DNA of 64,000 nt from Coriobacteriaceae bacterium (lineage in GTDB: Bacteria; Actinomycetota; Coriobacteriia; Coriobacteriales; Coriobacteriaceae). This document shows positions 1-64,000 of the stretch, piece after piece. Position numbers and translations under genes: made by a program. Location of the stretch: the NCBI GenBank assembly GCA_902362275.1, contig CABIWB010000007.1, positions 55,401-119,400 of the forward strand. Reading direction: 5' to 3'. The notes below the pieces were generated by a model. The model saw only the letters and a list, made by a program, of their open reading frames with translations. It was not told where the DNA came from and made no database searches. Within the stretch, counting starts at the first letter, position 1, and each line of letters starts with the position of its first letter.

Positions 1-836
1 AGTGGGCCTACACCCTCGGTTGCGCTCTCGCTGTCAAGCGTGGCGCCAAGTCCGCTTCTGAGGCTGCCGCCATCATCGGCGAGGGCATCCAGGCCTTCAC
101 CGTTCCCGGCTCCGTCGCCGAGGACCGCAAGGTCGGTCTGGGCCACGGCAACCTGGGCGCTATGCTGCTCTCCGACGACACCGAGTGCTTCGCCTTCCTG
201 GCCGGCCACGAGTCCTTCGCTGCCGCCGAGGGCGCTATCGGTCTGGCTCTGAACGCCAACAAGGCCCGCAAGAAGCCGCTGCGCGTTATCCTCAACGGTC
301 TGGGCAAGGACGCTGCTCAGATCATCGCCCGCATCAACGGCTTCACCTATGTAAAGACCCAGTTCGACTACTACACGGGCGAGCTTAAGGTCGTCGAGAC
401 CATCCCCTACTCCGATGGTCCCCGCGCTGCCGTTAACTGCTACGGCTCCGACGATGTCCGCGAGGGCGTTGCCATCATGTGGCACGAGAACGTCGACATC
501 TCGATCACCGGTAACTCCACCAACCCCACGCGCTTCCAGCACCCCGTCGCTGGCACCTACAAGAAGGAGCGCATCGAGGCTGGCAAGAAGTACTTCTCCG
601 TCGCTTCTGGTGGCGGCACTGGCCGTACCCTGCACCCGGACAACATGGGCGCCGGCCCTGCCTCTTACGGCATGACCGACACCATGGGCCGTATGCACTC
701 CGACGCCCAGTTCGCCGGTTCTTCCTCTGTGCCTGCGCACGTTGACATGATGGGTCTCATCGGCATGGGCAACAACCCCATGGTCGGTGCCACCGTCGCC
801 TGCGCTGTCGCCGTCGAGGAGGCCCTCAAGGCCTAA
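1..836 (+). CDS. GGGtGRT family protein, 5' end cut off
   Basis: The open frame runs in from the left edge (first full codon at position 3), so only the last 277 residues are seen; there is no start here. The protein carries the signature GGGTGRTLHPDNMGAGPASY followed by a conserved C-terminal block (MTDTMGRMHSDAQF, then GLIGMGNNPMVGATVA). This is the defining stretch of the GGGtGRT family (Pfam GGGtGRT), found in anaerobes such as Clostridia and Coriobacteria. The family has no established biochemical function that I know of. Codon use is strongly biased to GCC/GGC/AAC, as in highly expressed genes. A strong terminator follows within 40 bases, so this is the last gene of its transcript. Confidence 0.9.
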   Translation, partial: WAYTLGCALAVKRGAKSASEAAAIIGEGIQAFTVPGSVAEDRKVGLGHGNLGAMLLSDDTECFAFLAGHESFAAAEGAIGLALNANKARKKPLRVILNGLGKDAAQIIARINGFTYVKTQFDYYTGELKVVETIPYSDGPRAAVNCYGSDDVREGVAIMWHENVDISITGNSTNPTRFQHPVAGTYKKERIEAGKKYFSVASGGGTGRTLHPDNMGAGPASYGMTDTMGRMHSDAQFAGSSSVPAHVDMMGLIGMGNNPMVGATVACAVAVEEALKA

Positions 837-870
837 TCGCGCCCGCGCGATGCTCATATAGTTGAGCTTT

Positions 871-906
871 GGAGCCGCTACCTTTCGAGGTGGCGGCTCT
901 TTTTGT
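871..906 (+). terminator. Rho-independent terminator after the GGGtGRT gene
   Basis: An 11-bp stem (GAGCCGCTACC / GGTGGCGGCTC, one G-T pair) with a 6-base loop is followed by a T run. It lies 36 bases behind the stop codon. Confidence 0.9.
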
Positions 907-1092
907 TTACACTGACGCAGGGTAGCTAATGCCGATATGTCAGTTGCGGCGAAATACGAGATGTGATGAGATGGAGCGTCAGAGCGTCCATGACGCCCAC
1001 CTGCCATATGTGCCCTTTACCGATTTGCCGAGTCTTTGCGACCCCATTGCCGATCACCTGTGCGACAATGCGCCGGACGAGAAAGGAATCCG

Positions 1093-2619
1093 ATGGAATC
1101 GACTGATGTACTGATAATTGGATCTGGCATTGCGGGCCTTTGCGCCGCCATCGAAGCGGCATGTACAGGTGCAGCCGTCACTGTGGCAAGCGCCGGCAAG
1201 ACCATGAGTGGATCGAGCTTCTTCCCGGGTACCTGGGGCCTCGGCCTCATCGGTCCCGTCGACGAAGACGACGAACATGACCTCATCGGCACCATCCAGA
1301 CCGTCGGAGGCGGTGTCGCCGACCCCGAGCTTGTCCAGACGTTTGTCCACGGCATTCCCCAGGCAATTGAATGGCTCGAGCAAGACCTGGGCGTTGAGCT
1401 CAAGCGTCCGCAAAACGCTGAGAGCGCCCAGCAAAAGCAGTTTATCCCCTGCTTCGACCACAAGACGCGCATGTGGCGCGGCCTCACCCGCAAGCCCCTT
1501 GAGGACGCTCTGACGACCCGGATCGAGTCGCTCGGCATTCGCCTGCTCCCCCGCCATGAGCTTATCGACCTTGTTGAGGATACGAACGGCAGAATAACCG
1601 GAACCATGCTCTACGACCTTATCGAAAATCGAATCGTGCCCTTTGCTGCCAAGGCCACGATCATCTCAGCCGGTGGCACAGGCGGTCTGTTCGAGCGCAG
1701 CCTCACTTCCGCCGACGTGCTCAGCTCCTCGCAGGCCATCGCACTGGCGCACGGTGCATCGCTGACTAATATAGAGTTTATGCAGATGATGCCGGGCTTC
1801 ATCGAGCCCAAGCGCAACCTGGTCTTCAACGAGAAAACCTGGCGCTACGTACATGTAGACCAGCCGGTAGATATTGCCGACGACAAGCTGGACGACCTGC
1901 TCGAGCAGCGCTCTGGATATGGTCCCTTCACGTCACGCTTGGCCTCCCGCGCTATCGATCTCGTCATCGATCAGGCAGGTGTCGAAGGCCTGGCACTCCA
2001 CTACGACTTCCCCCGCGAGGATGTCCCAGAGTTTGTGCAGACCTTTGCCACCTGGCTGCAAGACGAGCACGGCATCGCCCCGACTGACGAGATGCGCGTT
2101 GCGATGTATGCCCACGCCGCTAACGGCGGCATCAAGATCGATAAGACTGCGCACACGGGCGTTGAGGGCCTCTACGCTTGCGGCGAGGCGACAGGCGGCA
2201 TGCACGGCGCCGACCGCATCGGTGGCTTGTCAAGCGCCAACGGCATCGTGTTCGGGCGCATCGCAGGCGCATCGGCAGCCCTTGCAGCGCAGAATGCACC
2301 TGAGATGGCCCCGAAGACGGATATCGACCTCCCCCAGCATGGCATTGCCACAACAGATGCCGAACGCCTGACACACAGCCTTAAGCACACGATGAGCACC
2401 TATTGCATGATCAACCGCACCGAGACGGGCCTATCCGAGGCACTACACGAGCTTGAGGGCTTGAAGACAGAGGCAACGACCTTGAGCACACAGAAAGCCC
2501 AGGACAGCGAAGTCGCAGCCCTCGCCCGCCTGCAATCGCAGATTCAACTAGCACAGGAAATGGTCAAAGCCATGCGTAAGCGAACCGAAAGTCTCGGATC
2601 GCACTATCGAACGGACTAA
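1093..2619 (+). CDS. FAD-dependent oxidoreductase of the fumarate reductase / L-aspartate oxidase family
   Basis: 508 residues from the ATG at 1093, preceded by AGAAAGG at good spacing; a longer frame upstream lacks a ribosome site. The N-terminus DVLIIGSGIAGLCAAIEA is a Rossmann FAD-binding motif (GxGxxG). A second nucleotide-binding stretch, IISAGGTGGLF, lies near residue 190. Near the C-terminal third, GIKID...GVEGLYACGEATGG...GADRIGGLSSANG is the second FAD-contact block typical of NadB/FrdA/SdhA flavoproteins. The last 90 residues are helical, as in that family. No iron-sulfur or quinolinate synthase partner sits next to it, so it is unlikely to be a canonical NadB or fumarate reductase complex. 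A stand-alone flavoprotein acting on a dicarboxylate or related substrate is an inference. Confidence 0.75.
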   Translation: MESTDVLIIGSGIAGLCAAIEAACTGAAVTVASAGKTMSGSSFFPGTWGLGLIGPVDEDDEHDLIGTIQTVGGGVADPELVQTFVHGIPQAIEWLEQDLGVELKRPQNAESAQQKQFIPCFDHKTRMWRGLTRKPLEDALTTRIESLGIRLLPRHELIDLVEDTNGRITGTMLYDLIENRIVPFAAKATIISAGGTGGLFERSLTSADVLSSSQAIALAHGASLTNIEFMQMMPGFIEPKRNLVFNEKTWRYVHVDQPVDIADDKLDDLLEQRSGYGPFTSRLASRAIDLVIDQAGVEGLALHYDFPREDVPEFVQTFATWLQDEHGIAPTDEMRVAMYAHAANGGIKIDKTAHTGVEGLYACGEATGGMHGADRIGGLSSANGIVFGRIAGASAALAAQNAPEMAPKTDIDLPQHGIATTDAERLTHSLKHTMSTYCMINRTETGLSEALHELEGLKTEATTLSTQKAQDSEVAALARLQSQIQLAQEMVKAMRKRTESLGSHYRTD

Positions 2620-2780
2620 ACTGGACACCCATCTAAAGCAGAACACAACTAATCGATATCTATGGGCCCCATGAGCTCGAGGTGGCACGGGGCCTATTCG
2701 TGTCCGCACGGCAGCGTATCCTTATTCTGAATACAGAGCGGGCAAAGCCCGCACAGACAATAGACCAGCGAGGAGGAGAT

Positions 2781-3641
2781 ATGGACAGTAGTGATATCGA
2801 GAAGTGGCGTGTCAAACTTGATAGCTACGCCAATGTGGAAGACGGCGTTGAGTATTGGCTCGCACGCGATTTAATGGAACCCATGGGGTACACTCGATGG
2901 GAGAACTTCGCCGAAGTTGTTAAGAGGGCAAAAGTCTCGTGCGAAACAAACAAAACTCCAGTTGATTACCATTTTCGTGATACCACGAAAATGGTAACTG
3001 CCGGTGTCGCCGCTCGCGCGGTTAAAGACTACAAACTTACGCGCTATGCATGCTATTTAATCGCACAGAACGGAGATTCAAACAAGCCAGAGATCGCGCT
3101 CGCCCAGGCATACTTTGCCGTGCAGACGCGCCGCCAAGAGCTCATAGAGCAGCGCTTCGCAGAGATTCAGCGCTTGCAGGCGCGCCACTCGCTATCCGAT
3201 TCAGAGAAACAGCTCTCGGGTATTGCATTCAAACGCGGCGTGGACTCCAAAGGATTCGCGATCATCAAGTCGAAGGGCGATGAGGCGTTATTCGGCGGCA
3301 GAAGCACGGCGGAAATGAAGCAGCAGCTCGGCGTACCCAAGAGCGCGGCATTGGCGGACAGGTTAGCCGATGTCCTCATCAAAGCAAAGGACCTTACGAA
3401 CTCGATGACGGCCTTCAACGCCGAGGAACACGACCTGTACGGCCTGGACCAGATCAAGCAAGAGCACGTCGAGAACAACACAAGCGTGCGTGGCAGCCTC
3501 ATCGACCGCGGAATTGTCCCCGAGAACCTACCGCCTGCCGAGGATACAAAAAAGCTCGAGCGTCACGTGAAGGCAGACGAGAAGAAACTCAAGGAGGGTA
3601 CTGACGGTTTTACCGATCCCCAGGGTAGGCTCGATCTGTGA
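2781..3641 (+). CDS. dinD: DNA damage-inducible protein D (DinD-like)
   Basis: 286 residues; start chosen at 2781 because AGGAGGAG lies just upstream. The sequence WLARDLMEPMGYTRWENF and the following block (VVKRAKVSCETNKTPVDYHF, then KDYKLTRYACYLIAQNGD) match the BRO-N-like N-terminal domain of DinD. The C-terminal half (GFAIIKSKGDEALFGG, LADVLIKAKDLTNSMTA, HVENNTSVRGSLIDRGIVPE) is the DinD-specific region. E. coli DinD is SOS-induced and interferes with RecA filaments; the role here is inferred from the family. I see no clear GAAC-N4-GTTC LexA box in the 160 bases upstream. A short inverted repeat (GGGCCCC / GGGGCC, 2663-2693) lies there and may terminate the preceding gene. Confidence 0.85.
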   Translation: MDSSDIEKWRVKLDSYANVEDGVEYWLARDLMEPMGYTRWENFAEVVKRAKVSCETNKTPVDYHFRDTTKMVTAGVAARAVKDYKLTRYACYLIAQNGDSNKPEIALAQAYFAVQTRRQELIEQRFAEIQRLQARHSLSDSEKQLSGIAFKRGVDSKGFAIIKSKGDEALFGGRSTAEMKQQLGVPKSAALADRLADVLIKAKDLTNSMTAFNAEEHDLYGLDQIKQEHVENNTSVRGSLIDRGIVPENLPPAEDTKKLERHVKADEKKLKEGTDGFTDPQGRLDL

Positions 3642-3651
3642 AAGCGGCAGT

Positions 3652-3745
3652 GCCCTTTCGGGTTCGACCCCATGCGAGGTCAACAAAAACGCGACCAACC
3701 TAAGCTAGTCGCTTTAACAATCTTTGGGTGGGCCGTCAGGGGGTC
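3652..3745. repeat. Degenerate direct repeat, copy 1 (decayed tRNA-Lys 3' region)
   Basis: This stretch repeats 3829-3922: both begin GCCCTTTCGGGTTCGACCCC, continue ATGCGAGGTCAACAAAAA, and end in GGTGGGCCGTCAGGGGGTC. Copy 1 stops 17 bases into the tRNA and its terminator hairpin has drifted, so it looks like the remains of an extra tRNA-Lys plus its downstream DNA. Confidence 0.8.
3729..3745 (-). pseudogene. tRNA-Lys fragment (3' acceptor and part of T arm)
   Basis: Seventeen bases, TGGGCCGTCAGGGGGTC on the plus strand, are identical to the 3' end of the two intact tRNA-Lys genes. The sequence then diverges completely, so anticodon and D arms are missing. Confidence 0.8.
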
Positions 3746-3828
3746 AGCCTGTTTTGCAGGCGGCCACTGCGGCGGTTGGCGTCTTGCGCGCTACGCTGGT
3801 AAACGCTTATGCGTTTCCTCAGCTCCGC

Positions 3829-3922
3829 GCCCTTTCGGGTTCGACCCCATGCGAGGTCAACAAAAAAGACGACCAACCGAAGTTGACCGTCTTAACTTGT
3901 TTTGGTGGGCCGTCAGGGGGTC
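3829..3922. repeat. Direct repeat, copy 2 (3' flank of intact tRNA-Lys)
   Basis: This is the intact counterpart of 3652-3745. It contains the functional terminator hairpin and runs into the 3' end of the tRNA-Lys gene at 3906-3978. Confidence 0.75.
3862..3893 (-). terminator. Terminator of the tRNA-His/Lys/Lys transcript
   Basis: Read on the minus strand: a hairpin with outer stem AAGACG/CGTCTT, inner CAAC/GTTG and a TTCG tetraloop, followed by six T. It lies 12 bases behind the last tRNA-Lys. Confidence 0.85.
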
Positions 3923-3978
3923 GAACCCTGGACCTTGGGATTAAGAGTCCCCTGCTCTACCAACTGAGCTAACGACCC
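3906..3978 (-). tRNA. tRNA-Lys (anticodon CTT)
   Basis: A complete 73-base cloverleaf on the minus strand: acceptor GGGTCGT/ACGGCCC, D arm GCTC...GAGC, anticodon loop CTCTTAA giving CTT, T arm with GGTTCGACC. The discriminator base is A; CCA is not encoded. It is identical to the copy at 4025-4097. Confidence 0.97.
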
Positions 3979-3982
3979 AAAG

Positions 3983-4008
3983 CTAAAGTCCGTTGTGGCG
4001 GACTTTAG
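3983..4008. other. Hairpin between the two tRNA-Lys genes
   Basis: A perfect 10-bp inverted repeat, CTAAAGTCCG / CGGACTTTAG, with a 6-base loop. There is no T tract, so it is more likely a processing hairpin or weak pause than a terminator. Confidence 0.5.
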
Positions 4009-4024
4009 AGGAGATATCGTGTGG

Positions 4025-4097
4025 TGGGCCGTCAGGGGGTCGAACCCTGGACCTTGGGATTAAGAGTCCCCTGCTCTACCAACTGAGCTAACGACCC
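4025..4097 (-). tRNA. tRNA-Lys (anticodon CTT), second identical copy
   Basis: Base-for-base identical to 3906-3978, including the U-G pair in the acceptor stem. The two copies are 46 bases apart in the same orientation and are probably cotranscribed from upstream of tRNA-His. Confidence 0.97.
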
Positions 4098-4122
4098 GAT
4101 ATCAACACGAAGCAAGAACTGG

Positions 4123-4197
4123 GGTGGGTAAAGGGACTCGAACCCTCGACCTACGGGACCACAACCCGTCGCTCTAGCCAACTGAGCTACACCCACC
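4123..4197 (-). tRNA. tRNA-His (anticodon GTG)
   Basis: Minus-strand cloverleaf with acceptor GTGGGTG/TACCCAC, anticodon stem ACGGG/CCCGT around loop TTGTGGT (anticodon GTG) and T arm GGTTCGAGTCC. The extra 5' G (G-1) opposite C73 that marks histidine tRNA is encoded and included in the coordinates. It is first in the His-Lys-Lys cluster. Confidence 0.97.
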
Positions 4198-4362
4198 ATG
4201 TCCTGTGCGCTTCGCGCTCGACTATTATTGCAAGGAACGCCACACGATGCAAGCCCCATTTTTCAAGAATTTTGAAAAGAGTTTTTCGGATCCATTTCGA
4301 GCATTTCCCACCGGTTTCATAGGAGTAAACTTGCCCCACTGCAAATGCTCGAAAGGAACGGC

Positions 4363-5544
4363 ATGAAAGAACTCTCCAACCGCACGGCAACGTTTACCGA
4401 TTCCGTCATCCGCCGCATGACGCGCATCTCCAATAAGTATGGCGCCGTCAACCTGTCGCAGGGCTTCCCCGACTTCGATCCCCCGGCGCAGCTGCTCAAC
4501 AGCCTGAGCGCCATCGCCAGCGACCCCAAGCCGCTCTATCACCAGTACTCCATCACCTGGGGCTCCCAGGCCATGCGTGAGTCGCTTGCCGCCAAGCAGG
4601 AGCATTTTATGGGCATGCCGGTGAACCCCAACGAGAATATCGTAGTCACTTGCGGCTCCACCGAGGCCATGATGGCCGCCATGATGACGGTCACAAACCC
4701 CGGCGACAAGGTCGTCGTCTTCTCGCCATTCTACGAGAACTACGGCGCCGACACGATCCTCTCGGGTGCCGAGCCCATCTACGTGCCGCTTAACCCACCT
4801 GCGTTCGACTTTGACCGCGAGACTCTCGAGGCGGCCTTCCGCGACAACGATCCCAAGGCCATCGTCCTGTGCAACCCTTCCAACCCCTGCGGCAAGGTCT
4901 TTACGCGCGAGGAGCTCACCTTTATCGCCGACCTCTGCAAAAAGTACGACGCCTACTGCATTACCGACGAGGTATACGAGCACATCGTCTACGCGCCCCA
5001 CGAGCACGTCTATATGGCCACGCTGCCCGGCATGTTCGATCGAACCATCAGCTGCAGTTCGCTGTCTAAGACGTACTCCATCACCGGCTGGCGTCTGGGC
5101 TACACTATCGCCCCTGCCGAAATCACCGAGCGCATCAAGAAGGTCCACGACTTCCTCACCGTGGGTGCCGCCGCTCCCCTGCAGGAAGCCGTTGTCACCG
5201 CCCTCAATTTCGACGGCAGCTATTACGATGAGGTCCTTGACCTCTATACCGCCAAACGCGACCTGTTCTGCCAAGGGCTCGATAGTATCGGACTTAAGCA
5301 CAACGTACCGCAGGGCGCCTACTACGTGATGATGGATATCTCTGAGTTTGGCTACGACAGCGACCTCGAGTTCTGCGAGGACCTGGCCTCAAAGGTGGGC
5401 GTGGGCGCAGTGCCCGGCTCGAGCTTCTTCCGCGAGCCCGTCAACCATCTGATTCGTTTCCACTTTGCCAAGCGAGACGAGACGCTTAACGCGGCACTGG
5501 AGAACCTCAAGTCTCTACGTGATAAAATTAAGCCGCGCGGGTAA
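4363..5544 (+). CDS. PLP-dependent class I/II aminotransferase (methionine/kynurenine-type)
   Basis: 393 residues from the ATG at 4363, which follows GAAAGGAA; an in-frame ATG at 4345 has no ribosome site. It is a fold-type I aminotransferase. VNLSQGFPDFDPP and YHQYSITWGSQAMRESLA form the N-terminal substrate region, CNPSNPCGKVF the PLP-binding loop, TDEVYEHIVY the Asp/Tyr pair, and SSLSKTYSITGWRLGY holds the Schiff-base lysine. The closest family I recognise is the YbdL/kynurenine aminotransferase group, which transaminates methionine, glutamine or aromatic amino acids with 2-oxoacids. Exact substrate cannot be read from sequence. It is monocistronic, followed by a strong terminator. Confidence 0.85.
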   Translation: MKELSNRTATFTDSVIRRMTRISNKYGAVNLSQGFPDFDPPAQLLNSLSAIASDPKPLYHQYSITWGSQAMRESLAAKQEHFMGMPVNPNENIVVTCGSTEAMMAAMMTVTNPGDKVVVFSPFYENYGADTILSGAEPIYVPLNPPAFDFDRETLEAAFRDNDPKAIVLCNPSNPCGKVFTREELTFIADLCKKYDAYCITDEVYEHIVYAPHEHVYMATLPGMFDRTISCSSLSKTYSITGWRLGYTIAPAEITERIKKVHDFLTVGAAAPLQEAVVTALNFDGSYYDEVLDLYTAKRDLFCQGLDSIGLKHNVPQGAYYVMMDISEFGYDSDLEFCEDLASKVGVGAVPGSSFFREPVNHLIRFHFAKRDETLNAALENLKSLRDKIKPRG

Positions 5545-5570
5545 GGACGGCCTGGCAGCTAAAGTAGCCA

Positions 5571-5611
5571 AAGAAGCCTCGCACCGCCCGCCGCGTTGCG
5601 AGGCTTCTTTC
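5571..5611 (+). terminator. Rho-independent terminator after the aminotransferase
   Basis: An 11-bp perfect stem GAAGCCTCGCA / TGCGAGGCTTC, with a 13-base loop and a short T run. Confidence 0.85.
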
Positions 5612-5685
5612 TATAGCGCTTTCTTAAATGGTTTAGAGCTCTATACTTTAGTCACGGAGCAACTCGTCCCAGAGAGAGGAATACT

Positions 5686-6576
5686 ATGGCAGAACAGCAG
5701 CTTATCGGAGCGCTCGAGGCGGGTGGCACCAAGATGGTCTGCGCCACGGGCTATGCAGACGGCACGGTCCTGGAGCGTGAGCAGATCGCGACCACGACCC
5801 CGCAGGAGACCGTTGAGGCCGTCAATGCATGGTTTGCCGACAAGGGCATCACCGCGCTGGGCATCGGCGCCTTTGGCCCCACCGCAGTCAACCCCGCGTC
5901 GCCCCAATACGGCAAGATCCTGGAGACGCCCAAAACGGCATGGCGCTACTTTGATCTGCTGGGCACCATCCAAAACGAGCTCAATATTCCCTGTGGCTAC
6001 GACACCGACGTCAACGTTGCCTGCTTGGGCGAGGTCACCTTTGGTTGCGCCCAGGGCCTCACCGACGTGGTCTACCTGACCATCGGCACCGGCGTGGGCG
6101 CCGGCGTGCTCTCGGGCGGTAAGCTCGTGCACGGCATGATGCATCCCGAGGCCGGCCACATCCTGGTCACGCGCGACCCGCGCGACACCATCGGCGAGCA
6201 TAGCGCCTGCCCCTTCCATGACAACTGCCTCGAGGGCCTCATCGCCGGCCCTGGCGTTAAAAAGCGCTGGGATGGCAAGAGCGCCGGAGACATGGCCGAT
6301 GACCCGGAGGCCATGGACCTGCTCGCAGGCTATCTGGCACAGGCGCTCATGACCTACACGCTGTGCTACGCACCGCAAAAGATCATCATCGGCGGCGGCG
6401 TGGCCGACCACACCCCCATCGTGCCGCTCGCACGCAAAAAGTGCGCCGAGATGCTCAACGGCTATATCGTCACGCCCGAGGTCAACGACATCGATTCCTA
6501 TATTGTCAACAACAGCCTCGAGGGCAAGCAGGGCATTATGGGCTGCCTGGCCCTGGGCGCACAGGCGCTTCAGTAG
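5686..6576 (+). CDS. ROK family sugar kinase, probable fructokinase
   Basis: 296 residues; ATG at 5686 behind AGAGAGAGGA. Features in order: ATP-binding phosphate-1 loop GALEAGGTKMVCA, a sugar-contact region with GIGAFGP and GYDTDVNVACLGE, phosphate-2 loop LTIGTGVGAGVLSGG, then the ROK zinc site HPEAGHILV...ACPFHDNCLEGLIAGP (His and Cys ligands). The ADP-binding GGGVADH lies near residue 240. The HPEAGH-type motif with a Cx(n)H-C pattern is characteristic of bacterial ROK fructokinases (ScrK/GmuE type), which phosphorylate fructose at C6; substrate is inferred from that resemblance. It stands alone between terminators, not in a sugar-uptake operon. Confidence 0.85.
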   Translation: MAEQQLIGALEAGGTKMVCATGYADGTVLEREQIATTTPQETVEAVNAWFADKGITALGIGAFGPTAVNPASPQYGKILETPKTAWRYFDLLGTIQNELNIPCGYDTDVNVACLGEVTFGCAQGLTDVVYLTIGTGVGAGVLSGGKLVHGMMHPEAGHILVTRDPRDTIGEHSACPFHDNCLEGLIAGPGVKKRWDGKSAGDMADDPEAMDLLAGYLAQALMTYTLCYAPQKIIIGGGVADHTPIVPLARKKCAEMLNGYIVTPEVNDIDSYIVNNSLEGKQGIMGCLALGAQALQ

Positions 6577-6659
6577 CAGACGCACCCACAGGGCGTGACG
6601 CGCCCGGCAAATCCGACCTACGGAACGACGCCACCACGCCTCATATAAGCCCTCAAATA

Positions 6660-6704
6660 AAAAGGCCGCCTAGGACCAAACAATACGTCCTAGGCGGCTT
6701 TTTT
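6660..6704. terminator. Bidirectional terminator between convergent genes
   Basis: A perfect 12-bp stem GCCGCCTAGGAC / GTCCTAGGCGGC with a 10-base loop, T6 on the plus side and A5 on the other. The stop codon of the VanZ-like gene lies inside the stem. Confidence 0.9.
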
Positions 6705-7139
6705 GGCGCACATCAGCGACCGTAAGATATATCGGAGCACAACGCCCGTTGCCGCTCCACAGCAGTCGATCATCACATCGGTGATCATGCCGGCGCGTCC
6801 CGGCACAAAGAGCTGAATCGTCTCGTCGATCGAAGGAATCAGCAGCAGGAACACCGCCGTGGGCAGCAACACGTCAAAGGTGCGCCGGCCCTCAAAATCA
6901 AAGGCGTGCGTTGCCAGGATGCCGAGCACCATATACTCGGTAAAATGCGCGCACTTGCGAACAACAAAGTTGGTCACCCATTCATATGGAAGTCCCACGC
7001 CGTGCAGGAAACCGCGGATAGCTTCCATGACCGTTAGGCTCAGCGAGCCCGATCCCGAGCCGGGAACCAGCGAATTGCCCCAGATCAAGAGCGCCATCAG
7101 GCAGGTCACGACCGCCCATTTTCGATTGATCTTAACCAT
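6690..7139 (-). CDS. VanZ-like membrane protein
   Basis: 149 residues. Four hydrophobic segments fit the VanZ-like domain. The conserved core is present: VRKCAHFTEYMVLGIL, then PSIDETIQLFVPGRAGMITD and a final membrane segment. Members include the teicoplanin-resistance accessory protein VanZ, but most chromosomal copies have no assigned role; no glycopeptide-resistance genes are nearby. The coding region of the large acidic protein ends 7 bases upstream on the same strand, so the two are probably cotranscribed. Confidence 0.85.
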   Translation of the reverse strand: MVKINRKWAVVTCLMALLIWGNSLVPGSGSGSLSLTVMEAIRGFLHGVGLPYEWVTNFVVRKCAHFTEYMVLGILATHAFDFEGRRTFDVLLPTAVFLLLIPSIDETIQLFVPGRAGMITDVMIDCCGAATGVVLRYILRSLMCAKKAA

Positions 7140-7146
7140 GCAAAAG

Positions 7147-8547
7147 TTATGCCTCCGCGCGGAGCGGCGCGAAGCTGGCGGTACCGCCCTCGATAACGCT
7201 CAGATAGGCACGGCCCGTACGCTTGGCGGTAGAGGACTGCAGGCGCTCGATCTCTTCCTCGAGGATCTGATTGACGCGCTCGTGACGACGATTTTCCATA
7301 ATGCCGGCGGCAATAGCCTCGGCCCGCTCGATGCTCTCGCGTGAGATACGGGCAGTATCCTCGGGGAACACAGCGCTGTGACGGCCGACATAGGCGGGGG
7401 CAGCAGGCTGAGGGGCAGCGACGGGAGCGGGGGCTGCAACAGGAGCGGGCTCGTCAATCTCATCCAGAATCGCGGTGGCGGCGGCCCACATGTCCTCGTG
7501 GCCCGAGTAATCGGCCATGGGGACATCATCCTCAAGCGAGGCGTCCGGAAGGTCGCCGGTGTCGATGCGATCTTGGGCATCAATCGATGCAGTGATGGCT
7601 GCTGGCTCATCGAGGTCATCGAGATCGATGCCCGCGGCACCGGAGATGATAGGCATGCTGGCGAGGTTTGCATTGTACGGCGCAGCCTCAGCCGCCTGCT
7701 GCTGGGCAGGAGCGCCCCACAGCGAGCTTTCGGCGGCACGGCGGGCGGCAACGGCCTCCTCGTCCGCAGTCATGGCTTCATCAACGTACGAATTGTCGGC
7801 AGAAGCGTTCGCGTCCGCCGAGGTAGCGTTGTAGGCGTTATTGGCTGCCGCGTTGGCAACGAGTGCCACGAAAGCCGCCGTGCTGCCCGCAGGGGCGGCC
7901 TGGGAGCCCGACACGGCGCGTGCCGCGGCGGCGATGTCGTCGCGATTGAAGGAGCCGGTCTGCCCGCCGTTGGTGAGCTCGTCGATGGCGACTTGATAGA
8001 CGTCGCGCGAGTGTGCAGGGTCGCAGCTCACCGGCGAATCGTCGTCGAGCATACTGTCGATCATGGACCAAGCCTCGGCCTCGTCCATAGCATCTGCGGC
8101 TCGAGCGATGGTAGGAACACCATCATCGGCATGACGGCGCTGGAACGCACCGGTCAGGCCGGAAAGGAATGCCGAGGTAGACTGCTCCGACTGAGTCTGA
8201 GAAGCAGAAGCCGCAGTGTAAGGAGTAGAATCCTGCTGATGAGCTGGAATCGAGGCGGTCTTGAACTCGCTTTGATGCTGATTGAGATTGGCGGCACCGC
8301 CCATAGCATCGGGCTGGAACAGACGCTCTTCACGCTGCGCACGGTACTCGGAGATACCCAGCGAGGCGGCATAGATACCCACGCCCGCCACCGCGCCCAC
8401 GGCGAAGGGAACCGCACCCGCCACGACCGTCTCGTTCACCGACGAAAACGGCAGCGTCGCGGCATACATAACCACGGGAGCGGCAAGGCCGATCCCGCAC
8501 GAAAGTCCGGCAAGGACTGCTCGTTGTGTTGCATCAGAAGAAGCCAT
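7147..8547 (-). CDS. Large acidic membrane-anchored protein of unknown function
   Basis: 466 residues; start at 8547 because GGGGAGAG precedes that ATG. Two hydrophobic segments near the N-terminus (AVLAGLSCGIGLAAPVVMYA and VAGAVPFAVGAVAGVGIYAA) are followed by about 380 residues rich in Ala, Asp, Glu and Ser with little predicted structure. Acidic patches such as DEAEAWSMIDSMLDDD recur through this part. The C-terminal 90 residues contain an arginine-rich helical stretch (ESIERAEAIAAGIMENRRHE). I do not recognise a family. The layout (short membrane anchor, long disordered cytoplasmic region) suggests a scaffold or cell-envelope regulator; this is only an inference. It is followed closely by the VanZ-like gene. 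Confidence 0.7.
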   Translation of the reverse strand: MASSDATQRAVLAGLSCGIGLAAPVVMYAATLPFSSVNETVVAGAVPFAVGAVAGVGIYAASLGISEYRAQREERLFQPDAMGGAANLNQHQSEFKTASIPAHQQDSTPYTAASASQTQSEQSTSAFLSGLTGAFQRRHADDGVPTIARAADAMDEAEAWSMIDSMLDDDSPVSCDPAHSRDVYQVAIDELTNGGQTGSFNRDDIAAAARAVSGSQAAPAGSTAAFVALVANAAANNAYNATSADANASADNSYVDEAMTADEEAVAARRAAESSLWGAPAQQQAAEAAPYNANLASMPIISGAAGIDLDDLDEPAAITASIDAQDRIDTGDLPDASLEDDVPMADYSGHEDMWAAATAILDEIDEPAPVAAPAPVAAPQPAAPAYVGRHSAVFPEDTARISRESIERAEAIAAGIMENRRHERVNQILEEEIERLQSSTAKRTGRAYLSVIEGGTASFAPLRAEA

Positions 8548-8860
8548 GAGCTCTCCCCATCTTCCAGCACCCAAATCGCATCATTCAGTTGGCTGCGCGA
8601 GAGAAGATGAAGCGGGGCTATGCCCCAAAGCAACGGTATATGGTTCGTTTCATCTGCGTTTTCCGTCGCGAAGCTTAAAAGCTATTATGCGAAACCGCCC
8701 TGTCGATTGCAAGCGACGATGTCGGATTGAAACGGGAAACCTGCTGCTCGTCGGTCTTATGGTCAAAAATAAGTGCGAAGCGGCGATATGGAAAAGGGCC
8801 GAGGCTCAAAGCCCCGACCCTTTATCGCATTGATGATTAACGCTGCGTGTGGATGACAAC
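8548..8860. other. Intergenic region between rho and the acidic protein gene
   Basis: There is no convincing gene. It holds the rho terminator (8792-8823) and, presumably, the promoter of the acidic protein gene, for which I see no strong -35/-10 pair. Confidence 0.5.
8792..8823 (-). terminator. Terminator of rho
   Basis: On the minus strand AAGGGTCGGGGCT pairs with AGCCTCGGCCCTT (one mismatch-type pair) around a 3-base loop and is followed by TTTT. It lies 37 bases behind the rho stop. Confidence 0.8.
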
Positions 8861-11416
8861 CTAGAACGTCTGCTCGTAGTCGCTGTGCTTTTTGGCCGAA
8901 CGTACCAGGAACTCCTGGTTGGTGTTGGTGCCCTTAAGACCCTTGATAAACGACGCCGCCGCGCGCTCGGTGTTGTTCATGCCGGCGAGGATACGACGCA
9001 GGCCAAACACAAACGGGCGCATCTGCTCGTCAACCAGCAGGTCCTCATTGCGCGTACCGGAGGCAACGGGGTCGATAGCCGGGAAGATGCGACGGTCGGC
9101 CAGTTCGCGGTCGAGCTTAAGCTCCATGTTGCCGGTGCCCTTGAACTCCTCAAAGATGACCTCGTCCATCTTGGAACCGGTGTCGATGAGGGCAGAGGCC
9201 AGGATGGTGAGCGAGCCACCGTTCTCGATATTGCGGGCTGCGCCCAGGAAGCGCTTGGGCGGATACAGGGCCGCCGAATCGACGCCGCCCGAAAGGATGC
9301 GGCCCGAGGCGGGCGCCGCCAAGTTGTAGGCGCGGGCAAGACGCGTGATGGAGTCGAGCACCACCACGACGTCGCCACCCAGCTCCACGATGCGCTTGGC
9401 GCGCTCGATGACGAGCTCTGCCACGCGAGTGTGGTTGTCGGCGGGCATATCGAAGGTCGACGCCACAACCTCGCCCTTGATGGAACGCTGCATATCGGTG
9501 ACCTCTTCGGGGCGCTCGTCGACGAGCAGGCAGATGAGGTGCACCTCGGGGTTGTTAATCGAGATAGACTGGCAGATCTTCTTGAGGATCGTGGTCTTGC
9601 CGGCCTTGGGCGGGGACACGATCAGGCCACGCTGACCCTTGCCGATCGGCGACACGATGTCGATGGCGCGACCGGTAATGGAGTCCTTGCCGTGCTCCAT
9701 GCGCAGCGGCTCGTTGGGATAGACCGGGGTGAGGTCGCCGAACTTGGGACGGTTGCGAATCTGCTCGGGATCCAGACCGTTGACGGTCGTGATTTTGGCG
9801 AGGCCGGCGCGCTTGTCGCCACCACGCGAAGGACGCAGCGAGCCCTCGATGACGTCGCCCGTGCGCAGGCGCGCGGAGCGAATGAGGTAGGCAGGGACGA
9901 AGGCGTCGTCGTTGGAATTCATGTAACCGTGGGCATGGATGATGCCGGAGCTGTCCGGACGAATCTGCAGGATACCCTTGATGTCGCGGAAGCCCTCGGC
10001 CTTCGCGGCAGTGGTGTAGATCTCCTCGACGAGCTCGGCCTTCTTCTTGCCGGTCGTCTCGATCTCGAACTCTTTTGCCTTCTCGCGCAGCTCGGCGACC
10101 TTCATGGCAGCGAGCTCCTCACGTGAAAGCGTGGGCTCGGTGGGGGCGGCGTTGCGCTCCTTGTTGCGCTGCTTGCGATCGCGCTGGCGGTTGCGACGGT
10201 CGTTGTTGCGGTCGTCCTTGCGCTCGTTGCGCTCGTCGTTGCGCTTGTGCTGGCGACGGTTGGGACGAGTGCCGTCTTCGGCCTCGGCGGGAGCGGCACC
10301 ATCGGTTGCGGCGGCGTCGGCATTGGCCGCAGCGGCTTCATTGGCCTCGGCGCCAGAATCGACCTGCGCTTCGACATCAGCCTGCTGCTCGGACGTCTTG
10401 GCCTTAGCGGACTTCTTACGACCGCGCTTGGGCTTCTCGGACGCAGGTTGTTCGACGTCCTGGGACTCGGCGGCATCAGCCGATGCATCGGCGGTCGTCT
10501 CGTCGGAATCCTCGGACGTACCCTTCTTGGCGGCCTTAGCCTTGGACGTGCGCTTAACAGCAGTGCGACGGCTGCGACCGGGACGGACGTCGGCGGGCTC
10601 GACATCGGCGGGAGCGACCTCGGAAGTCGTAGCATCCTGGACGGGCGCGTCGGCGGCGGTTGCAGACTCGGCGGTCGCCGCAGCATCCCGAGCGGCGGCG
10701 GCTGCGGCCTTCTCGGCCTCGACGAAGGCCTTGGGCTTGCGACCGCGACGGTGCGGGCGCAAAGCCGGATCGACAACGGGAACTTCGCTGGCCTCGACAG
10801 GCGCAGCGGGCTCAGCGGGCGATGTGCCCTCCCCTGCCGCGGAACGGACCGAAGCCTCGGTGAGCTCGGGGGTTACCTGATCGGCCTTAGCGGCCGTGCG
10901 ACGGCGTGTGCGCGGTACCGGCTTCTCGGTCGGCTGGTCGGCGACAGGGGTCTCGGTGGCGGCAGGCGTCTCGGGCACAGACGGAGCTGCAAGCTCGGTC
11001 AGAGCCGCGGCCTCACGCTCGGCAGCACGACGGCGGGCGCGCACCACCTGAGCCTCGCTAATCTGCGCCAACGCACGTGCCTGCGCGACCTCATCGGAAA
11101 TCGGCGCCGAGGAGTCAGCTGCAACGGTGCGCTTGGCGCGCGTCGTGCGCGTGGTACGGCGCTTGGGCTTGGTGACCTCCTCGCCGTCAGTGGCAGGCTT
11201 GGCCGTGCGGCGCGTGCGCTTGGGCTTTGCCGGAGCAGCTTCCTCACCAGTTGCAGGCACGGCCTTCTCAGCCGCTGCAGGCGTAGGCGTCGAAGCAGCC
11301 TTAGGCGTCTCAGGAGCCGAGGCTTGCGCGGGCGCCGCGACCTGGTCCGACGCAACCGGTGCAGCGGGAGCGGCCTGCGTCGTCGTTATTTCGTTTTCTT
11401 GCTGTTGATCAGACAC
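8861..11416 (-). CDS. rho: Transcription termination factor Rho with long N-terminal extension
   Basis: 851 residues, about twice the E. coli length. The C-terminal 420 residues are canonical. The Rho N-domain (LSREELAAMKVAELREKAKE) is followed by the cold-shock-like RNA-binding domain (GIIHAHGYMNSNDDAFVPAY), the Walker A motif SPPKAGKTTILKK, Walker B DVVVVLDSITRLARAYN, the Q-loop/R-loop region and the terminal GFGLRR-like block. The first ~430 residues are low-complexity, made of Ala/Pro-, Glu/Asp- and Lys/Arg-rich stretches with several KPKR/RRRT patches and a basic Arg/Asn/Asp run (RNNDRRNRQRDRKQRNK). Comparable RNA-binding insertions are known in Rho of Actinobacteria. It is a hexameric RNA helicase that ends transcription at unstructured C-rich RNA. 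Confidence 0.97.
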   Translation of the reverse strand: MSDQQQENEITTTQAAPAAPVASDQVAAPAQASAPETPKAASTPTPAAAEKAVPATGEEAAPAKPKRTRRTAKPATDGEEVTKPKRRTTRTTRAKRTVAADSSAPISDEVAQARALAQISEAQVVRARRRAAEREAAALTELAAPSVPETPAATETPVADQPTEKPVPRTRRRTAAKADQVTPELTEASVRSAAGEGTSPAEPAAPVEASEVPVVDPALRPHRRGRKPKAFVEAEKAAAAAARDAAATAESATAADAPVQDATTSEVAPADVEPADVRPGRSRRTAVKRTSKAKAAKKGTSEDSDETTADASADAAESQDVEQPASEKPKRGRKKSAKAKTSEQQADVEAQVDSGAEANEAAAANADAAATDGAAPAEAEDGTRPNRRQHKRNDERNERKDDRNNDRRNRQRDRKQRNKERNAAPTEPTLSREELAAMKVAELREKAKEFEIETTGKKKAELVEEIYTTAAKAEGFRDIKGILQIRPDSSGIIHAHGYMNSNDDAFVPAYLIRSARLRTGDVIEGSLRPSRGGDKRAGLAKITTVNGLDPEQIRNRPKFGDLTPVYPNEPLRMEHGKDSITGRAIDIVSPIGKGQRGLIVSPPKAGKTTILKKICQSISINNPEVHLICLLVDERPEEVTDMQRSIKGEVVASTFDMPADNHTRVAELVIERAKRIVELGGDVVVVLDSITRLARAYNLAAPASGRILSGGVDSAALYPPKRFLGAARNIENGGSLTILASALIDTGSKMDEVIFEEFKGTGNMELKLDRELADRRIFPAIDPVASGTRNEDLLVDEQMRPFVFGLRRILAGMNNTERAAASFIKGLKGTNTNQEFLVRSAKKHSDYEQTF

Positions 11417-11560
11417 AGTGTTTGCTCAACTTTCTTTTCAAGCCCTGTGATCACATGCTCCCTGCATAAACCTTCAGGGCGGCTAAACAGTCTAGCTCCG
11501 TCAAATACCGACGGACATCATTGATCTGTATCGAGATATTTGCGTCATATACGCAGCGTT

Positions 11561-11588
11561 AGTGTAACACAACCGCCGCCACCTGCAA
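11561..11588 (-). promoter_or_regulatory. Probable rho promoter
   Basis: On the minus strand TTGCAG and TACACT are separated by 16 bases, about 145 bases before the rho start. Short inverted repeats in the leader (CCGTC...GACGG near 11500) may allow autoregulation; that is speculative. Confidence 0.45.
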
Positions 11589-11590
11589 CT

Positions 11591-11690
11591 TAGTCATTGG
11601 GGACGTTCTTAAACGACTAGTCAAAAGGGACACTCTTTGGTTTAACACCCACAAATGACACTCTTTGGTTTAACACCCACAAATCTGACT
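11591..11690. repeat. R2-family repeat and a 28-base tandem duplication
   Basis: TAGTCATTGGGGACGTTCTT and AAACGACTAGTC (11591-11622) match 30913-30944 almost exactly. Directly after, the unit GACACTCTTTGGTTTAACACC plus CACAAAT occurs twice in tandem (about 11629-11684). No gene fits here. Confidence 0.85.
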
Positions 11691-11700
11691 GCCTCCGCCA

Positions 11701-11850
11701 AAACTATGGCGGTTTACTACGATGAATCGCTCAACCGCAACCACTTCGAAACTTGTTGAACTAAAACCGCAGGTAGATGCCTTGCACTTTTTTGCGAAAA
11801 GCCGGCGTGGTTGGAATATCTCAATTCATCGTAGTAAACCGGCATAGTTT
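11701..11850. repeat. Long inverted-repeat element E1
   Basis: 27-base arms (11701-11727 and 11824-11850) are inverted copies with a single mismatch. The 96-base centre contains the 13-base core TAAAACCGCAGGT at about 11762-11774, also present in a second element at 34465-34587 with different arms. I see no protein or transposase. Confidence 0.8.
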
Positions 11851-11893
11851 CGTATTTCCAGCAGTTCCAAATTCGTCAATACGTCGGCGTTTG

Positions 11894-11928
11894 CAAAAAA
11901 GCCCGACCTCCGCAGGAGATCGGGCTTT
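11894..11928 (-). terminator. Terminator of argS
   Basis: On the minus strand AGCCCGATCTCC / GGAGGTCGGGCT forms a stem with a 3-base loop followed by TTTTTT. It lies 46 bases behind the argS stop. Confidence 0.85.
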
Positions 11929-11973
11929 CAAGGCTTAGTTAAACCAAGTCTGTACGGTCAAATGACTCGCAGA

Positions 11974-13827
11974 TTACATCTGCTCGGGCGCGGAAACGCC
12001 AACGAGGGTGAGCACCAGGGCGAGCGTCACGCGAACGGCATCGCAAGCGGCCAGACGAGCGCGCGAAAGCTCGGGGTCGACGGGACGGCCCTCGCTCGGC
12101 AGCACCTGGCAGGCAGCGTAGAAGCTGTGGAAGTCGCCGGCGAGTTCCTCGGCAAAGTGCGTCAGACGGAACGGGGCGCGATCTCGAGCGCAGCTGGCGA
12201 TGAGGTCGGTGAGCTCGTTGAGCTTACGCGAAAGGGCAAGCTCGGTCGGGTCGGTCAGCAGCGAGTAATCGACGTTCTCACCGATGGCCTTGGCGGCGAC
12301 GGCCTTCATGCCCATCTCGTCAGCCTGCTCGGGCGTAACGTCAGCGGCACGACGCAGGATGGAGCACACGCGGGCGTGAGCGTACTGCACGTAGTACACC
12401 GGGTTGGAGTTGTCGCGCTTCTTAACGGCCTCGATATCGAAGTCGACCATCTGGTTGGAGCTCTTGGAGATGAGCGTGTAGCGAGCGGCATCGGAGCCGA
12501 CCTCGTCGACGAGCTCCTGCAGGGTCACCATGGTGCCCTTGCGCTTGGACATACGGACGGGTTTACCGTTGCGCAGCAGGTTGACGAGCTGGCCCAGCAG
12601 AACCTCAAACTTGCCGGGATAGCCAAGAGCGTCGCAGACGCAGCGGACGCGCTCGATGTAGCCGTGGTGGTCGGCGCCCCAGATGTCGATGACGTGATCG
12701 ACGCGCTGGAACTTATCCCAGTGATAGGCAACGTCGGAGGCGAAGTAGGTGTACTCGCCGTCGGACTTGATCAGGACGCGGTCCTTGTCGTCGCCCAGGT
12801 CGGTGGAGCGGAACCACAGGGCGCCGTCCTTGGTGTAGAGGTAGCCCATCTTGTCGAGCTTCTCAAAAGCGCGGTCGACGGCGGAGGTGCCGGCGGTCTC
12901 GCCCTCGGTGTCCTTCACATACAGCGAGCGCTCGGAGAACCAACGATCGAAGTCGCAGTTAACGGCATGGCAAAGGTCGCGCATGTTGTCGACCATCTTT
13001 ACGTAGCCGCGCTCGCGGAAGCTCTCCATGCGCTCCTGAGGATCGGCGTCGACCCACTTATCGCCGTCGGTGCGCCAGAACTCGGCAGCCTCGTCGATGA
13101 TGTAGTCGCCGCCGTAGGAGTCCTTGCCCAGAGTCTCGGCAAAGTTGTCCTGATACGGATGGGTCTCGGGATGCTCGTCGTTCTCATCGGCAACGAAGGC
13201 GTCGCGGTCGGCGATCAGCAGCTTGTGAGCCTCGTCGATATCAACGCCCTGCTTGGCGATGATGTCGGCAAGCTGCATATAGCGCGTGCTGATGGAGTTG
13301 CCGAAGGTGTTCATCTGAGAGCCGTGGTCGTTGATGTAGAACTCACGCTGGATGTCGTAACCGGCATGGTCCATAACGCGGCAGAGGGAGTCGCCCAGAG
13401 CGGCCCAGCGGCCATGGCCGATGTGCATGGGGCCGACGGGGTTGGCGGAGACGAACTCGACCTGGGTCTTCAGGCCGCCGCCGACGTTGGACTTAGCGAA
13501 GTCCATGCCCTTCTCGCGGGCCTCGCCAAAGATGGCGTTCTTGACGGCAACGGAGAGGTAGAAGTTGATGAAGCCAGGACCGGCGATCTCGACCTTCTCG
13601 ATCGCGGGATCCTCGGGCATATGGGCAACGACAGCCTCGGCGATCTTGCGCGGGGCACAGTGAGCCAGCTTGGCGGACTTCAGGGCCATGGTGGAGGTCC
13701 ACTCGCCATGAGAAGTGTCAGCCGGTCGCTCGATGGCGCAATCGTCAAGTTCAAATGCGGAAAGGTCGCCGGCCTCCTGGGCCGCAGCAAGCGCAGCGCG
13801 TACCAGCTCTTCAATCTTCTCGGGCAT
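11974..13827 (-). CDS. argS: Arginyl-tRNA synthetase
   Basis: 617 residues; start at 13827, preceded by AAGGAGG. This class I synthetase shows the HIGH signature (NPVGPMHIGHGRWAALGDS) and a KMSKS-type loop (VRMSKRKGTMVTLQEL), the latter retained although many ArgRS have degenerate versions. The N-terminal Add-1 domain (residues ~1-110) and C-terminal anticodon-binding DALR domain (YAHARVCSILRRA and onward, ending LTLVGVSAPEQM) are complete. It charges tRNA-Arg with arginine using ATP. It is a single gene with its own terminator; the upstream 340 bases contain no gene. Confidence 0.97.
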   Translation of the reverse strand: MPEKIEELVRAALAAAQEAGDLSAFELDDCAIERPADTSHGEWTSTMALKSAKLAHCAPRKIAEAVVAHMPEDPAIEKVEIAGPGFINFYLSVAVKNAIFGEAREKGMDFAKSNVGGGLKTQVEFVSANPVGPMHIGHGRWAALGDSLCRVMDHAGYDIQREFYINDHGSQMNTFGNSISTRYMQLADIIAKQGVDIDEAHKLLIADRDAFVADENDEHPETHPYQDNFAETLGKDSYGGDYIIDEAAEFWRTDGDKWVDADPQERMESFRERGYVKMVDNMRDLCHAVNCDFDRWFSERSLYVKDTEGETAGTSAVDRAFEKLDKMGYLYTKDGALWFRSTDLGDDKDRVLIKSDGEYTYFASDVAYHWDKFQRVDHVIDIWGADHHGYIERVRCVCDALGYPGKFEVLLGQLVNLLRNGKPVRMSKRKGTMVTLQELVDEVGSDAARYTLISKSSNQMVDFDIEAVKKRDNSNPVYYVQYAHARVCSILRRAADVTPEQADEMGMKAVAAKAIGENVDYSLLTDPTELALSRKLNELTDLIASCARDRAPFRLTHFAEELAGDFHSFYAACQVLPSEGRPVDPELSRARLAACDAVRVTLALVLTLVGVSAPEQM

Positions 13828-14169
13828 AGGTCCTCCTTGTGTTAAAGCCCCCGAGCTCTTGGTCACTCGTAGGGCAAAAGCCAGAGTTTGTAGCACTCTA
13901 TCACAAGCGGTAGCTACTGTCGCAGGGTAAAGCTAATAGATATTGCATATGCACAAAATTGGCTACAGCTTGTATGGAGTCACTCAAAGATGCCAGTCTG
14001 CCTGCAAATTATGCACGCGTTGAAAATGCATAAAGGTGTAAATGAGCTGCGTCTGTTATCGAATACTCTTACCTATCAGAGTTGTGTGCTTTTCCTGCAT
14101 AAAGTAATGGTTTGCGCACGTCAGCGTGGTATTCTTATCATACGTAAATTCGTATAAGTTGGAGGTAGC
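13828..14169. other. Divergent intergenic region between argS and the carD-like gene
   Basis: No gene seen. AT-rich compared with its surroundings. It holds the promoters of both genes; the clearest operator-like site is at 14140-14155. Confidence 0.5.
14131..14155 (+). promoter_or_regulatory. Promoter/operator region of the carD-like gene
   Basis: TATTCT and TATCAT are possible -10 elements. They run into the inverted repeat ATACG-TAAATT-CGTAT, 15 bases before the start codon. Its position suggests a repressor site over the transcription start; the binding protein is unknown. Confidence 0.35.
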
Positions 14170-14655
14170 ATGTTCTCAATCGGTCAACACGTCATTCATC
14201 CGGGTCAGGGAGTCTGCACCGTCGTCGGTTTTAGGGACGACACACCGCAGCCCATGCTGCTGCTCGAGACCAAGCAGGGACATGCGCAGACGATCCTCAT
14301 GTACCCCGTGGCGCAGGCCGACCGTTTGCACGCCGCCATCTCTCAACAAGATGCCGAGCACCTGCTGAGCCATTACGACGAGCTGGAGTGCGACACCTTT
14401 ACCGAGCGGAACAGCTCACTTGAGGAGACGCACTTTAAGCAGCAGCTCAAGCTGGGTGCGCCCGAGACGGTCCGCGTGGCAAAGACCATGATGCACCGCA
14501 TTCGCCAGGCCGAGGAAGCTGATAAAAAGCCCAGCTCCTACTACATGCGCGTACTCAAGGAAGCCAAGCGCCGCTCCATCGAGGAGTTCGCTGTGGCCCT
14601 TGGCGTCACCGAGGAGGCCGCCGAAGCTCGCCTAGCCCAAGCCGCCCTCAACTAA
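14170..14655 (+). CDS. CarD/CdnL-type RNA polymerase-binding regulator
   Basis: 161 residues with a GGAGG site six bases before the ATG. The N-terminal ~60 residues (FSIGQHVIHPGQGVCTVVGF, then MYPVAQADRLH) fit the CarD/TRCF RNA polymerase interaction domain. The C-terminal ~90 residues are helical and basic (KTMMHRIRQAEEADKKPSSY, YYMRVLKEAKRRSIEEFAVAL), as in CdnL proteins that hold the upstream edge of the transcription bubble. CarD proteins bind the RNAP beta subunit and stabilise open complexes, often at rRNA promoters. The pairing is by domain pattern; it is shorter between the halves than in mycobacterial CarD. A repeat hairpin (R1) follows. Confidence 0.85.
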   Translation: MFSIGQHVIHPGQGVCTVVGFRDDTPQPMLLLETKQGHAQTILMYPVAQADRLHAAISQQDAEHLLSHYDELECDTFTERNSSLEETHFKQQLKLGAPETVRVAKTMMHRIRQAEEADKKPSSYYMRVLKEAKRRSIEEFAVALGVTEEAAEARLAQAALN

Positions 14656-14667
14656 CCCATCCGCGCC

Positions 14668-14709
14668 AAAAACCACCATAAAGGGGGCAGGCACCTTTGT
14701 GGTGGTTTT
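14668..14709. repeat. R1 hairpin repeat, copy a
   Basis: AAAAACCACCATAAAGG, a short GC-rich loop, then CCTTTGTGGTGGTTTT form a long near-perfect stem ending in T on one strand and A on the other. It sits 13 bases behind the carD-like gene and would act as its terminator. Confidence 0.85.
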
Positions 14710-14763
14710 CTTGTTCTAGTAGTATTCATTCTTATCGATACCCACGAGCACAAGGAGTCTCTT

Positions 14764-15363
14764 ATGGCAGAGCCGCTTACCGCCGGAATCACCCGCGACC
14801 GTGCGTTCGAACTGCTCAACGAGCACAACAAGGACCCGTTCCACATCACCCATGGCGAGACGGTCGAGGGCACTATGCGCTACTTTGCGCGCGAGTTCGA
14901 CCCCGAGAACGAGGAGTTTTGGGGCATCGTCGGTCTGCTGCACGACCTGGATTGGGAGGAGCATGAGGACGACCCCATGAACCACACCATCTATGCTGCC
15001 GAGATTCTTGAGGGAGAAGGTGCGTCTCCCGAGCTCATTCGCGCCATCCAGACGCACACGTCCGACTTCAACACCTCGCTGCCTAAGCCCGAGCTGCAGA
15101 TGGAAAAGATCCTGTTTGCCTGCGATGAGCTCACCGGCCTGATCGGCGCTGCGGTCATCATGCGCCCGAGCAAGAGCGTTATGGACTTTACGACCAAGTC
15201 GCTCAAGAAAAAGTTCAAGGACAAGCACTTTGCCGCCGGCTGCTCGCGCGACGTGATTTCGCAGGGCGCCGAGATGTTGGGCTGGGAGCTCCCCGAGCTC
15301 TTTGACCGCACCATCGCGGCCATGCAGTCCTTCGCCCCCGACCGCGATACCTTCCAGGCCTAA
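14764..15363 (+). CDS. HD-domain hydrolase
   Basis: 199 residues; ATG at 14764 after AAGGAGTC. An HD domain is visible: THGETVEGTMR (first His), GLLHDLDWEEH (HD pair), IQTHTSD (third His) and CDELTGLIGAAVIMRPSK (distal Asp). This metal-binding set is found in small stand-alone HD proteins of anaerobes that hydrolyse phosphoester bonds of nucleotides or are uncharacterised. The specific substrate is unknown. An R1 hairpin 15 bases behind the stop separates it from the convergent proA gene. Confidence 0.8.
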   Translation: MAEPLTAGITRDRAFELLNEHNKDPFHITHGETVEGTMRYFAREFDPENEEFWGIVGLLHDLDWEEHEDDPMNHTIYAAEILEGEGASPELIRAIQTHTSDFNTSLPKPELQMEKILFACDELTGLIGAAVIMRPSKSVMDFTTKSLKKKFKDKHFAAGCSRDVISQGAEMLGWELPELFDRTIAAMQSFAPDRDTFQA

Positions 15364-15378
15364 CCGCCCACGCCACCT

Positions 15379-15420
15379 AAAACCACCACAAAGGGGACAG
15401 GCACCTTTGTGGTGGTTTTT
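15379..15420. repeat. R1 hairpin repeat, copy b
   Basis: AAAACCACCACAAAGG / CCTTTGTGGTGGTTTT stem with a 9-base loop, placed between the convergent HD-domain and proA genes, where a bidirectional terminator is expected. Confidence 0.9.
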
Positions 15421-15433
15421 GTTTGCGCGGGCG

Positions 15434-16720
15434 TTAGGGGCGGACCTGGCCGGTGCCTCGGAGCTTGTATTTGTAAGTGGTGAGGGCCTCGGCGGCGAAG
15501 GGGCCGCGGGCGTGGAGCTTTTGGGTCGAGATGCCGATCTCGGCGCCCAGGCCAAACTCGCCGCCGTCGGTGAAGCGCGTGCTGGCGTTGGCGTACACGG
15601 CCGAGGCATCGACCGCATCTAGGAAGCGCTCGCAAGCATCCGTGTCCTCGGCAACGATGGCCTCGGAGTGCATCGTGCCGTAGCGGTTGATGTGTGCGAT
15701 GGCCTCGTCCTCGCTTGCCACGACCTTCACGCTCATCTCGAGCGCCAGGTACTCGCGACCCCAGTCCTCCTCAGTCGCGGCGACGTAGTCATCACCCTCG
15801 GCAAGCCCGGCATCGGCGCATGCGGCGCAGGTTGCCTCGTCGCCGTGCATGAGCACGCCGTGGTCATGCAGCACGGCCACGACTGCGGGCAAAAACGCAT
15901 CGGCCACAGCACGGTCGACCAGCAGCGACTCGGCGGCATTGCACACGCCTACGCGCTGGGTCTTGGCATTAACGATAATGTTGAGCGCCTTATCAAAGTC
16001 GGCGGATTCATGCACGTAGATGTGGCAGTTGCCCGTGCCCGTCTCGATCACCGGCACAAGCGACTCGCGCACGCAGCGCTGGATCAGGCCTGCGCCGCCG
16101 CGCGGAATGAGTACGTCGACAATACCGCGGAGCTTCATGAGCTCGCCAGTGGCCTCGCGGTCGGTGGACTCGATCATCGACACGGCCTCGCGCGGGAAGC
16201 CCTTGGCCTCGAGCGCATCGGCCAGCAGCTCGGCGATCATGGCACACGAGTGATAGGCCAGCGAGCCGCCGCGCAGAATGCAGGCGTTGCCGGTGCGGAT
16301 GCAGATGCCCGCGGCGTCGGCCGTCACGTTGGGGCGCGCCTCGTAGACCATAGCGACCAGGCCCAGCGGCACACTCACACGGGTCAGGTCCACGCCGCTT
16401 GCAAGCACGCGGTGGTCGAGCACGCGGCCCACGGGATCGGGCAGCTCGGCGAGCTTTTCCAGGCCGGCGGCCATGCCCTCGACGCGCTCGGGCGTCAGCA
16501 GCAGGCGATCGAGCAGTCCGGCCGAGGTACCCGCATCGCGCGCAGCGGACATATCGAGCTCGTTGGCGGCGACGATGGAGTCGACACCGTTGCGCAGTGC
16601 TGCGGCCATGGCGCGCACGGCCTCCTGGCGCTGCTCATCGCTCGCCGTGGCAAACGAGGCCGATGCTGCCTTGGCGGCAACGGCAAGATCGTGGACATAC
16701 GTGGCTATATCGACCGACAT
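15434..16720 (-). CDS. proA: Glutamate-5-semialdehyde dehydrogenase
   Basis: 428 residues of the aldehyde dehydrogenase superfamily. Markers of ProA: YEARPNVTADAAGICIRTGN, AILRGGSLAYHS-like substrate loop, LIPRGGAGLIQ, the stretch ETGTGNCHIYVHESAD, and the catalytic cysteine in KTQRVGVCNAAESLLV. It reduces L-glutamyl-5-phosphate with NADPH, the second step of proline synthesis. Its usual partner proB lies 1.6 kb away on the same strand but is separated by an oppositely directed peptidase gene, so proA must have its own promoter in the 112-base divergent gap at 16721-16832. Confidence 0.96.
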   Translation of the reverse strand: MSVDIATYVHDLAVAAKAASASFATASDEQRQEAVRAMAAALRNGVDSIVAANELDMSAARDAGTSAGLLDRLLLTPERVEGMAAGLEKLAELPDPVGRVLDHRVLASGVDLTRVSVPLGLVAMVYEARPNVTADAAGICIRTGNACILRGGSLAYHSCAMIAELLADALEAKGFPREAVSMIESTDREATGELMKLRGIVDVLIPRGGAGLIQRCVRESLVPVIETGTGNCHIYVHESADFDKALNIIVNAKTQRVGVCNAAESLLVDRAVADAFLPAVVAVLHDHGVLMHGDEATCAACADAGLAEGDDYVAATEEDWGREYLALEMSVKVVASEDEAIAHINRYGTMHSEAIVAEDTDACERFLDAVDASAVYANASTRFTDGGEFGLGAEIGISTQKLHARGPFAAEALTTYKYKLRGTGQVRP

Positions 16721-16832
16721 GGGCGGCCCTTTCTCCTAGAAGTTTGCAACCATGGTAGCCGATTTGCGCATGTCCTCGCCCGCGGCGGTAGAATTGGTCA
16801 ACCCGAAACACCGCAACGAACGGAAGACTCAC

Positions 16833-18251
16833 ATGGCCCTCATCACTTCGTACCACGTCCCCGGCCTTTACGTCGAGGACCACAGCATCGACGTCCCCCT
16901 TGACTGGCGCGGCCTGGAGCCGATGCTCCTGGCCGTCGGCAGCACCATGCGCCGCGGCGCTATGCCGGCACCCATCGCCGGCGCGCCCGAGAGCATCAAG
17001 CTCTTCTACCGCGTGGTTTGCGCGCCCGACCGCATCAACGACGATCTGCCGCTGCTTCTGTTTTTACAGGGCGGCCCCGGCGGCGAGAGCCCGCGTCCGC
17101 TGTCGCCCACAAGCGACGGCTGGATCGAGGAGGCCGTCAAGCACTTCCGCGTGGTCCTTCCCGACCAGCGCGGCACCGGACGCAGTAGCTGCGTGGACGG
17201 ACGCACGATCAAGGCACTGGGTGATCGCGCAACGGCCGCCGGCGCCGATACAGCACGCTCGCAGGCGGACTTCCTCAAGCGCCACCTCGCCAGCTCCATC
17301 GTGCGCGATTTTGAGTACCTGCGCCTAGTGGGCTTTGGCGGCAAGCCGTGGGTCACGCTCGGCCAGAGCTACGGCGGCTTTTTGACGCTGAGCTACCTGT
17401 CGCTCTTCCCCGAAGGCGTGGCGGCGAGCTTTACCTGCGGCGGCATTCCGCACGTGCCGGCGAGCGCCAGCGAGGTCTACGCGCACACCTTCCCGCGCAT
17501 GGCCGCCAAGACGCAGCAGCATTACGACCGCTACCCCGCTGACGTCGAGCGCGTGGCAGCCCTGGCCGATACGCTCGAGGCTCAGAAACCCGTGCTGCCC
17601 GACGGCTCGCCGATGACGGTCGAGCGCCTACAGCTCATGGGCAGCGACTTTGGCATGAAGCCGAGCTTTGAGCGCATGCATTGGATTATCGATCACGCTT
17701 TTGTTGACGGCGACGGCACGCTGGCCTGCGGCGCCTCGGTATCTGACAGCTTTTTGATGCGCGCCTTCGAGCGCACCAACACGCGTACAAACCCGCTGTA
17801 CTGGACACTGCAGGAGTTCATCTACGCCGACGGCGATACCATGCCCATTCGCTGGGCCGCGGCAGAAGAGAAGGCACGCCGTGCCGAGTTCGACACCCTC
17901 GCGCGCCCGCTCATGTTTACCGGCGAGGCCATGTTCCCGTGGATGTTCGAGCAGATGCCCGAGCTTAAGCCGTTTAAACCCGCCATGGACCTGCTGATGG
18001 AAGACACCAGCTGGGACAAAATCTACGACCCGCAGCGCCTAGCATGCAACGAGGTGCCACTCCAGGCCGCAGTGTACTTCGACGACATGTACGTGGACTC
18101 GGGCATGCAGCTCGATACGCTCAGCCGCGTGGGCAACTCGCATGCCTGGGTGACCAACGAGTTTGAGCACGATGGCCTGCACGGCAGCGTGGTGTTCAAG
18201 CACCTCTTCGACGAAGCCCTCAACCGCGGAGACCTGCGCCGGATCTTCTAA
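16833..18251 (+). CDS. Alpha/beta hydrolase, prolyl aminopeptidase (S33) family
   Basis: 472 residues from the ATG at 16833. The S33 hallmarks are in order: oxyanion-hole segment LLFLQGGPGGESPRP, VVLPDQRGTGRSS, nucleophile elbow TLGQSYGGFLTLSYL (Ser near residue 179), and a C-terminal His in EFEHDGLHGSVVF. The acid is probably in the region around PLMFTGEAMFPW. The large middle cap domain is typical of tricorn-interacting/prolyl aminopeptidases, which release N-terminal proline from peptides. No signal peptide is seen, so it is cytoplasmic. Its position between proB and proA suggests a link to proline supply (inference). Confidence 0.85.
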   Translation: MALITSYHVPGLYVEDHSIDVPLDWRGLEPMLLAVGSTMRRGAMPAPIAGAPESIKLFYRVVCAPDRINDDLPLLLFLQGGPGGESPRPLSPTSDGWIEEAVKHFRVVLPDQRGTGRSSCVDGRTIKALGDRATAAGADTARSQADFLKRHLASSIVRDFEYLRLVGFGGKPWVTLGQSYGGFLTLSYLSLFPEGVAASFTCGGIPHVPASASEVYAHTFPRMAAKTQQHYDRYPADVERVAALADTLEAQKPVLPDGSPMTVERLQLMGSDFGMKPSFERMHWIIDHAFVDGDGTLACGASVSDSFLMRAFERTNTRTNPLYWTLQEFIYADGDTMPIRWAAAEEKARRAEFDTLARPLMFTGEAMFPWMFEQMPELKPFKPAMDLLMEDTSWDKIYDPQRLACNEVPLQAAVYFDDMYVDSGMQLDTLSRVGNSHAWVTNEFEHDGLHGSVVFKHLFDEALNRGDLRRIF

Positions 18252-18252
18252 C

Positions 18253-18305
18253 AAAGGAGTGTCCCCACCTGCCGGCACATAAGGAACGTCCCCAGGTGCC
18301 GGCAC
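18253..18305. repeat. R2-family repeat
   Basis: AAGGAGTGTCCCCACCTGCC, GGCACATAAGGAACGTCCCC and AGGTGCCGGCAC in a row. The same modules occur at 30974-31049. Confidence 0.85.
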
Positions 18306-18308
18306 GAG

Positions 18309-18348
18309 AAAGACAGCGCTGCGGGAAACGATCCGCAGCGCTGTCTTT
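18309..18348. terminator. Bidirectional terminator between peptidase gene and proB
   Basis: A perfect 16-bp stem AAAGACAGCGCTGCGG / CCGCAGCGCTGTCTTT with an 8-base loop. It lies directly before the proB stop codon (minus strand) and 57 bases after the peptidase stop. Confidence 0.85.
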
Positions 18349-18350
18349 CT

Positions 18351-19478
18351 TTATGCAAATACGATCAAGTTATCCCTGTGTATCGCGGGCTTCTCGGCCA
18401 GGTCTGCCAGCAGGCGGTTGCTGGCGATCTGGTCCTGGCGGCGACCGGCAGCAAGCTCCAGCACGTTCGAATCGGCCTCGGCGATACCGCGAGCGACGAC
18501 CATACCGCTCGGATCGCACACATCGAGCACATCACCCTCGGCAAACTGGCCATCGACCTCGCGAATACCCACCGCAAGCAAGGAAGAGCCACGGCTGACC
18601 AGCGCCTTCGCAGCACCATCATCGACCGTCACCGAGCCATGCGCCTTGTCGCCCAGTGCGATCCACAGCTTGCGGGGTGCGATGTCCAGACGCTCCGCCG
18701 GCGGATCGAACAGCGTGCCCACGCTCTCGCCGCGGGCGAGGCGCACGAGCGCATCGGGCTCCTCGCCCGAGCAAATCACGCTCTGAATGCCCGCCGTCAT
18801 CAGGATGCGGCTCGCTCGAATCTTGGTGATCATGCCGCCCGTGCCCACCGATGTGGAAGAATCGCCCGCCGAGGCGATAATCTTGGCATCGATCTTATGC
18901 ACGACCGGGACGAACTCGGCCGTGGGGTCCTCGTGCGGATTGGCGGTATAGAGGCCATCGATGTCCGAGAGCGTCACACACAGATCGGCAGAAACCAGGC
19001 AGCTCACAAGCGCCGCCAGCGTGTCGTTGTCGCCAAACTTGATCTCGTCGACGGTGACGGTATCGTTCTCGTTGACGACCGGCACCACGCCCAGCTCCAC
19101 CAGGCGCAGCAGGGCGTCGCGTGCATGCAGGTAGGACGTGCGGCGGGCCGTGTCGTGGCGCGTGAGCAGTACGAGCGAGGTGAGCAGGTCGCGCGCATGG
19201 AACTCCTCGTCGTAGGCCGACGAGATGATGCACTGACCAGCCGAGGCGCAGGCCTGCAGGCTCGGAAGGTCGCCGACCGGCTTGCGGTCGAAGCCCAACA
19301 CGGGATAGCCACAGGCAATAGCGCCCGAGCTCACCACGACCAGACGCCAGCCGAGCTTGCGCAGCGCTGCGGCCTGATCGGCAAGCCCGCCGATAAAGGA
19401 GCGGTTGACCTTGCCATCGGCGCCCACCACCGTGGACGAACCGATCTTTACCACCATCGTTTTATAAGAAGTCGTCAT
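18351..19478 (-). CDS. proB: Glutamate 5-kinase
   Basis: 375 residues: an amino-acid kinase domain (VVKIGSSTVVG, VVSSGAIACGYPVLG, PVVNENDTVTVDEIKFGDND, TLSDIDGLYTANP, GTGGMITKIRASRI) followed by a C-terminal PUA domain (residues ~275-375, HGSVTVDDGAAKAL, GIREVDGQFAEGDVLDV). It phosphorylates glutamate, the feedback-inhibited first step of proline synthesis. An in-frame ATG at 19457 is an alternative start; neither has a strong ribosome site. Normally proB and proA are adjacent; here they are split by a peptidase gene on the other strand. Confidence 0.95.
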   Translation of the reverse strand: MTTSYKTMVVKIGSSTVVGADGKVNRSFIGGLADQAAALRKLGWRLVVVSSGAIACGYPVLGFDRKPVGDLPSLQACASAGQCIISSAYDEEFHARDLLTSLVLLTRHDTARRTSYLHARDALLRLVELGVVPVVNENDTVTVDEIKFGDNDTLAALVSCLVSADLCVTLSDIDGLYTANPHEDPTAEFVPVVHKIDAKIIASAGDSSTSVGTGGMITKIRASRILMTAGIQSVICSGEEPDALVRLARGESVGTLFDPPAERLDIAPRKLWIALGDKAHGSVTVDDGAAKALVSRGSSLLAVGIREVDGQFAEGDVLDVCDPSGMVVARGIAEADSNVLELAAGRRQDQIASNRLLADLAEKPAIHRDNLIVFA

Positions 19479-19558
19479 ACGTCAAACCAATCAACTGTTC
19501 AGCAAACGGGCGAGCTGGCGGCCAAGGGAGCGCGATTCGCCCCTACCGCCCAAGTTCA

Positions 19559-21064
19559 TTAGTGAGCCCAGGGAAAGGCAGAAGCCGCGGCCATGTTCTT
19601 TCGCACGAGCTCGTCGCGCACCTGTGCCAGGCCCTGCTCCATGCCCACCACATAGGTCTGCGGGTACAGGAAGCGCTTGTAGACCGGATCAAGATGGTCC
19701 AGTGCCCAGGCGCAACGCTCGCGTGCGTCCTCGATACTCTCGCGCGGGGCAACAGCGCTGCCATCGCGCACGATCGGCACCAGCAGCTCGCGATACTCAA
19801 GCTCGGAAACGTCGGTCACCAGGGCAGCATCGTTCACGGCCACGAGGGTATTGCCGCGCGCGGCACCCTCCCCCGCCAGACGGTCCTCGTCATAGATCAT
19901 GTCGCAGATCGGGCCGCCAAAGCCGTCGTAATAGCGGCGCACGCGCTGCACGCCCGGGATCGTGCGCTTGTAGGGCTGTTCGGAGAGCTTGACCACCGGC
20001 GTCCACGGGTCCGCCTCGCTCGCACGGCGGGCGGAAAGCTTGTACACGCCGCCCAGCGCCGGCTGGTCATAGCAGGTCGCGAGCTTGGTACCCACGCCAA
20101 AGCTATCGATAGGCGCACCCTGGTCGAGCAGCGACTGAATCGTGTACTCGTCCAGATCGTTGGAAACCGAGATCCCCACATAGGGCAGGCCCTCGGCATC
20201 AAAACGGCCGCGGACATACTTGGAGAGCTTGGCGAGGTCGCCCGAGTCGATGCGAATGGCTGACAGACGCTCGCCTGCCGCCTCCATCTCTTTGGCAACC
20301 GTAATGGCGTGCTCGCAGCCCTCGCGCACGTCATAGGTGTCGATGAGCAGCGTGCAGTTCTTAGGGCTCGACTTGGCAAACGCACGGAAAGCCTCGAGCT
20401 CGGAATCGAAGCTCATCACCCAGCTATGCGCATGCGTGCCAAAGACGGGAATACCGTAGCGGCGACCGGCGAGCACATTGGACGTAGAGGAACAGCCGGC
20501 AACGTAGCTCGCGCGCGCGACGGCCAGGCCGCCATCGGGACCCTGGGCGCGGCGCAGACCAAACTCAGCAACGGGACGGCCGTCCGCTGCCAGCACCACG
20601 CGCGCCGTCTTGGTGGCGACAAGTGTCTGGAAGCCGATGATGTTGAGCAGCGCCGTCTCGAGCAGCTGGCACTCCAGCGCGGGGCCGGTGACGCGCACCA
20701 TAGGCTCGCGCGGAAAGACGAGCTCGCCCTCGGGGACGGCGTCGATGTTTACATGTGCACGGAAGTTGCGCAGGTAGTCGAGGAATGCAGGCTTAAACAT
20801 CGCGCCGCCAGCCGGAGCCTGGAGCGAAGCTAGATAGTCGATGTCCTCGGGCGTAAAGCGCAGGTTCTCGACAAGCTCGGGCAGCTCGGCGGTGCCGCAC
20901 ATGACGGCGTAGGCGCTACCAAAGGGATGGTCGCGATAAAACGCGGTAAAACAACCCTGCTCATTGGCCTTGTCGCTCTCCCACAGGCCCTGGGCCATAG
21001 TGAGCTCGTACAGATCGGTGAGCATTGCAATGTCGGTAGGATGCGAGATGTCGGTCAAAGCCAT
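19559..21064 (-). CDS. pncB: Nicotinate phosphoribosyltransferase
   Basis: 501 residues from the ATG at 21064 (AAAGG upstream); the open frame extends further but without a start signal. Seen motifs: MLTDLYELTMAQGLWES at the N-terminus, EFGLRRAQGPDGGLAVARAS (active-site region that carries the phosphorylatable His in many family members; here the sequence is AQGPDGG), GTHAHSWVMSF, DTYDVREGCEHAI and IRIDSGDLAKLSKYVR, GVGTKLATCYDQPALGGVYK. It joins nicotinate and PRPP with ATP to give nicotinate mononucleotide, salvaging NAD. It is upstream of proB on the same strand, 80 bases apart, but no functional tie is evident. Confidence 0.95.
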   Translation of the reverse strand: MALTDISHPTDIAMLTDLYELTMAQGLWESDKANEQGCFTAFYRDHPFGSAYAVMCGTAELPELVENLRFTPEDIDYLASLQAPAGGAMFKPAFLDYLRNFRAHVNIDAVPEGELVFPREPMVRVTGPALECQLLETALLNIIGFQTLVATKTARVVLAADGRPVAEFGLRRAQGPDGGLAVARASYVAGCSSTSNVLAGRRYGIPVFGTHAHSWVMSFDSELEAFRAFAKSSPKNCTLLIDTYDVREGCEHAITVAKEMEAAGERLSAIRIDSGDLAKLSKYVRGRFDAEGLPYVGISVSNDLDEYTIQSLLDQGAPIDSFGVGTKLATCYDQPALGGVYKLSARRASEADPWTPVVKLSEQPYKRTIPGVQRVRRYYDGFGGPICDMIYDEDRLAGEGAARGNTLVAVNDAALVTDVSELEYRELLVPIVRDGSAVAPRESIEDARERCAWALDHLDPVYKRFLYPQTYVVGMEQGLAQVRDELVRKNMAAASAFPWAH

Positions 21065-21146
21065 GGGGCGACCTTTCGGATGCGTTGTGCAGAAGTTGAG
21101 GGTTGGACGAGGCGGACGTGCGGGCATGGAGCCCGGCGCGAACAGG

Positions 21147-21605
21147 TTAGTGCAGGCCCATGCTGCCCGTGATCGTGTAGACCATAAAAACGATAAACGC
21201 GATGAGGGCGAGCACGATGATGACTTTTTGAGCCGGAGCCATGCCGGGGATCTCATTCTCGCCCGTAGGCTCCTTGGAAGTGACCATGCGCTGGGCAAAG
21301 GTCATCTCGTCACGGCTCGGTTTGGGCTCGACGGGCTTGGGGCGGGCGGCTTTCTTAGGCTGAGGCTTGGGCGCGGCAGGCGCAGGCTTCGCGGCGGCGG
21401 GCCTGGGCGCGGGGGCGGGCTTGGGCGCGGGGGCGGCGTTCGCGGCAGCCTCCTCGGCCTTCGCGCGCTCGGCACGCAGGGCAGCCAGCTCCTCACGCTC
21501 GCGACGGGCCTTTTCCTGCTCCTCGCGGCGGGCCTTCTCGGCGCGGAGCTCTTCCAACTCGGCGCGCTCCTCGTCAGACAGCGGTTGGGACTCCAGCTCG
21601 GCCAT
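21147..21605 (-). CDS. Coiled-coil, Ala/Pro-rich protein with C-terminal membrane anchor
   Basis: 152 residues. The first ~60 residues are a charged heptad-like helix (DEERAELEELRAEKARREEQ and onward). Residues ~60-100 are Ala/Pro/Lys repeats (APAPKPAPAPRPAAAKPAPA), and one hydrophobic segment near the end (KVIIVLALIAFIVFMVYTIT) is a membrane span. Tail-anchored topology with the coiled coil in the cytoplasm is likely. I do not recognise a family. The stop is 80 bases before pncB, so cotranscription is possible. Confidence 0.7.
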   Translation of the reverse strand: MAELESQPLSDEERAELEELRAEKARREEQEKARREREELAALRAERAKAEEAAANAAPAPKPAPAPRPAAAKPAPAAPKPQPKKAARPKPVEPKPSRDEMTFAQRMVTSKEPTGENEIPGMAPAQKVIIVLALIAFIVFMVYTITGSMGLH

Positions 21606-21623
21606 AGTTCAGCCCTTTCTTTT

Positions 21624-21656
21624 TAAAAAAAGCCGCCGACACAATGTCGACGGCTT
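21624..21656 (-). terminator. Terminator of tRNA-Ala
   Basis: On the minus strand AGCCGTCGACA / TGTCGGCGGCT with a short loop is followed by seven T. It lies 14 bases behind the tRNA. Confidence 0.85.
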
Positions 21657-21670
21657 ATCAAATCCAAGGG

Positions 21671-21743
21671 TGGAGACGAAGGGAGTCGAACCCTCGGCCT
21701 CTGCCATGCGACGGCAGCGCTCTCCCAACTGAGCTACGTCCCC
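21671..21743 (-). tRNA. tRNA-Ala (anticodon CGC)
   Basis: A 73-base minus-strand cloverleaf: acceptor GGGGACG/CGTCTCC, anticodon stem CTGCC/GGCAG with loop GTCGCAT (anticodon CGC, reads GCG) and T arm GGTTCGACTCC. CCA is not encoded. Confidence 0.96.
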
Positions 21744-21792
21744 AAGACAAGTTGATATTTTACCTACGGCTCGCCAACTGTCAACGCCCAAT

Positions 21793-21885
21793 AACCAGTC
21801 TTTTTGGGACGGGTCTATTTTGACTACCTTTCGAGCAAGCGATCCTCTCAATGATTTTTTAATCCCCGTCCCAGAAAAATCATCG
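21793..21885. repeat. R3-family repeat
   Basis: TTTTTGGGACGGG, TTTTGACTACCTTT, then TTTTTTAATCCCCGTCCCAG form a unit that recurs inverted at 34611-34690. Its ends (GGGACGGG / CCCCGTCCC) are themselves an inverted pair. Confidence 0.8.
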
Positions 21886-21894
21886 ACGAACGCG

Positions 21895-22848
21895 CTACTT
21901 TGCGCTGGTGAGGACGCCGGTGGTGTCGAAGGCCGGGGTAAAGCTCTCGTCTACCGCGCCGCCCTCTTGCCAGAACATCGTCGTAAATCCCAGGTCATCG
22001 GCATGGTCGAGCACCTGCTCGTACTCCTCGCGCGTCACGGCGCGTGCCAGGTCGCCGCCCTGTTCGCGCATGAGCGCGTTGGGCGTGTACTGGTTCATGA
22101 CCGAGATCGGCACATCGCCCACCGTCTGCCACACCAGGTCCAGCACGCGGCATGAATCGTCTGCATGTCCCGGCAGCACCAGATGGCGCACAATCATGCC
22201 GCGCTTCATGAGCCCGTCCTCGTCCACCAGCTCTCCCCCGCGGCGCTCGATCTCGCGCGCCATCTGAGCCAGGCCCGACACGGCCACACGCGGGTAATCC
22301 TTAATATGAGAAAGCGACTGCGCAAGCCCGGCATCGGCATATTTAAAGTCGGTGAGCCACACATCGACCAGGTCACCCAGCGCCGCCACGGCACTCGCGC
22401 GCTCATAACCGCTCGTGTTATAGACGATTGGGATGACCAGCCCGCGTGCCCGTGCCGCGGCAATCGCAGCCGGCAGCAGATGCGCGTAGTGCGTCGCCGT
22501 CACCAGGTTGATGTTGTTGGCGCCCTGGTCCTGCAGCTCCAACATAATCTCGACCAGACGCTCGGGCGAAATCTCAAGCCCAAAATTGCCTGTCGAGATC
22601 TCTTGGTTCTGGCAATAGGCGCATTTGAGCGAACAGCCGCTAAAGAAAATCGTACCCGAGCCGGCCTCGCCCGAAATGGGCGGCTCCTCCCACATATGGA
22701 GCGCCGCGCGGGCGACCTTAAGCGTGTCGTCGGCGCCGCACACGCCACGCGCGCCCTCGCTGCGCGCCGCACCGCAACGGCGCGGACACAAATGGCAGGC
22801 GGGCGAAAAAAGTTCGGTCATCGACGTCGGCATAAAAACATGCTCCAA
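21895..22848 (-). CDS. Radical SAM protein, pyruvate formate-lyase activase-like
   Basis: 317 residues. The radical SAM cluster motif is GCSLKCAYCQNQEIS (CxxxCxxC). Before it, CHLCPRRCGAARSEGARGVC is a second Cys-rich segment typical of the PflA-related group (COG1313). Further markers are GANNINLVTATHYAHLLPA, VIPIVYNTSGYE and DVWLTDFKYAD, then VRHLVLPGHADDS and SVMNQYTPNA near the C-terminus. These proteins probably generate a 5'-deoxyadenosyl radical to modify an unknown partner; members are only described as putative activases. No pyruvate formate-lyase gene is adjacent. Confidence 0.85.
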   Translation of the reverse strand: MEHVFMPTSMTELFSPACHLCPRRCGAARSEGARGVCGADDTLKVARAALHMWEEPPISGEAGSGTIFFSGCSLKCAYCQNQEISTGNFGLEISPERLVEIMLELQDQGANNINLVTATHYAHLLPAAIAAARARGLVIPIVYNTSGYERASAVAALGDLVDVWLTDFKYADAGLAQSLSHIKDYPRVAVSGLAQMAREIERRGGELVDEDGLMKRGMIVRHLVLPGHADDSCRVLDLVWQTVGDVPISVMNQYTPNALMREQGGDLARAVTREEYEQVLDHADDLGFTTMFWQEGGAVDESFTPAFDTTGVLTSAK

Positions 22849-22944
22849 AACAACGATTCAGCAGCTCAAACGTAAAGGGACCAACCGCACAGACGGCTCG
22901 AGCCCAAGGCGCCGTAATCGTCCGACACGATTTTTGTAATGTCA

Positions 22945-22981
22945 AGACTGGAATCGACAAAGTGCCGCTTTATGATGTAGG
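22945..22981 (+). promoter_or_regulatory. Possible promoter of the 6S-like RNA
   Basis: TATGAT at about 22973-22978 is a good -10 site; the -35 (CTGGAA, 17 bases upstream) is weak. It would start transcription just before the structured RNA. Confidence 0.35.
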
Positions 22982-22983
22982 TA

Positions 22984-23129
22984 TTCCGCCCCCCGCGGAG
23001 CAACTGGGTGAACCGTCGCGTTTATTTAGGGAGCCCACACAGTCGTACCTAGTACAGGTATCCTTCGTTGTTAAGGACGCTGGAACAGTCGATGAGGGCA
23101 CCCACCTGTTTTAGGTGGGTTCATTTTCG
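22984..23129 (+). ncRNA. ssrS: Probable 6S RNA
   Basis: About 145 bases without a convincing frame but with ordered structure: TATTTAGGGAGCCCACAC, hairpin TACCT-AGTAC-AGGTA, hairpin TCCTT-CGTTGTT-AAGGA, CTGGAACAGTCGATGAG, and a 3' part GGGCACCCACCT...AGGTGGGTTC. The GGNACCCACCT / AGGTGGGTTCA ending and the GGGAGC segment resemble 6S RNA of several bacterial groups, which mimics an open promoter and binds sigma-70 RNA polymerase. The last hairpin (ACCCACCT / AGGTGGGT, then TCATTTT) may double as terminator. The assignment is from memory of the family's sequence pattern and was not tested with a covariance model. Confidence 0.55.
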
Positions 23130-23358
23130 TAACGTGGGGGGTGGTTTTCTTTTGTCGAAAATCGCCATTACAGTCCATATGGATCCCCGCCGGCATCCCG
23201 ACAAGCCATCGACAGCATCCTAATATCTGGTAAGCGCGTGATTATCGCTGCGTGCAACTACATGCACCCCCCTTGGTCGAGTATTATGGTTCGGCTATGC
23301 CCTTTGCGCATGGCGTTCTTCTGACCTTTTCCTTCGACGCTTGGCGGTTTTTAGATTC
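23130..23358. other. Intergenic region before the wecA/tagO-type gene
   Basis: No gene or clear signal seen apart from G- and C-runs (GGGGGG near 23137, CCCCCC near 23268). It must contain the promoter of the downstream gene. Confidence 0.4.
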
Positions 23359-24558
23359 ATGGCTTCATCCCCGAGCTACATACCGTACCTATGCGTGGCA
23401 GCGGCGGCCTTTATCACGACCTTCCTCGCGGTGCCCCTGGTTAAGCGCTTGGCAATTAAGCTCGATGCCGTCGACTATCCTTCTAAGCGCCGCATCAACA
23501 CCAAGCCCATCCCGCGTTTGGGCGGAACGGCGGTGTTTTTGGGCCTGGTCGTTGCCTGCATTGTGCAAATACTAGGCACCTGGCACCTAGGCTGGCCACC
23601 CGTCCTGGTGCCGCACCCGCGCCTTCACATTAGCTATCCCATGCTGGCGCTCTCCTTTACCGTCATCTTTGCGACCGGCGCTATCGACGACGTCTTCCAG
23701 CTCAAGCCCAAGCAAAAGCTGGCCGGACAGGTCCTCGCCGCGCTTATCGCCTGCATGGGCGGCCTAAAAATCGGCGTCATCGTCAACCCGTTTGCCCCCG
23801 GCGAGATCATGCTCGGATGGCTCGCCTACCCCATCACCGTGATCTATCTGGTGGCATTCACCAACATCATTAACCTCATCGACGGCCTCGACGGCTTGGC
23901 CACGGGCATCTGCGGCATCGCCTCGTTCACCATGTTTTCGATGGCCGTTCTCTCGGGCCGTATCGACGCCGCTGCGCTCTCCATTGCGCTCTTTGGCGCC
24001 TGTCTGGCCTTTTTGCGCTACAACTTCAACCCCGCAAGCATCTTCTTGGGCGACTCGGGGTCGTTGCTTCTGGGCTTTGCACTGGGCTCCATCTCGCTGC
24101 TCAACGTGAGCCGCACCGCCGCACTCACCTCGCTTATCATCCCGCTCATCGTTGCCGGCGTGCCTATCATCGACACGTTTAGCGCCATCGTGCGCCGCAA
24201 GCGCGCCCACATTAGCATTGGGCAGGCCGACAAGGGCCACATCCACCACCGCCTGATCCAAGAAGGCTACAACCAAAAACAGGCTGTGCTGCTCATCTAT
24301 GCCTGGTGCATTATGCTTTCGGCCGGCGCCGCCGCCATCAATCAGGTCGAGGTGCCCATGCGCGTGCTCATCTTTACCGTGCTCACCATTGGCTCGGCGG
24401 CCTTTGCCAAGCATCTACATCTGTTTGAGCCCGTGCTGCGCCACCATTACAACAAGCGCACGCACGAGGACGAGCTGGTCACCCCCGACGACCCCGTTTT
24501 TAAGCAGGAGGAGCAGGCAGCCGAGGAGCGCAAAGAAGAGCGCCACCACAAGCTCTAG
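23359..24558 (+). CDS. Undecaprenyl-phosphate glycosyl-1-phosphate transferase (WecA/TagO type)
   Basis: 399 residues from the ATG at 23359; a TTG six codons upstream is an alternative, and neither has a clear ribosome site. About ten membrane segments. Family motifs are KPIPRLGGTAVFLG, the Asp pair ATGAIDDVFQLKP, FTNIINLIDGLDGLATG, NPASIFLGDSGSLLLGF, and the cytoplasmic basic-His loop RRKRAHISIGQADKGHIHHRL, specific to the WecA/TagO branch rather than MraY. It transfers GlcNAc-1-phosphate (or a related sugar phosphate) to undecaprenyl phosphate, starting teichoic acid or other envelope polymer synthesis. The C-terminal 50 residues are charged and probably cytoplasmic. Confidence 0.9.
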   Translation: MASSPSYIPYLCVAAAAFITTFLAVPLVKRLAIKLDAVDYPSKRRINTKPIPRLGGTAVFLGLVVACIVQILGTWHLGWPPVLVPHPRLHISYPMLALSFTVIFATGAIDDVFQLKPKQKLAGQVLAALIACMGGLKIGVIVNPFAPGEIMLGWLAYPITVIYLVAFTNIINLIDGLDGLATGICGIASFTMFSMAVLSGRIDAAALSIALFGACLAFLRYNFNPASIFLGDSGSLLLGFALGSISLLNVSRTAALTSLIIPLIVAGVPIIDTFSAIVRRKRAHISIGQADKGHIHHRLIQEGYNQKQAVLLIYAWCIMLSAGAAAINQVEVPMRVLIFTVLTIGSAAFAKHLHLFEPVLRHHYNKRTHEDELVTPDDPVFKQEEQAAEERKEERHHKL

Positions 24559-24717
24559 GGCAAGCTGCCGAGGATGTGCCAAGGCACCGTTGGTCAAGCG
24601 CGGCCGCGCCGCACCCGTCGCACAAGCCGCCCCTCTCCTGCCCCTCACCCACTCACGCCCACCCCTCTCAATAAACACGCTATCATCAAGACCTACGAAC
24701 GAACGTTAGGAGCAATC

Positions 24718-25767
24718 ATGCCAAACGAGAACAGCTACGAAGTCGCGCTGCAAAAGAGCAACGCCATTCGCGAGGGCCTGACCAAAACGCCCGAGAAGTT
24801 CACCATGCTCACCGGCGACCGCCCCACCGGCCGTCTGCACCTGGGCCACTACTTCGGTACCCTCAAGGGCCGCGTTGAGCTGCAGAACATGGGCGCCAAG
24901 ACCAACGTGCTCATCGCCGACTACCAGGTCATCACCGACCGCGACACGACTGAGCACATCCAGGACAACGTGTACAACATGGTCATGGACTACCTTGCCT
25001 GCGGTATCGACCCCGACAAGACTATGATCTACGCGCACTCCGCCGTGCCCGCCGCAAACCAGCTCATGCTGCCGTTCCTGTCGCTGGTGTCCGAGGCCGA
25101 GCTGGCGCGCAACCCCACGGTCAAGGCCGAGATGGAGGCCTCGGGCCACGAGCTCACCGGCCTTCTGCTCACCTACCCGGTGCACCAGGCCTGCGACATT
25201 CTGTTCTGCAAGGGCAACGTCGTGCCCGTCGGTCGCGACCAGCTGCCGCACATCGAGCTCACCCGCACCATCGCACGCCGCTTTAACAACCGCTACGGCA
25301 AGGTATTTCCTGAGGTCGAAGCACTGCTGTCCGAGACCCCGCTGCTTCCCGGCCTTGACGGTCGCAAGATGAGCAAGAGCTACGGCAACGCCATCAATAT
25401 TTCGATGACCGCCGAGGAGACGGCCAAGCGCATCAAGAAGAGCCAAACCGACTCCGAGCGCATGATCACGTTCGATCCCGAGAACCGCCCCGGCGTGTCC
25501 GGCCTGCTTTCGACGGCTGCCATCTGCACCGGTCGCTCCGAGGTCGAAATTGCCGAGGAGATTGGCATGGGCGGCTCCGGCCAGCTCAAGAAGTACGTGA
25601 CCGAGGCCGTCAACGAGTACTTCGCGCCGATCCGCGAGCGTCGCCAGCGCTACGAGAACGATCTGGACTATGTGAAGGACGTCCTGCACGAGGGCAATCG
25701 TCGCGCCAACGAGATTGCCGAGCAGACCCTGGCAGAGGTTCAGGACGCCATGGGCATGGTGTACTAG
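24718..25767 (+). CDS. trpS: Tryptophanyl-tRNA synthetase
   Basis: 349 residues; start at 24718, behind TTAGGAGC. A class I synthetase with HLGH (GDRPTGRLHLGHYFGTL) and KMSKS (LDGRKMSKSYGNAINIS) signatures. HPAVHQ-like tryptophan pocket residues are in TGLLLTYPVHQACDILFCKG and VPVGRDQLPHIELTR. It attaches tryptophan to its tRNA. There is no T-box leader upstream in the 159-base gap. The preceding gene reads in the same direction but no coupling is evident. Confidence 0.96.
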   Translation: MPNENSYEVALQKSNAIREGLTKTPEKFTMLTGDRPTGRLHLGHYFGTLKGRVELQNMGAKTNVLIADYQVITDRDTTEHIQDNVYNMVMDYLACGIDPDKTMIYAHSAVPAANQLMLPFLSLVSEAELARNPTVKAEMEASGHELTGLLLTYPVHQACDILFCKGNVVPVGRDQLPHIELTRTIARRFNNRYGKVFPEVEALLSETPLLPGLDGRKMSKSYGNAINISMTAEETAKRIKKSQTDSERMITFDPENRPGVSGLLSTAAICTGRSEVEIAEEIGMGGSGQLKKYVTEAVNEYFAPIRERRQRYENDLDYVKDVLHEGNRRANEIAEQTLAEVQDAMGMVY

Positions 25768-25803
25768 ACCGATCTGCTGGCTTGAGCTTTCGATTGCTTT
25801 AGG

Positions 25804-25830
25804 GCGGGCGTTACGGCGTCCGCTTTTTTG
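25804..25830 (+). terminator. Terminator of trpS
   Basis: GCGGGCG / CGTCCGC stem (one G-T pair) followed by TTTTTT, about 37 bases after the stop. Confidence 0.8.
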
Positions 25831-25873
25831 GAGCCGGACCGCTTCGGCTCCGTCCATCGCACTCCCCCGACAA

Positions 25874-25919
25874 ACAGGAACAGGCCCGCCGGCAGTTAGT
25901 TGCCAGCGGGCCTGTTCCC
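25874..25919. repeat. Long hairpin, function unknown
   Basis: GGAACAGGCCCGC and GCGGGCCTGTTCC are perfect inverted copies, extended by CGGC/GCC toward the loop. There is no T tract on either side. Confidence 0.6.
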
Positions 25920-26102
25920 GAAGTACACCGTTGAATCGCACAGAGGGGAGGAATGCGAATCAAACTCAACAGGGCAGGCTTTTTCATCGCCTATTGCCTG
26001 CTCCGTTGCTGAAACCAATATAGTTCACCATGGTTTACTTTCTAGCGTCAATGTGCGCCGCCATACCTTCTCCATAAGTTAGCTCCGGTAAACCTGCAAC
26101 GG

Positions 26103-26143
26103 AAAACCACCACAAAGGGGACAGGCACCTTTGTGGTGGTTTT
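26103..26143. repeat. R1 hairpin repeat, copy c
   Basis: AAAACCACCACAAAGG / CCTTTGTGGTGGTTTT, 17 bases beyond the end of the MGMT-type gene (minus strand); probably its terminator. Confidence 0.9.
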
Positions 26144-26159
26144 GACCACGGCGGAGCCG

Positions 26160-26480
26160 CTAGAGTCCGGCAGGCCAGCGACAAGCGACCAAGTCGACGT
26201 GCATGTCATCCTTAAACGCCACACCCTCCCCTAACAAAAGCTCACGTTGAGCATCGGGACCGCCAAAAGCAAAACCCTCGCATATGTGCCCGTCGGCAAA
26301 CACCACGCGGTGACAGGGAATCTCGCCGGGGCGCGGATTACTATGCAGGGCATACCCCACGTACCGCGCACTTCGTGGACGACCGGCAAGCAGAGCCACC
26401 TGACCATACGTGGCGACCATCCCCTCGGGGATTTGCTCGACCACCTCGTACACCCGTTCAAAAAAGCCCTCAGACGCCAT
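26160..26480 (-). CDS. MGMT-family DNA-binding domain protein (Ogt/Atl-like)
   Basis: 106 residues; start at 26480 (GGGAG upstream). It is only the C-terminal, DNA-binding half of O6-alkylguanine-DNA alkyltransferase: FFERVYEVVEQIPEGMVATY, GQVALLAGRPRSARYVGYAL (arginine-finger helix) and NPRPGEIPCHRVVFADG. The active-site PCHR cysteine is present; alkyltransferase-like (ATL) proteins usually have Trp there, so this may still be catalytic. Stand-alone proteins of this size bind alkylated DNA and feed it to excision repair, or carry out direct transfer. R1 hairpins lie at both ends. Confidence 0.88.
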   Translation of the reverse strand: MASEGFFERVYEVVEQIPEGMVATYGQVALLAGRPRSARYVGYALHSNPRPGEIPCHRVVFADGHICEGFAFGGPDAQRELLLGEGVAFKDDMHVDLVACRWPAGL

Positions 26481-26508
26481 TGCTCGCTCCCTTCCACCCG
26501 GAAAAGCA

Positions 26509-26548
26509 TAAACCACCACAAAGGGCCTGTCCCCTTTGTGGTGGTTTA
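26509..26548. repeat. R1 hairpin repeat, copy d
   Basis: TAAACCACCACAAAGG / CCTTTGTGGTGGTTTA with the loop sequence reversed (GCCTGTCC) relative to the other copies, so it is inserted in the opposite orientation. It lies between degV (ends 26560) and the MGMT-type gene. Confidence 0.9.
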
Positions 26549-26559
26549 TGGCAGGTCGG

Positions 26560-27414
26560 TTAGTTGGCGGGCTGGAAGAAGGCTACTGCTACGGCGCCGG
26601 GGCCAACGTGGGTGCCGATGGTGGCGCCGATGGTGTGAACGGGCAACTCGCCCTCGGTGTGGCCAGCCCAAAGTGCCGCGCTGTCCTCGATATACTTCTT
26701 GAGCACCGCATCCGAAAGACCCGTATAGCCGAGCGCCAGCGGCCTGGAAAAGTCGATGCCGCCCGCCTTTTCGACCTTTTGGTTCAGCAGGTTGCGGCCG
26801 TTCTTGAAACCGCGCGCCTTACCCAGCTGCACGATCAGACCGTCCTCGACAGCCACCACAGGCTTTACGTTGAGCAGCGTGCCCACGGCGCCGGCCGCAG
26901 CAGACAGACGACCGCCGCGCACCAGGTACTCCAGCGTCTCGAGCAGGCCGATAACCACCACACGGTCGCGCACGGCCTCGACAGCCGCCGCGATCTGGGC
27001 CGCGCCCTGGCCCTCGTCCACTAGGCGCAGGGCATACTCGACCAGCACGCGCTCACCCAGGGTAACGTTATTGCTATCAACCACATACACGTCGCCGCCC
27101 GGCGCCTCGGCAAGTGCGGTACGGGCGCTCTGATTGGTCCCCGAAAGTTTGGCACCCACAGTAATAATCACCGCCTCGTCGCCGGCCTCACGTGCTTCGG
27201 CAATCGCCTGCGAAAAGGCGTACGGGTTGACCTGACCGGTCTTGGGCAGCTCGTCGCGCTCCACGAGTATCTCGTAAAAGCGCTGGTGATCGATGTCGAC
27301 GCCATCCATATACACATCGGTGCCAAAGGTAACGGACAGCGGCAAGACGGACAGCGCCGGGTGCTCCGCCGGCGACATATCGCTGGCGGAATCGGTAATA
27401 ATGCGGACGGACAT
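26560..27414 (-). CDS. DegV family fatty-acid-binding protein
   Basis: 284 residues; start at 27414 with AAAGGA upstream. DegV proteins begin with SVRIITDSASDMSP, as here, followed by VLPLSVTFGTDVYMDGVDI, the KTGQVNPYAF segment, ITVGAKLSGTNQSART and VYVVDSNNVTLGERVLVEYAL, and end with the GAVAVAFF-type strand. In Firmicutes they bind fatty acids and hand them to the FakA kinase for phosphorylation. No fakA-like gene is in the window, so the partner is elsewhere or the role differs. Confidence 0.92.
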   Translation of the reverse strand: MSVRIITDSASDMSPAEHPALSVLPLSVTFGTDVYMDGVDIDHQRFYEILVERDELPKTGQVNPYAFSQAIAEAREAGDEAVIITVGAKLSGTNQSARTALAEAPGGDVYVVDSNNVTLGERVLVEYALRLVDEGQGAAQIAAAVEAVRDRVVVIGLLETLEYLVRGGRLSAAAGAVGTLLNVKPVVAVEDGLIVQLGKARGFKNGRNLLNQKVEKAGGIDFSRPLALGYTGLSDAVLKKYIEDSAALWAGHTEGELPVHTIGATIGTHVGPGAVAVAFFQPAN

Positions 27415-27533
27415 AGCGAATCCTTTCTTGCGCAAGTCTCGCGCAGGGAATTTTGACAGCAATGTCCCGGCACGGCGTACGCGCTCAAACGGGACGATAC
27501 AGTTCTTGGCTGAAAGCTAGCGCCAGCGCGGCT

Positions 27534-27983
27534 CTAGATCTCGCGCAGGGTGTTGAGAATCGTGCGCAGCGACGCATACATCTGCTCGCGCTGCTCCACA
27601 CCCATAGCCTTACCGGTGGTATCGAGCACCTCGCGAATGATGCGGTCCGCCTCGCTCATGCTCTCGCCGCCTAGAGCGGTCAGGCGCACCGGAGCACGAT
27701 ACTTAACGGCGGCATCGCCCGAATCATCGACCTCGACGTAACCGCCCTCCTCCAGATGCGCGAGCGTGCGCGAGACGGCGGCACGGGTCACGCCTGCCAT
27801 GCGAGCCAGGTCAGCACCAGTCAGGCCGTCCTTGCTGCGCTCAAGATAGTACAGGCACATAACGTCGGAGCCCTTGAGGCCCAGCCTTGCGCCCTCGGAT
27901 GTCTTAATGCGCTGGATCTCCTTGTAGAGCCCGCTGATCAGTCCGACAAAGTCCTCAAAACGTGTCTCGTCGTTCTGCTGCAT
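27534..27983 (-). CDS. MarR-type winged-helix regulator
   Basis: 149 residues; start at 27983 (MQQNDETRFEDF). The central 70 residues form a MarR-like winged helix: LGLKGSDVMCLYYLERSKDG, LTGADLARMAGVTRAAVSRT (recognition helix), LAHLEEGGYVEVDDSGD, and the wing KYRAPVRLTALGGE. Flanking helices would form the dimer interface. It lies 119 bases upstream of degV on the same strand and may control it, or respond to a small-molecule ligand; no operator could be singled out. Confidence 0.85.
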   Translation of the reverse strand: MQQNDETRFEDFVGLISGLYKEIQRIKTSEGARLGLKGSDVMCLYYLERSKDGLTGADLARMAGVTRAAVSRTLAHLEEGGYVEVDDSGDAAVKYRAPVRLTALGGESMSEADRIIREVLDTTGKAMGVEQREQMYASLRTILNTLREI

Positions 27984-28086
27984 GGGAGACGACCGCCTTT
28001 CGCTTGCATAATGCTTACGGGTAAACATCTTAGTCGCATAAGCCGACACCCGTACCCAAATATCCCATTTGTTAACACATCAACAT

Positions 28087-28127
28087 AAAAACCACCACAA
28101 AGGGGACAGGCACCTTTGTGGTGGTTT
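28087..28127. repeat. R1 hairpin repeat, copy e
   Basis: AAAAACCACCACAAAGG / CCTTTGTGGTGGTTT hairpin, 26 bases behind the B3/B4-domain gene (minus strand). Confidence 0.9.
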
Positions 28128-28153
28128 GGGGCATCAATAGGTTCTAGGCGTCG

Positions 28154-28873
28154 CTACAGCTCCACGCAGGGATTGTCGCGGGTCACAAGCGTCTTAACGA
28201 CAACCGTCGCTCCCAGATAGCGCTCGAGCAGCTCGACTAAGCGATCGATCGCGGCCTGGCAATCCCCCATCCGCTCGGGCTCCACGCACTCAATCGCCAG
28301 GAACGCATCGGCCGAATCGTCGGACAGCGCCGTGCGAACGCCGTCGCGCCAGTTCCAGCAGCGGCACACGGCGCCCGCGTCATCAATGTAGGCGAGCTCG
28401 CCGGGAAGCGTCGGGTCATCTGTCTCCTCGCCAAGCGGCAGAAACGCATCGCCACCGTTGGTCACCGCCAACCGCAGATCGCCCTCGATAGCATGTAGGT
28501 CCTCGCCGCCAACGGGCAGCGCGTAGGTCAGCGACACCGTGTTGTAGATGTCCACCGCGGGCGTAATGTGGCCCACCGGTTTGCCCTTGAGCACGCGCTT
28601 GAGCAAGTTCTCGATCGAACAGCGGGCGCCCTTTTTGGTCCTGAACAGCCGATAAGCCTCGCGCCATGCCTTGACCGGTGCGTTCTCGCTGATAGTATCG
28701 CTGGTCAGATGACGCTCCGCGTCGATATTGGCGCGGTCGAGCAACGCCGCGATCGCATCCACGTCCTCTTGAGGAATCTGAGCCGCGGGCTTCATGCCCT
28801 TTACGACCACAACACCGACAGCCGCCTGCGGAAATAGTTCCCAAAACGAATCCTCGGCAACGAAGCTCTTCAT
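28154..28873 (-). CDS. B3/B4 tRNA-binding-domain protein
   Basis: 239 residues; start at 28873, preceded by GGGAGAG. The sequence matches stand-alone B3/4 domain proteins related to the editing domain of phenylalanyl-tRNA synthetase beta: VGVVVVKGMKPAAQ, APVKAWREAYRLFRTKKGAR, CSIENLLKRVLKG, HITPAVDIYNTVSLTYALPVGGEDL and FLAIECVEPERMG. Stand-alone members are thought to check or bind mischarged tRNA or free amino acids, but function is not settled. It has a long structured leader containing a terminator-like hairpin (28916-28977), which is unusual for this gene class. Confidence 0.85.
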   Translation of the reverse strand: MKSFVAEDSFWELFPQAAVGVVVVKGMKPAAQIPQEDVDAIAALLDRANIDAERHLTSDTISENAPVKAWREAYRLFRTKKGARCSIENLLKRVLKGKPVGHITPAVDIYNTVSLTYALPVGGEDLHAIEGDLRLAVTNGGDAFLPLGEETDDPTLPGELAYIDDAGAVCRCWNWRDGVRTALSDDSADAFLAIECVEPERMGDCQAAIDRLVELLERYLGATVVVKTLVTRDNPCVEL

Positions 28874-28915
28874 GTGCTCTCCCTTCATAGCATGCGCCCG
28901 AGCCCGGGTGCCTAA

Positions 28916-28977
28916 ACAAAAAGCGCCCTTACGACGGCCACCTTCAAAGTCCTACGGTGCCGCCACAAGAGCGCTTA
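28916..28977 (-). promoter_or_regulatory. Structured leader with terminator-like end
   Basis: On the minus strand, AAGCGCTCTT pairs with AAGGGCGCTT and encloses GGCGGCACC / GGTGGCC; five T follow. It lies 43 bases before the B3/B4 gene. The inner TGGCGGCACCGTAGG resembles a degenerate T-box antiterminator (GGTGGNACCGCG), but a full T-box Stem I is not seen. Possible attenuator of unknown class. Confidence 0.45.
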
Positions 28978-29044
28978 CGCTGCCCCTATCCGGAGAAAGG
29001 AGCGATATGTCAGGCGTATTGTAACCCGAGTCATCCGTGCGAGT

Positions 29045-29085
29045 AAAACCACCACAAAGGCGCCTGCCCCCTTTATGGTGGTTTT
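29045..29085. repeat. R1 hairpin repeat, copy f (diverged)
   Basis: AAAACCACCACAAAGG / CCTTTATGGTGGTTTT with a changed loop, 16 bases behind the pckA stop; probable pckA terminator. Confidence 0.85.
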
Positions 29086-29100
29086 GGGTCGGAAACAACG

Positions 29101-30771
29101 CTAGTGTCGGAGTCCCAACAAGCCGCGGCCGCGATGACGGGCGCCGGCGTGCACCTGAGCGTGCGGACCGGCGGCCTTCACGGACTCGGGCAGGTGCGAG
29201 TACTTCTTCTCGAAGTTCTCCTCGAACATCACGGCCAAGTTGTGCGCCGCCTCGTCGTAGCGCGCGGTGCTCTGCCAGTACTGGCGCGGCACCAGGATGC
29301 CGTCGGGTACGCCGTGGCACGTGGTGGGAATGTCGACGTTAAAGATATCGTCGTGGACGAATTCGCTGTCCTCGATGGTGCCGCCGAGGGCGCGCGCGAC
29401 CAGGGCGCGCGTGTAGGCCAGCTCAATGCGATGGCCAACGCCGTAGCCGCCGCCGATCCAGCCGGTGTTGACCAGATAGACGCGGGTGTGACCGTCGGCG
29501 ATGCGCTCGCCGAGCATCTTAGCGTAGACCATGGGGTCGAGCGGCATAAACGGCTCGCCAAACAGCGAAGAGAACGTGGGCGTGGGCTCGGTGACGCCGA
29601 CCTCGGTGCCGGGAATCTTAGCCGTAAAGCCCGTCACAAAGTGGTACATGGCGGCATCGGCCGTCAGGCGTGAGATGGGCGGCAACACGCCAAAGGCGTC
29701 GCAGGTCAGGAAGAGCACGACGCTTGGAGTGGTGCCCATACCCTTGGTCCACGCGTTGGGAATGTGCTCCACAGGGTATGCCACGCGCGTGTTGTGCGTG
29801 ATCGAGACGTCGTCGTAGTTGGGCTTGCGGCTCTCGTCGAGCACCACGTTTTCGCAGATCGCGCCAAAGCGGACAGCGTTGAAGATTTCAGGCTCGTGGA
29901 AGGCGTCCAGGCCCTCGCACTTGGCGTAGCAGCCGCCCTCGATGTTAAAGATGCCCATGTCGGACCAGCCGTGCTCGTCGTCGCCGATCAGTAGGCGTGT
30001 GGGGTTGGCCGAAAGCGTGGTCTTGCCGGTGCCGGACAGACCAAAGAACACGGCGGTCTCGTGCGTGACAGGATCCATGCTGGCCGAGCAGTGCATGGGC
30101 AGCACGTCGTCCTCGACGGGCAGCAGGTAGTTCATAACGCTGAAGATGGACTTTTTGATCTCACCGGAGTAACCGGTGCCGGCAACCAGAATCACGCGCT
30201 CCTGGAAGTTGATGACCACGGCGGCGCTGGAGTTGAGGCCCTTAATGGCGGGATCGCACTGGTAGCCGGGAGCGGCGAGCACGCAAAAGTCCGGCTCACC
30301 GGTGCGCGCAATTTCGCGAGCGAGCGGGCGAGCGAGCATCTGCTTAATAAAGAGTGCCTGGCTGGCACGCTCGCAGGCGACGAGCAGTCGGCGCGTGTGG
30401 TTGCGGTCGGCGCCGGCCATGCCGCGGGTGACGAACACATCGCGCTCGTTGAGGTAGTTGACGATACCGGCCTTGATGGTCTCGTAGCTCTCGATCGAAA
30501 GCGGTCGGTTGACGGCGCCCCAGGCGATCTTGTCGTGAACATCGGGGGTGTCAACGATAAAGCGGTCATTGGGGGAACGACCAGTGCGCTCCCCCGTCTC
30601 GATCACTAGCGCGCCGTTAGATGCCATGCGGCCTTCTTCACGGCGGATGGCGTGCTCGACGAGCTCCGCGGCAGGCAGATCGACCAGCAAGCGGGGCTGG
30701 TTCTCGGCGGGATCTTCGACCAGCTTAAGACCAAAGTTGGACAAAACTTCTGCAGGGGTAACACCAGGCAT
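29101..30771 (-). CDS. pckA: Phosphoenolpyruvate carboxykinase (ATP)
   Basis: 556 residues; start at 30771 with AAAGGAGG upstream. The ATP-type enzyme is identified by the PEPCK-specific P-loop GLSGTGKTTLSANP, the kinase-2 motif LIGDDEHGWSDMGIFNIEGG, the substrate region TGERTGRSPNDRF, GTGYSGEIKKSIFSVMNYLL and the adenine site TAKIPGTEVGVTEPTP. The C-terminal 20 residues are His/Gly/Arg-rich, longer than usual. It interconverts oxaloacetate and PEP; in anaerobic fermenters it often runs in the CO2-fixing direction toward oxaloacetate. It stands alone, next to the lactate permease gene on the same strand. Confidence 0.97.
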   Translation of the reverse strand: MPGVTPAEVLSNFGLKLVEDPAENQPRLLVDLPAAELVEHAIRREEGRMASNGALVIETGERTGRSPNDRFIVDTPDVHDKIAWGAVNRPLSIESYETIKAGIVNYLNERDVFVTRGMAGADRNHTRRLLVACERASQALFIKQMLARPLAREIARTGEPDFCVLAAPGYQCDPAIKGLNSSAAVVINFQERVILVAGTGYSGEIKKSIFSVMNYLLPVEDDVLPMHCSASMDPVTHETAVFFGLSGTGKTTLSANPTRLLIGDDEHGWSDMGIFNIEGGCYAKCEGLDAFHEPEIFNAVRFGAICENVVLDESRKPNYDDVSITHNTRVAYPVEHIPNAWTKGMGTTPSVVLFLTCDAFGVLPPISRLTADAAMYHFVTGFTAKIPGTEVGVTEPTPTFSSLFGEPFMPLDPMVYAKMLGERIADGHTRVYLVNTGWIGGGYGVGHRIELAYTRALVARALGGTIEDSEFVHDDIFNVDIPTTCHGVPDGILVPRQYWQSTARYDEAAHNLAVMFEENFEKKYSHLPESVKAAGPHAQVHAGARHRGRGLLGLRH

Positions 30772-30911
30772 GGGGGCCTCCTTTAAAAACGCGACACGTG
30801 GACGCGGCGCGCACTTTACTCACGTAAAGCTCGTTGTACCCGATATGCAAAAACGTTTTTGCGGCAAGGGCGGCAAGCCCGCCCAACGGTCAAAAATCGC
30901 AGGCAAGCGGC

Positions 30912-31049
30912 CTAGTCATTGGGGACGTTTTTAAACGACTAGTCGTTGGAGACGTTCTTGAACAGGCAACATTCAAGGAGTGTCCCCGGATGCCGGCACT
31001 TAGGGACGTTCCCAAAGTGCCGGCACATAAGGAACGTCCCTAAGTGCCG
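30912..31049. repeat. R2-family repeat cluster
   Basis: Five modules in a row: TAGTCATTGGGGACGTTTTT plus AAACGACTAGTC, a shorter GGAGACGTTCTTGAAC, AAGGAGTGTCCCCGGATGCC, GGCACTTAGGGACGTTCCC, and TGCCGGCACATAAGGAACGT plus CCCTAAGTGCCG. They occupy the gap between pckA and lldP and end one base before the lldP stop codon. Confidence 0.85.
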
Positions 31050-31050
31050 A

Positions 31051-32622
31051 CTACAGCGGCAGGCCTTGGCCGAGCATGGCTATGGCGCTCATCAGGACCA
31101 GCATGCCAGCGGCGTAGGGCAGGACGGCGCCCAGGAGCTCGGCATCCTTGCCGCGCACGTGGACGGCAGCCAGACCAATCGCGAGCGTCTGCGGAGAGAT
31201 CATCTTACCGGCGGCAACACCAAGCGCATTCAGCGCGACCATCCAGTAGTCGCTCACGCCTAGCGCCGTAGCGGCCTGGCTCTGGATGGGGCCAAACAGC
31301 ATGCCCGAAGACGTGCCCGAGCCGGTCACAAACGCACCAACCGCACCGATCCACGGAGCCAGAATCGGGTACAGACCGCCAGCGACCGCAATGCAAAACG
31401 CGCTGATCGACGAAATCATGCCGGCATAGCCCATCACCTTGGCGCAGCCCAGCACCGAAAGCATGGTGATAACCGTCGGCATCATCTGCTTGACGGTCGC
31501 GGCCAGCACCTCGCCCATCATGCGCGGCGAAGCACCCTGAATGGCGCCGCCGACAAACGCCGCCAGGAAAATCCAGATGCCCGGCGTGTTGATCCACGAA
31601 AACGTGAGCGTGCCGGGGTTCTCGCCGCAATACACCTGCACCTGGCTCGCAAACGGCGCGAGCGCGGCATGCACGGCGGGCACCAGGTTAGACGTGCCCA
31701 GCAGCAGCACGAAGATCAGGATGAAGCACGACCAGGCCGAAAGCGCCGACTTAACGGTAAGCTTCTCCCCCGCCTCGATATTCATGTGAAAGCGTGCGTC
31801 CAGATGCCCCGACTTCTCGGCACGCATAGCAAGCGCAGCTGTCAGCCCGAGCGAAACGATAGAACCGACGACGACGGCAAGCTCGGGACCCACAAACCTA
31901 GCAACGACCAGAGCCGCACCGGCAAAGGACACGCCGGAGAGCACGGCGATGCCCGCCACGCCACGTAGGCGCTCGGCGACGCCTGCAACGTTGCCCTGGT
32001 CATCGGCAACACGACCAGCAACCAGTACGATAAACAGCGGCATCATCACAAAGAAAGGCGCCAACTGCACCAGCTGAACGGTCGCCAGGTGCAGGGAATC
32101 CAGACCCACCAAGTCGGCAACGGACACCGTGGGGATGCCGATGGAGCCGTAGGGCGTGGGCACGCCGTTTGCCAGCAGGCAGATGAGCACGGCGGGCACG
32201 GCCTCAAAACCCAGGCCCGCGAGCATGCCGGCAGGAATGGCGACAGCGGTACCGAAGCCGGCCATGCCCTCCATAAAGCCACCGAAGCACCAAGCCACGA
32301 GCAGCGCCAGCAGGCGGCGGTCGCTGCTGATGGAGGTGATCATGCTGCCGATCACGTCCATGGCGCCCGTACGAACGCACAGGTTATACGTGAACACCGC
32401 GGCGATGATCACCAGGACAATGGGCCACAGAGCCATCAAAAAACCTTCGAGCGAGGCGGTCGCGATCTGCGCTGCCGGCAGGTGCCACCATGCGAAGGCA
32501 AGCAAGCACGAAAGGACAAACGATCCGATAGCGGCCTTCCAAGCTGGCCATTTAAAGCACAGTAGCATCACGACCAGCCAAATAATCGGCACAAGAGCCA
32601 GTAAGAATGCGGCGACGTCCAT
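31051..32622 (-). CDS. L-lactate permease family transporter
   Basis: 523 residues with about 13 membrane segments, matching the LctP/LldP family. Characteristic pieces are KWPAWKAAIGSF near the N-terminus, FTYNLCVRTGAMDVIGSMI, CFGGFMEGMAGFGTAVAIPA, LICLLANGVPTPYGSIGIPT and the C-terminal VTGSGTSSGMLFGPIQSQAA. Members exchange protons with lactate or glycolate. No lactate dehydrogenase or utilisation genes adjoin it, so direction (uptake or export) cannot be stated. It is followed at once by the R2 repeat cluster and is divergent from the flippase-like gene. Confidence 0.92.
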   Translation of the reverse strand: MDVAAFLLALVPIIWLVVMLLCFKWPAWKAAIGSFVLSCLLAFAWWHLPAAQIATASLEGFLMALWPIVLVIIAAVFTYNLCVRTGAMDVIGSMITSISSDRRLLALLVAWCFGGFMEGMAGFGTAVAIPAGMLAGLGFEAVPAVLICLLANGVPTPYGSIGIPTVSVADLVGLDSLHLATVQLVQLAPFFVMMPLFIVLVAGRVADDQGNVAGVAERLRGVAGIAVLSGVSFAGAALVVARFVGPELAVVVGSIVSLGLTAALAMRAEKSGHLDARFHMNIEAGEKLTVKSALSAWSCFILIFVLLLGTSNLVPAVHAALAPFASQVQVYCGENPGTLTFSWINTPGIWIFLAAFVGGAIQGASPRMMGEVLAATVKQMMPTVITMLSVLGCAKVMGYAGMISSISAFCIAVAGGLYPILAPWIGAVGAFVTGSGTSSGMLFGPIQSQAATALGVSDYWMVALNALGVAAGKMISPQTLAIGLAAVHVRGKDAELLGAVLPYAAGMLVLMSAIAMLGQGLPL

Positions 32623-32726
32623 AGGTAGAAGCTCCTTGGTGCCGCGTGGGCGGCATCGGGGGTGTCACAAAACTTCAACAGGATACCGCACGTTTACCGA
32701 CAAATTACAGCCGCCTGCCGAAAATA

Positions 32727-32743
32727 TTGAACAATCCGTTCAA
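32727..32743. promoter_or_regulatory. Palindrome in the divergent lldP/flippase promoter region
   Basis: TTGAAC-AATCC-GTTCAA, a perfect 6-bp inverted repeat with a 5-base spacer, 76 bases before the flippase start and 105 before lldP. A TATACT box lies at 32769. Operator for an unknown regulator; the spacer is one base too long for a standard LexA box. Confidence 0.35.
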
Positions 32744-32802
32744 AAACACGAGCGAACACCGCCGCGTCTATACTAAAGCGCAGCAATAGAAAGGACTCCG
32801 CT

Positions 32803-34383
32803 TTGAGCATCACGCCCCTCGATAGCATTCGCCGCGCCATCGCCCGCCGCAACGGCATCTCCAACCCCGCTGCATCGAAAGACGGCGCCGCGAAGGCCCA
32901 AGGCGGCCGCATTGAGAACGGCCTCTTCCCTGCCTCGCACACTGCCGAGGAACTCGCACGCATCCAAGAGCTAAGTCAGCGCAACGCCGGCGGCCCCAAT
33001 AGCAGCCAAGCCACACGTCGCCGGCGCGAACGCGATCGCAAGCCCGGCCCCGTCCGTCGCATGGTCAACGCTTGGTGGAACCGTCTGCTCGGCGCCGTCT
33101 ACGGCGGCGGCTTCTCCATGCAGGAAGCGGAATACGAGGAGCACGCCACCCGCCGCGATTGCCTTTGGAACACCCTCGGCACCGCCGTGTGGGGTTTGGC
33201 GTTTCCGCTGCTCACCATCGTGTCCACACAGCTCGCGGGTGCCGAGGAGGCCGGCAAGTTCTCCATCGCCTTCGTCACCGGCACGCTCATCATGATCGCG
33301 TGCAACTACGGCGTGCGCAATTTCCAGGTCTCGGATATCGACGAAACGACGTCCTTTGCCTCCTACCAGCTCAACCGCTGGCTTTGCGGAGCGCTCGCCC
33401 TAGGCTGCGGCCTCATGTACAGCAGCGCCCGCGGCTATGACGCGCAGATGGCCACGATCGGCCTGGGCGTCTACCTGTATAAGGTCATCGACGGCGTCGC
33501 CGACGTGTACGAGGGCCGCCTGCAGCAGGCCGATAAACTCTATCTGGCCGGCATGAGCCAAACGCTACGCTCCGTCGGTGTCATCGTGATCTTCAGCGTG
33601 GCGCTGTTCCTTACGCGCAGCATGCCCATCGCGGCCATGGCCATGGGTGTCACCGCCATCGCCTCGCTCGTGCTGGTCACCGCGCCGCTCGCCCTGCTCG
33701 AGACCGAAAAATCGCGCCGGGTGAGCCTGCGCGAGGTCGGCCACCTGTTTATCCAGTGCGCCCCGCTCTTTGGTGCGCTCTTTTTGTTCAACCTCATCGA
33801 GAGCATGCCCAAGTTTGTAATGGAAGGCACGCTGGCCTACAAATATCAGCTGTACTTTAATGCCCTGTTCTTTCCGGCGCAGGCTATTTTGTTGAGCATC
33901 GGATTTGTCTATAAACCGCAGCTCCTGCGTCTGTCGAGCATTTGGGCGAACCCGCGCAAACGCCGCCGTTTTGACTTGATTATTATTGCCGTTATGGCAC
34001 TGATCGTGGCCTTCACCGGCGTGTGCGCCGCATTTATGGCAGGCCCCGGCATTCCCCTCATGAGCTTTATGTACGGCCTTAACTTTGAGCGCTACCGCAC
34101 ATTGGCGCTGCTGATGGTCGTCGCCGGCGGTGTCACCGCGGCAATCGACTTTATCTACGCCATCATCACGGTGCTGCGCCACGCTGGAAACGTCACCAAG
34201 ATCTACCTGATCTGCTTTGCCGTGAGCGTGGTGCTCCCGGTGATCCTAATCAACCTGCTGGGCCTGATGGGCGCCGTGGTGAGCTACCTGGCGGTTATGG
34301 CCCTACTGCTAGTGTTGCTGATAATCGAGTACGCCCACATCCGTCAACGCATCGAGCGTGACCGGAACCCATACGGCGCCTAA
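32803..34383 (+). CDS. Polysaccharide flippase-like multi-pass membrane protein
   Basis: 526 residues starting at a TTG, supported by AAAGGA seven bases upstream and the lack of an ATG nearby. Residues 1-115 are a basic cytoplasmic tail; about 12 to 14 membrane segments follow, beginning WNTLGTAVWGLAFPLLTIVS. Layout and segments such as GKFSIAFVTGTLIMIACNYGVRNFQ resemble the MOP (oligosaccharide flippase) superfamily, which moves lipid-linked sugars across the membrane. No glycosyltransferases are next to it, so substrate is unknown. The long N-terminal tail is uncommon in the superfamily. Confidence 0.7.
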   Translation: MSITPLDSIRRAIARRNGISNPAASKDGAAKAQGGRIENGLFPASHTAEELARIQELSQRNAGGPNSSQATRRRRERDRKPGPVRRMVNAWWNRLLGAVYGGGFSMQEAEYEEHATRRDCLWNTLGTAVWGLAFPLLTIVSTQLAGAEEAGKFSIAFVTGTLIMIACNYGVRNFQVSDIDETTSFASYQLNRWLCGALALGCGLMYSSARGYDAQMATIGLGVYLYKVIDGVADVYEGRLQQADKLYLAGMSQTLRSVGVIVIFSVALFLTRSMPIAAMAMGVTAIASLVLVTAPLALLETEKSRRVSLREVGHLFIQCAPLFGALFLFNLIESMPKFVMEGTLAYKYQLYFNALFFPAQAILLSIGFVYKPQLLRLSSIWANPRKRRRFDLIIIAVMALIVAFTGVCAAFMAGPGIPLMSFMYGLNFERYRTLALLMVVAGGVTAAIDFIYAIITVLRHAGNVTKIYLICFAVSVVLPVILINLLGLMGAVVSYLAVMALLLVLLIIEYAHIRQRIERDRNPYGA

Positions 34384-34464
34384 TTAGCTGCCCCCGGTCA
34401 CCGGAATTTGCGATGGAATCGCCCCGGCTGGGGTCTCGTTGCGAACAATATGCATCCCGCAAAA

Positions 34465-34587
34465 CTAAGTGAGTAGACTTTTACCGAATCCCGCACCACA
34501 CCGACAAAGCACAAGTCCGTGACCTGCGGTTTTATTGAGGCAAATATGTTGGGTGCTCGGCATTTCCAAAAAAGTCTACTCACTTAG
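34465..34587. repeat. Long inverted-repeat element E2
   Basis: Perfect 18-base inverted arms (CTAAGTGAGTAGACTTTT at 34465-34482 and its complement at 34570-34587) enclose 87 bases. On the minus strand the centre has TAAAACCGCAGGT, the same 13 bases as in element E1, although the arms are unrelated. Confidence 0.8.
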
Positions 34588-34610
34588 CCAGCGGGCAGCC
34601 AAATGATTAT

Positions 34611-34690
34611 TTAATCCCCGTCCCAGAGAAATCAATTAGCGAGCAGAAGGGCAAAAGTAGTCAAAAAAGCCCCGTCCCAAATTAGCTACC
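34611..34690. repeat. R3-family repeat
   Basis: AATCCCCGTCCCAGAGAAAT, AAAAGTAGTCAAAAAAGCCC, CGTCCCAAATTAGCTACC: the inverted version of the repeat at 21793-21885. Its last 19 bases reappear inverted at 37406-37424. Confidence 0.8.
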
Positions 34691-34701
34691 GCTTGCACCG
34701 A

Positions 34702-35541
34702 TTATTCGCCCGGGTTGATGTTCGCGTAGAACTCCGCCCCGTCGTCCAGGCGCAGGATGCCCACGCGGCCGAACTCGGAGCCGGTGGCGGCGGCGCAGTC
34801 GATGTCGATGCGATCGGGCACACCGGCAGTGTCCTCGCCGCCCAAGCGCACGATCTGCCCGCGTCCCGATTCCTCATCGAGCCCCGCCAGACCACCGACC
34901 TCGCAATAGCGCCCAAGCGATACCGTGGGCGTGTGGCCGCTCACCACGACCGGGCCCTTGCCCTCGGCAGAAAGCAGCCCCGTCGGGGCATCCCAATAGC
35001 CATGGCGAATCCAGAGCAAGTCATCGGACAACTGTACGGCGAGCATTTGCTGCAGCAGCTCGCGATCGGCATCGACCGCTCCCCTGCCGTCGCCGCAATC
35101 GACACCATGCTCAAGCAAAAACGCACGCGCCGCCTCGGTCTGAATGCCGGCGTGCACCAGCAGGTACGGCCGCTCGGCAGTCTCGACCACCGCGCAGAGC
35201 GGCAGCGCGGCCATCCATCGCACGAGCTCCTCGTATGCCTCAAATTCCATGTCGTTGAGCTGCTCGCGCGTCGTCCAGCCACCGTTGATATCCCAGGTCT
35301 CGGCATCGAGCGGATCCTGGCCAATGATGGCATCGAGCATGATCTGCTCGTGATTACCCTTGAGCACGTGGGCGTTGGGCAGCGAGCGCACGAGCTTAAT
35401 AACGCCGACCGGATCGGGCCCGCGATCGATCATGTCGCCCAGCACGTACAGCGTGTCGTCGGAAGTCAACGAGATCTTAGACAGGGCCTCGTCAAGCGCA
35501 CGAACGTGCCCGTGAGCATCAGATGTCACATAGATCGCCAT
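34702..35541 (-). CDS. PPP-type metallophosphatase (calcineurin-like)
   Basis: 279 residues. All five metallophosphoesterase blocks are present: DAHGH near residue 8, GDMIDRGPDPVG, LKGNHEQIML, LVHAGI and SGHTPT. DAHGH in place of DxHG is within family variation. The short N-terminal start (MAIYVTSDAHGHVRAL) and length match bacterial Ser/Thr phosphatases and ApaH-like Np4A hydrolases; which substrate is used cannot be told. The R3 repeat lies 11 bases behind its stop. Confidence 0.88.
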   Translation of the reverse strand: MAIYVTSDAHGHVRALDEALSKISLTSDDTLYVLGDMIDRGPDPVGVIKLVRSLPNAHVLKGNHEQIMLDAIIGQDPLDAETWDINGGWTTREQLNDMEFEAYEELVRWMAALPLCAVVETAERPYLLVHAGIQTEAARAFLLEHGVDCGDGRGAVDADRELLQQMLAVQLSDDLLWIRHGYWDAPTGLLSAEGKGPVVVSGHTPTVSLGRYCEVGGLAGLDEESGRGQIVRLGGEDTAGVPDRIDIDCAAATGSEFGRVGILRLDDGAEFYANINPGE

Positions 35542-35794
35542 GGTACGCCTCTCCTTGCATTGCGGCCGAAGCCCGGCGCCGCAACTAAAACTTCAAGTTG
35601 AACTTAAACGTTACCCATTGTACTCCGTTGCAATAAAGCTGGAAAGGGTTTCCGAGCAGAGGCAAAGACGGCAGCCGTCTATGACGATATCGCGCATGCC
35701 CGCAACCCAACCCCATAAACCCACCATCTTTGGGTACAAATAACCGCAGACAACTGACCGTGCCACGCCAACCACCTAGGAGCGGACACCATCC

Positions 35795-36992
35795 ATGAAC
35801 CAGATCCTTCTCTTTATCGGCCTCGTTATTATTCTGTGCCTGACCATCGAACCCGTCGGCAAAAAAACTCCCCTTCCCCACCCTGCTCATCTTTATCGCA
35901 CTCGGCATGCTGTTGGGCGTCAACGGCCCGGCGCATATCGACTTTAGCGACTACGCGCTCACCGAAACCGTCTGCAGCACGGCGCTGCTGTTCATCATGT
36001 TCTACGGCGGCTTTAACACCAATATCGACCGCGCCAAGCCCGTCGCTGCGCCGGCGGTGCTGCTGAGCACGCTCGGCGTCGTCATCACCGCAGGCATCAC
36101 CGGCGTGTTCGCCCACTTCGTGCTAGGCTTCGACTGGATCGGCGGCCTGCTGCTGGGATCAGTCGTGGCATCCACCGACGCGGCCAGCGTCTTTAGCGTT
36201 CTGCGCGAGCACAACCTGTCGCTGAGGGGCGGCACCGACTCACTGCTCGAGGTCGAATCGGGCTCCAACGACCCCGTCGCCTACATGCTCACTGCCGTGC
36301 TCGCCACACTCGCGGCCGGCGGCGACATCAACATTCCCGCACTGCTGGCTAAGCAGATTATCCTGGGCGCGGGCCTGGGCCTTGCCATCGGCTGGGCGGC
36401 GGACCGCCTGATTGAACGCGCGCACGCAACGGCCGAGGGCGCGCAGACCATCTTTTTGTTCGCCGTGGCCATCGTCGCCTACGCGCTGTCGAGCTATCTG
36501 GGCGGTAATGGCTTTTTGGCTGTATACCTGGCCGGCATTGTGCTGGGCGCCAGTGACATCACCGGCAAAGTCGAGATGGCGCACTTCTTTGACACCCTCA
36601 CCGAGATGGCAGAGATGGCGATTTTCTTTTTGCTGGGCCTGCTCGTGACGCCCGCACGCCTGTCGCAAATGCTGCTGCCGGGCCTGGCGCTCATGGCGTT
36701 TATGCTCTTTGTGAGCCGCCCCATCGCCGTCGGCCTGCCGTTGGCGCCGTTTAAGACGAACCCTCGCCAGGTGGCGCTCGTAAGCTGGGCGGGCCTGCGT
36801 GGCGCGGCTTCGGTCATCTTTAGTCTCTTTGCCGTGGTGGCCGGCGTTCCCGGCGGTCACGACCTGTTTGACCTGGTCTTTGTGATTGCCGCGTCGAGCA
36901 TTGTGGTGCAGGGCTCGCTGCTGCCGGCGGTGGCGAAGAAGCTCGATATGATCGATGCGACCGGCGACGTGCGCCGCACCTTTAACGACTAG
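35795..36992 (+). pseudogene. K+/H+ antiporter (NhaP2/CPA1-type), frameshifted and truncated
   Basis: Translation from the ATG at 35795 gives MNQILLFIGLVIILCLTIEPVGKK, then a run of seven A (35861-35867) throws the frame off. With six A it would continue LPFPTLLIFIALGMLLGVNG and on through about 360 more residues of antiporter (VASTDAASVFSVLREHNL, LLEVESGSNDPVAYMLTAVL, FLAVYLAGIVLGASDITGK, SWAGLRGAASVIFSLFAVV). That frame ends at an amber codon at 36990; the next codons, still in frame, encode the usual regulatory domain (37008-37397). So one reading-frame error and one stop separate three parts of a single NhaP2-like protein. Slippage at the A run or separate initiation could rescue function, otherwise it is a pseudogene. 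Confidence 0.8.
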
Positions 36993-37007
36993 CGCGACGA
37001 AGACGGC

Positions 37008-37397
37008 ATGTCGTTTGTAAAGCTCAAGGTGGGCGCTGGACATCCGTTTGCCGGACGCTCGCTCGCGGACATTGGCAGCGCGACGGACATGCTCGTGGCC
37101 CTGGTGCTTCGTGACGGTGCGCACCCGGTGCCGCCCAATGGCGACACCGTGATCCAGGAAGGTGACCTGCTGGTGATGGCCGCCCCAACGTTCAAAGAGC
37201 GTGCCGAGGTTACGCTGCGCGAGGTCACCGTGACACCCCACGGTCGCCTGGCCGGCCAGCGCCTGCGCGATGTGCCGCAAGGCAAGCATCCGTTTATTGT
37301 GGTGATGTTCAAACGCGACGGCCAAACCATCATCCCCGACGGCAACACCCTCATATACGCCGGCGACGAAGCCGTCATTGCCACGCTCGCGTCGTAG
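37008..37397 (+). CDS. TrkA-C (RCK_C) regulatory domain, detached from the antiporter
   Basis: 129 residues beginning at the first ATG after the amber stop at 36990-36992, in the same frame as the antiporter. The sequence FVKLKVGAGHPFAGRSLADIG, then GDTVIQEGDLLVMAAP and GQRLRDVPQGKHPFIVVMFKR, IPDGNTLIYAGDEAVIATL looks like two successive TrkA-C domains, as at the C-terminus of NhaP2/CvrA antiporters. There is no good ribosome site, so expression as an independent subunit is doubtful. Confidence 0.7.
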   Translation: MSFVKLKVGAGHPFAGRSLADIGSATDMLVALVLRDGAHPVPPNGDTVIQEGDLLVMAAPTFKERAEVTLREVTVTPHGRLAGQRLRDVPQGKHPFIVVMFKRDGQTIIPDGNTLIYAGDEAVIATLAS

Positions 37398-37410
37398 CGG
37401 CCAGGGGTAG

Positions 37411-38088
37411 CTAATTTGGGACGGCCTTCTTTCTAATTTCTTTTAGCAAGCCTTTTTTAAACGCAGTACTACCACCAAAAAACTTCTGGTCAGTATTAGT
37501 CTGCTTATTTGCCTGATATTTCAGACTCGTGAACTCAATGGTACAGATATAGTCCGCAGCCTGAGCCAAATAGTAATCAGATGAAGTTGTCGGCTTATAG
37601 ATAACTGCATTTTTAGCCAAAGCGTAATCGATTGCCTTGTGAAGCGCACTCGAAACCGAACCCTGTCCTCCGTCGTAGTAAATCTTTACAGCATCAAACT
37701 GCTGAAACCAACTCAGATTGTCGAATATGAAATCGATGATTTCACGCCTCATCGCATCGGCAATCTGTTTAAGAGTTCGGTACCGATGCGTCTTGAACAC
37801 AAACACCTTGTACGAGATGGGCAAATGTCGAAACATAACTCGAAATAGTGAAAACAGCCTTTTTCTCTCACTGATGTCCAAGTCCTTGAACTGATCTTTT
37901 CCATTCATGAGAGGAGAAGCATGGAACGGAAGAAGCGGCAATCCGCTTTCGGCTACCGCCCTTTCATATTTCTTTATTCCCTCAGCGATGGGAATATCTT
38001 GTTCATGAAAAACAAAGGCCACCAGATAGTATCTTTCACGAAGATCATCGCTTCCAGATTCATCAATAAAGATACTCAGCTCTCGCAT
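37411..38088 (-). CDS. DUF3800 domain protein
   Basis: 225 residues; ATG at 38088 has AAGGA at good spacing, while an in-frame TTG two codons upstream does not. MRELSIFIDESGSDD carries the IDESG motif and QAADYICTIEF the C-terminal D/E motif of DUF3800, an RNase H-like fold family often found beside defence systems and in prophages, with unproven nuclease-type function. The gene is AT-richer than its neighbours, a sign of transfer. It has its own promoter overlapping SOS-box-like sites (38181-38224) and a terminator hairpin inside its leader. It is downstream of the BREX operon on the same strand. Confidence 0.82.
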   Translation of the reverse strand: MRELSIFIDESGSDDLRERYYLVAFVFHEQDIPIAEGIKKYERAVAESGLPLLPFHASPLMNGKDQFKDLDISERKRLFSLFRVMFRHLPISYKVFVFKTHRYRTLKQIADAMRREIIDFIFDNLSWFQQFDAVKIYYDGGQGSVSSALHKAIDYALAKNAVIYKPTTSSDYYLAQAADYICTIEFTSLKYQANKQTNTDQKFFGGSTAFKKGLLKEIRKKAVPN

Positions 38089-38104
38089 GGGCAATCCTTA
38101 ATAA

Positions 38105-38129
38105 AAAAGCCGGGGAAAACGTCCCCGGC
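38105..38129 (-). terminator. Terminator behind the BREX operon, inside the DUF3800 leader
   Basis: On the minus strand GCCGGGGA-CGTTT-TCCCCGGC is followed by six T. It ends 16 bases before the DUF3800 start codon, and so would stop both read-through from the BREX operon and transcripts from the DUF3800 promoter unless relieved. Confidence 0.85.
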
Positions 38130-38164
38130 ACTTGGAAGCCCTCTCTTAAGAGATGACCACCTAA

Positions 38165-38194
38165 TTTATACCATGAAGTTAGACGTATGTTCAA
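38165..38194 (-). promoter_or_regulatory. Promoter of the DUF3800 gene
   Basis: On the minus strand TTGAAC (38194-38189) and TATAAA (38170-38165) are 18 bases apart. The start would fall near 38158, giving a ~70-base leader that contains the palindrome TCTCTTAAGAGA and the terminator. Confidence 0.6.
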
Positions 38195-38224
38195 GCATGA
38201 GTATAAAATACAAACATATGTTCG
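38181..38224 (-). promoter_or_regulatory. Two LexA/SOS-box-like sites
   Basis: On the minus strand CGAACATATGTTTG (38224-38211) differs by one base from the Gram-positive SOS box CGAACATATGTTCG, and TGAACATACGTCTA (38194-38181) is a weaker second copy 30 bases away covering the -35 element. Spacing is close to three helical turns. Confidence 0.55.
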
Positions 38225-38243
38225 TCAATAGCCAAGGCAGCTA

Positions 38244-38441
38244 TCATTCAGTGTCATCGTCAACGGCAAAGTCGCGAAGGTCGAGGCCTTCGCGTTCGGC
38301 TCGGGCAAGGAGCTCTTGCGGCGACTCGTCCTCAGTATCCACTACGTCGAGCATGGCGGCCGGAAAGCCCACGCCCGCCGCGCTCCCCGCGCGGTCGAGC
38401 AGACTCTCGCGCAGCTGGTCTACATCAACGTCGATCTTCAT
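38244..38441 (-). CDS. Small acidic protein, last gene of the BREX operon
   Basis: 65 residues (MKIDVDVDQLRESLLDRAGS at the start, ending EGLDLRDFAVDDDTE), strongly acidic, with AGGAGG at ideal spacing before the ATG. It lies 27 bases behind the 454-residue gene on the same strand and ahead of the operon terminator. I do not recognise a family. Small acidic products in defence operons can be DNA mimics or partners of a neighbour; here that is conjecture. Confidence 0.65.
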   Translation of the reverse strand: MKIDVDVDQLRESLLDRAGSAAGVGFPAAMLDVVDTEDESPQELLARAEREGLDLRDFAVDDDTE

Positions 38442-38468
38442 GATGAAACCTCCTACCAGACCAGGACC

Positions 38469-39833
38469 CTACTCATCAATACCGAGCGCGTCCACAGCAG
38501 CAACAAAAGCCGCGACCTGCTTGTCGTCCATCTGCGTGGCCAGGCGCCCCACGGGCCCATCGTAGGCAAACTGTACCTTATCGATAAAGCAATCCCACAC
38601 TCGTTCGTCCACGCGTACGGCGGCCTCGCAATACTGGCTGAGCTTTTTGAGTCCATACCAAAACGCATTCACATGACGCGCGGGGTCCTCGTCCAGCACA
38701 CCATCATAGCGGCGCCCGTTAAACTCCCGCATACGCGCCACGGCGACCTCGAGCGAATCGCCGCCATCAGCCGAAGCCTCGTCCACAAGCTCGGGAATCG
38801 GAACCTCGCGCTGAACATTATGCCTGGTAGCACCGTCATACTCGCCCACTAGCACGTCTTCGTCAAGCCGTGAATCGTAGTCTAAATAGCTCAAGCCCCG
38901 GCAAATCCCATGCGGTGAGCCAGAGCCAAACGCACAGAACAACCCGCCGTCGGCAACAACGCGACGGTAGGTCTCAAACGACTTCTTAACCTGAGTGAGC
39001 AACTCGGAAAGCTCCCCGGCATCACACGCCGTCTCGCACGCAACGCACGCAGACTCGGGCAACGATACCGGATCAACCGTGCTCCCCGCAACGCGGGCGG
39101 CGCGCTCGGCCCGATACGCCTGCGCCGCCAAGCGCGCTCGCTGCGCAGCGCCGCGCACGTTGGTAAGTTCGCGCTCCAACGCCACGTCACCAGCAACATC
39201 ACCAGCCAAATCGCCCGTAAACCCGTCGGCGCCCTGCGACCCCGTCGCACTCAGCTCGGACTCAAACGTCGCTGTGATCATACCCGCAAGGTCCGTCGCG
39301 TCGGCGGCACAGCGCATCTGCTCCAGCTGCGTGCACAGCAGGTCGGCATCCAGGGGCACGGCATCCACAACGCGCACGTCACTCAGGCGCGCCACGTCCT
39401 GCAGCACCATAGCCCCCGCAGCATCGTACGCCGCGCGCACCTTGTCCGCCGTATTCGCACGTAGCTTTACCTCGATAAACGCAAGTGTCTGCTCCAGACG
39501 CGTCAGCAGCTCGGCCTTGTCCTCCATGCGCAAAAAGGCAGCATAGCGGCGCTCCATCCGTAGCGGTCCAACAATGCCCGCCTGCTTGCGAGCGCGTGCA
39601 AGCGCGGCGCCCTCAACACGGCGAACATACCCGTCAACAGCCCGCACGGCAGACTCGCGCGCAGCGTGCTCGGAAGCCTCGACGCCCCTAAGCACACCCA
39701 ACAGCTCGCGGGAGCGCGCCTTGCGCACCAGCTCCCCGTGATCGTACTGCTCAAGCGCCGTCTGACGCTTGCCTACCGATTCAAAGCCAAACAGCTCGTC
39801 GAGCAGCTCGCCAACAGAACGCTCGCCCGCCAT
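38469..39833 (-). CDS. Unknown 454-residue protein in the BREX operon
   Basis: 454 residues, starting MAGERSVGELLDELFGFESV 75 bases after brxL. The first ~260 residues are helical and charged, with repeated Ala/Arg/Glu patterns (ESAVRAVDGYVRRVEGAALA, RLAAQAYRAERAARVAG) suggesting coiled coil. Residues ~265-454 are mixed: a CVACETAC cysteine pair, then FETYRRVVADGGLFCAFG, GICRGLSYLDYDSRLDEDVL and FNGRRYDGVLDEDPARHVNA. No nuclease, helicase or methylase motif is visible. Its place between brxL and a small gene, all codirectional, makes it a probable accessory of this BREX locus. Confidence 0.7.
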   Translation of the reverse strand: MAGERSVGELLDELFGFESVGKRQTALEQYDHGELVRKARSRELLGVLRGVEASEHAARESAVRAVDGYVRRVEGAALARARKQAGIVGPLRMERRYAAFLRMEDKAELLTRLEQTLAFIEVKLRANTADKVRAAYDAAGAMVLQDVARLSDVRVVDAVPLDADLLCTQLEQMRCAADATDLAGMITATFESELSATGSQGADGFTGDLAGDVAGDVALERELTNVRGAAQRARLAAQAYRAERAARVAGSTVDPVSLPESACVACETACDAGELSELLTQVKKSFETYRRVVADGGLFCAFGSGSPHGICRGLSYLDYDSRLDEDVLVGEYDGATRHNVQREVPIPELVDEASADGGDSLEVAVARMREFNGRRYDGVLDEDPARHVNAFWYGLKKLSQYCEAAVRVDERVWDCFIDKVQFAYDGPVGRLATQMDDKQVAAFVAAVDALGIDE

Positions 39834-39908
39834 GGCAAGGCCTCCTCACGCACTACGCACCAACACGCCCGCGGGCCCACGCGCACGCAAGCCCGCACGC
39901 CCGCACTC

Positions 39909-42257
39909 CTACAGATCCAGGGCCTTTTTCGCGGCGTCGACCGGGTCGCCATCCATGTAGAACACCGGGCTCAACCCCGAGATAATCTCGGACGAAACAC
40001 TCTGCAAACCCGCAATAGCGCTCAGCGGCAAAATCACGCGCTTGGCGCCGGCGTTTTTGGCCACGCGCATAATGTCCTCGAGCCCGCGGATCTCGTCCAT
40101 AGAGCCCGACATGCGCAAGATTCCCGGAATCGCCAGCGCGGGCATCACCGGGCGGTTGCACGCCGCAGAGCAAAGGCCCACAAACTCGGCGAGCGAAACT
40201 TCCTCGGACAGGCCCTTGCTCTGCAGGTCGTTGTAGAACAACAGGTAATCCTTGGAGCCAATGTGCATCCCCGGCGCCACGCGGTTCGCCAGGTTCACAA
40301 AGTTGTCGAACGCGGCCTCCAGCGTATCGCGCACCGGCTTGTTAAAGGCCACGCCCTCGTGCTTAAACTTGCACTCGCCGGCAACGGCCTTGTTCTCCAG
40401 CTTGTACACGGCAACCTCGCCGCCCTGCGACCTGCCCACGCCAAACACGTGACCGGACAGCAGCGGCCCGTCGGGAATCAGGGTGTCCTCGCTCTGCTCG
40501 GGCACGCGCACCACATGCACGTCCTGCGGGTTGTCGGCATCCATATAGCCCAGGTTGACGTCGATAAACTCGACGCCCGCCATAATCTTGAGCTGCTCCT
40601 TTACGCGGCGACGGCCCTCGATGGCGTAGTCCAGCAGCCAGCGCACGTCGTCCTTGTCCATGGCCTCGTCGGGGAACAACAGCTTGGCCAGACCGCTAAA
40701 GGTCTTGCGCACGGCGATCTCGTCACGCTTGTTAAAGTCGCTGTTAAAGCGGAAATACCGATCGATATGGTGCGTGAAGTCCTTACGGCGCATCTCCTTG
40801 CAAAACTCCGACAGGCAGTCGGTGATCAGGCCGTAATGCCCGGTCAGCAGGCTCGAGCGCATCTTGGGAATCTCCCAGCCCGGCAGGTAATAGTGGATAC
40901 GGTCGAAGAAGGCCGAATCGTTGTTAAACTCCGGCGGGAACGGATCAAACAGGTGCGTGGTCTTAAGAACGTTTTGCACGGTGTCGTTGATGTTGCCCTC
41001 AAAGACCATGGAGGCATCAGCGTTGATCTGATCGCGGCCGCGCGCGTAGCTGCCACTCGCCATGTAGTCCTTCATGATCTGCACGGCGTTGGTGTCCTTA
41101 AAACGCATGCCGGCGACCTCGTCAAACGTCACGCAGTCCCAGTGGCCCACCAAGCCCACGCGATCGGCCCGCATGGAGTTCATGCGACCGAACAGGTTGG
41201 CCGTGGTGGTCTGGCCGCCCGAAAGCAAGATGGCATAGGGCGAGACCTCTTTGTAGATATGGCTCTTGCCGGTACCACGGGGACCCAACTCGCACAGGTT
41301 GTAGTTGCGCTCGATGAGCGGCACCATGCGCTCGATAAAGTGCAGGCGTTCTTTCTCGGATAGCTCGCTGGGCTCATAGCCAGCGGAGCGCAGCAGCATG
41401 TTCAGCCACTCGTCGCGCGCAAAGTACTGGCGCTCGTCGACCATGGCATCCAGGTCCAGATTGGGCATCTGGATGGGCGTGAGCGACGCCACACTAAACG
41501 GAGAGTCCTCGGGTCCGCGCTTTTTGCGCTTGGCCTTGGAGCGGCGCGGCGCATCGTCGCCAAAGACCTCCATGCCAAACTCGTCTTCCTCATCCAAGGG
41601 GTGACGATACTCGATGCTCATAATGCACCAAATGCCACCCTGCAGAATCTTGGAATAGTCGCGCACGTACTCAGCCGGCATCACAAACGGCTCAATAGTC
41701 AGATTGGCAAACGATGCCACGTAGATGTCTTTGTACTCGTCGAGCTTGGCCGTCACCTTATCGATGATGGTAAAGCGGCCCAGTTCGCGAATCTTGGACT
41801 TAATGCGCTCGGACTCGTCGGGACGCACGTAGTTATCGGTGAGGATCCTGCGGATGCGCTCCAAACCCTCTGCCACAGCATCCTCGTCGTCAGTTGAGCA
41901 GTACATGCCCAGCAGGTACTCCAGCACAAAGGTGGGCACGTTGGCGCCGCGCTTCATAAGGGCCGTCAGGTCCTTGCGCACGATCTTGCCAGCAAAGTGC
42001 TCGAGCAGTTTGCCGTCCAGCCCATCCATGTCATAGCCGTCTTCCTCGGAGGCCTCGGCCACAGCCTGGGCATAGCCATCGGTCGAGAATCCGTCTTCGG
42101 CGTTCACCGCAGCCTCAACGGGCGCGGCAGCAACCGGCTCCGGGGCAGGCGCAACAGCCTCAGCCGCCGGGGCCCCCACAGGCGCCGCAGCCGCCGCAGG
42201 CACGTCAACATCAATCGAGGGAACTTCCCACAGATTGTCGTCATTGCTATCAAACAT
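39909..42257 (-). CDS. brxL: BREX protein BrxL (Lon-like AAA+)
   Basis: 782 residues; ATG at 42257 has AGGAG eight bases upstream, better than the GTG at 42266. Residues 1-75 are an Ala/Pro/Val-rich acidic tail that seems absent from typical (~680-residue) BrxL. Then come the conserved DGLDGKLLEHFAGKIVRKDL and LEYLLGMYCSTDDE, Walker A LGPRGTGKSHIYKEVSPY (around residue 326), Walker B VTFDEVAGMRFKD, and the C-terminal Lon-protease-like fold (PVMPALAIPGILRMSGSM, GAKRVILPLSAIAGLQSV, LSPVFYMDGDPVDAAKKALD). BrxL is known to form ring oligomers on DNA and is required for phage exclusion but not for methylation. It follows pglZ by 11 bases. Confidence 0.95.
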   Translation of the reverse strand: MFDSNDDNLWEVPSIDVDVPAAAAAPVGAPAAEAVAPAPEPVAAAPVEAAVNAEDGFSTDGYAQAVAEASEEDGYDMDGLDGKLLEHFAGKIVRKDLTALMKRGANVPTFVLEYLLGMYCSTDDEDAVAEGLERIRRILTDNYVRPDESERIKSKIRELGRFTIIDKVTAKLDEYKDIYVASFANLTIEPFVMPAEYVRDYSKILQGGIWCIMSIEYRHPLDEEDEFGMEVFGDDAPRRSKAKRKKRGPEDSPFSVASLTPIQMPNLDLDAMVDERQYFARDEWLNMLLRSAGYEPSELSEKERLHFIERMVPLIERNYNLCELGPRGTGKSHIYKEVSPYAILLSGGQTTTANLFGRMNSMRADRVGLVGHWDCVTFDEVAGMRFKDTNAVQIMKDYMASGSYARGRDQINADASMVFEGNINDTVQNVLKTTHLFDPFPPEFNNDSAFFDRIHYYLPGWEIPKMRSSLLTGHYGLITDCLSEFCKEMRRKDFTHHIDRYFRFNSDFNKRDEIAVRKTFSGLAKLLFPDEAMDKDDVRWLLDYAIEGRRRVKEQLKIMAGVEFIDVNLGYMDADNPQDVHVVRVPEQSEDTLIPDGPLLSGHVFGVGRSQGGEVAVYKLENKAVAGECKFKHEGVAFNKPVRDTLEAAFDNFVNLANRVAPGMHIGSKDYLLFYNDLQSKGLSEEVSLAEFVGLCSAACNRPVMPALAIPGILRMSGSMDEIRGLEDIMRVAKNAGAKRVILPLSAIAGLQSVSSEIISGLSPVFYMDGDPVDAAKKALDL

Positions 42258-42268
42258 AGGGCACACTC

Positions 42269-44977
42269 CTAAAAACCAAAATCAGCAACAGGTGCAAACG
42301 AAACAGCGATGGTGTACGTCTCGCGCCAAACGATCTTGCCCGCCTCGCGCTCGCGGCAGACCAGATAGTACGGACCCTTTGCCGAGAATCCATCCGCCGC
42401 GCGCAGCGCAAACTTGGCATGCACTACGCGCTCCTGCGAATTAACAGAAGTCTTGTTAGCATGCGCCTTGACCGTATCGCTCACCTCGTTGCCGCTTGCA
42501 TCGGTAAACACCAGCTCGTATTCGCACGGCAAGACCTTGCCTTGGGCTGGTTCTTCCTGGATCAAGTTGAGCGAGAAGAGCGAGTTGGTCACCCGGCGCC
42601 CCTCACTTAGCACGCGCAACGTCGCCGCGCGCGTGTCGACAAAGTCCTTGGAACCCGAGCGCGCACGCCAAAATCCAATAACGGGCACGCAAAGCTCCTG
42701 CAGGCTCATGCCGCCGTGGACGTAGTTGTTAGTACCACCGGGACGCTTGAAGTGCACGTTCTCGCGCGGGGCAAACCCCTCAAAGCCGGCACCCAAACGT
42801 CCCATGTCAACATTAACAAACACCTCGCGTGCCTCGTCCGAAAGCTTGGCCACGGCCTCGTTGGGCACCACCAGATGACGCTTGCCGTGCATGACGGGAG
42901 CGTCAAGGAAGGGAAGATCTGGCTTGCCAAGCATCTGGCACTCGCTGAGCTCCCGGCGCGTGTAGATAAAGCCGTGATCCGCCGTTATAACAACACGAGC
43001 GCCCGGGGCGTCGGTGCACACGCGACGCGCCAACGCAGCAAGTTCCCCCACGGTGTCCGCACAGGCACCGAAGACGTCATCCTGCGTAGCGGCCTTCTCG
43101 CCCGTGGCATCGATCTTGTTGTGGTAGAGGTAGACAAGTCTTGAGTCCTTGAGCAGCGCCTTACGCTCGGTTCCCGCCATGTTGAGGTATGCGCTCGAGC
43201 GTAAAGCGCAGGCCGTGGGCTCAACGTGGGCAAGCACGGCCTCACGCTGCGGAGTCGTCGCAGTGGGCATGCCGTTAGCTAACACAAACGAGCCATCCGC
43301 TGCAAGTTCAAGCGCTTGGTGTGGCAGCAGCGCAGGCATACCTACCTCGGTAATGGAGGGAAAGACCGCCTGCATACTAGAAACCTTGACGTTGCCGCCG
43401 CGCTCGCGCTCGAGCAGCGCCGCAACGTCGCGGGCTACCTCATAGCGCAACGCGTCACTCACGATAACGACTGTCGTTTTGGCAGAGCCCACATAGGTGG
43501 GCAGCACATGCCAGTAGAACTCATCCTGCCGCGCAGGGCCATCGATGTAGCCGCAATCGGCCCACTCCCCTTGCGCAGCGGCCGCCCAGCAGGTATTGGC
43601 GTCGACCAAGAACCAGTTACTGTAGAGATTCTCCGCCCAATCCACCACAGCTCGGGCAGGTTCCTCGAGTACATCGCACTCGACGGAGCGCGCCCGCAGA
43701 TACGCGGTGCACATATGACGATAGGCGGCATCCATGGCATACCAATCGGACGTGTAGGCATCCCACACCTGCTGGGGCTGCGCCAGATGGAAGCCGCCCG
43801 CATGCGCCTGCCTAAACGCGCACATATCGGCCACAGCGGCAAGCAGGTCAAAGTAGCTCTCGACACGACGGTACCAGCTTAGGTCGCAGCGACGCGCACC
43901 AAATGCGCGCGTATCCTCAACACGGTCCGCGCCCTGGGCAAACGAGCAGAACAGCTGCGAGAGCACAGCCTCATTGACGCACGGAAACACATCAAGCGAG
44001 GTCAGCACATCGATCGGCAAGGTCTCGAACCGTGCAAAGAGTCCGCGGGCGTCCTCAACCAAACGGCAGATCTCAAATAGGTCCTCGCTCGACGCCTGGG
44101 TATCGGCGGTCTGGTCCCACGTACGCACCGCCTCAAGGCAATAGGGGCCGTAGGCGGGAGCCACATAGCTTTCGAGTCCCTTGAGCGCTCCCTCGGGAAG
44201 CGCGGTAGACGCCGCTGTAAGGAGCACATGGGATGAAAGCATAAGCAATGAGTCGCGCTCATACAGCGGTCCCTCAAACCCATAGCAGCGAAGCATAAAG
44301 GCAGAGAGCACATCGCGCACGCAGTACTTGTCCATCAACTCGGCCAGCGCCTCGGGACCCTCGTGCAGCAGCATGGTCATACAGCCACGCAGCACAAACG
44401 CGGGGCGCGCGTCACCAAGCTCTTTACCGCCAAAAATCACCGTAAGGATGCCGAGTTCGATATCGGATGCGCCCGAGGCATGCGGAACACACGCGGCAAA
44501 CTTAGTGCAGCGGGTCTTGGCATCAAAGAACGTCTTATGCTCGCGAAGGCTCTCGCGCACGGCGTCGATATTCTCGATGCCCAGCTGATCGACCAAAAGC
44601 GAAAGATAGTCAGCCTGGAACTGATCGGCATACAGCTCAACATCGGCAAGCCAATCACCCTCAAGCCTGCCGTGCGGGCAACGGCGATACAGCAAGATAT
44701 CGCTCGCAAGGTCATCGCGGTTGATGAGCTTCTTGACGGCAAACATACGGCCCTCGCAGGCCTCAACAAAGCGCACCGGACGCTCAAAGTCACCGTGAGC
44801 AGGCATTACGCCAGCATCGGCCCCCACGCCGTCGAAACCCTCGGCAGCCAATCGCTCAAACTCAGGAGCAAACTCGCCGTCCGCATCGTGCCAAACCACC
44901 ACACGGCGGGGCATGCATGCGAGCAACGGCTGCAAAAATCGCAGCTTGAGCTGTTCTTCTACATCGATCTTGGGCAT
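42269..44977 (-). CDS. pglZ: BREX-1 phosphatase-like protein PglZ
   Basis: 902 residues. The N-terminal third (RRVVVWHDADGEFAPEFERL) is the BREX-1 PglZ type A region. The alkaline-phosphatase-like PglZ domain lies in the C-terminal half: VVIVSDALRYEVARDVAALL, AVFPSITEVGMPALLPH, SRLVYLYHNKIDATGEK and VVITADHGFIYTRREL hold the expected metal-binding Asp/His residues. PglZ is needed both for host methylation and for phage defence in type 1 BREX, and interacts with other BREX parts. The start is 23 bases behind the C-terminal PglX gene, and the stop is 11 bases before brxL: one operon. Confidence 0.95.
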   Translation of the reverse strand: MPKIDVEEQLKLRFLQPLLACMPRRVVVWHDADGEFAPEFERLAAEGFDGVGADAGVMPAHGDFERPVRFVEACEGRMFAVKKLINRDDLASDILLYRRCPHGRLEGDWLADVELYADQFQADYLSLLVDQLGIENIDAVRESLREHKTFFDAKTRCTKFAACVPHASGASDIELGILTVIFGGKELGDARPAFVLRGCMTMLLHEGPEALAELMDKYCVRDVLSAFMLRCYGFEGPLYERDSLLMLSSHVLLTAASTALPEGALKGLESYVAPAYGPYCLEAVRTWDQTADTQASSEDLFEICRLVEDARGLFARFETLPIDVLTSLDVFPCVNEAVLSQLFCSFAQGADRVEDTRAFGARRCDLSWYRRVESYFDLLAAVADMCAFRQAHAGGFHLAQPQQVWDAYTSDWYAMDAAYRHMCTAYLRARSVECDVLEEPARAVVDWAENLYSNWFLVDANTCWAAAAQGEWADCGYIDGPARQDEFYWHVLPTYVGSAKTTVVIVSDALRYEVARDVAALLERERGGNVKVSSMQAVFPSITEVGMPALLPHQALELAADGSFVLANGMPTATTPQREAVLAHVEPTACALRSSAYLNMAGTERKALLKDSRLVYLYHNKIDATGEKAATQDDVFGACADTVGELAALARRVCTDAPGARVVITADHGFIYTRRELSECQMLGKPDLPFLDAPVMHGKRHLVVPNEAVAKLSDEAREVFVNVDMGRLGAGFEGFAPRENVHFKRPGGTNNYVHGGMSLQELCVPVIGFWRARSGSKDFVDTRAATLRVLSEGRRVTNSLFSLNLIQEEPAQGKVLPCEYELVFTDASGNEVSDTVKAHANKTSVNSQERVVHAKFALRAADGFSAKGPYYLVCREREAGKIVWRETYTIAVSFAPVADFGF

Positions 44978-45000
44978 GAATATCCTTACCGTATCTGCAG

Positions 45001-45969
45001 TTACTTAATCTTCGCCAGCACATCCTGAAACTTGGAGTAGTTGACCTTGACGCCGTCATCCAGGTCGATCTTAATCATCTGGTCTGCCAAGTGGTGCAGT
45101 TTCTCCTCGTAGCCAATAGTCTCTTTGAGCTGGTCGTTAAGCTTTTTGACGCGCTTGTCCAAGCGCACGCGCTCGCCGCGCTCGGCGGTGGCAAGGGCAT
45201 CGTTGGCATAGCCGATCTGGGCACGGTAGCGCTCCTGCTGCCCATGCACATAGTCGGTGCGGATGCGGGCCAACAGGTCAGGCTGGTAGCGATGCATGTA
45301 AACAAGGCACTTGAAGCCGTTCTTCTTGCCGCTGTCGAACAACCAGTAGATGGGGCGCTTCTTATAGGTCTGGCAGTGGTCCTTAAAGAAGTCCTTCAAA
45401 AAGTAGGTGCGGATTACCTCGCGCGGGGTACCCTTGCCGCCGAGTGCCTCGGCAATAAAGGCCAGGTTCTGCTCAAGCGTCTCCTCGCCATACACGGTGC
45501 GCACAAAGTCGATAAAGTAGCGCACGATGTCATCATCAAAGTACTCGTCATCGGTAATGGGCAGCACGTTATCGCTATCGGGCATAAAGGTCACATGGTC
45601 AGAGTTGGGCATCTTGGCCAGATAGTCATCGACTGTGGCGCCCTGATCGGCCAGGACCAGCCCGTCCACATTCAGCGAATAGCGGCCAAACATGCAGCCC
45701 ACGGCATAGCTAATGAGCGAGGTGATCTCGTCGCGCTTGGTACGCACGTATTTGTTACCCTTATAGCTCTCGGGAATCTCGTCGGCGGTGTCGAAGATGC
45801 GCGCCACCGAGACGTACTTATCCTCGACCTCGATAGGCACCTCGCCCTCCATGTTGTAGATCTTGGCAAAGATCCGGTTGAGCTCTTCCTCGTTAGCGCG
45901 AAGCTGCTCAAAGCGAGCATTAACCTCGGCCTTGCGCGCCTCGTATTTATCGGCCAAAAGCGTTGCCAT
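45001..45969 (-). CDS. pglX: C-terminal part of PglX, encoded as a separate protein
   Basis: 322 residues; ATG at 45969 with GGAAGG six bases upstream (an ATG at 45990 has none). The sequence is the C-terminal region of BREX-1 PglX: FEQLRANEEELNRIFAKIYN, SLISYAVGCMFGRYSLNVDG, VRTVYGEETLEQNLAFIAEA, IRTYFLKDFFKDHCQTYKKR, PIYWLFDSGKKNGFKCLVYM and RIRTDYVHGQQERYRAQIG. In ordinary PglX (~1,200 residues) this block follows the methyltransferase and target-recognition part in one chain. Here stops in the frame upstream of the ATG rule out a simple continuation, and two genes lie between the halves. Its own ribosome site and place directly before pglZ argue that it is translated. Confidence 0.9.
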   Translation of the reverse strand: MATLLADKYEARKAEVNARFEQLRANEEELNRIFAKIYNMEGEVPIEVEDKYVSVARIFDTADEIPESYKGNKYVRTKRDEITSLISYAVGCMFGRYSLNVDGLVLADQGATVDDYLAKMPNSDHVTFMPDSDNVLPITDDEYFDDDIVRYFIDFVRTVYGEETLEQNLAFIAEALGGKGTPREVIRTYFLKDFFKDHCQTYKKRPIYWLFDSGKKNGFKCLVYMHRYQPDLLARIRTDYVHGQQERYRAQIGYANDALATAERGERVRLDKRVKKLNDQLKETIGYEEKLHHLADQMIKIDLDDGVKVNYSKFQDVLAKIK

Positions 45970-46121
45970 TGTGCTGCCTTCCGTTTCCATGGTCTTGCAA
46001 TTAATCGGTCGCCGTAAAGGAATCAGGCTCGGAGCTCAGCCCTATGCGCCGCGCGACACCCGCGTATCTCTTGCTCGAAAGCAGCTGATTCGTCTTAATT
46101 GCGCGATATGAAATCGCTCTC

Positions 46122-46580
46122 CTATCCAACGGAAGCTTTCAAATCGACTTCATGCCACACGTATCTGCCAAACACTCCCAATGCTGGACTAAACTCAAAT
46201 GCGCATTCTCGAGATTCGCTCCTTTCCGAAATTACAAGGAGCAATCGAGATCCCCCCAATAGATCGCGAGCGTTCCCACAGCGACAAATCGCATGGTAAT
46301 CTTGCGAACCGACTGTCTTCTCGGTAATCAAAAATGAAAGCGTTGCTAAACCAGACGGATCAAAATAAGGGGTACCATGAGCGGAAACGTTGCACATGTG
46401 CGGCTCCCCACACATTATTAAATCGAGCTGCAAAACCGCATCCGTTATCGCAAAGTCCTCTGACTTTTCCTGCTCAACGCACTTCAGCTCAATGCATATT
46501 TCTCTGGTCTCACCACGGAGAAAACGATCGACCGCCTGTAGGTCGTAATTTTGAGGTTCATAAATACAACAATCAGACAT
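46122..46580 (-). CDS. Unknown 152-residue protein inserted between the PglX halves
   Basis: Starts at 46580 behind AAAGGT. Its sequence (MSDCCIYEPQNYDLQAVDRF, RGETREICIELKCVEQEKSE, FSPALGVFGRYVWHEVDL) contains five cysteines and a mixed alpha/beta pattern; I recognise no family. Base composition is clearly lower in GC than the BREX genes around it. It is codirectional with the operon, 42 bases after the HTH gene and 152 bases before the PglX C-terminal gene. Confidence 0.6.
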   Translation of the reverse strand: MSDCCIYEPQNYDLQAVDRFLRGETREICIELKCVEQEKSEDFAITDAVLQLDLIMCGEPHMCNVSAHGTPYFDPSGLATLSFLITEKTVGSQDYHAICRCGNARDLLGGSRLLLVISERSESRECAFEFSPALGVFGRYVWHEVDLKASVG

Positions 46581-46622
46581 GGTTATTACCTTTCGAAACT
46601 ACAGCGTCCTTGCGGAAGCAGC

Positions 46623-47129
46623 TTATCTTTGGATAATTTGATTTATTGCACTTCCGGCAATAATACCCACGGCATCGGCAGTCCACTTCAGTGCCGTAGG
46701 CGTCTCATTTATAGCCTTGTCATTCTGACCGCGGCCAATCAAAGCAAGGCCCTTTTTCGTTATTTGTAAGCCAACACCTTCTTGTGAAAACGCCAAATAA
46801 TCGGCGTCTTTCAACGATTGAATGCACCCAGCGATATCGACTGCCGGAATACCCCAAGCAGAAACGTCGATTTCGGAAATACGCTCGTTTTCAAGCTCGA
46901 TTATCTGCCACAGCAGCTCCCTTATGATGCATGCATCTATGGGACGCTTCGCATCACAGGGGATGATCCACCTGAACGGGAAGGAGGTTTCTTTTACCGC
47001 ACCAGAAATCAAATCAGCTCTACACCAGGCGGAAACATCTCGTTTATCGGCGTTCCACTTTTCAGCACACTCCGCTGTAGTTCGTTTCGTCTCTTCGACA
47101 AGTTTGTAGGATTTAGCCACAATGCTCAC
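46623..47129 (-). CDS. Helix-turn-helix protein inserted between the PglX halves
   Basis: 168 residues from a GTG that directly abuts the pglX stop (TAG then GTG), so translation is probably coupled. The N-terminus TTAECAEKWNADKRDVSAWC, followed by RADLISGAVKETSFPFRWII and PCDAKRPID, has the pattern of MerR/excisionase-type DNA-binding domains seen on mobile elements (helix-turn-helix, then a wing ending in Trp-Ile-Pro). The middle (IQSLKDADYLAFSQEGVGLQ, ITKKGLALIGRG) could be a second winged helix. The C-terminal 25 residues (LKWTADAVGIIAGSAINQII) are hydrophobic. Composition is AT-rich compared with its neighbours. Possible autoregulator of the locus or relic of an insertion. Confidence 0.65.
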   Translation of the reverse strand: MSIVAKSYKLVEETKRTTAECAEKWNADKRDVSAWCRADLISGAVKETSFPFRWIIPCDAKRPIDACIIRELLWQIIELENERISEIDVSAWGIPAVDIAGCIQSLKDADYLAFSQEGVGLQITKKGLALIGRGQNDKAINETPTALKWTADAVGIIAGSAINQIIQR

Positions 47130-49565
47130 CTACAACAGCGGATGACGTTTGAAATCCCAGGAGGTTTCAAACGAGTCCCAATCGGCATCAGCAATGGACA
47201 CCGATTGGTCGGCATAGTCAACAACTTCAGTGTCAAGAGCGCTTGAAGGAGGCATCGGAAGCGAGAGGACATCACCAACCGTTGTATTCAAAGTCGGATT
47301 AATCGCATCAAGTAGCTCTGAAGCAATCGATGAGTTCAGGAACGCCAAATCGATAGACAAAGCTCTTTCGCTATCTTGATTAGACATGAAAACTGTCGGG
47401 GCACCAGAAGTGAACAGCTCACCTTGGTCTTTTACTCGAAACGAGCAGCGACCCGACGTGATTAAGCCCCAACAAATTCCCTTCCTTTCGATGGACCCAG
47501 ATTTAGGAAGGCCGCCATGCTGGTCATAAAAATCGTTAGCTTCATCAGACCAGTTCACTACGTCATATTTCATTCCAGACCATCTAGAGAAACCGCCGCC
47601 GTTCGACAACGGCATCCATAACCTCCCAATTAAAGAAGCTGGGACCTCCCACCAATTCCTGACATATTTCTCATTGTCATGAGTTTTTAAACGGCCACCT
47701 GACACATAAGCAGACTTCATCGTTCCTAGCTCAAACATGTGCCCATATTTCTCGGAAAGCCAGTAGGCGATGGGAGTGCCGGGAATCTGCTTGAAGGTCT
47801 CGGCGTCGCGGCGGTAGAACTCAGTCTCCCCAGCAGAGAACGAAACAGGGTTCCCAGCCGCATCCAAGTCTTTAGCTTCGATTCGACAATAAGAACCAAG
47901 GCTATTTGTACGGCAATTAGCAAACACCGTTGCAGAAGTATTGAATGCAATCCTCATCACCATATGCCCCATGTAGCACATGGAAACGATTGATTTACTG
48001 TCAAGAACTCGACGCCTCATTGCCTCAAAGCTACTCAGAAACATCCAAGATGCCATCGTAACCATCGCTGAATAGCCGCGGTCCTTCGCCAGGTTGAACC
48101 CGCGCTCGATAAAGCACGTGCAGAGGTCGCTCTTCACGTCGGGGTAATTCTTCTTGACCCACTTGCTCATGAATGGATTAAAGCTGCTGCTGCCCATATA
48201 CGGAGGATTCGCCACAGTGCAGGTAAAACGACGGGACAGCTTCTCGCAGATGGCGGCAGCGCTTTCGAGCTTAGTTTTGGCCGTAGCGGCAAAAAGGTCA
48301 TCGGAACAACTCGCGGCGGCAGCCTTGAGCTCGTCGATCTCGTCCTCTGAGGGATTGAGCAGCGAACCGATCTCGCCCAAATGACTCAGCTCCTCGGCGA
48401 GCTTCTTGTTACCCGGCAGCTCGTTCTCCCCTAGCGGGATGCTCGAGAGCACGGTAACGTCGGCGCGAACGCCACGCCTAAAGAGGCGACGGTCGTGCTC
48501 GCGGGCGCACATGGCAAGCGCCAGCTCCGCGATCTGTGCCGAGCGGGAATCGATTTCCATACCTGCAAGGTTTTTAGTAAGAATGAGCTCGGGAATCTCG
48601 CGCTCACGATAGCCGCGCTCCTCGTACATATGGAAGAGCAGCTCAAACGCATAGACCAAGATATGGCCCGAGCCGCATGCGGGGTCGCAGAGGGTTATCT
48701 CCTCGGGACTCGAAATGCGGATGAAGTCCTCGTGCTCAGCATCGGGCTCGATGTAATACTCCATGCGCTCGCGTAGCGAACTCCCCGGATTGTTGAGCAT
48801 CCACAGACGGCCGAGCGAGTTCTCGACCATATAGCGCACGATCCACTCGGGGGTGAAGAGCTGCGTAGCGGGCGCGATGTCCGCCGCCGCTGCCTTGCGC
48901 TTGGACTTGAAGAACTCGTCTTTAACGTCGGCATTGTAGTACTGATACATCCAGCCCAGAACGGTCACGCCCTCGCGCCAGTCCTCGTCAGTGAGGACGG
49001 CATTGAGTTTGCCCACCACACTGTCAGCCATCATGAGGCCCTGGGGCAACAGCAGCTCCATGGCTCCGCCCACGCGTTCAAAGACGCCCGGCAGGCAATC
49101 GGCAAGCTCCTCGCACTGGGCAACAAACAGGTAGCGCCACAACGGTTCATCCAAGCCCGCCATCTTGAGCTCGGCTATGCGATCGGTATCGGCCGTCGTT
49201 ATTTCCACGTCCAGAGCGTTCTCCACGGCCTCGCTGCCATGGCTGCCGTCCGCACGACTTAGCATGCGCATATGGCTGGGAAGCCATCCGCGTGCATCCA
49301 TGAAGCGAATGGCCACGATGCGGTTGAACCAGGTGTAGGCCGCACGGTCGCGCAGCGCCTCGTGACCCACCTCTGCCTGCATGCGCAGCAGTTCGTCGCG
49401 TTGCTCAATCTCAGCCGGACTTAGGGGCAGGCCGCTGACGGTCTCGGACCCAACGGGCGCGGGTGCAGGTTCGGTGATGCCGTAGCGCACCATCTGCGCC
49501 TCCACGCCTTTGATGAGCTCCGTACGGGCCCAGGTGCAGAAGCTCTTAAGAGCAGAATCGTTCAT
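47130..49565 (-). CDS. pglX: BREX-1 adenine DNA methyltransferase PglX, N-terminal and target-recognition part
   Basis: 811 residues. MNDSALKSFCTWARTELIKG and WFNRIVAIRFMDARGWLPSH are PglX N-terminal blocks. The SAM site is LCDPACGSGHILVYAFELLF (near residue 290) and the catalytic N6-adenine motif is VANPPYMGSSSFNPFMSKWV (near residue 450). Residues ~560-780 form the target-recognition region (WWEVPASLIGRLWMPLSNGG, WGLITSGRCSFRVKDQGELF, INPTLNTTVGDVLSLPMPPS). The chain ends at FETSWDFKRHPLL-stop, exactly where a normal PglX goes on into its C-terminal domain, here encoded at 45001-45969. PglX methylates a non-palindromic site to mark host DNA. The lower-GC content of the target-recognition part fits the usual exchange of this region between strains. 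Confidence 0.93.
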   Translation of the reverse strand: MNDSALKSFCTWARTELIKGVEAQMVRYGITEPAPAPVGSETVSGLPLSPAEIEQRDELLRMQAEVGHEALRDRAAYTWFNRIVAIRFMDARGWLPSHMRMLSRADGSHGSEAVENALDVEITTADTDRIAELKMAGLDEPLWRYLFVAQCEELADCLPGVFERVGGAMELLLPQGLMMADSVVGKLNAVLTDEDWREGVTVLGWMYQYYNADVKDEFFKSKRKAAAADIAPATQLFTPEWIVRYMVENSLGRLWMLNNPGSSLRERMEYYIEPDAEHEDFIRISSPEEITLCDPACGSGHILVYAFELLFHMYEERGYREREIPELILTKNLAGMEIDSRSAQIAELALAMCAREHDRRLFRRGVRADVTVLSSIPLGENELPGNKKLAEELSHLGEIGSLLNPSEDEIDELKAAAASCSDDLFAATAKTKLESAAAICEKLSRRFTCTVANPPYMGSSSFNPFMSKWVKKNYPDVKSDLCTCFIERGFNLAKDRGYSAMVTMASWMFLSSFEAMRRRVLDSKSIVSMCYMGHMVMRIAFNTSATVFANCRTNSLGSYCRIEAKDLDAAGNPVSFSAGETEFYRRDAETFKQIPGTPIAYWLSEKYGHMFELGTMKSAYVSGGRLKTHDNEKYVRNWWEVPASLIGRLWMPLSNGGGFSRWSGMKYDVVNWSDEANDFYDQHGGLPKSGSIERKGICWGLITSGRCSFRVKDQGELFTSGAPTVFMSNQDSERALSIDLAFLNSSIASELLDAINPTLNTTVGDVLSLPMPPSSALDTEVVDYADQSVSIADADWDSFETSWDFKRHPLL

Positions 49566-49592
49566 GGTTGATGAGCCTTTCTAAACGCCATA

Positions 49593-49624
49593 AGCCACCG
49601 GCGCGCGCTTTGGCACCGGTGGCT
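49593..49624. other. Hairpin between brxC and pglX
   Basis: AGCCACCGG / CCGGTGGCT, a perfect 9-bp stem with a 14-base loop and no T tract, in the 66-base gap. It may protect the upstream mRNA or adjust pglX expression. Confidence 0.5.
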
Positions 49625-49631
49625 CCGCGGG

Positions 49632-52600
49632 TTAGTTGATACGGATCTCGTCGTTTGCAGCGAGCGCCTGCATAAGGCGGGAGCGCAGGTCGTCCACGTA
49701 GCGCTCCACGTCCTCTGCGGACAAGAGACGACTCGGCTTGGCCAGATCAGCGCGGCGCACAGTCTTGATCTTGCGCTGGGGCTTGGGCGCGGGCACGGGA
49801 GCAGACGATGCGGCGCCCTTGTTGGAGACCTTCTTGACCACCTCGCCCGTACTCATGACCTCGGTGGTGCGGCGCTCGTTGTCCATACGCACGCGGGCCT
49901 CATCCACAGCGTCGTACATCTCGTTGGCCGCCGCACTGAGCCAGTCGCCCCAGTTAGTTGCAACAACGCTCAGTTCGTTGAGACTTTGAGCGCTGTGGGC
50001 ACGGTTTTTGAACGACTCGTATTTGGTGCCGGCGTCTGCTATGGCATCCTTGGCCTGATTGACAAAGCCCTTTTGACTCTCGGCCTGCGTCCGCAGGTCT
50101 TGCAGATCGCTCTCGATGCGACACAAAAACTCATTGCGGCGGATGCCCAACAGCTTTTTCATGTCATCCTCGACGGGATCCATAAGCGGCTGCAGGTCTT
50201 TAATACGGCCGTAGGGCTTGGGATCTTTGAGGATCTCACGAACCTTTGCCACGTTCTCCACCGCACCGGGAATGTCATCGGAGGCATACTCGATACCCTC
50301 GGTGCGGCTCAAGAAATCCTTGGCGTGGTCAAACGCTGTTCGTTGGTTGGACTCGAAGAACTCAACCACCTTGTCAAAGTCTTCCTTGGCATCGAGCAAG
50401 CGCTCCTCATGCTTGGTGAACGTGGTCAAGAACGCCTCGGACTCGTTCTGGTCCTTAAGGACGTCGGCCGCCTCCGAGCGCATCTTCTCGCACTCGCTCT
50501 CGCCAGGATACGGATAGAGCGGTTTGATGCCCGTATAGTAGTCGCGTGCTATGGCGAGGCACGACTCGCGCAAGTCCTCAAGGCGCTCCTTGAGCTCGAC
50601 CACGAGCCTATCCTCGTTGGAGGGCACGGTCTTGAGATCAAACAGGTCACACATGAGTTCGCCCGTGGCGCGCAGCAACCGATCGCTCATGCGCATGCGC
50701 AAGCGCACCTGGGCCTTATCGGCATCCTTGCGCAGGAGCGCCACCATGCGGCTGTCGTTAGCTTGAACCGTCTGACCGCCAAACAGCACCTGCGCGCGCT
50801 GCTCCACCACAAGCTGCGCCACCACATTTGCGATGTCGACCTCGCGCCAGCCAAAGGGCCTTTGCTGGTACTGGCGCTGGATATCGCCCATAGCGGTATC
50901 CAGGTGCCGCTGGTGCTGCACTTTGAGGTAGTCCTCGACCTCTTTGAGCGCACGCGTGTTACCTGCATCCATGCCAGCGAACCCCACTTGAACGTTGCCC
51001 ACCAGAGTAGAGCGAATATCGGAATCGCTCGTGACCGGCGCGCCGATATAGTCGGCCTTTTCAAAGACCACATCGCACAGCTGTGCCAGCACCTGCTCAA
51101 AGACCTGAGCGGGTTTGGCAGCACGGATCTCAATCATGCGCCCGTTGACGGCGCATCGTGCATGGAGCACCGCCTCAGCCAAAAGGGCGTCAGCCTCTTT
51201 CTCGTTAAAGTCCTTCTCGCGCATTTTGGCCTCGACAATCTGGCAAGTACTCGGCGGTAACTCCTGCAGATTGCGCGTCTGGGCGTACATGCGAATCTTA
51301 GCGGCGTTGACGAGTGGGGCCCAATAATCCACCTCGTCGCTCAAGGCCACGATGGCCTTATCCACGGATTTCAATGCCAGCTCGGCATCGTCCGAACGGC
51401 CCAGATCGCTGGCCATAGTCACCACGGAAAGTTCCATGCCGCCCATGCTGGTACCGTGGATTGAGCCGTCCACATAGCGGTCAAACGGAAAGTCGTTGGC
51501 CCCGCGGTTAAGTTTGCGCGCAGTGTAGATGCTTTCGAACAGGCGCTTCTTGATGTACTCAATCACCTTCGCGTTGTCGATCGGGGTGCGTGCGATCTCC
51601 TGCGCTATCTCCTGCTCCTCGTCGGTGAGGAAGCTATAGGTATCGCCCTGGCGTGCCACGTAGCTCTCGCGCTCCAAGCGGGCGAGAGATTCCTTGACGC
51701 GGTCCTTAAGGGCGCGCTTGTCCACGTCCAGGCTATCGATCATAAGGATGGAGATGTTCTCGACCGTGGCCTTGACGTAGCCGATGTAGCGGATCAAGTA
51801 CAGGAGCTTAAGCACCCGGACATCGTAGCTCTCAAGACCCTCTGCGTTTTCAGCCGCGCGCTCCGCACAGACGACGACCTGAATGATGCCGTGCTCCAAA
51901 TCCTTGGAGATTGTGTCGAAGAAGCGCCAGAACGGCACGAGTGCACCAGTCTGGTCATGCTGGATGGCCTGAGCGCTCTCCTGAAACGCGCTCAGCATGG
52001 AGCGCTCGCCCGTGGACATGTGCTTGGCCTTAACACCGTGCTTGCGTACCTCGGTCATCACGTCGGGCAGAAGCTTAAACTGATAGCCCACAAACGGGTA
52101 GCTGGCCACAAAATCCTTGGAGTTGGCGAAGCCGGCAAGGTCGGAGCGCGAGCCACCCTCAAAGGTAAAGTTGTTTTTGAGGACGGCGGCGTCTTGCTCG
52201 TAGACCTGTGCAAGCATATCGACCGCCGGCGCGGTCTTCTCGAGCACACGGCGCTGGATGACCTCGTCCACGCTGGAGCTGGAGAGCGAAAGGCGGGTAT
52301 TGAAGCGGCCTTGGATCTTTGAAAAGTCGTTGCCCACGGGCAGGCTCAGGTTGTCGATGGCCTCCTGGCTCGTGACCATCACCCACACGCGGCCACCGCA
52401 GGCGGCACCCAGCTCCTCGACGATGGTCTGAAGACTCAACATAAGGCTTGGATCCCGGTCGTTTGTAATAAACTGACCCACCTCGTCGACCATAAAGAGC
52501 AAACGGAAGTTGCCGCCGTGGGCCGCTGCCTGAGCGTCCACGTAGTCCTTGACCTTTTTGGCAAAGACATCAGGGGCCAAAACCTCGTCCTCAGAACCCT

Positions 52601-53294
52601 CGAGCCAGTTCCATGCGGCCTTTTCGCTCATGCCGAGCACGCTCTGCAGCACCTCGACGACGTCGTCCTCAAAGTAGCTGTAGGTGTCGCGGGTCTGGAG
52701 CCAGGACTCGCCGTTGACGCGCTCAAAGGCCTCGCGGAACTCCTGGGTCTTGCCCAGGGAATCGATGTGGTCCTCGAGCTTTGCAAGCTTGAGGTCCTCG
52801 CCGTAGAAGCCGCGCGCCTCGTAGAACATGCGCTCAAAGCCGCGAAGCAGCGCCGTGGGAGCCGTATCGCCCTGCTTCCACTGACCCGCCTTGCTATCGA
52901 TGTTAAAGAGGATGGCCTGCGTGGACACCGAGCAGGCGCGCTCCATGGCAGCCTCGACCATGGGGTCGACGATCTTGCCGTCAAAGTAGCGGATGGCGCT
53001 CTTGCCGCCGATCTGGCGATTCTCGAGCAGATAGCTCAACATCTTGAGGAAGTGCGATTTACCGGAACCGAAGAAACCACTGATCCACACGCCGATCTTG
53101 TCGGTGCGCACATCGATGGCATCGCCGTAGGCCTTGAAGAACGTGGCAAAATGCCTCTGCAACTCGCGCGTCACCACGTACTCGTCAAGCTCCTGGCGGA
53201 TGGACCCATCTTTTGAATCCTGGACCTTGACCACGCCGTTGATGGAGCGGTTGATGTCTTTTGCAAAGAGGTCGCGAATGATCGTGTTGTCCAT
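49632..53294 (-). CDS. brxC: BREX P-loop ATPase BrxC
   Basis: 1,220 residues; ATG at 53294 behind AAAGGAG. IRDLFAKDINRSINGVVKVQ opens the protein as in other BrxC/PglY, followed by the Walker A ISGFFGSGKSHFLKMLSYLL (around residue 75), a Walker B/sensor region LLFMVDEVGQFITNDRDPSL and GRVWVMVTSQEAIDNL. The long C-terminal two thirds are helical with coiled coil near residues 950-1120, and a basic Pro-rich segment (APVPAPKPQRKIKTVRRADL) lies near the end. BrxC is an AAA+ type ATPase needed for BREX defence and methylation. It lies 78 bases behind brxB. Confidence 0.95.
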   Translation of the reverse strand: MDNTIIRDLFAKDINRSINGVVKVQDSKDGSIRQELDEYVVTRELQRHFATFFKAYGDAIDVRTDKIGVWISGFFGSGKSHFLKMLSYLLENRQIGGKSAIRYFDGKIVDPMVEAAMERACSVSTQAILFNIDSKAGQWKQGDTAPTALLRGFERMFYEARGFYGEDLKLAKLEDHIDSLGKTQEFREAFERVNGESWLQTRDTYSYFEDDVVEVLQSVLGMSEKAAWNWLEGSEDEVLAPDVFAKKVKDYVDAQAAAHGGNFRLLFMVDEVGQFITNDRDPSLMLSLQTIVEELGAACGGRVWVMVTSQEAIDNLSLPVGNDFSKIQGRFNTRLSLSSSSVDEVIQRRVLEKTAPAVDMLAQVYEQDAAVLKNNFTFEGGSRSDLAGFANSKDFVASYPFVGYQFKLLPDVMTEVRKHGVKAKHMSTGERSMLSAFQESAQAIQHDQTGALVPFWRFFDTISKDLEHGIIQVVVCAERAAENAEGLESYDVRVLKLLYLIRYIGYVKATVENISILMIDSLDVDKRALKDRVKESLARLERESYVARQGDTYSFLTDEEQEIAQEIARTPIDNAKVIEYIKKRLFESIYTARKLNRGANDFPFDRYVDGSIHGTSMGGMELSVVTMASDLGRSDDAELALKSVDKAIVALSDEVDYWAPLVNAAKIRMYAQTRNLQELPPSTCQIVEAKMREKDFNEKEADALLAEAVLHARCAVNGRMIEIRAAKPAQVFEQVLAQLCDVVFEKADYIGAPVTSDSDIRSTLVGNVQVGFAGMDAGNTRALKEVEDYLKVQHQRHLDTAMGDIQRQYQQRPFGWREVDIANVVAQLVVEQRAQVLFGGQTVQANDSRMVALLRKDADKAQVRLRMRMSDRLLRATGELMCDLFDLKTVPSNEDRLVVELKERLEDLRESCLAIARDYYTGIKPLYPYPGESECEKMRSEAADVLKDQNESEAFLTTFTKHEERLLDAKEDFDKVVEFFESNQRTAFDHAKDFLSRTEGIEYASDDIPGAVENVAKVREILKDPKPYGRIKDLQPLMDPVEDDMKKLLGIRRNEFLCRIESDLQDLRTQAESQKGFVNQAKDAIADAGTKYESFKNRAHSAQSLNELSVVATNWGDWLSAAANEMYDAVDEARVRMDNERRTTEVMSTGEVVKKVSNKGAASSAPVPAPKPQRKIKTVRRADLAKPSRLLSAEDVERYVDDLRSRLMQALAANDEIRIN

Positions 53295-53372
53295 GGGTGC
53301 TCCTTTGGGTTTGGGAACGTTATGGCAAAGGGTTGTTACCGGCGGCAGGGACTTGTCTGCGGGGAGGCCTGC

Positions 53373-54065
53373 TTACGAGATATCGATGGCGCGGTAGTAG
53401 TTGTCGGCCGGCAGACGGTTAAAGAGCTGGAAAGAAGAGCCGTTGAAACTGCCCGGATAGGCGGCGACCACAGGCACCTCATCAAAATCCGCAAGCATGC
53501 AGTGGAGAAGCGTGTGTATGCGAAAGAACGGGAAAACCTCGCCCGCGCCGGTGAGGAGAACGACGTCTCCAGGCGCGTGCGGCTCGGTCTGCTCAAGGAC
53601 GTACGCGGCGACTTTCTCGGGCGAGGCGAACTTGGCCACGTCCTCGAGCACGCGCTGGGTACCGCGGCGCTCCTCTTGGTGCGGGATAGCCTTGAGGACA
53701 CGGCGCTTTTCGAGAATTGCCAGCACGGCGTCGTAAAGGTTCACGACCTTGAGCGTGCACGGAAGCTTGTCGGCCTCGGCATCGCGTGAAAGGGTGTCAA
53801 ATAATGCACGCGCCTCAAACTCCAGCGCGGGGTCATAGCAAAAGGTGTGGAAGCCGATCTCATTGCCTATGCCCTTGTTGGCCAAAAAATCCTCGCTGCA
53901 CAGGCACTCGCGCAGAAGCTGCGCACGGCGCTCAAATTCCTGACAGGCGCGCTCGGAGCGGACATGCGCCGCCACGACGCTCTTGCGGGAATGAATACCG
54001 ATATTGGTGGTGAGATCGGTCGCCGGGGTGATAACAGGGTCGGCGGCGCTTTTGACGGGAGCCAC
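53373..54065 (-). CDS. brxB: BREX protein BrxB (DUF1788)
   Basis: 230 residues from a GTG one base beyond the brxA stop, implying translational coupling. The DUF1788 pattern is clear in the C-terminal half: DVVLLTGAGEVFPFFRIHTL, PVVAAYPGSFNGSSFQLFNR and LPADNYYRAIDIS. The N-terminal ~25 residues look like an extension. BrxB is a core BREX component of unknown biochemical role, essential for methylation in type 1 systems. Confidence 0.92.
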   Translation of the reverse strand: MAPVKSAADPVITPATDLTTNIGIHSRKSVVAAHVRSERACQEFERRAQLLRECLCSEDFLANKGIGNEIGFHTFCYDPALEFEARALFDTLSRDAEADKLPCTLKVVNLYDAVLAILEKRRVLKAIPHQEERRGTQRVLEDVAKFASPEKVAAYVLEQTEPHAPGDVVLLTGAGEVFPFFRIHTLLHCMLADFDEVPVVAAYPGSFNGSSFQLFNRLPADNYYRAIDIS

Positions 54066-54066
54066 G

Positions 54067-54750
54067 CTACATCACCGCCCTGCCGGTAAGGGCCGCGATA
54101 AGCGACTGCTCGCCCAGCTGAACCAAGGCTCGCTCGACATCGGAATCGAGGAAGAGCGGTGACAGGCGCTCGGACTCCGGGCCCTGACCCTCGCCGATAA
54201 GGCCGGCATGGCGGAGCGTCTGGCGGAGCGAGCCCTTAATGCGCTTGACCGTGGCCTCAGTCCAGCGGGCCGCGTCCGGATACTCCGTGGTAAAGCGTGT
54301 CATAAAGGCGTTGAGGTCAACCGCCGTAAAGGCATAATCAAAGTTTTGTAGGCGCTCCCCTACCTCGACGAGCACGAGCTCGCGCACGATGTCGTAGCGG
54401 CAGATCATGCTGTAGAAGATGGCCTGGTCCGCCTGCGTGGGGGTGCCGGATGCCATGAGGTTGGTTAGGAATGACGCAGCCTCAGCGGCGGTTTTGGGGT
54501 CGATGCCGCGCGCGGCGCATGCGGCGTCTGTGGGCACCATGGCGTCGAGGCGGCGAAGGCACACGGTTGCGCGGTTGGCGACCATGCGCTCCGTGGGATA
54601 TTGAAAGAGGTTCTCGCTCTTTACGCGTACAATGACCTGCTCGTCGCTTGCGCCCTGTGTACGTAGGGCAGCGACGATGCGCATCTCATGCGGGAGGAAT
54701 TGCTCGCGGGTGAGCACCCCCCCCCGAACGCTTTTTGTGGTTACATCCAC
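54067..54750 (-). CDS. brxA: BREX protein BrxA (DUF1819)
   Basis: 227 residues from the GTG at 54750, chosen because TGGAG lies eight bases upstream; a GTG at 54819 in the same frame is a longer alternative close to a likely -10 box. The DUF1819 pattern is present: SVRGGVLTREQFLPHEMRIV, SENLFQYPTERMVANRATVC, DQAIFYSMICRYDIVRELVL and FLDSDVERALVQLGEQSLIA. BrxA is a small DNA-binding core protein of type 1 BREX. A run of nine G (54717-54725, read as C on the plus strand) encodes the Gly-Gly about ten codons into the gene and is a potential slippage site. Confidence 0.9.
   Translation of the reverse strand: MDVTTKSVRGGVLTREQFLPHEMRIVAALRTQGASDEQVIVRVKSENLFQYPTERMVANRATVCLRRLDAMVPTDAACAARGIDPKTAAEAASFLTNLMASGTPTQADQAIFYSMICRYDIVRELVLVEVGERLQNFDYAFTAVDLNAFMTRFTTEYPDAARWTEATVKRIKGSLRQTLRHAGLIGEGQGPESERLSPLFLDSDVERALVQLGEQSLIAALTGRAVM
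54717..54725 (-). repeat. G9 homopolymer tract in the start of brxA
   Basis: Nine consecutive C on the plus strand (nine G in the coding strand), the longest homopolymer noticed in the coding regions I examined. It sits in the N-terminal codons of the first BREX gene. Confidence 0.95.
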
Positions 54751-55057
54751 AGTACACGCTCCAAGGGTGTCAAAAGCTGTCACAAGTGCGCCGCAACCCG
54801 GCAGGCAGGCGCGGCGCACATGACAATAATCATACCTGTTGGTAAAAAAGTTACCACGCCCAGAGTGTCAAATGTTGAGCAACAAAATTTAATCCGGTTA
54901 ACGGTCATTTTCGCAGCTCAGGAGCTTTGGCGAGGTCGCCCCAAATCACACTTGCCAGACAACCGCGCTTACGAATGCAGGCACGCACACGCCCAACGCC
55001 ATCCTCCACTACACTCAACATAGAGTTATACATATGATTCTATGTAAGGAGTTTCAT
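54751..55057. other. Divergent regulatory region between brxA and the antitoxin-like gene
   Basis: No further gene. On the minus strand TATGAT (54834-54829) is a possible -10 for the BREX operon, next to the palindrome GGTAACTTTTTTACC (about 54840-54854). TTGACA boxes occur near 54865 and 54770. Confidence 0.4.
55020..55047. promoter_or_regulatory. Operator-like palindrome before the antitoxin-like gene
   Basis: CATAGA and TCTATG form an inverted pair around TATACAT (a good -10), directly before the ribosome site AAGGAG. This is the arrangement of self-repressing antitoxin operators. Confidence 0.45.
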
Positions 55058-55231
55058 ATGCCTGTCGTAAAGCCTATTTCTGATCAGACGCGCGCGCTAA
55101 CTACCATTCAGGAACGCGAAGATCACATTCAACGTACCATCGCTCATGGTTACGACGACCTCACCAACGGTCGTGTGCGCCCCTGGAAACAAGCAAAGGC
55201 CGAGGCAGATCGGATGCAAGCCATCAGGTAA
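55058..55231 (+). CDS. Phd-like antitoxin remnant or solitary small protein
   Basis: 57 residues; AAGGAG precedes the ATG at 55058. It begins MPVVKPISDQTRALTTIQER, close to the typical Phd/YefM start (xVIKPISDLRN...), but then goes over to HIQRTIAHGYDDLTNGRVRP and ends AEADRMQAIR without the normal toxin-neutralising tail. No toxin frame follows. It may be a truncated or recombined antitoxin. It is divergent from the BREX operon. Confidence 0.55.
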   Translation: MPVVKPISDQTRALTTIQEREDHIQRTIAHGYDDLTNGRVRPWKQAKAEADRMQAIR

Positions 55232-55367
55232 GGTCGCCCCTCCCCCATGTAACCATCCTGTAAATCATAGCGGCGTAGTCGAGTTTTACCGCGATGCGGT
55301 CGCGCCCGGCGCTCCACTGTGCTAAAGTATCCCGAACGTTCAAACGACTACGAGGGGGAACTAGAAG

Positions 55368-56492
55368 ATGGCACGTGTGCACAACTTCTCAGCTGGCCCG
55401 GCCGCACTACCCACAAGCGTGCTCGCCGAGATCGCCGACGAGATGATGGACTACCGCGGTTGCGGCATGTCCGTGCTCGAGATGAGCCATCGATCTAGCA
55501 TGTACCAACAGATTATCGACGACGCCGAGGCAACCCTGCGCCGCCTGCTGAGTATCCCCGACAACTACCATGTCCTGTTTTTGCAGGGCGGCGCCACGCT
55601 GCAGTTTGCGGGCATCCCCATGAACCTCATGCGCCGCGGCCGCGCCGGCTACGTCGTAACCGGCAACTTTGCCAACAAGGCGTACAAGGAGGCCACCAAG
55701 TACGGCGAGGCCGTGCTGCTCGCGAGCTCCGAGGACACCAATTTCGACCGCATTCCCACCATGGCCGACGTCAACGCGCGCATTGCCGCCGAGACCGCGG
55801 GCGACGGGCTCGACTACGTCTACATCTGCCAGAACAACACCATCTTTGGCACCATGTACCACGAGTTGCCCAACTGCGGCGATGCGCCGCTGGTCGCCGA
55901 TGTCTCGAGCTGCTTTCTGTCGCAGCCGCTCGACGTTGAGCGCTACGGGCTCATCTACGCCGGAGCGCAGAAAAACGCCGGCGCCGCGGGCGTCACCGTG
56001 GTTATCGTGCGCGACGACCTCATCGCAAATGGCCCCGCCTTTGCGCAGACGCCGCAGTACCTGGACCTTAAGACCCAGGCCGCCAAGGGCTCCATGCTCA
56101 ACACGCCCAACACCTTTGGCATCTACGTGTGCGGCAAGGTGTTCCGTTGGGTGGAGCAGACCGGCGGACTTGCCGCCATGGCCGAGCGCAACTGGGCCAA
56201 GGCCAATCTGCTCTATGACCTGCTCGAGCACAGCGAGCTGTTCCATGGCACCACGCAGGCCGACAGCCGCTCCATCGCCAACGTCACCTTCCGCACCGGC
56301 GACGCCGAGCTCGACGCGGCCTTTGTCGCAGGCGCGGCCAAGCACCAGATTCAAAACGTCAAGGGCCATCGCCTGGTGGGCGGTATGCGCGCCAGCGTCT
56401 ACAACGCCGTAACCATGGAAGATGTGCAGGCACTGGCCTCGTACATGAAGGACTTCGAAGCGCAGCATAGTTTGAGCCCGCGATCTAACTAG
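55368..56492 (+). CDS. serC: Phosphoserine aminotransferase
   Basis: 374 residues; ATG at 55368 with GAGGGGG upstream. HNFSAGPAALPTSVLAEIAD, GMSVLEMSHRSSMYQ, VLFLQGGATLQFAGIPMNL, then the PLP lysine in IYAGAQKNAGAAGVTVVIV and NTPNTFGIYVCGKVFRW are the SerC hallmarks. It converts 3-phosphohydroxypyruvate and glutamate to phosphoserine. serA follows 70 bases downstream on the same strand, so the two form a serine synthesis operon; serB is not in the window. Confidence 0.97.
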   Translation: MARVHNFSAGPAALPTSVLAEIADEMMDYRGCGMSVLEMSHRSSMYQQIIDDAEATLRRLLSIPDNYHVLFLQGGATLQFAGIPMNLMRRGRAGYVVTGNFANKAYKEATKYGEAVLLASSEDTNFDRIPTMADVNARIAAETAGDGLDYVYICQNNTIFGTMYHELPNCGDAPLVADVSSCFLSQPLDVERYGLIYAGAQKNAGAAGVTVVIVRDDLIANGPAFAQTPQYLDLKTQAAKGSMLNTPNTFGIYVCGKVFRWVEQTGGLAAMAERNWAKANLLYDLLEHSELFHGTTQADSRSIANVTFRTGDAELDAAFVAGAAKHQIQNVKGHRLVGGMRASVYNAVTMEDVQALASYMKDFEAQHSLSPRSN

Positions 56493-56562
56493 CCCGCAAC
56501 GCGCGGGCCGACCAGCCACTTCAAACCACCTGTTTAAACCAAACCTGCTAAGGAGTTTTTCC

Positions 56563-57726
56563 ATGCGTAAGATTAAGACCATCGACGACATCACCAAGGA
56601 CGGCAAAGTCGAGTTTGGCGAGGGCTACGAATTTGTGAGCACCGCCGAAGAGGCCGACGCCATCCTGATGCGCTCGACCGACCTGCACGGCTACGAGCTG
56701 CCCGAGGGCATCCGCGCCATCGCCCGCTGCGGCGCCGGCGTCAACAACATCCCCGTCGAGGAGTACGCCAAGAAGGGCGTCGTCGTCTTTAACTCCCCCG
56801 GCGCCAACAGCAACGCCGTTAAGGAGCTCGTCCTAGGCATGCTGGTGCTCTCGAGCCGCGGCGTGGTGCAATCGATGAACTGGGTGCGCGACAACGCCGA
56901 CGACCCCGAGATTCAGGTCGATGCCGAGAAGGCCAAGAAGGCCTTTGTGGGCCGCGAGCTCAAGGGCAAGCGCATCGGCGTCATCGGCCTGGGCAACGTG
57001 GGCTCCAAGGTCGCCAACGCCTGCGTCGACCTGAGCATGGACGTTTACGGCTACGACCCGTTCATTTCCGTCGAGCACGCGTGGGTGCTGAGCCGCGAGG
57101 TGCAGCGTGTGGGCACGCTCGAGGATCTCTGCCGCGGCTGCGACTACCTCACCGTACACGTGCCCAGCAAGGCCGACACCATCGGCATGATCAGCACCGA
57201 GCAGATCGACCTGCTGGCCCCGGGCGCCGTGCTCATCAACTACGCGCGCGAAACCATCATTGACGAAGACGCCGTCGACGCCGCCCTGCGCGAGGGCAAG
57301 CTCAGCTGGTTTAGCAGCGACTTTGCCACGCCCAAGACGGTCAAGATGCCCAATACGTTTGTCACCACGCATTCGGGCGCCGGCACCGGCGAGGCCGAGG
57401 CCAACTGCGCCGACATGGCCATCAGCGAGCTCAAGGATTACCTGGAAAACGGCAACATCGCACACAGCGTCAACTACCCCGCTTGCAGCATGGGCAAGGC
57501 GCGCGCCGCAAGCCGCATCGCCTGCCTGCACGCCAACGTGCCCAACATGATCGGCCAGATCACGGCCATTCTCGCCAAGGACAACGCCAACGTGCAGCGT
57601 ATGACCAACGAGTCCGTTGGCGAGAACGCCTACACCATGTTCGACACCGACGAGCACCTGGACAGCAGCACCATCGAGGCGCTCAAGCAGATTCCGTCGA
57701 TGTATCGCGTGCGCGTGATCAAGTAG
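56563..57726 (+). CDS. serA: D-3-phosphoglycerate dehydrogenase
   Basis: 387 residues, ATG after AAGGAG. Substrate-domain motifs (AILMRSTDLHGYELPEGIRA, IARCGAGVNNIP) are followed by the NAD-binding GKRIGVIGLGNVGSKVANAC, the catalytic Arg/Glu region (LINYARETIIDEDAV) and TTHSGAGTGEAEANCADMA with the catalytic His. Residues ~310-387 are an ACT domain (VPNMIGQITAILAKDNANVQ), likely for serine feedback. It oxidises 3-phosphoglycerate, the first step of serine synthesis, and is paired with serC. Confidence 0.97.
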   Translation: MRKIKTIDDITKDGKVEFGEGYEFVSTAEEADAILMRSTDLHGYELPEGIRAIARCGAGVNNIPVEEYAKKGVVVFNSPGANSNAVKELVLGMLVLSSRGVVQSMNWVRDNADDPEIQVDAEKAKKAFVGRELKGKRIGVIGLGNVGSKVANACVDLSMDVYGYDPFISVEHAWVLSREVQRVGTLEDLCRGCDYLTVHVPSKADTIGMISTEQIDLLAPGAVLINYARETIIDEDAVDAALREGKLSWFSSDFATPKTVKMPNTFVTTHSGAGTGEAEANCADMAISELKDYLENGNIAHSVNYPACSMGKARAASRIACLHANVPNMIGQITAILAKDNANVQRMTNESVGENAYTMFDTDEHLDSSTIEALKQIPSMYRVRVIK

Positions 57727-57750
57727 CGCCGGCGCCAAGCCTGCCAGGCA

Positions 57751-57811
57751 AGCAACGAAGCCCATTCGGCCCCCGTTTTCATCAAACGGGGGCCGAATGG
57801 GCTTCGTTGCT
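57751..57811. terminator. Very long perfect hairpin behind serA
   Basis: 28-bp uninterrupted stem starting AGCAACGAAGCCCATTCGGC, with a 5-base loop (TCATC). It is 24 bases after the serA stop. No T tract follows, so it may be a repeat element or an mRNA stabiliser as much as a terminator. Confidence 0.75.
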
Positions 57812-57823
57812 CCGGACGACTTT

Positions 57824-58000
57824 AAAATGATATCCAGAACAAGTTTTTTCGGATAATCGATAGTGAGGCTCCAGTCGCTAAGCACACCCGCTTTGATAAA
57901 CGGCTTTATCAGGGACTTTAGTAGGTAAAAATCGATCTCTAAATGCCAGATTAAAGTTGACTGTCCATTTTCCAAAACAACTTATTCTAGATAGCATTTT
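57824..58000. repeat. Imperfect long inverted repeat E3
   Basis: 22-base arms (57824-57845 and 57979-58000) match as inverted copies at 19 positions. The 133-base centre has no shared core with E1/E2. No gene is supported in 57727-58079. Confidence 0.55.
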
Positions 58001-58079
58001 TAAGGCCCCTCCAAAGGCGAAATTGAAGCCTTTTTGCGACCAAAACTCTAGTTCGCGCGACCGTTTTCCACCCGCGCGA

Positions 58080-59129
58080 CTATATTCCCGCCCAATCGAT
58101 AAATATTTCCTCACGAAGCCGCCGTTCGAGCTCCTGCTGCCGCGGCGTCTTGTCTTTCAGCGGCACATCTAGATAGGACATGATGAGCTCCATCACCACA
58201 CGGAAGGCATCGGGGTCGGCCAGCTGACCATAGGTCATCAGAACGACGGGGTATCCCATCGCTTGCAGCGCCGTCGTTCGATCGGAGTCCGAAATCTTGG
58301 ATTCTATGGATCCGTGAATGGCTTTACCTTGGCATTCAACCAGACACTCTCGGCTGCCGTCCTTATTTGACAGCAGGATATCGGCATAGCGCCTATCGAG
58401 CCCCGAAATCAGACGGGCACTGCGCGTCATGCGAATCTCAACGTTATTGGTAAGGCGCAGCCCTTCGCCTCCGCGCAACCTCGTAAGGCCAAACAGCATC
58501 GAAGCCTGGACCTCGAGCGGCGATGCCGCCACCCCCGTAATGCATTTCGCGGCACGCGTGAACGATTTAGCGCCGCGGAGCCCCGGGATCTTGTCGACGT
58601 ACTCCGTAAGTTCAGAGAGCTCAATCAAGGGAGGTCGTTTCCACAAGTCTGTTGGATTCCCCGAGGTATCCTTTACGTTTTCCCAGCCCGACCGTGCGTC
58701 ACCCCACCGGCTCCCATACGCCTGCTCAAGTGCCGACTTTACCTGAGGCGCAATCTTGTACACGGCAAAGGTGCCGCACATCTCATACATGCACATGATC
58801 AGACGCTCGTTTGAAACCGAGGAAGCCAGGGTCAGTAGGGTAAAGAGTGGGGACGCGACATCGAGGCCAAACTCTGTCTGCCACGTGGAATCAAACGGCC
58901 TCTCCCCGTTCCAAACATGTCTGACAATGCGATCGCCCTTACGTCCGCAGCTGCCCTGTGCCAACACGTGTAACGGGGTGCCCAGGAAATGCTTGACGAG
59001 CGGATGCTCACAAAGGCGTTCCCTGCGCGGATCGTCCACAGAATCGGGCAGGTCCGGCATTATTGCCAAAACCTGTGGAGGTATCCGGTGATACCGAAAG
59101 GCAGATATGTCGCACAGCATGTCGTCCAT
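58080..59129 (-). CDS. Hypothetical protein with C-terminal Vsr/DUF559-like nuclease fold
   Basis: At least 349 residues from the ATG at 59129; no ribosome site is visible, and the open frame reaches further upstream to about 59260, so the true start may be a GTG such as the one near 59168. The N-terminus CDISAFRYHRIPPQVLAIMP looks like a pattern of Coriobacterial proteins of unknown role. The C-terminal part, YADILLSNKDGSRECLVECQ followed by GKAIHG and DSDRTTALQAMGYPVVLMTY, has the D...ExxxK plus DxxR...GY arrangement of Vsr/DUF559 PD-(D/E)XK endonuclease folds. Function is unknown; a role in DNA metabolism or defence is possible. Confidence 0.6.
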   Translation of the reverse strand: MDDMLCDISAFRYHRIPPQVLAIMPDLPDSVDDPRRERLCEHPLVKHFLGTPLHVLAQGSCGRKGDRIVRHVWNGERPFDSTWQTEFGLDVASPLFTLLTLASSVSNERLIMCMYEMCGTFAVYKIAPQVKSALEQAYGSRWGDARSGWENVKDTSGNPTDLWKRPPLIELSELTEYVDKIPGLRGAKSFTRAAKCITGVAASPLEVQASMLFGLTRLRGGEGLRLTNNVEIRMTRSARLISGLDRRYADILLSNKDGSRECLVECQGKAIHGSIESKISDSDRTTALQAMGYPVVLMTYGQLADPDAFRVVMELIMSYLDVPLKDKTPRQQELERRLREEIFIDWAGI

Positions 59130-59283
59130 GAAGAGTACGTACCCACAACGTCGCTTGTGAGCCCGCACGGACGGCAAACGCGCTGGCTCGGCCTGCGAAC
59201 GGTAAATACCGCTACGTACACGTCGCGGATCTGTCAGGAGGCTTGCAATCGGTTTGGAAAGCAAACTGAATGTGAGGTTGCAT

Positions 59284-59896
59284 ATGGTTGATGAGAACTT
59301 TGCCCGGCGGCTTGCGCAGGACCTTGTGAAGATTGACAGCTCGGACCCCGGTGCATATGAGGGCGGGATTGAGCACTTCATTAAGAGGCTCATTGAAAAG
59401 CAACTGGCGCAGCTTGATAGTCCTGCGCTCGATGCCGTGCAGATTAAGGAGTTCGAAGTACTCCCCGGGCGCCACAACCTTATGGTCACCGTGCCGGGAC
59501 TGAGCGACGAGCCGCGGCTGGTCTATATCTGCCACATGGATACCGTTACCTTGGGCGATGGCTGGGACGCGGACACACCGCCGCTCGGGGCGACCGTGCG
59601 GGACGACAAGCTCTATGGCCGCGGCGCCTGCGACATGAAGGGCTCTCAAGCGTGCCGCCGATGACGTGACGAACGCGGACACGGCCGTCGGCTTCTTTAC
59701 CGGCTACACCGACACTGCCGTCATTGCCGGCAAGACGAGCAACAACAACTGCATGAGCTATGGCCCGGGCTCGCTCGCGCTCGCGCACAAGCCCAACGAA
59801 TATGTGCCCCACGCCGATATCGTTCGTTGTCAGAACGTGCTCATCGCGCTCGCCGACAACACGCTCTGGAACGCGAGCGGCCAAGTTGGGGCATAA
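59284..59896 (+). pseudogene. M20 family peptidase with internal deletion
   Basis: The ATG at 59284 follows a GAGG site and opens an M20 peptidase: VDENFARRLAQDLVKIDSSD, then YICHMDTVTLGDGWD (first metal His) and KLYGRGACDMKGS (bridging Asp). At about 59645 the sequence jumps, in another frame, to the C-terminal end of the same family (LKRAADDVTNADTAVGFFTG, TSNNNCMSYGPGSLALAHKP, NEYVPHADIVRC). Roughly 200 residues, including the rest of the catalytic site and the dimerisation domain, are missing, so the gene is dead. It would have been an ArgE/DapE/ACY1-like deacylase or dipeptidase. Confidence 0.85.
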
Positions 59897-59935
59897 TAAG
59901 CCGCGAACAAACCGACTCGTGCGTTAGGACCGCCC

Positions 59936-60619
59936 ATGAAAGCACTTCCGTTTCCCTGCATCCGCCCGGCTCAGGACCGCGTGCTCGAGGCGCTGCCTGC
60001 AATGGGCAGCATCCTGAGCGGCAACGATGCTCTGCGCGGAGCCATTGCCGATGGTCTGATACTCAAGGACCCGGGTGCGGTGTATTACGTGTACGAATGC
60101 TCGGGCGAGCCGGGGCGCGTAACAGGTGTCGTGGCGATCTGCCCGACGAGTGTACTTGCGGGCGGCAAGGGCGATGCCAGCGCTGACGTGGCCGCTGCTG
60201 CGCGCGCGATCGCCGAGCTCAAGGTGCAGCCGCGCCCCGTATCGCTCGCCTACGAGGCCTCGCCCGTCATGGATATCATCCTGGGCGCCGCAAAAGAGGG
60301 CGCTTCACTCTATGCCGTCACCGACCCCGCCGGCATTACGCACCGCGTATGGGAGGTCAAGCGCGAGGACGCCGTCGGGGCCATCCGCGCCATGCTCAAC
60401 CAGGCGCCGGAGCCGGCACTGGTCGACGACCCTACCTACGCCACCGCTCTGACCGGGGCGTCGCAGCTGCTGGCCGATGAGGCCCGTGCCGCCGGAACGT
60501 ACACCGGCAAGGAGCCGTTCAACTTTACCGTTGCCGTGCTCTTCCCCGCCGCGCAGGTCAGCGGCGCCGCGCCGCAGGTTCCGACAGGTCTGCTCACGCA
60601 CCAGATCGCGCGGTTCTAG
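59936..60619 (+). CDS. DUF1015-like protein, short variant
   Basis: 227 residues starting at 59936. Pieces of DUF1015 are recognisable: MKALPFPCIRPAQDRVLEAL, LKDPGAVYYVYECSGEPGRV, YEASPVMDIILGAAKEGASL and FNFTVAVLFPAAQV. The family is usually about 400 residues and contains an ADGHHRYATAL block; here that place reads VDDPTYATALTGASQLL, so the conserved His-His-Arg is lost, and both ends are shortened. It may be a degenerate paralogue or a distinct subfamily. DUF1015 proteins often neighbour serA/serC in Firmicutes and Actinobacteria, and serC-serA are 2 kb upstream here. A terminator follows. Confidence 0.6.
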   Translation: MKALPFPCIRPAQDRVLEALPAMGSILSGNDALRGAIADGLILKDPGAVYYVYECSGEPGRVTGVVAICPTSVLAGGKGDASADVAAAARAIAELKVQPRPVSLAYEASPVMDIILGAAKEGASLYAVTDPAGITHRVWEVKREDAVGAIRAMLNQAPEPALVDDPTYATALTGASQLLADEARAAGTYTGKEPFNFTVAVLFPAAQVSGAAPQVPTGLLTHQIARF

Positions 60620-60662
60620 CAAGACCAGACCGTCCAGCACAAAAATCGGCAGCTCAACAAAC

Positions 60663-60712
60663 AGGGGGCGGAGATGCAGCAGATACATACATCTCCGCCC
60701 CTTTTGCGTCGA
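60663..60712. terminator. Bidirectional terminator
   Basis: GGGGCGGAGATG / CATCTCCGCCCC, a 12-bp perfect stem with a 13-base loop, then TTTTG. It lies between the DUF1015-like gene and the convergent phosphatase genes. Confidence 0.85.
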
Positions 60713-60748
60713 GAAGTTATGCCGGCGACCCGTGCCGCCACGCTCGCG

Positions 60749-61384
60749 TTATCCGCGCTGCGGACCTGCAGTAGCCACAAGCGGTTCAAGCCCCAGCTCG
60801 CGCGCGTAATCCTCCTGCGTAAAAATCTCAATCAGCTCAAACGTACCGGCCTCGTCGTCAAACACGAAGTGCAGCACCGAGCAGTTGCCCGGCACGCGAT
60901 CGCGCTCGTCGGCCGCCGCACCCTTCACGTGATCCATAAACTCCTTGATAGCCGAGCCATGGCTTACCGCGAGCACACACGTATGGTCCGGACGCTGCAT
61001 GAGTTCGGTCAGCGTCGCCACCATGCGCTCGCGCACCTGGATCTGGCCCTCGCCGCCAAATTGACGATAGAAATCGCGCCACGGGCGCTCGGGCATAAGC
61101 ATCACGCGCTCGGCCTCAAAGTCGCCAAAGAACCACTCACGCAGGCCGTCCAGGCGCTCGTACGCCAAGCCCGGCCACAAGTTGGCGATAGTCTGCTCGG
61201 TGCGATGAAGCGTGGAGGTGTAGGCATGATCGGGCTCAATGCCGCGCGCACGTAAAAACATGCCGGCGCGCGCCGCCTGGTCGCAACCCAACTGCGTAAG
61301 CGGCGAGTCACTCCAGCCCTGAATAATGCGCTTAAGGTTGAATATCGTCTGTCCATGACGAACCAGATACAGGTCTTTATTCAT
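60749..61384 (-). CDS. Histidine phosphatase family protein (first of a pair)
   Basis: 211 residues. DLYLVRHGQTIFNLKRIIQG carries the RHG motif with catalytic His, LHRTEQTIANLW the second Arg, LREWFFGDFEA the acid region and CVLAVSHGSAIKEFM the second His. It belongs to the cofactor-independent-mutase-like phosphatases (PhoE/CobC group), not glycolytic phosphoglycerate mutase, judging by length. Substrate is unknown. A paralogue lies 18 bases upstream on the same strand (61403-61945), so they are cotranscribed. Confidence 0.88.
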   Translation of the reverse strand: MNKDLYLVRHGQTIFNLKRIIQGWSDSPLTQLGCDQAARAGMFLRARGIEPDHAYTSTLHRTEQTIANLWPGLAYERLDGLREWFFGDFEAERVMLMPERPWRDFYRQFGGEGQIQVRERMVATLTELMQRPDHTCVLAVSHGSAIKEFMDHVKGAAADERDRVPGNCSVLHFVFDDEAGTFELIEIFTQEDYARELGLEPLVATAGPQRG

Positions 61385-61402
61385 AGGGGGTCCTTTCGTT
61401 CG

Positions 61403-61945
61403 TTACCAATCAAGGAGCGAAAACGCCCCGTCGCAATAGCCAAAATGAAGCACGGCACCGTTGACGGGTAGCTCTCCCCCGCCAGTCACATACTCAAGAA
61501 ACTCCTGGCAGGCTGAGCCGTGGGAGACGGCAAGCACGCAGTCGTGCCGGGGCCGGGCCATGATGCGGGACAGTGCCGCGACCATACGCGACTGGAACTG
61601 CACTTCCGACTCGCCGCCAAACGCGACCGGATAATCGCCCCAGGGCTGCAGCGGCATCTCGCGGTTTGATGTGCCCTCCAACGATCCCAAATGCCACTCG
61701 CGCAGGTCATCGACCAGCTCTATCGAGCGGTCCTCACCAGCAATTAGCTCAGCCGTACGCCGCGCCCGACCCAACGGGGAGGAATACACATGGTCAAAGG
61801 TCACGCCACGCGCCGCAAACGCCGCGCGCGTCGCCAGCGCCTGCTCGCGCCCGCGCGCCGTAAGCGGCGAATCGTGCCAGCCCTGCAAAATGTTCTGCAC
61901 ATTGATCTCAGTCTGCCCATGACGCACCAAATACAGATCTGCCAC
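61403..61945 (-). CDS. Histidine phosphatase family protein (second of a pair)
   Basis: 180 residues with the same motifs as its neighbour: DLYLVRHGQTEINVQNILQG, SSPLGRARRTAELIAG, LREWHLGSLEG, DCVLAVSHGSACQEFLEYVT. The two proteins share their order of motifs and ending, indicating a tandem duplication followed by divergence. An R1 hairpin lies 16 bases before its start. Confidence 0.88.
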   Translation of the reverse strand: MADLYLVRHGQTEINVQNILQGWHDSPLTARGREQALATRAAFAARGVTFDHVYSSPLGRARRTAELIAGEDRSIELVDDLREWHLGSLEGTSNREMPLQPWGDYPVAFGGESEVQFQSRMVAALSRIMARPRHDCVLAVSHGSACQEFLEYVTGGGELPVNGAVLHFGYCDGAFSLLDW

Positions 61946-61960
61946 ACGCCCTCCCCTCGT

Positions 61961-61996
61961 ACCGCCACAAAGGGGACAGGCACCTTTGCGGTGGTT
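61961..61996. repeat. R1 hairpin repeat, copy g (diverged)
   Basis: ACCGCCACAAAGG / CCTTTGCGGTGGT around the standard loop GGACAGGCA; both arms carry the matching A-to-G/T-to-C change, so pairing is kept by compensation. Confidence 0.9.
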
Positions 61997-62027
61997 TACC
62001 GTCTGATCACGCCGCGGTGACGCTCAG

Positions 62028-62699
62028 CTACACCAGTACGTCGGCAAGCGAGCGCTTGGGTACGTGGTGCACCTGCGCATCGTCACGCCAGTAATTAATC
62101 GAGCCGTCGGGATTGGAATCGATCGCATCGATCATCTGCGTCTCGGCTGGCACGCCAAAAGCCATGATCAGCTTGAGCTCGTATTTGTCGTTATCGAGCC
62201 CCATGGCGTCGATCGCGCGGGGCGTAAAGGCCTTGAACATGCAGGCCGCCACCTCGGGCGTGGCGCTTCGGGCGGCGAGCATCATCGTCTGCGCGGCAAT
62301 GCCCGTGTCGACCTCGGTAATGGGAGCGGCAGGCTTGCCCAGAACGGCGCGCTCGGCAAGAATCGCGATATAGCCGGTCGGGCGCTCGCCCTCGGCAGGA
62401 CCCGGCCAGTCCTTAAGCGCGCCGGCCCATGCAAGCTCATCAAATACACGCACGCAATCCTCGGCACCGCTCACCACATGAAAACGAAGACGCTGAGCAT
62501 TGGCACCACACGGGGTCAGGTGCGCCAGCTCCGCCAGCTCGAGCAAAAACTCGCGCGGCACGCGCATGGACTCGTCAAATCGGCGGCACGTGCGGGCGCG
62601 GCGGACCAGCGCGTCAAACGTGTCCAGGCCGAGCTTTTCGCAACCTTGCTTTGCCATCGACTCCGCCCTCGACGGCGCCGCGGGAACAGCTTCGTTCAT
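62028..62699 (-). CDS. Nitroreductase family protein
   Basis: 223 residues; ATG at 62699 preceded by GGGGG. FDALVRRARTCRRFDESMRV is the N-terminal nitroreductase motif (Arg-x-x-Arg binding FMN phosphate). LAHLTPCGANAQRLRFHVVS and VDTGIAAQTMMLAARSATPE are the FMN-contact blocks, and YELKLIMAFGVPAETQMIDA the final strand. The family uses FMN and NAD(P)H to reduce nitro compounds, quinones or enones. An extra N-terminal ~25 residues precede the domain. Monocistronic. Confidence 0.88.
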   Translation of the reverse strand: MNEAVPAAPSRAESMAKQGCEKLGLDTFDALVRRARTCRRFDESMRVPREFLLELAELAHLTPCGANAQRLRFHVVSGAEDCVRVFDELAWAGALKDWPGPAEGERPTGYIAILAERAVLGKPAAPITEVDTGIAAQTMMLAARSATPEVAACMFKAFTPRAIDAMGLDNDKYELKLIMAFGVPAETQMIDAIDSNPDGSINYWRDDAQVHHVPKRSLADVLV

Positions 62700-62934
62700 A
62701 GGGACCCCCAATAAAAGGCAATTGTTCTTAGGAGAATCTAACCCAAAACGTAGGCAATAACGAACAGAGCTGCGATGTTCTACACCTGTTGAATAGAAAA
62801 TCGCGACGTGGGGAACAACGGAAACAATTCAGGGCCTTTGGGTTACGTTTCGCCCTCCCCGACCCATACGCCAGCGCCTTTAGGCGATACTGGTTGTAAC
62901 GATCAAGGCTTACGCCGCACGGAAAGGAGACATT

Positions 62935-63537
62935 ATGGGCATCTTTAAGAACGACGACCAAAAATCGAGCCAGTTTGGATTTGACGAGAAAAGCATGGCG
63001 GGCAAAGCCGTCAAGGCCGTACGCTGGATTTACGCCATCACGGGCGTCATGGCGCTCATTGCTGGTATCGCGCTGCTTTTTGCACCCGCCAAGTCCCTCG
63101 TCTTTTTGACGACTGTCCTGGGTTTTTACTTTGTAATCACCGCTGCCATCAGGCTGTTCACTGCCATTTTTGAGCCGCTGCTGCCCACCGGCTGGCGCGT
63201 GACGAGCATCATCTCCAGCCTGCTCATTATCTTGGGCGGCGTCATAATCCTGCACAACCAGACCCTCTCGACCGCGACGCTCACCACGATGGTGGTTGTC
63301 GTGGCTGGCTTTGGCTGGATTGTCGAAGGTGTCATGTCCATTCTGGAGTCCGAGGTTTCGTCCAACCGCGCCCTCGCCATCCTGAGCGGCGCACTCTCCA
63401 TCATCGCCGGCATGTTCGTGTTTATCTATCCGCTGTGGTCGGCCAAGATGCTCGTCATCTTTAGCGGCGCCGCGCTGCTGGTGTTTGGCGTAACGCTGAT
63501 TGTTCGCGCTATTCAATTTGGCAAACTGGTGCACTAG
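62935..63537 (+). CDS. DUF308 (HdeD-like) membrane protein
   Basis: 200 residues, ATG after AAAGGAG. Six hydrophobic segments in three pairs (WIYAITGVMALIAGIALLFA, FLTTVLGFYFVITAAIRLFT, TSIISSLLIILGGVIILHNQ, VVVVAGFGWIVEGVMSILES, LAILSGALSIIAGMFVFIYP and the last), the repeat structure of DUF308/HdeD proteins. HdeD in E. coli is an acid-stress membrane protein; no role is known for most members. Its stop is directly followed by the ATG of the next gene. Confidence 0.88.
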   Translation: MGIFKNDDQKSSQFGFDEKSMAGKAVKAVRWIYAITGVMALIAGIALLFAPAKSLVFLTTVLGFYFVITAAIRLFTAIFEPLLPTGWRVTSIISSLLIILGGVIILHNQTLSTATLTTMVVVVAGFGWIVEGVMSILESEVSSNRALAILSGALSIIAGMFVFIYPLWSAKMLVIFSGAALLVFGVTLIVRAIQFGKLVH

Positions 63538-64000
63538 ATGCCGCGAACGCTCTTTATTGATGCCGACGCCTGCCCGGTCACGCGCGAGTCGATTGACTGC
63601 GCGCGGCGGGCGGGCGTCGCCGTTGTTATCGCCGGTAACAGCACGCAAAACCTGGAACGGCACATTCGCCGCAACGACCCGCGCGATGCCGAGCACGCGC
63701 GACGCGGCTTTTGGGTCACGACGCTCGACGTGAGTGTGGGCGCCGACAGTGCCGACTTTGCCATTGTCGAGCGTCTGCAGGCGGGCGACGTGGTCGTAAC
63801 GCAGGACATTGGCCTGGCGAGCATGGTGCTCGGGCGCGATGCCGCCGCCATCGGTGTGCGCGGGCGCGTCTACGACAAAGCGACCATCGACATGCAGCTG
63901 TTTATTCGCCACGAGGAAAAGAAGGTGCGCCGCGCCGGCGGACGCACTCGCGGACCGGCGGCATTTACCAGCGAAGACCGCGCTCGCTTTAAGCGCAACC
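63538..64000 (+). CDS. YaiI/YqxD family protein (DUF188), 3' end cut off
   Basis: 154 residues are visible before the window ends. The ATG abuts the stop of the DUF308 gene. RTLFIDADACPVTRESIDCA is the family start, with TTLDVSVGADSADFAIVERL, VVTQDIGLASMVLGRDAAAI and the C-terminal GRTRGPAAFTSEDRARFKRN. The conserved Asp residues give it a PIN-like nuclease appearance, but function is unproven. Expected length is about 155 residues, so little is missing. Confidence 0.92.
   Translation, partial: MPRTLFIDADACPVTRESIDCARRAGVAVVIAGNSTQNLERHIRRNDPRDAEHARRGFWVTTLDVSVGADSADFAIVERLQAGDVVVTQDIGLASMVLGRDAAAIGVRGRVYDKATIDMQLFIRHEEKKVRRAGGRTRGPAAFTSEDRARFKRN

Follow-up and report, generated by a model that had tools for sequence, protein, structure and literature searches.

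We found that the window, the whole 64,000-nucleotide stretch of DNA analyzed here, from a Coriobacteriaceae gut bacterium, carries a type 1 BREX system whose PglX is divided between two genes and probably works as two subunits, with the break between them serving as a slot for accessory genes. The type 1 core is complete and forms a single operon, with brxA, brxB, brxC, pglX, pglZ (type A), and brxL in the same order as in the E. coli, Salmonella, and Acinetobacter systems with a single-chain PglX/BrxX, and its PglX has the same domains and motifs. Type 1 BREX systems methylate the N6 position of adenine in a nonpalindromic 6-bp motif. Unlike the single-chain systems, the window encodes PglX as two genes plus cargo, and its C-half opens with its own conserved sequence. 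PglX is not a single polypeptide here, as a stop codon and two genes lie between positions 899 and 905 of the PglX model, and the locus is therefore a variant form of type 1 BREX. Its features, all on the minus strand, are as follows.

54067..54819, minus strand: brxA (PF08849, 9.4e-33)
53373..54065, minus strand: brxB (PF08747, 7.5e-32)
49632..53294, minus strand: brxC (NF033441, 1058 bits)
47130..49565, minus strand: pglX N-half, 811 aa (NF033452 positions 1-899)
47184..48125, minus strand: variable target-recognition region (N-half residues ~481-794), approximate limits placed by the drop in identity to near Collinsella loci
46623..47129, minus strand: orf A, 168 aa, likely start GTG 47117, HTH plus winged-helix-like by sequence resemblance
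46122..46580, minus strand: orf B, 152 aa, beta-rich, family unassigned
45001..45990, minus strand: pglX C-half, 329 aa, likely start ATG 45969 (NF033452 positions 905-1209)
45970..47177, minus strand: cargo module in common with locus L033 (97.6% identity, 1410 bp)
42269..44977, minus strand: pglZ (type A), next after the pglX C-half (TIGR02687, 405 bits)
39909..42266, minus strand: brxL (TIGR02653, 852 bits)

An earlier note on this DNA had described PglX as split into two proteins with two genes between them and no conserved block lost, and both points held: the halves are two open genes flanking orf A and orf B, and together they account for the full-length BREX-1 PglX model NF033452 (1210 positions). 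The N-half covers positions 1-899 with 772 bits, over the cut-off of 500, and the C-half covers 905-1209 with 386 bits, which alone is under the cut-off yet spans the remaining positions. The N-half contains the N-terminal domain, the N6-adenine methyltransferase (DPACGSG, NPPY), the target-recognition region, and the first part of the helical spacer, and the C-half contains the C-terminal domain preceded by the second spacer part. Aligned to E. coli BrxX, the N-half reaches residue 869 and the C-half corresponds to 891-1195; as passages of PMC11341690 place the Salmonella PglX spacer at 850-960, the cut falls inside this two-helix spacer.

The note had also given the C-terminal domain its own gene and ribosome site, and an SD-like GGAAGG does precede the ATG at 45969. 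This ATG, the eighth residue of the C-half frame, is probably the true start because of this SD-like site and because most of the 120 close relatives listed have a C-half of 322 aa. Two further claims stood in part. Coupling of orf A to pglX-N was upheld, with the pglX-N TAG itself lying within an SD-like TAGGTGAG, but the coupling is not exactly stop to start: orf A probably starts at its second GTG (47117), 12 nt past the stop, since its homologues begin MAKSYK. The gap genes had been called AT-richer, and GC content does drop to about 0.48 at 46-48 kb from 0.55-0.63 in the flanks, but the low-GC stretch includes the end of the N-half as well.

The same break recurs in many relatives. Among 42 cargo-bearing split loci, the N-half stop lies directly behind an ...ETSWDF..PL block in 39, and a start codon occurs at the same place ahead of the C-half in 41. 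The C-halves of 30 split Coriobacteriia loci form a single clade (SH-aLRT 98) without any fused row inside. Against eight relatives, dN/dS was 0.06-0.16 for the window's C-half and 0.11-0.33 for the methyltransferase part; both pglX halves are thus under purifying selection. The layout common to these relatives has the look of a selected design, not of a broken gene, and the conserved break and restart, the low dN/dS, and the single clade support, at the level of sequence, the earlier proposal of a working two-subunit PglX.

We next surveyed how widespread this form is. PglX was present in 46 of 396 Coriobacteriia genomes in our class sample, which by our own count comprised 25 split at this place, 5 with C upstream of N, 10 fused, and 6 incomplete (a lone half, or the two halves on separate contigs); for one genome, G239, the C piece was seen in separate comparisons. 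In a genus sample, 13 of 43 genomes had PglX (10 split, 2 fused, and 1 across contigs). Removal of eight duplicates (L034, L036, L037, L038, L040, L041, L043, and L051) left 112 loci: 43 split, including L053 assigned by hand, 61 fused, and 8 unclassified that were left out (L035, L039, L093, L121, L122, L130, L131, and L132). The 80 named loci were chosen as the best 80 among 148 matches to the C-half of the window, and split forms are therefore over-represented there. Split PglX occurs in Bacillota too. The earlier note had proposed a search of other Coriobacteriia for this split and inserted pair; the split recurs, whereas the pair, one among many fillings of the slot, was found in only one other fetched locus, L033. 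Some arrangements are more complex: L042 has the order N1-cargo-C-N2 with both N-halves complete, and L053 has N1-C-N2 with N1 cut off by the contig start. Some split loci look damaged, with approximately the first 140 residues absent in frame in G316/L128.

The contents of the gap vary among relatives, over sizes of 0.3-6.9 kb, and the 135-bp gap of L053 has no predicted gene. Cargo includes HEPN-motif proteins, DUF3800, SIR2, Schlafen, and PIN proteins, and helicases, and gaps also contain toxin-type YoeB and PIN genes and an IS1595-type transposase domain. We scanned 86 cargo proteins for known families, leaving out cargo of <80 aa, the cargo of L033 and L134 (near copies), and 4 of 90 ORFs that were doubtful; among the matches listed (25 of 50 Pfam families and 25 of 191 for PADLOC), the families recognized by Pfam were mostly defense or toxin types. 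In 39 of 42 loci, the first cargo gene runs in the same direction as pglX and lies ≤75 bp from the pglX-N stop. Not all cargo is codirectional, however, because, of the 93 cargo ORFs predicted at ≥80 aa, 20 are oriented against pglX. These include the DUF3800 cassettes, which have their own promoter-like region; a “+ strand” cargo cluster of 19 members (about 400 aa) proved spurious, the real gene being DUF3800 on the opposite strand. The space between pglX-C and pglZ is ≤90 bp in 22 of the 24 Coriobacteriia split loci measured, so cargo in this class sits in the gap. Outside Coriobacteriia, this space exceeds 300 bp in 9 of 12 split loci measured, and accessory DNA there is not confined to the pglX gap.

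The commonest cargo in relatives, absent from the window, suggests a HEPN ribonuclease type by its RN..AH motif (R-x4-6-H), invariant in 17 of 17 proteins, and by mostly weak Pfam matches (PF18736 at E ≤ 1 in 13 of the 17, the best at 4.3e-7). Across all 86 cargo proteins, 6 had a HEPN Pfam match at E ≤ 0.01, and a predicted model of a HEPN-motif protein (pLDDT 80) gave no significant PDB match. The HEPN profile matched in 17 of 43 split loci, 0 of 61 fused loci, and the unclassified L132, where it lies behind an N-half; this specificity for split loci is weaker than it appears because every one of the 17 is itself a profile row and most fused loci come from other phyla. Class-wide, we detected 27 matches in 26 of 396 genomes, 14 of them profile rows. 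The remaining 13 comprise one behind a pglX N-half (G353) and 12 at other sites, among them L144, behind an apparent type III res gene.

The window's own cargo is of another kind. orf A had no match in Pfam, PADLOC, or NCBIfam and may be a DNA-binding-type protein, with a putative HTH plus winged-helix-like fold. Its profile matched in 41 of 396 class genomes at E ≤ 1e-5, nearly always over the HTH part only. Near full-length matches occurred in G228 (a profile row, in a pglX gap), G203, G016, and G362. The relatives in G203 and G016 belong to type I R-M operons, where they separate hsdM from hsdS and have a start that overlaps the hsdM stop; their profile E values are 8e-18 and 9e-14, and one has 32% identity across 124 aa (E 3e-10). 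orf B was found in 2 of 396 class genomes, both in the pglX gap and both rows of its model, and also in L033; all its relatives of known position are in pglX gaps. Its structural model (pLDDT 80) had no PDB match.

Comparison of near relatives indicated that different parts of the locus are exchanged separately. Measured in 60-residue steps, identity to seven close Collinsella loci is 25-63% in the target-recognition region, against 88-100% for residues 1-480. The window and L033, from C. aerofaciens BSD2780061688st1_F5, have a 97.8% identical gap and different recognition regions; their common DNA begins about 45 bp ahead of the pglX-N end, continues into pglX-C, and is 97.6% identical across 1410 bp, as far as the comparison extended (200 bp into the C-half). 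Similarly, L025 and L134 have a 94.7% identical gap and different recognition regions. Conversely, recognition regions are nearly alike and cargo differs in L026/L033 (96% identity), L022/L134 (91%), and L021/L025 (87%); L026 is the same locus as L037, from strain MCC370. Recognition region and cargo reassort independently, and this reassortment in both directions rules out cargo as the partner of one particular recognition domain.

Several other explanations of the locus were weighed against a two-subunit PglX with an accessory slot. The stop codon within a usually single gene could reflect decay or an assembly error, but recurrence of the identical break and restart in many genomes, SD-like sites ahead of both restarts, and purifying selection on both halves effectively rule this out. 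It is very unlikely that we caught a phase-variable pglX in one state, with recombinase-driven inversion altering the N-half. Inverted partial N-halves do occur in L122 and L131, and passages of PMC7513527 describe in L. rhamnosus an integrase between a full and a partial PglX, which resembles some relatives of the window in having more than one pglX piece. However, the 64-kb window contains a single N match and a single C match, with no second, inverted, or partial pglX copy; a search with one Collinsella-family tyrosine recombinase, assigned by eye, found no match in it; and inverted repeats in 36-56 kb are only short and imperfect (18-23 nt). Given the lack of a second copy and of longer repeats, we rejected phase inversion in the window, where variation, unlike that described in those L. 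rhamnosus passages, is replacement between strains.

The gap could instead be only a tolerated insertion hotspot, in which selfish toxin or mobile cassettes occupy a harmlessly cut linker unlinked to BREX function. The widely varying contents, the toxin-type and transposase genes, the reversed DUF3800 cassettes with their own promoter-like region, and the wide pglX-C to pglZ spaces outside Coriobacteriia are all compatible with this explanation. We consider it unlikely given the close, codirectional placement of the first cargo gene, the tight pglX-C to pglZ junction in Coriobacteriia, and the presence of orf A relatives inside other methyltransferase operons. Those same relatives between hsdM and hsdS, together with the HTH-like character of orf A and its coupling to pglX-N, favor a different role for the first cargo gene, that of a regulator or assembly factor that meters the expression or joining of the methyltransferase and its downstream subunit instead of backup defense. 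This is possible but somewhat doubtful, as cargo is mostly unrelated from locus to locus, recognized families are mostly defense or toxin types among the matches listed, and L053 is split with no predicted gene in its gap.

In the two-subunit model that we favor, the N subunit would comprise the N-terminal domain, methyltransferase, target-recognition domain, and first spacer stretch, and the C subunit the C-terminal domain together with the remaining spacer. The two may reassemble via the spacer (two helices in solved PglX structures), and the reassembled enzyme would act as usual PglX, presumably marking host DNA and licensing BREX restriction. Between the two genes lies exchangeable cargo, here orf B and orf A, the latter with translation coupled to that of pglX-N. 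By homologous recombination in the conserved methyltransferase, ETSWDF block, and C-half, related strains could separately swap the recognition region, and with it what gets marked, and the cargo, which may provide an accessory or backup defense function.

A more elaborate reading, which we offer tentatively and with low confidence in all its parts jointly, is a two-slot recombining immune locus whose cassette watches PglX. PglX would be cut at the spacer loop, with an invariant C subunit capping an intragenic cassette slot and possibly serving several N subunits of differing specificity. The coupled first gene, for a HEPN-type nuclease or, as in the window, a partnered HTH protein, would watch PglX and be kept silent by N-C assembly. 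Phage inhibitors acting on the recognition or C-terminal face, or blocking assembly, would release it, much as PrrC guards its type I enzyme, and the same guard genes may be common to type I and type III R-M operons.

The first survey of pglX irregularities is reportedly that of Goldfarb in 2015. In HsdM/HsdS type I R-M systems, catalysis and recognition are on separate chains, with orf A relatives between the two genes; in the window, by contrast, the target-recognition domain stays with the methyltransferase and only the distal part is separate. The rlo and mlo genes are also nested in type I R-M operons. Nesting of cargo in a methyltransferase operon is a feature of PrrC-type guards: for EcoprrI, PrrC is nested in a type I R-M operon, where the R-M enzyme keeps it silent and an anti-restriction factor activates it. 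The window likewise has accessory genes within a methyltransferase-specificity operon, but its host enzyme is BREX PglX, the slot-bearing gene itself is cut, and sensing would hold only by analogy. The portions of PMC12839542 consulted report BREX-linked backup or auxiliary nucleases (HEPN, PIN, Schlafen, and other effectors) in or beside core genes and often BREX-flanked. These effector kinds are alike, whereas the slot inside pglX is a feature of the window; “split,” “truncat,” “disrupt,” and “fragment” are absent from the main text of PMC12839542, and its passages describe no slot inside pglX. Likewise, passages of that paper and of PMC11341690, PMC11842806, PMC9122589, and PMC7513527 mention no split PglX with genes between the halves, nor did the titles, abstract openings, and passages found in literature searches, although an earlier description is possible. 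According to passages of PMC11341690, the C-terminal domain of Salmonella PglX could not be expressed by itself when the cut was placed earlier, ahead of the recognition domain.

These findings suggest that PglX, the enzyme at the center of a widespread anti-phage system, can work in two-subunit form, and the split provides a natural cut site for PglX biochemistry. The gap is a single, easily found place in the genome where unknown defense-like genes gather. Because recognition region and cargo move separately, this slot can be used to test BREX-linked accessory genes as methyltransferase guards.

The window carries a complete type 1 BREX operon on the minus strand at 39.9-54.8 kb (brxA, brxB, brxC, pglX, type A pglZ, and brxL). 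Confirming the proposal of the earlier note that PglX is divided into two proteins with genes in between, pglX consists of two open genes that match successive parts of the BREX-1 PglX model NF033452 (1210 positions):

47130-49565, minus strand: pglX N-half, 811 aa, NF033452 positions 1-899
46623-47129, minus strand: orf A
46122-46580, minus strand: orf B
45001-45990, minus strand: pglX C-half, 329 aa, NF033452 positions 905-1209

The N-half ends in ...DWDSFETSWDFKRHPLL-stop, and the C-half restarts as MATLLADKYEARKAEVNARFEQLRANEEELNRIF. Because a linker of ≤33 residues joins the same two blocks in 45 of 48 relatives measured in which PglX is fused, the model matches indicate that no conserved PglX block is missing at the break, as the earlier note had suggested. 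Alignment to full-length E. coli BrxX, a check that the earlier note had suggested, agreed: the N-half reaches residue 869 and the C-half begins at residue 891. In Salmonella PglX, the recognition domain occupies 662-849 and is followed by a spacer of two long helices (850-960) and then the C-terminal region (PMC11341690); the target-recognition and C-terminal domains of E. coli BrxX span 651-837 and 838-1205 (PMC11842806). Set against these limits, the alignment ends place the cut within the two-helix spacer, probably at the turn between the helices. Each half would retain one spacer helix, providing a natural surface for rejoining. By NG86 against eight relatives, dN/dS was 0.06-0.16 for the C-half and 0.11-0.33 for the first 480 residues of the N-half.

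The split recurs widely. In the genus sample, the family occurred in 13 of 43 genomes, with 10 split at this site, 2 fused, and 1 with halves on different contigs. In the class sample, we counted the family in 46 of 396 genomes by reading the search listing: 25 were split with the N-half before the C-half on one contig, 5 had the C-half upstream (G225, G239, G325, G351, and G353, with the G239 C piece identified at the locus itself), 10 were fused at this junction (including G308, broken elsewhere; G399 ends early), and 6 had a single half or halves on different contigs. The earlier note had suggested looking for the split and the inserted pair in other Coriobacteriia: the split recurs there, and among the loci compared the same pair occurred in one other, L033. 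Combining class loci with 80 named loci around C-half relatives (the best 80 of 148 matches) and removing 8 duplicates gave 112 loci, of which 43 were split, 61 fused, and 8 unclassified. Split loci occurred in Collinsella, Slackia, Adlercreutzia, and Anaerotardibacter. Beyond these genera they were found, mostly in MAGs, in a number of Bacillota and in a single MAG labelled Deltaproteobacteria. In a tree built quickly by maximum likelihood from 104 C-halves lacking their first 25 residues, 30 Coriobacteriia split rows grouped in a single branch (SH-aLRT 98) free of fused rows; 10 changes between split and fused were required overall versus a mean of 33 when shuffled, and starred branches forced at least 3. 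Based on this tree, one old split in Coriobacteriia with other splits elsewhere is the simplest interpretation. Separately, one locus (L135, genome G273) has two fused pglX genes in tandem, and G001 has a lone fragment of a second C-half (C1:786710-787189, positions 1035-1198) approximately 110 kb from its BREX locus.

Some loci contain more than one N-half. An Anaerotardibacter locus (L042) is ordered N1-cargo-C-N2; neither of its N-halves is truncated, and each stops at the usual place. A Ruminococcaceae MAG locus (L053) is ordered N1-C-N2, and there the contig begins inside N1. The C-half directly precedes an N-half in L121, L122, L130, and L132. We present the C-half of L042 and L053 as a putative subunit common to more than one N-half.

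The gap between the halves ranged from 314 to 6887 bp across 38 split loci measured; that of L053 is 135 bp with no predicted gene. In 39 of 42 split loci, the leading cargo gene is codirectional with pglX and lies ≤75 bp from the end of pglX-N. Since pglZ lies ≤90 bp behind pglX-C in 22 of 24 Coriobacteriia split loci measured, accessory genes there sit in the gap. The pglX-pglZ space exceeds 300 bp in 20 of 44 fused loci. Split loci outside Coriobacteriia use both accessory places, as 9 of 12 have >300 bp between pglX-C and pglZ.

Recognition region and cargo reassort independently. The window and C. aerofaciens L033 share 90-100% identity over residues 1-480, 27-48% over 481-780, and 97.6% over 1410 bp running from 45 bp before the pglX-N end into pglX-C (97.8% for the gap alone). 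Likewise, L025 and L134 share 94.7% in the gap and 28-53% over residues 481-780. The reverse, similar recognition regions with different cargo, was observed for L026/L033 (96%), L022/L134 (91%), and L021/L025 (87%). These comparisons show that recognition region and cargo are separate modules between conserved blocks. Some recognition regions of split loci are also related to those of fused loci (L045/L100, 58%; L058/L081, 56%).

All-against-all comparison placed predicted cargo in many unrelated groups. Across 86 cargo proteins, a Pfam scan at E≤0.01, of which 25 of 50 families were listed, identified DUF3800 in 12, HEPN pEK499_p136 in 6, and, in one or two each, Schlafen AlbA_2, PIN, SIR2, HEPN RiboL-PSP, HEPN, nucleotidyltransferase, SNF2 helicase, AbiEii-type AAA, YoeB, DUF4276, and an IS1595-type transposase domain. 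PADLOC added DrmD/DpdE/ZorD-type helicases and a ThsA-like SIR2. A family of 17 cargo proteins has an invariant RN..AH motif; at E≤1, PF18736 was matched by 13 of them, the strongest at 4.3e-7. The family member leads the gap in all but one, L027, where short doubtful ORFs precede it. Because the predicted fold had no PDB match, we label this family HEPN-motif, short of proven HEPN; the window's own pair includes no such gene. At 4118-4786 of L144, a HEPN-motif gene lies directly behind a type III res-like gene (mod-res-HEPN, named by eye).

Other gap features were observed. A conserved small hydrophobic opposite-strand ORF, perhaps a small toxin peptide, occurs in the gaps of L113, L119, L120, L123 (twice; e.g., MDLVIQLLKLAASAVGLATAMVKAVSAARGSRPETK), and L127, often just upstream of pglX-C. 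At ~4260-4400 of L123 (pglX orientation), a second copy of the pglX-C start (MLIADKYEARKLED...) follows the first stretch of the gap, which may be a trace of a possible cargo entry route. The linker of the fused PglX in L062 contains a 262-residue in-frame stretch (6597-7382) with no Pfam match.

The window has a DUF3800-type gene outside the BREX operon, in an AT-rich stretch:

37411-38094, minus strand: DUF3800-type gene (MRELSIFIDESG...), by resemblance; leader at ~38089-38260

DUF3800 cassettes have a common leader with no Rfam match. In most, it includes GAAC-N4-GTTC-like boxes, which we take to be LexA-like, a site resembling a promoter (TGGTATAA), and a pair of predicted hairpins, of which the second resembles a terminator. 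In L023, L029, L115, L116, and L117, one or two boxes stand 35-61 bp before pglX-C, between it and a divergent DUF3800 gene, making damage-type control of both possible. Behind brxL, a 454-aa ORF (38469-39833, minus strand) had no Pfam, PADLOC, or NCBIfam match.

Within the window's own gap, the SD-like TAGGTGAG of orf A contains the pglX-N stop codon. By resemblance, the orf A protein combines an HTH with a winged-helix-like part; it had no family match. A class-wide search found near full-length relatives between hsdM and hsdS in G016 and G203, where their start overlaps the hsdM stop by one base (G203: 32% identity to orf A, 124 aa, E 3e-10). The same kind of gene therefore follows the methyltransferase gene in both systems. 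These relatives belong to Collinsella-family type I R-M operons and stand at the following positions:

L149, 4330-4815: orf A relative
L150, 4266-4745: orf A relative

In G203, a gene identified by eye as a tyrosine recombinase lies downstream, together with a second hsdS in the opposite orientation. Of the 396 class genomes, 2 carry orf B, each time in a pglX gap and each a row of the search model; L033 also has it, and there are other database relatives. The predicted orf B model is beta-rich with no PDB match. dN/dS was 0.145 for orf A and 0.44 for orf B, from one relative each with few changes.

The cargo may regulate the enzyme, guard it, or merely ride along. The kinds of cargo genes present favor the guard reading, as does the analogy of PrrC, which its linked type I enzyme silences and an anti-restriction factor activates (PMC2610378). 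For orf A, the HTH and the place of its relatives in hsdM-hsdS operons favor the reading that it regulates PglX.

Backup nucleases encoded inside BREX loci, often with BREX genes on either side, have been described (PMC12839542, 2026), and the main text of that report does not contain "split," "truncat," "disrupt," or "fragment." Our search of published literature, whose coverage did not extend to Goldfarb 2015, found no account of the split-PglX form. Most likely, the two PglX chains would rejoin at the spacer and act as ordinary PglX, with the cargo probably co-expressed. Split PglX with gap cargo is a variant of a BREX type already known.
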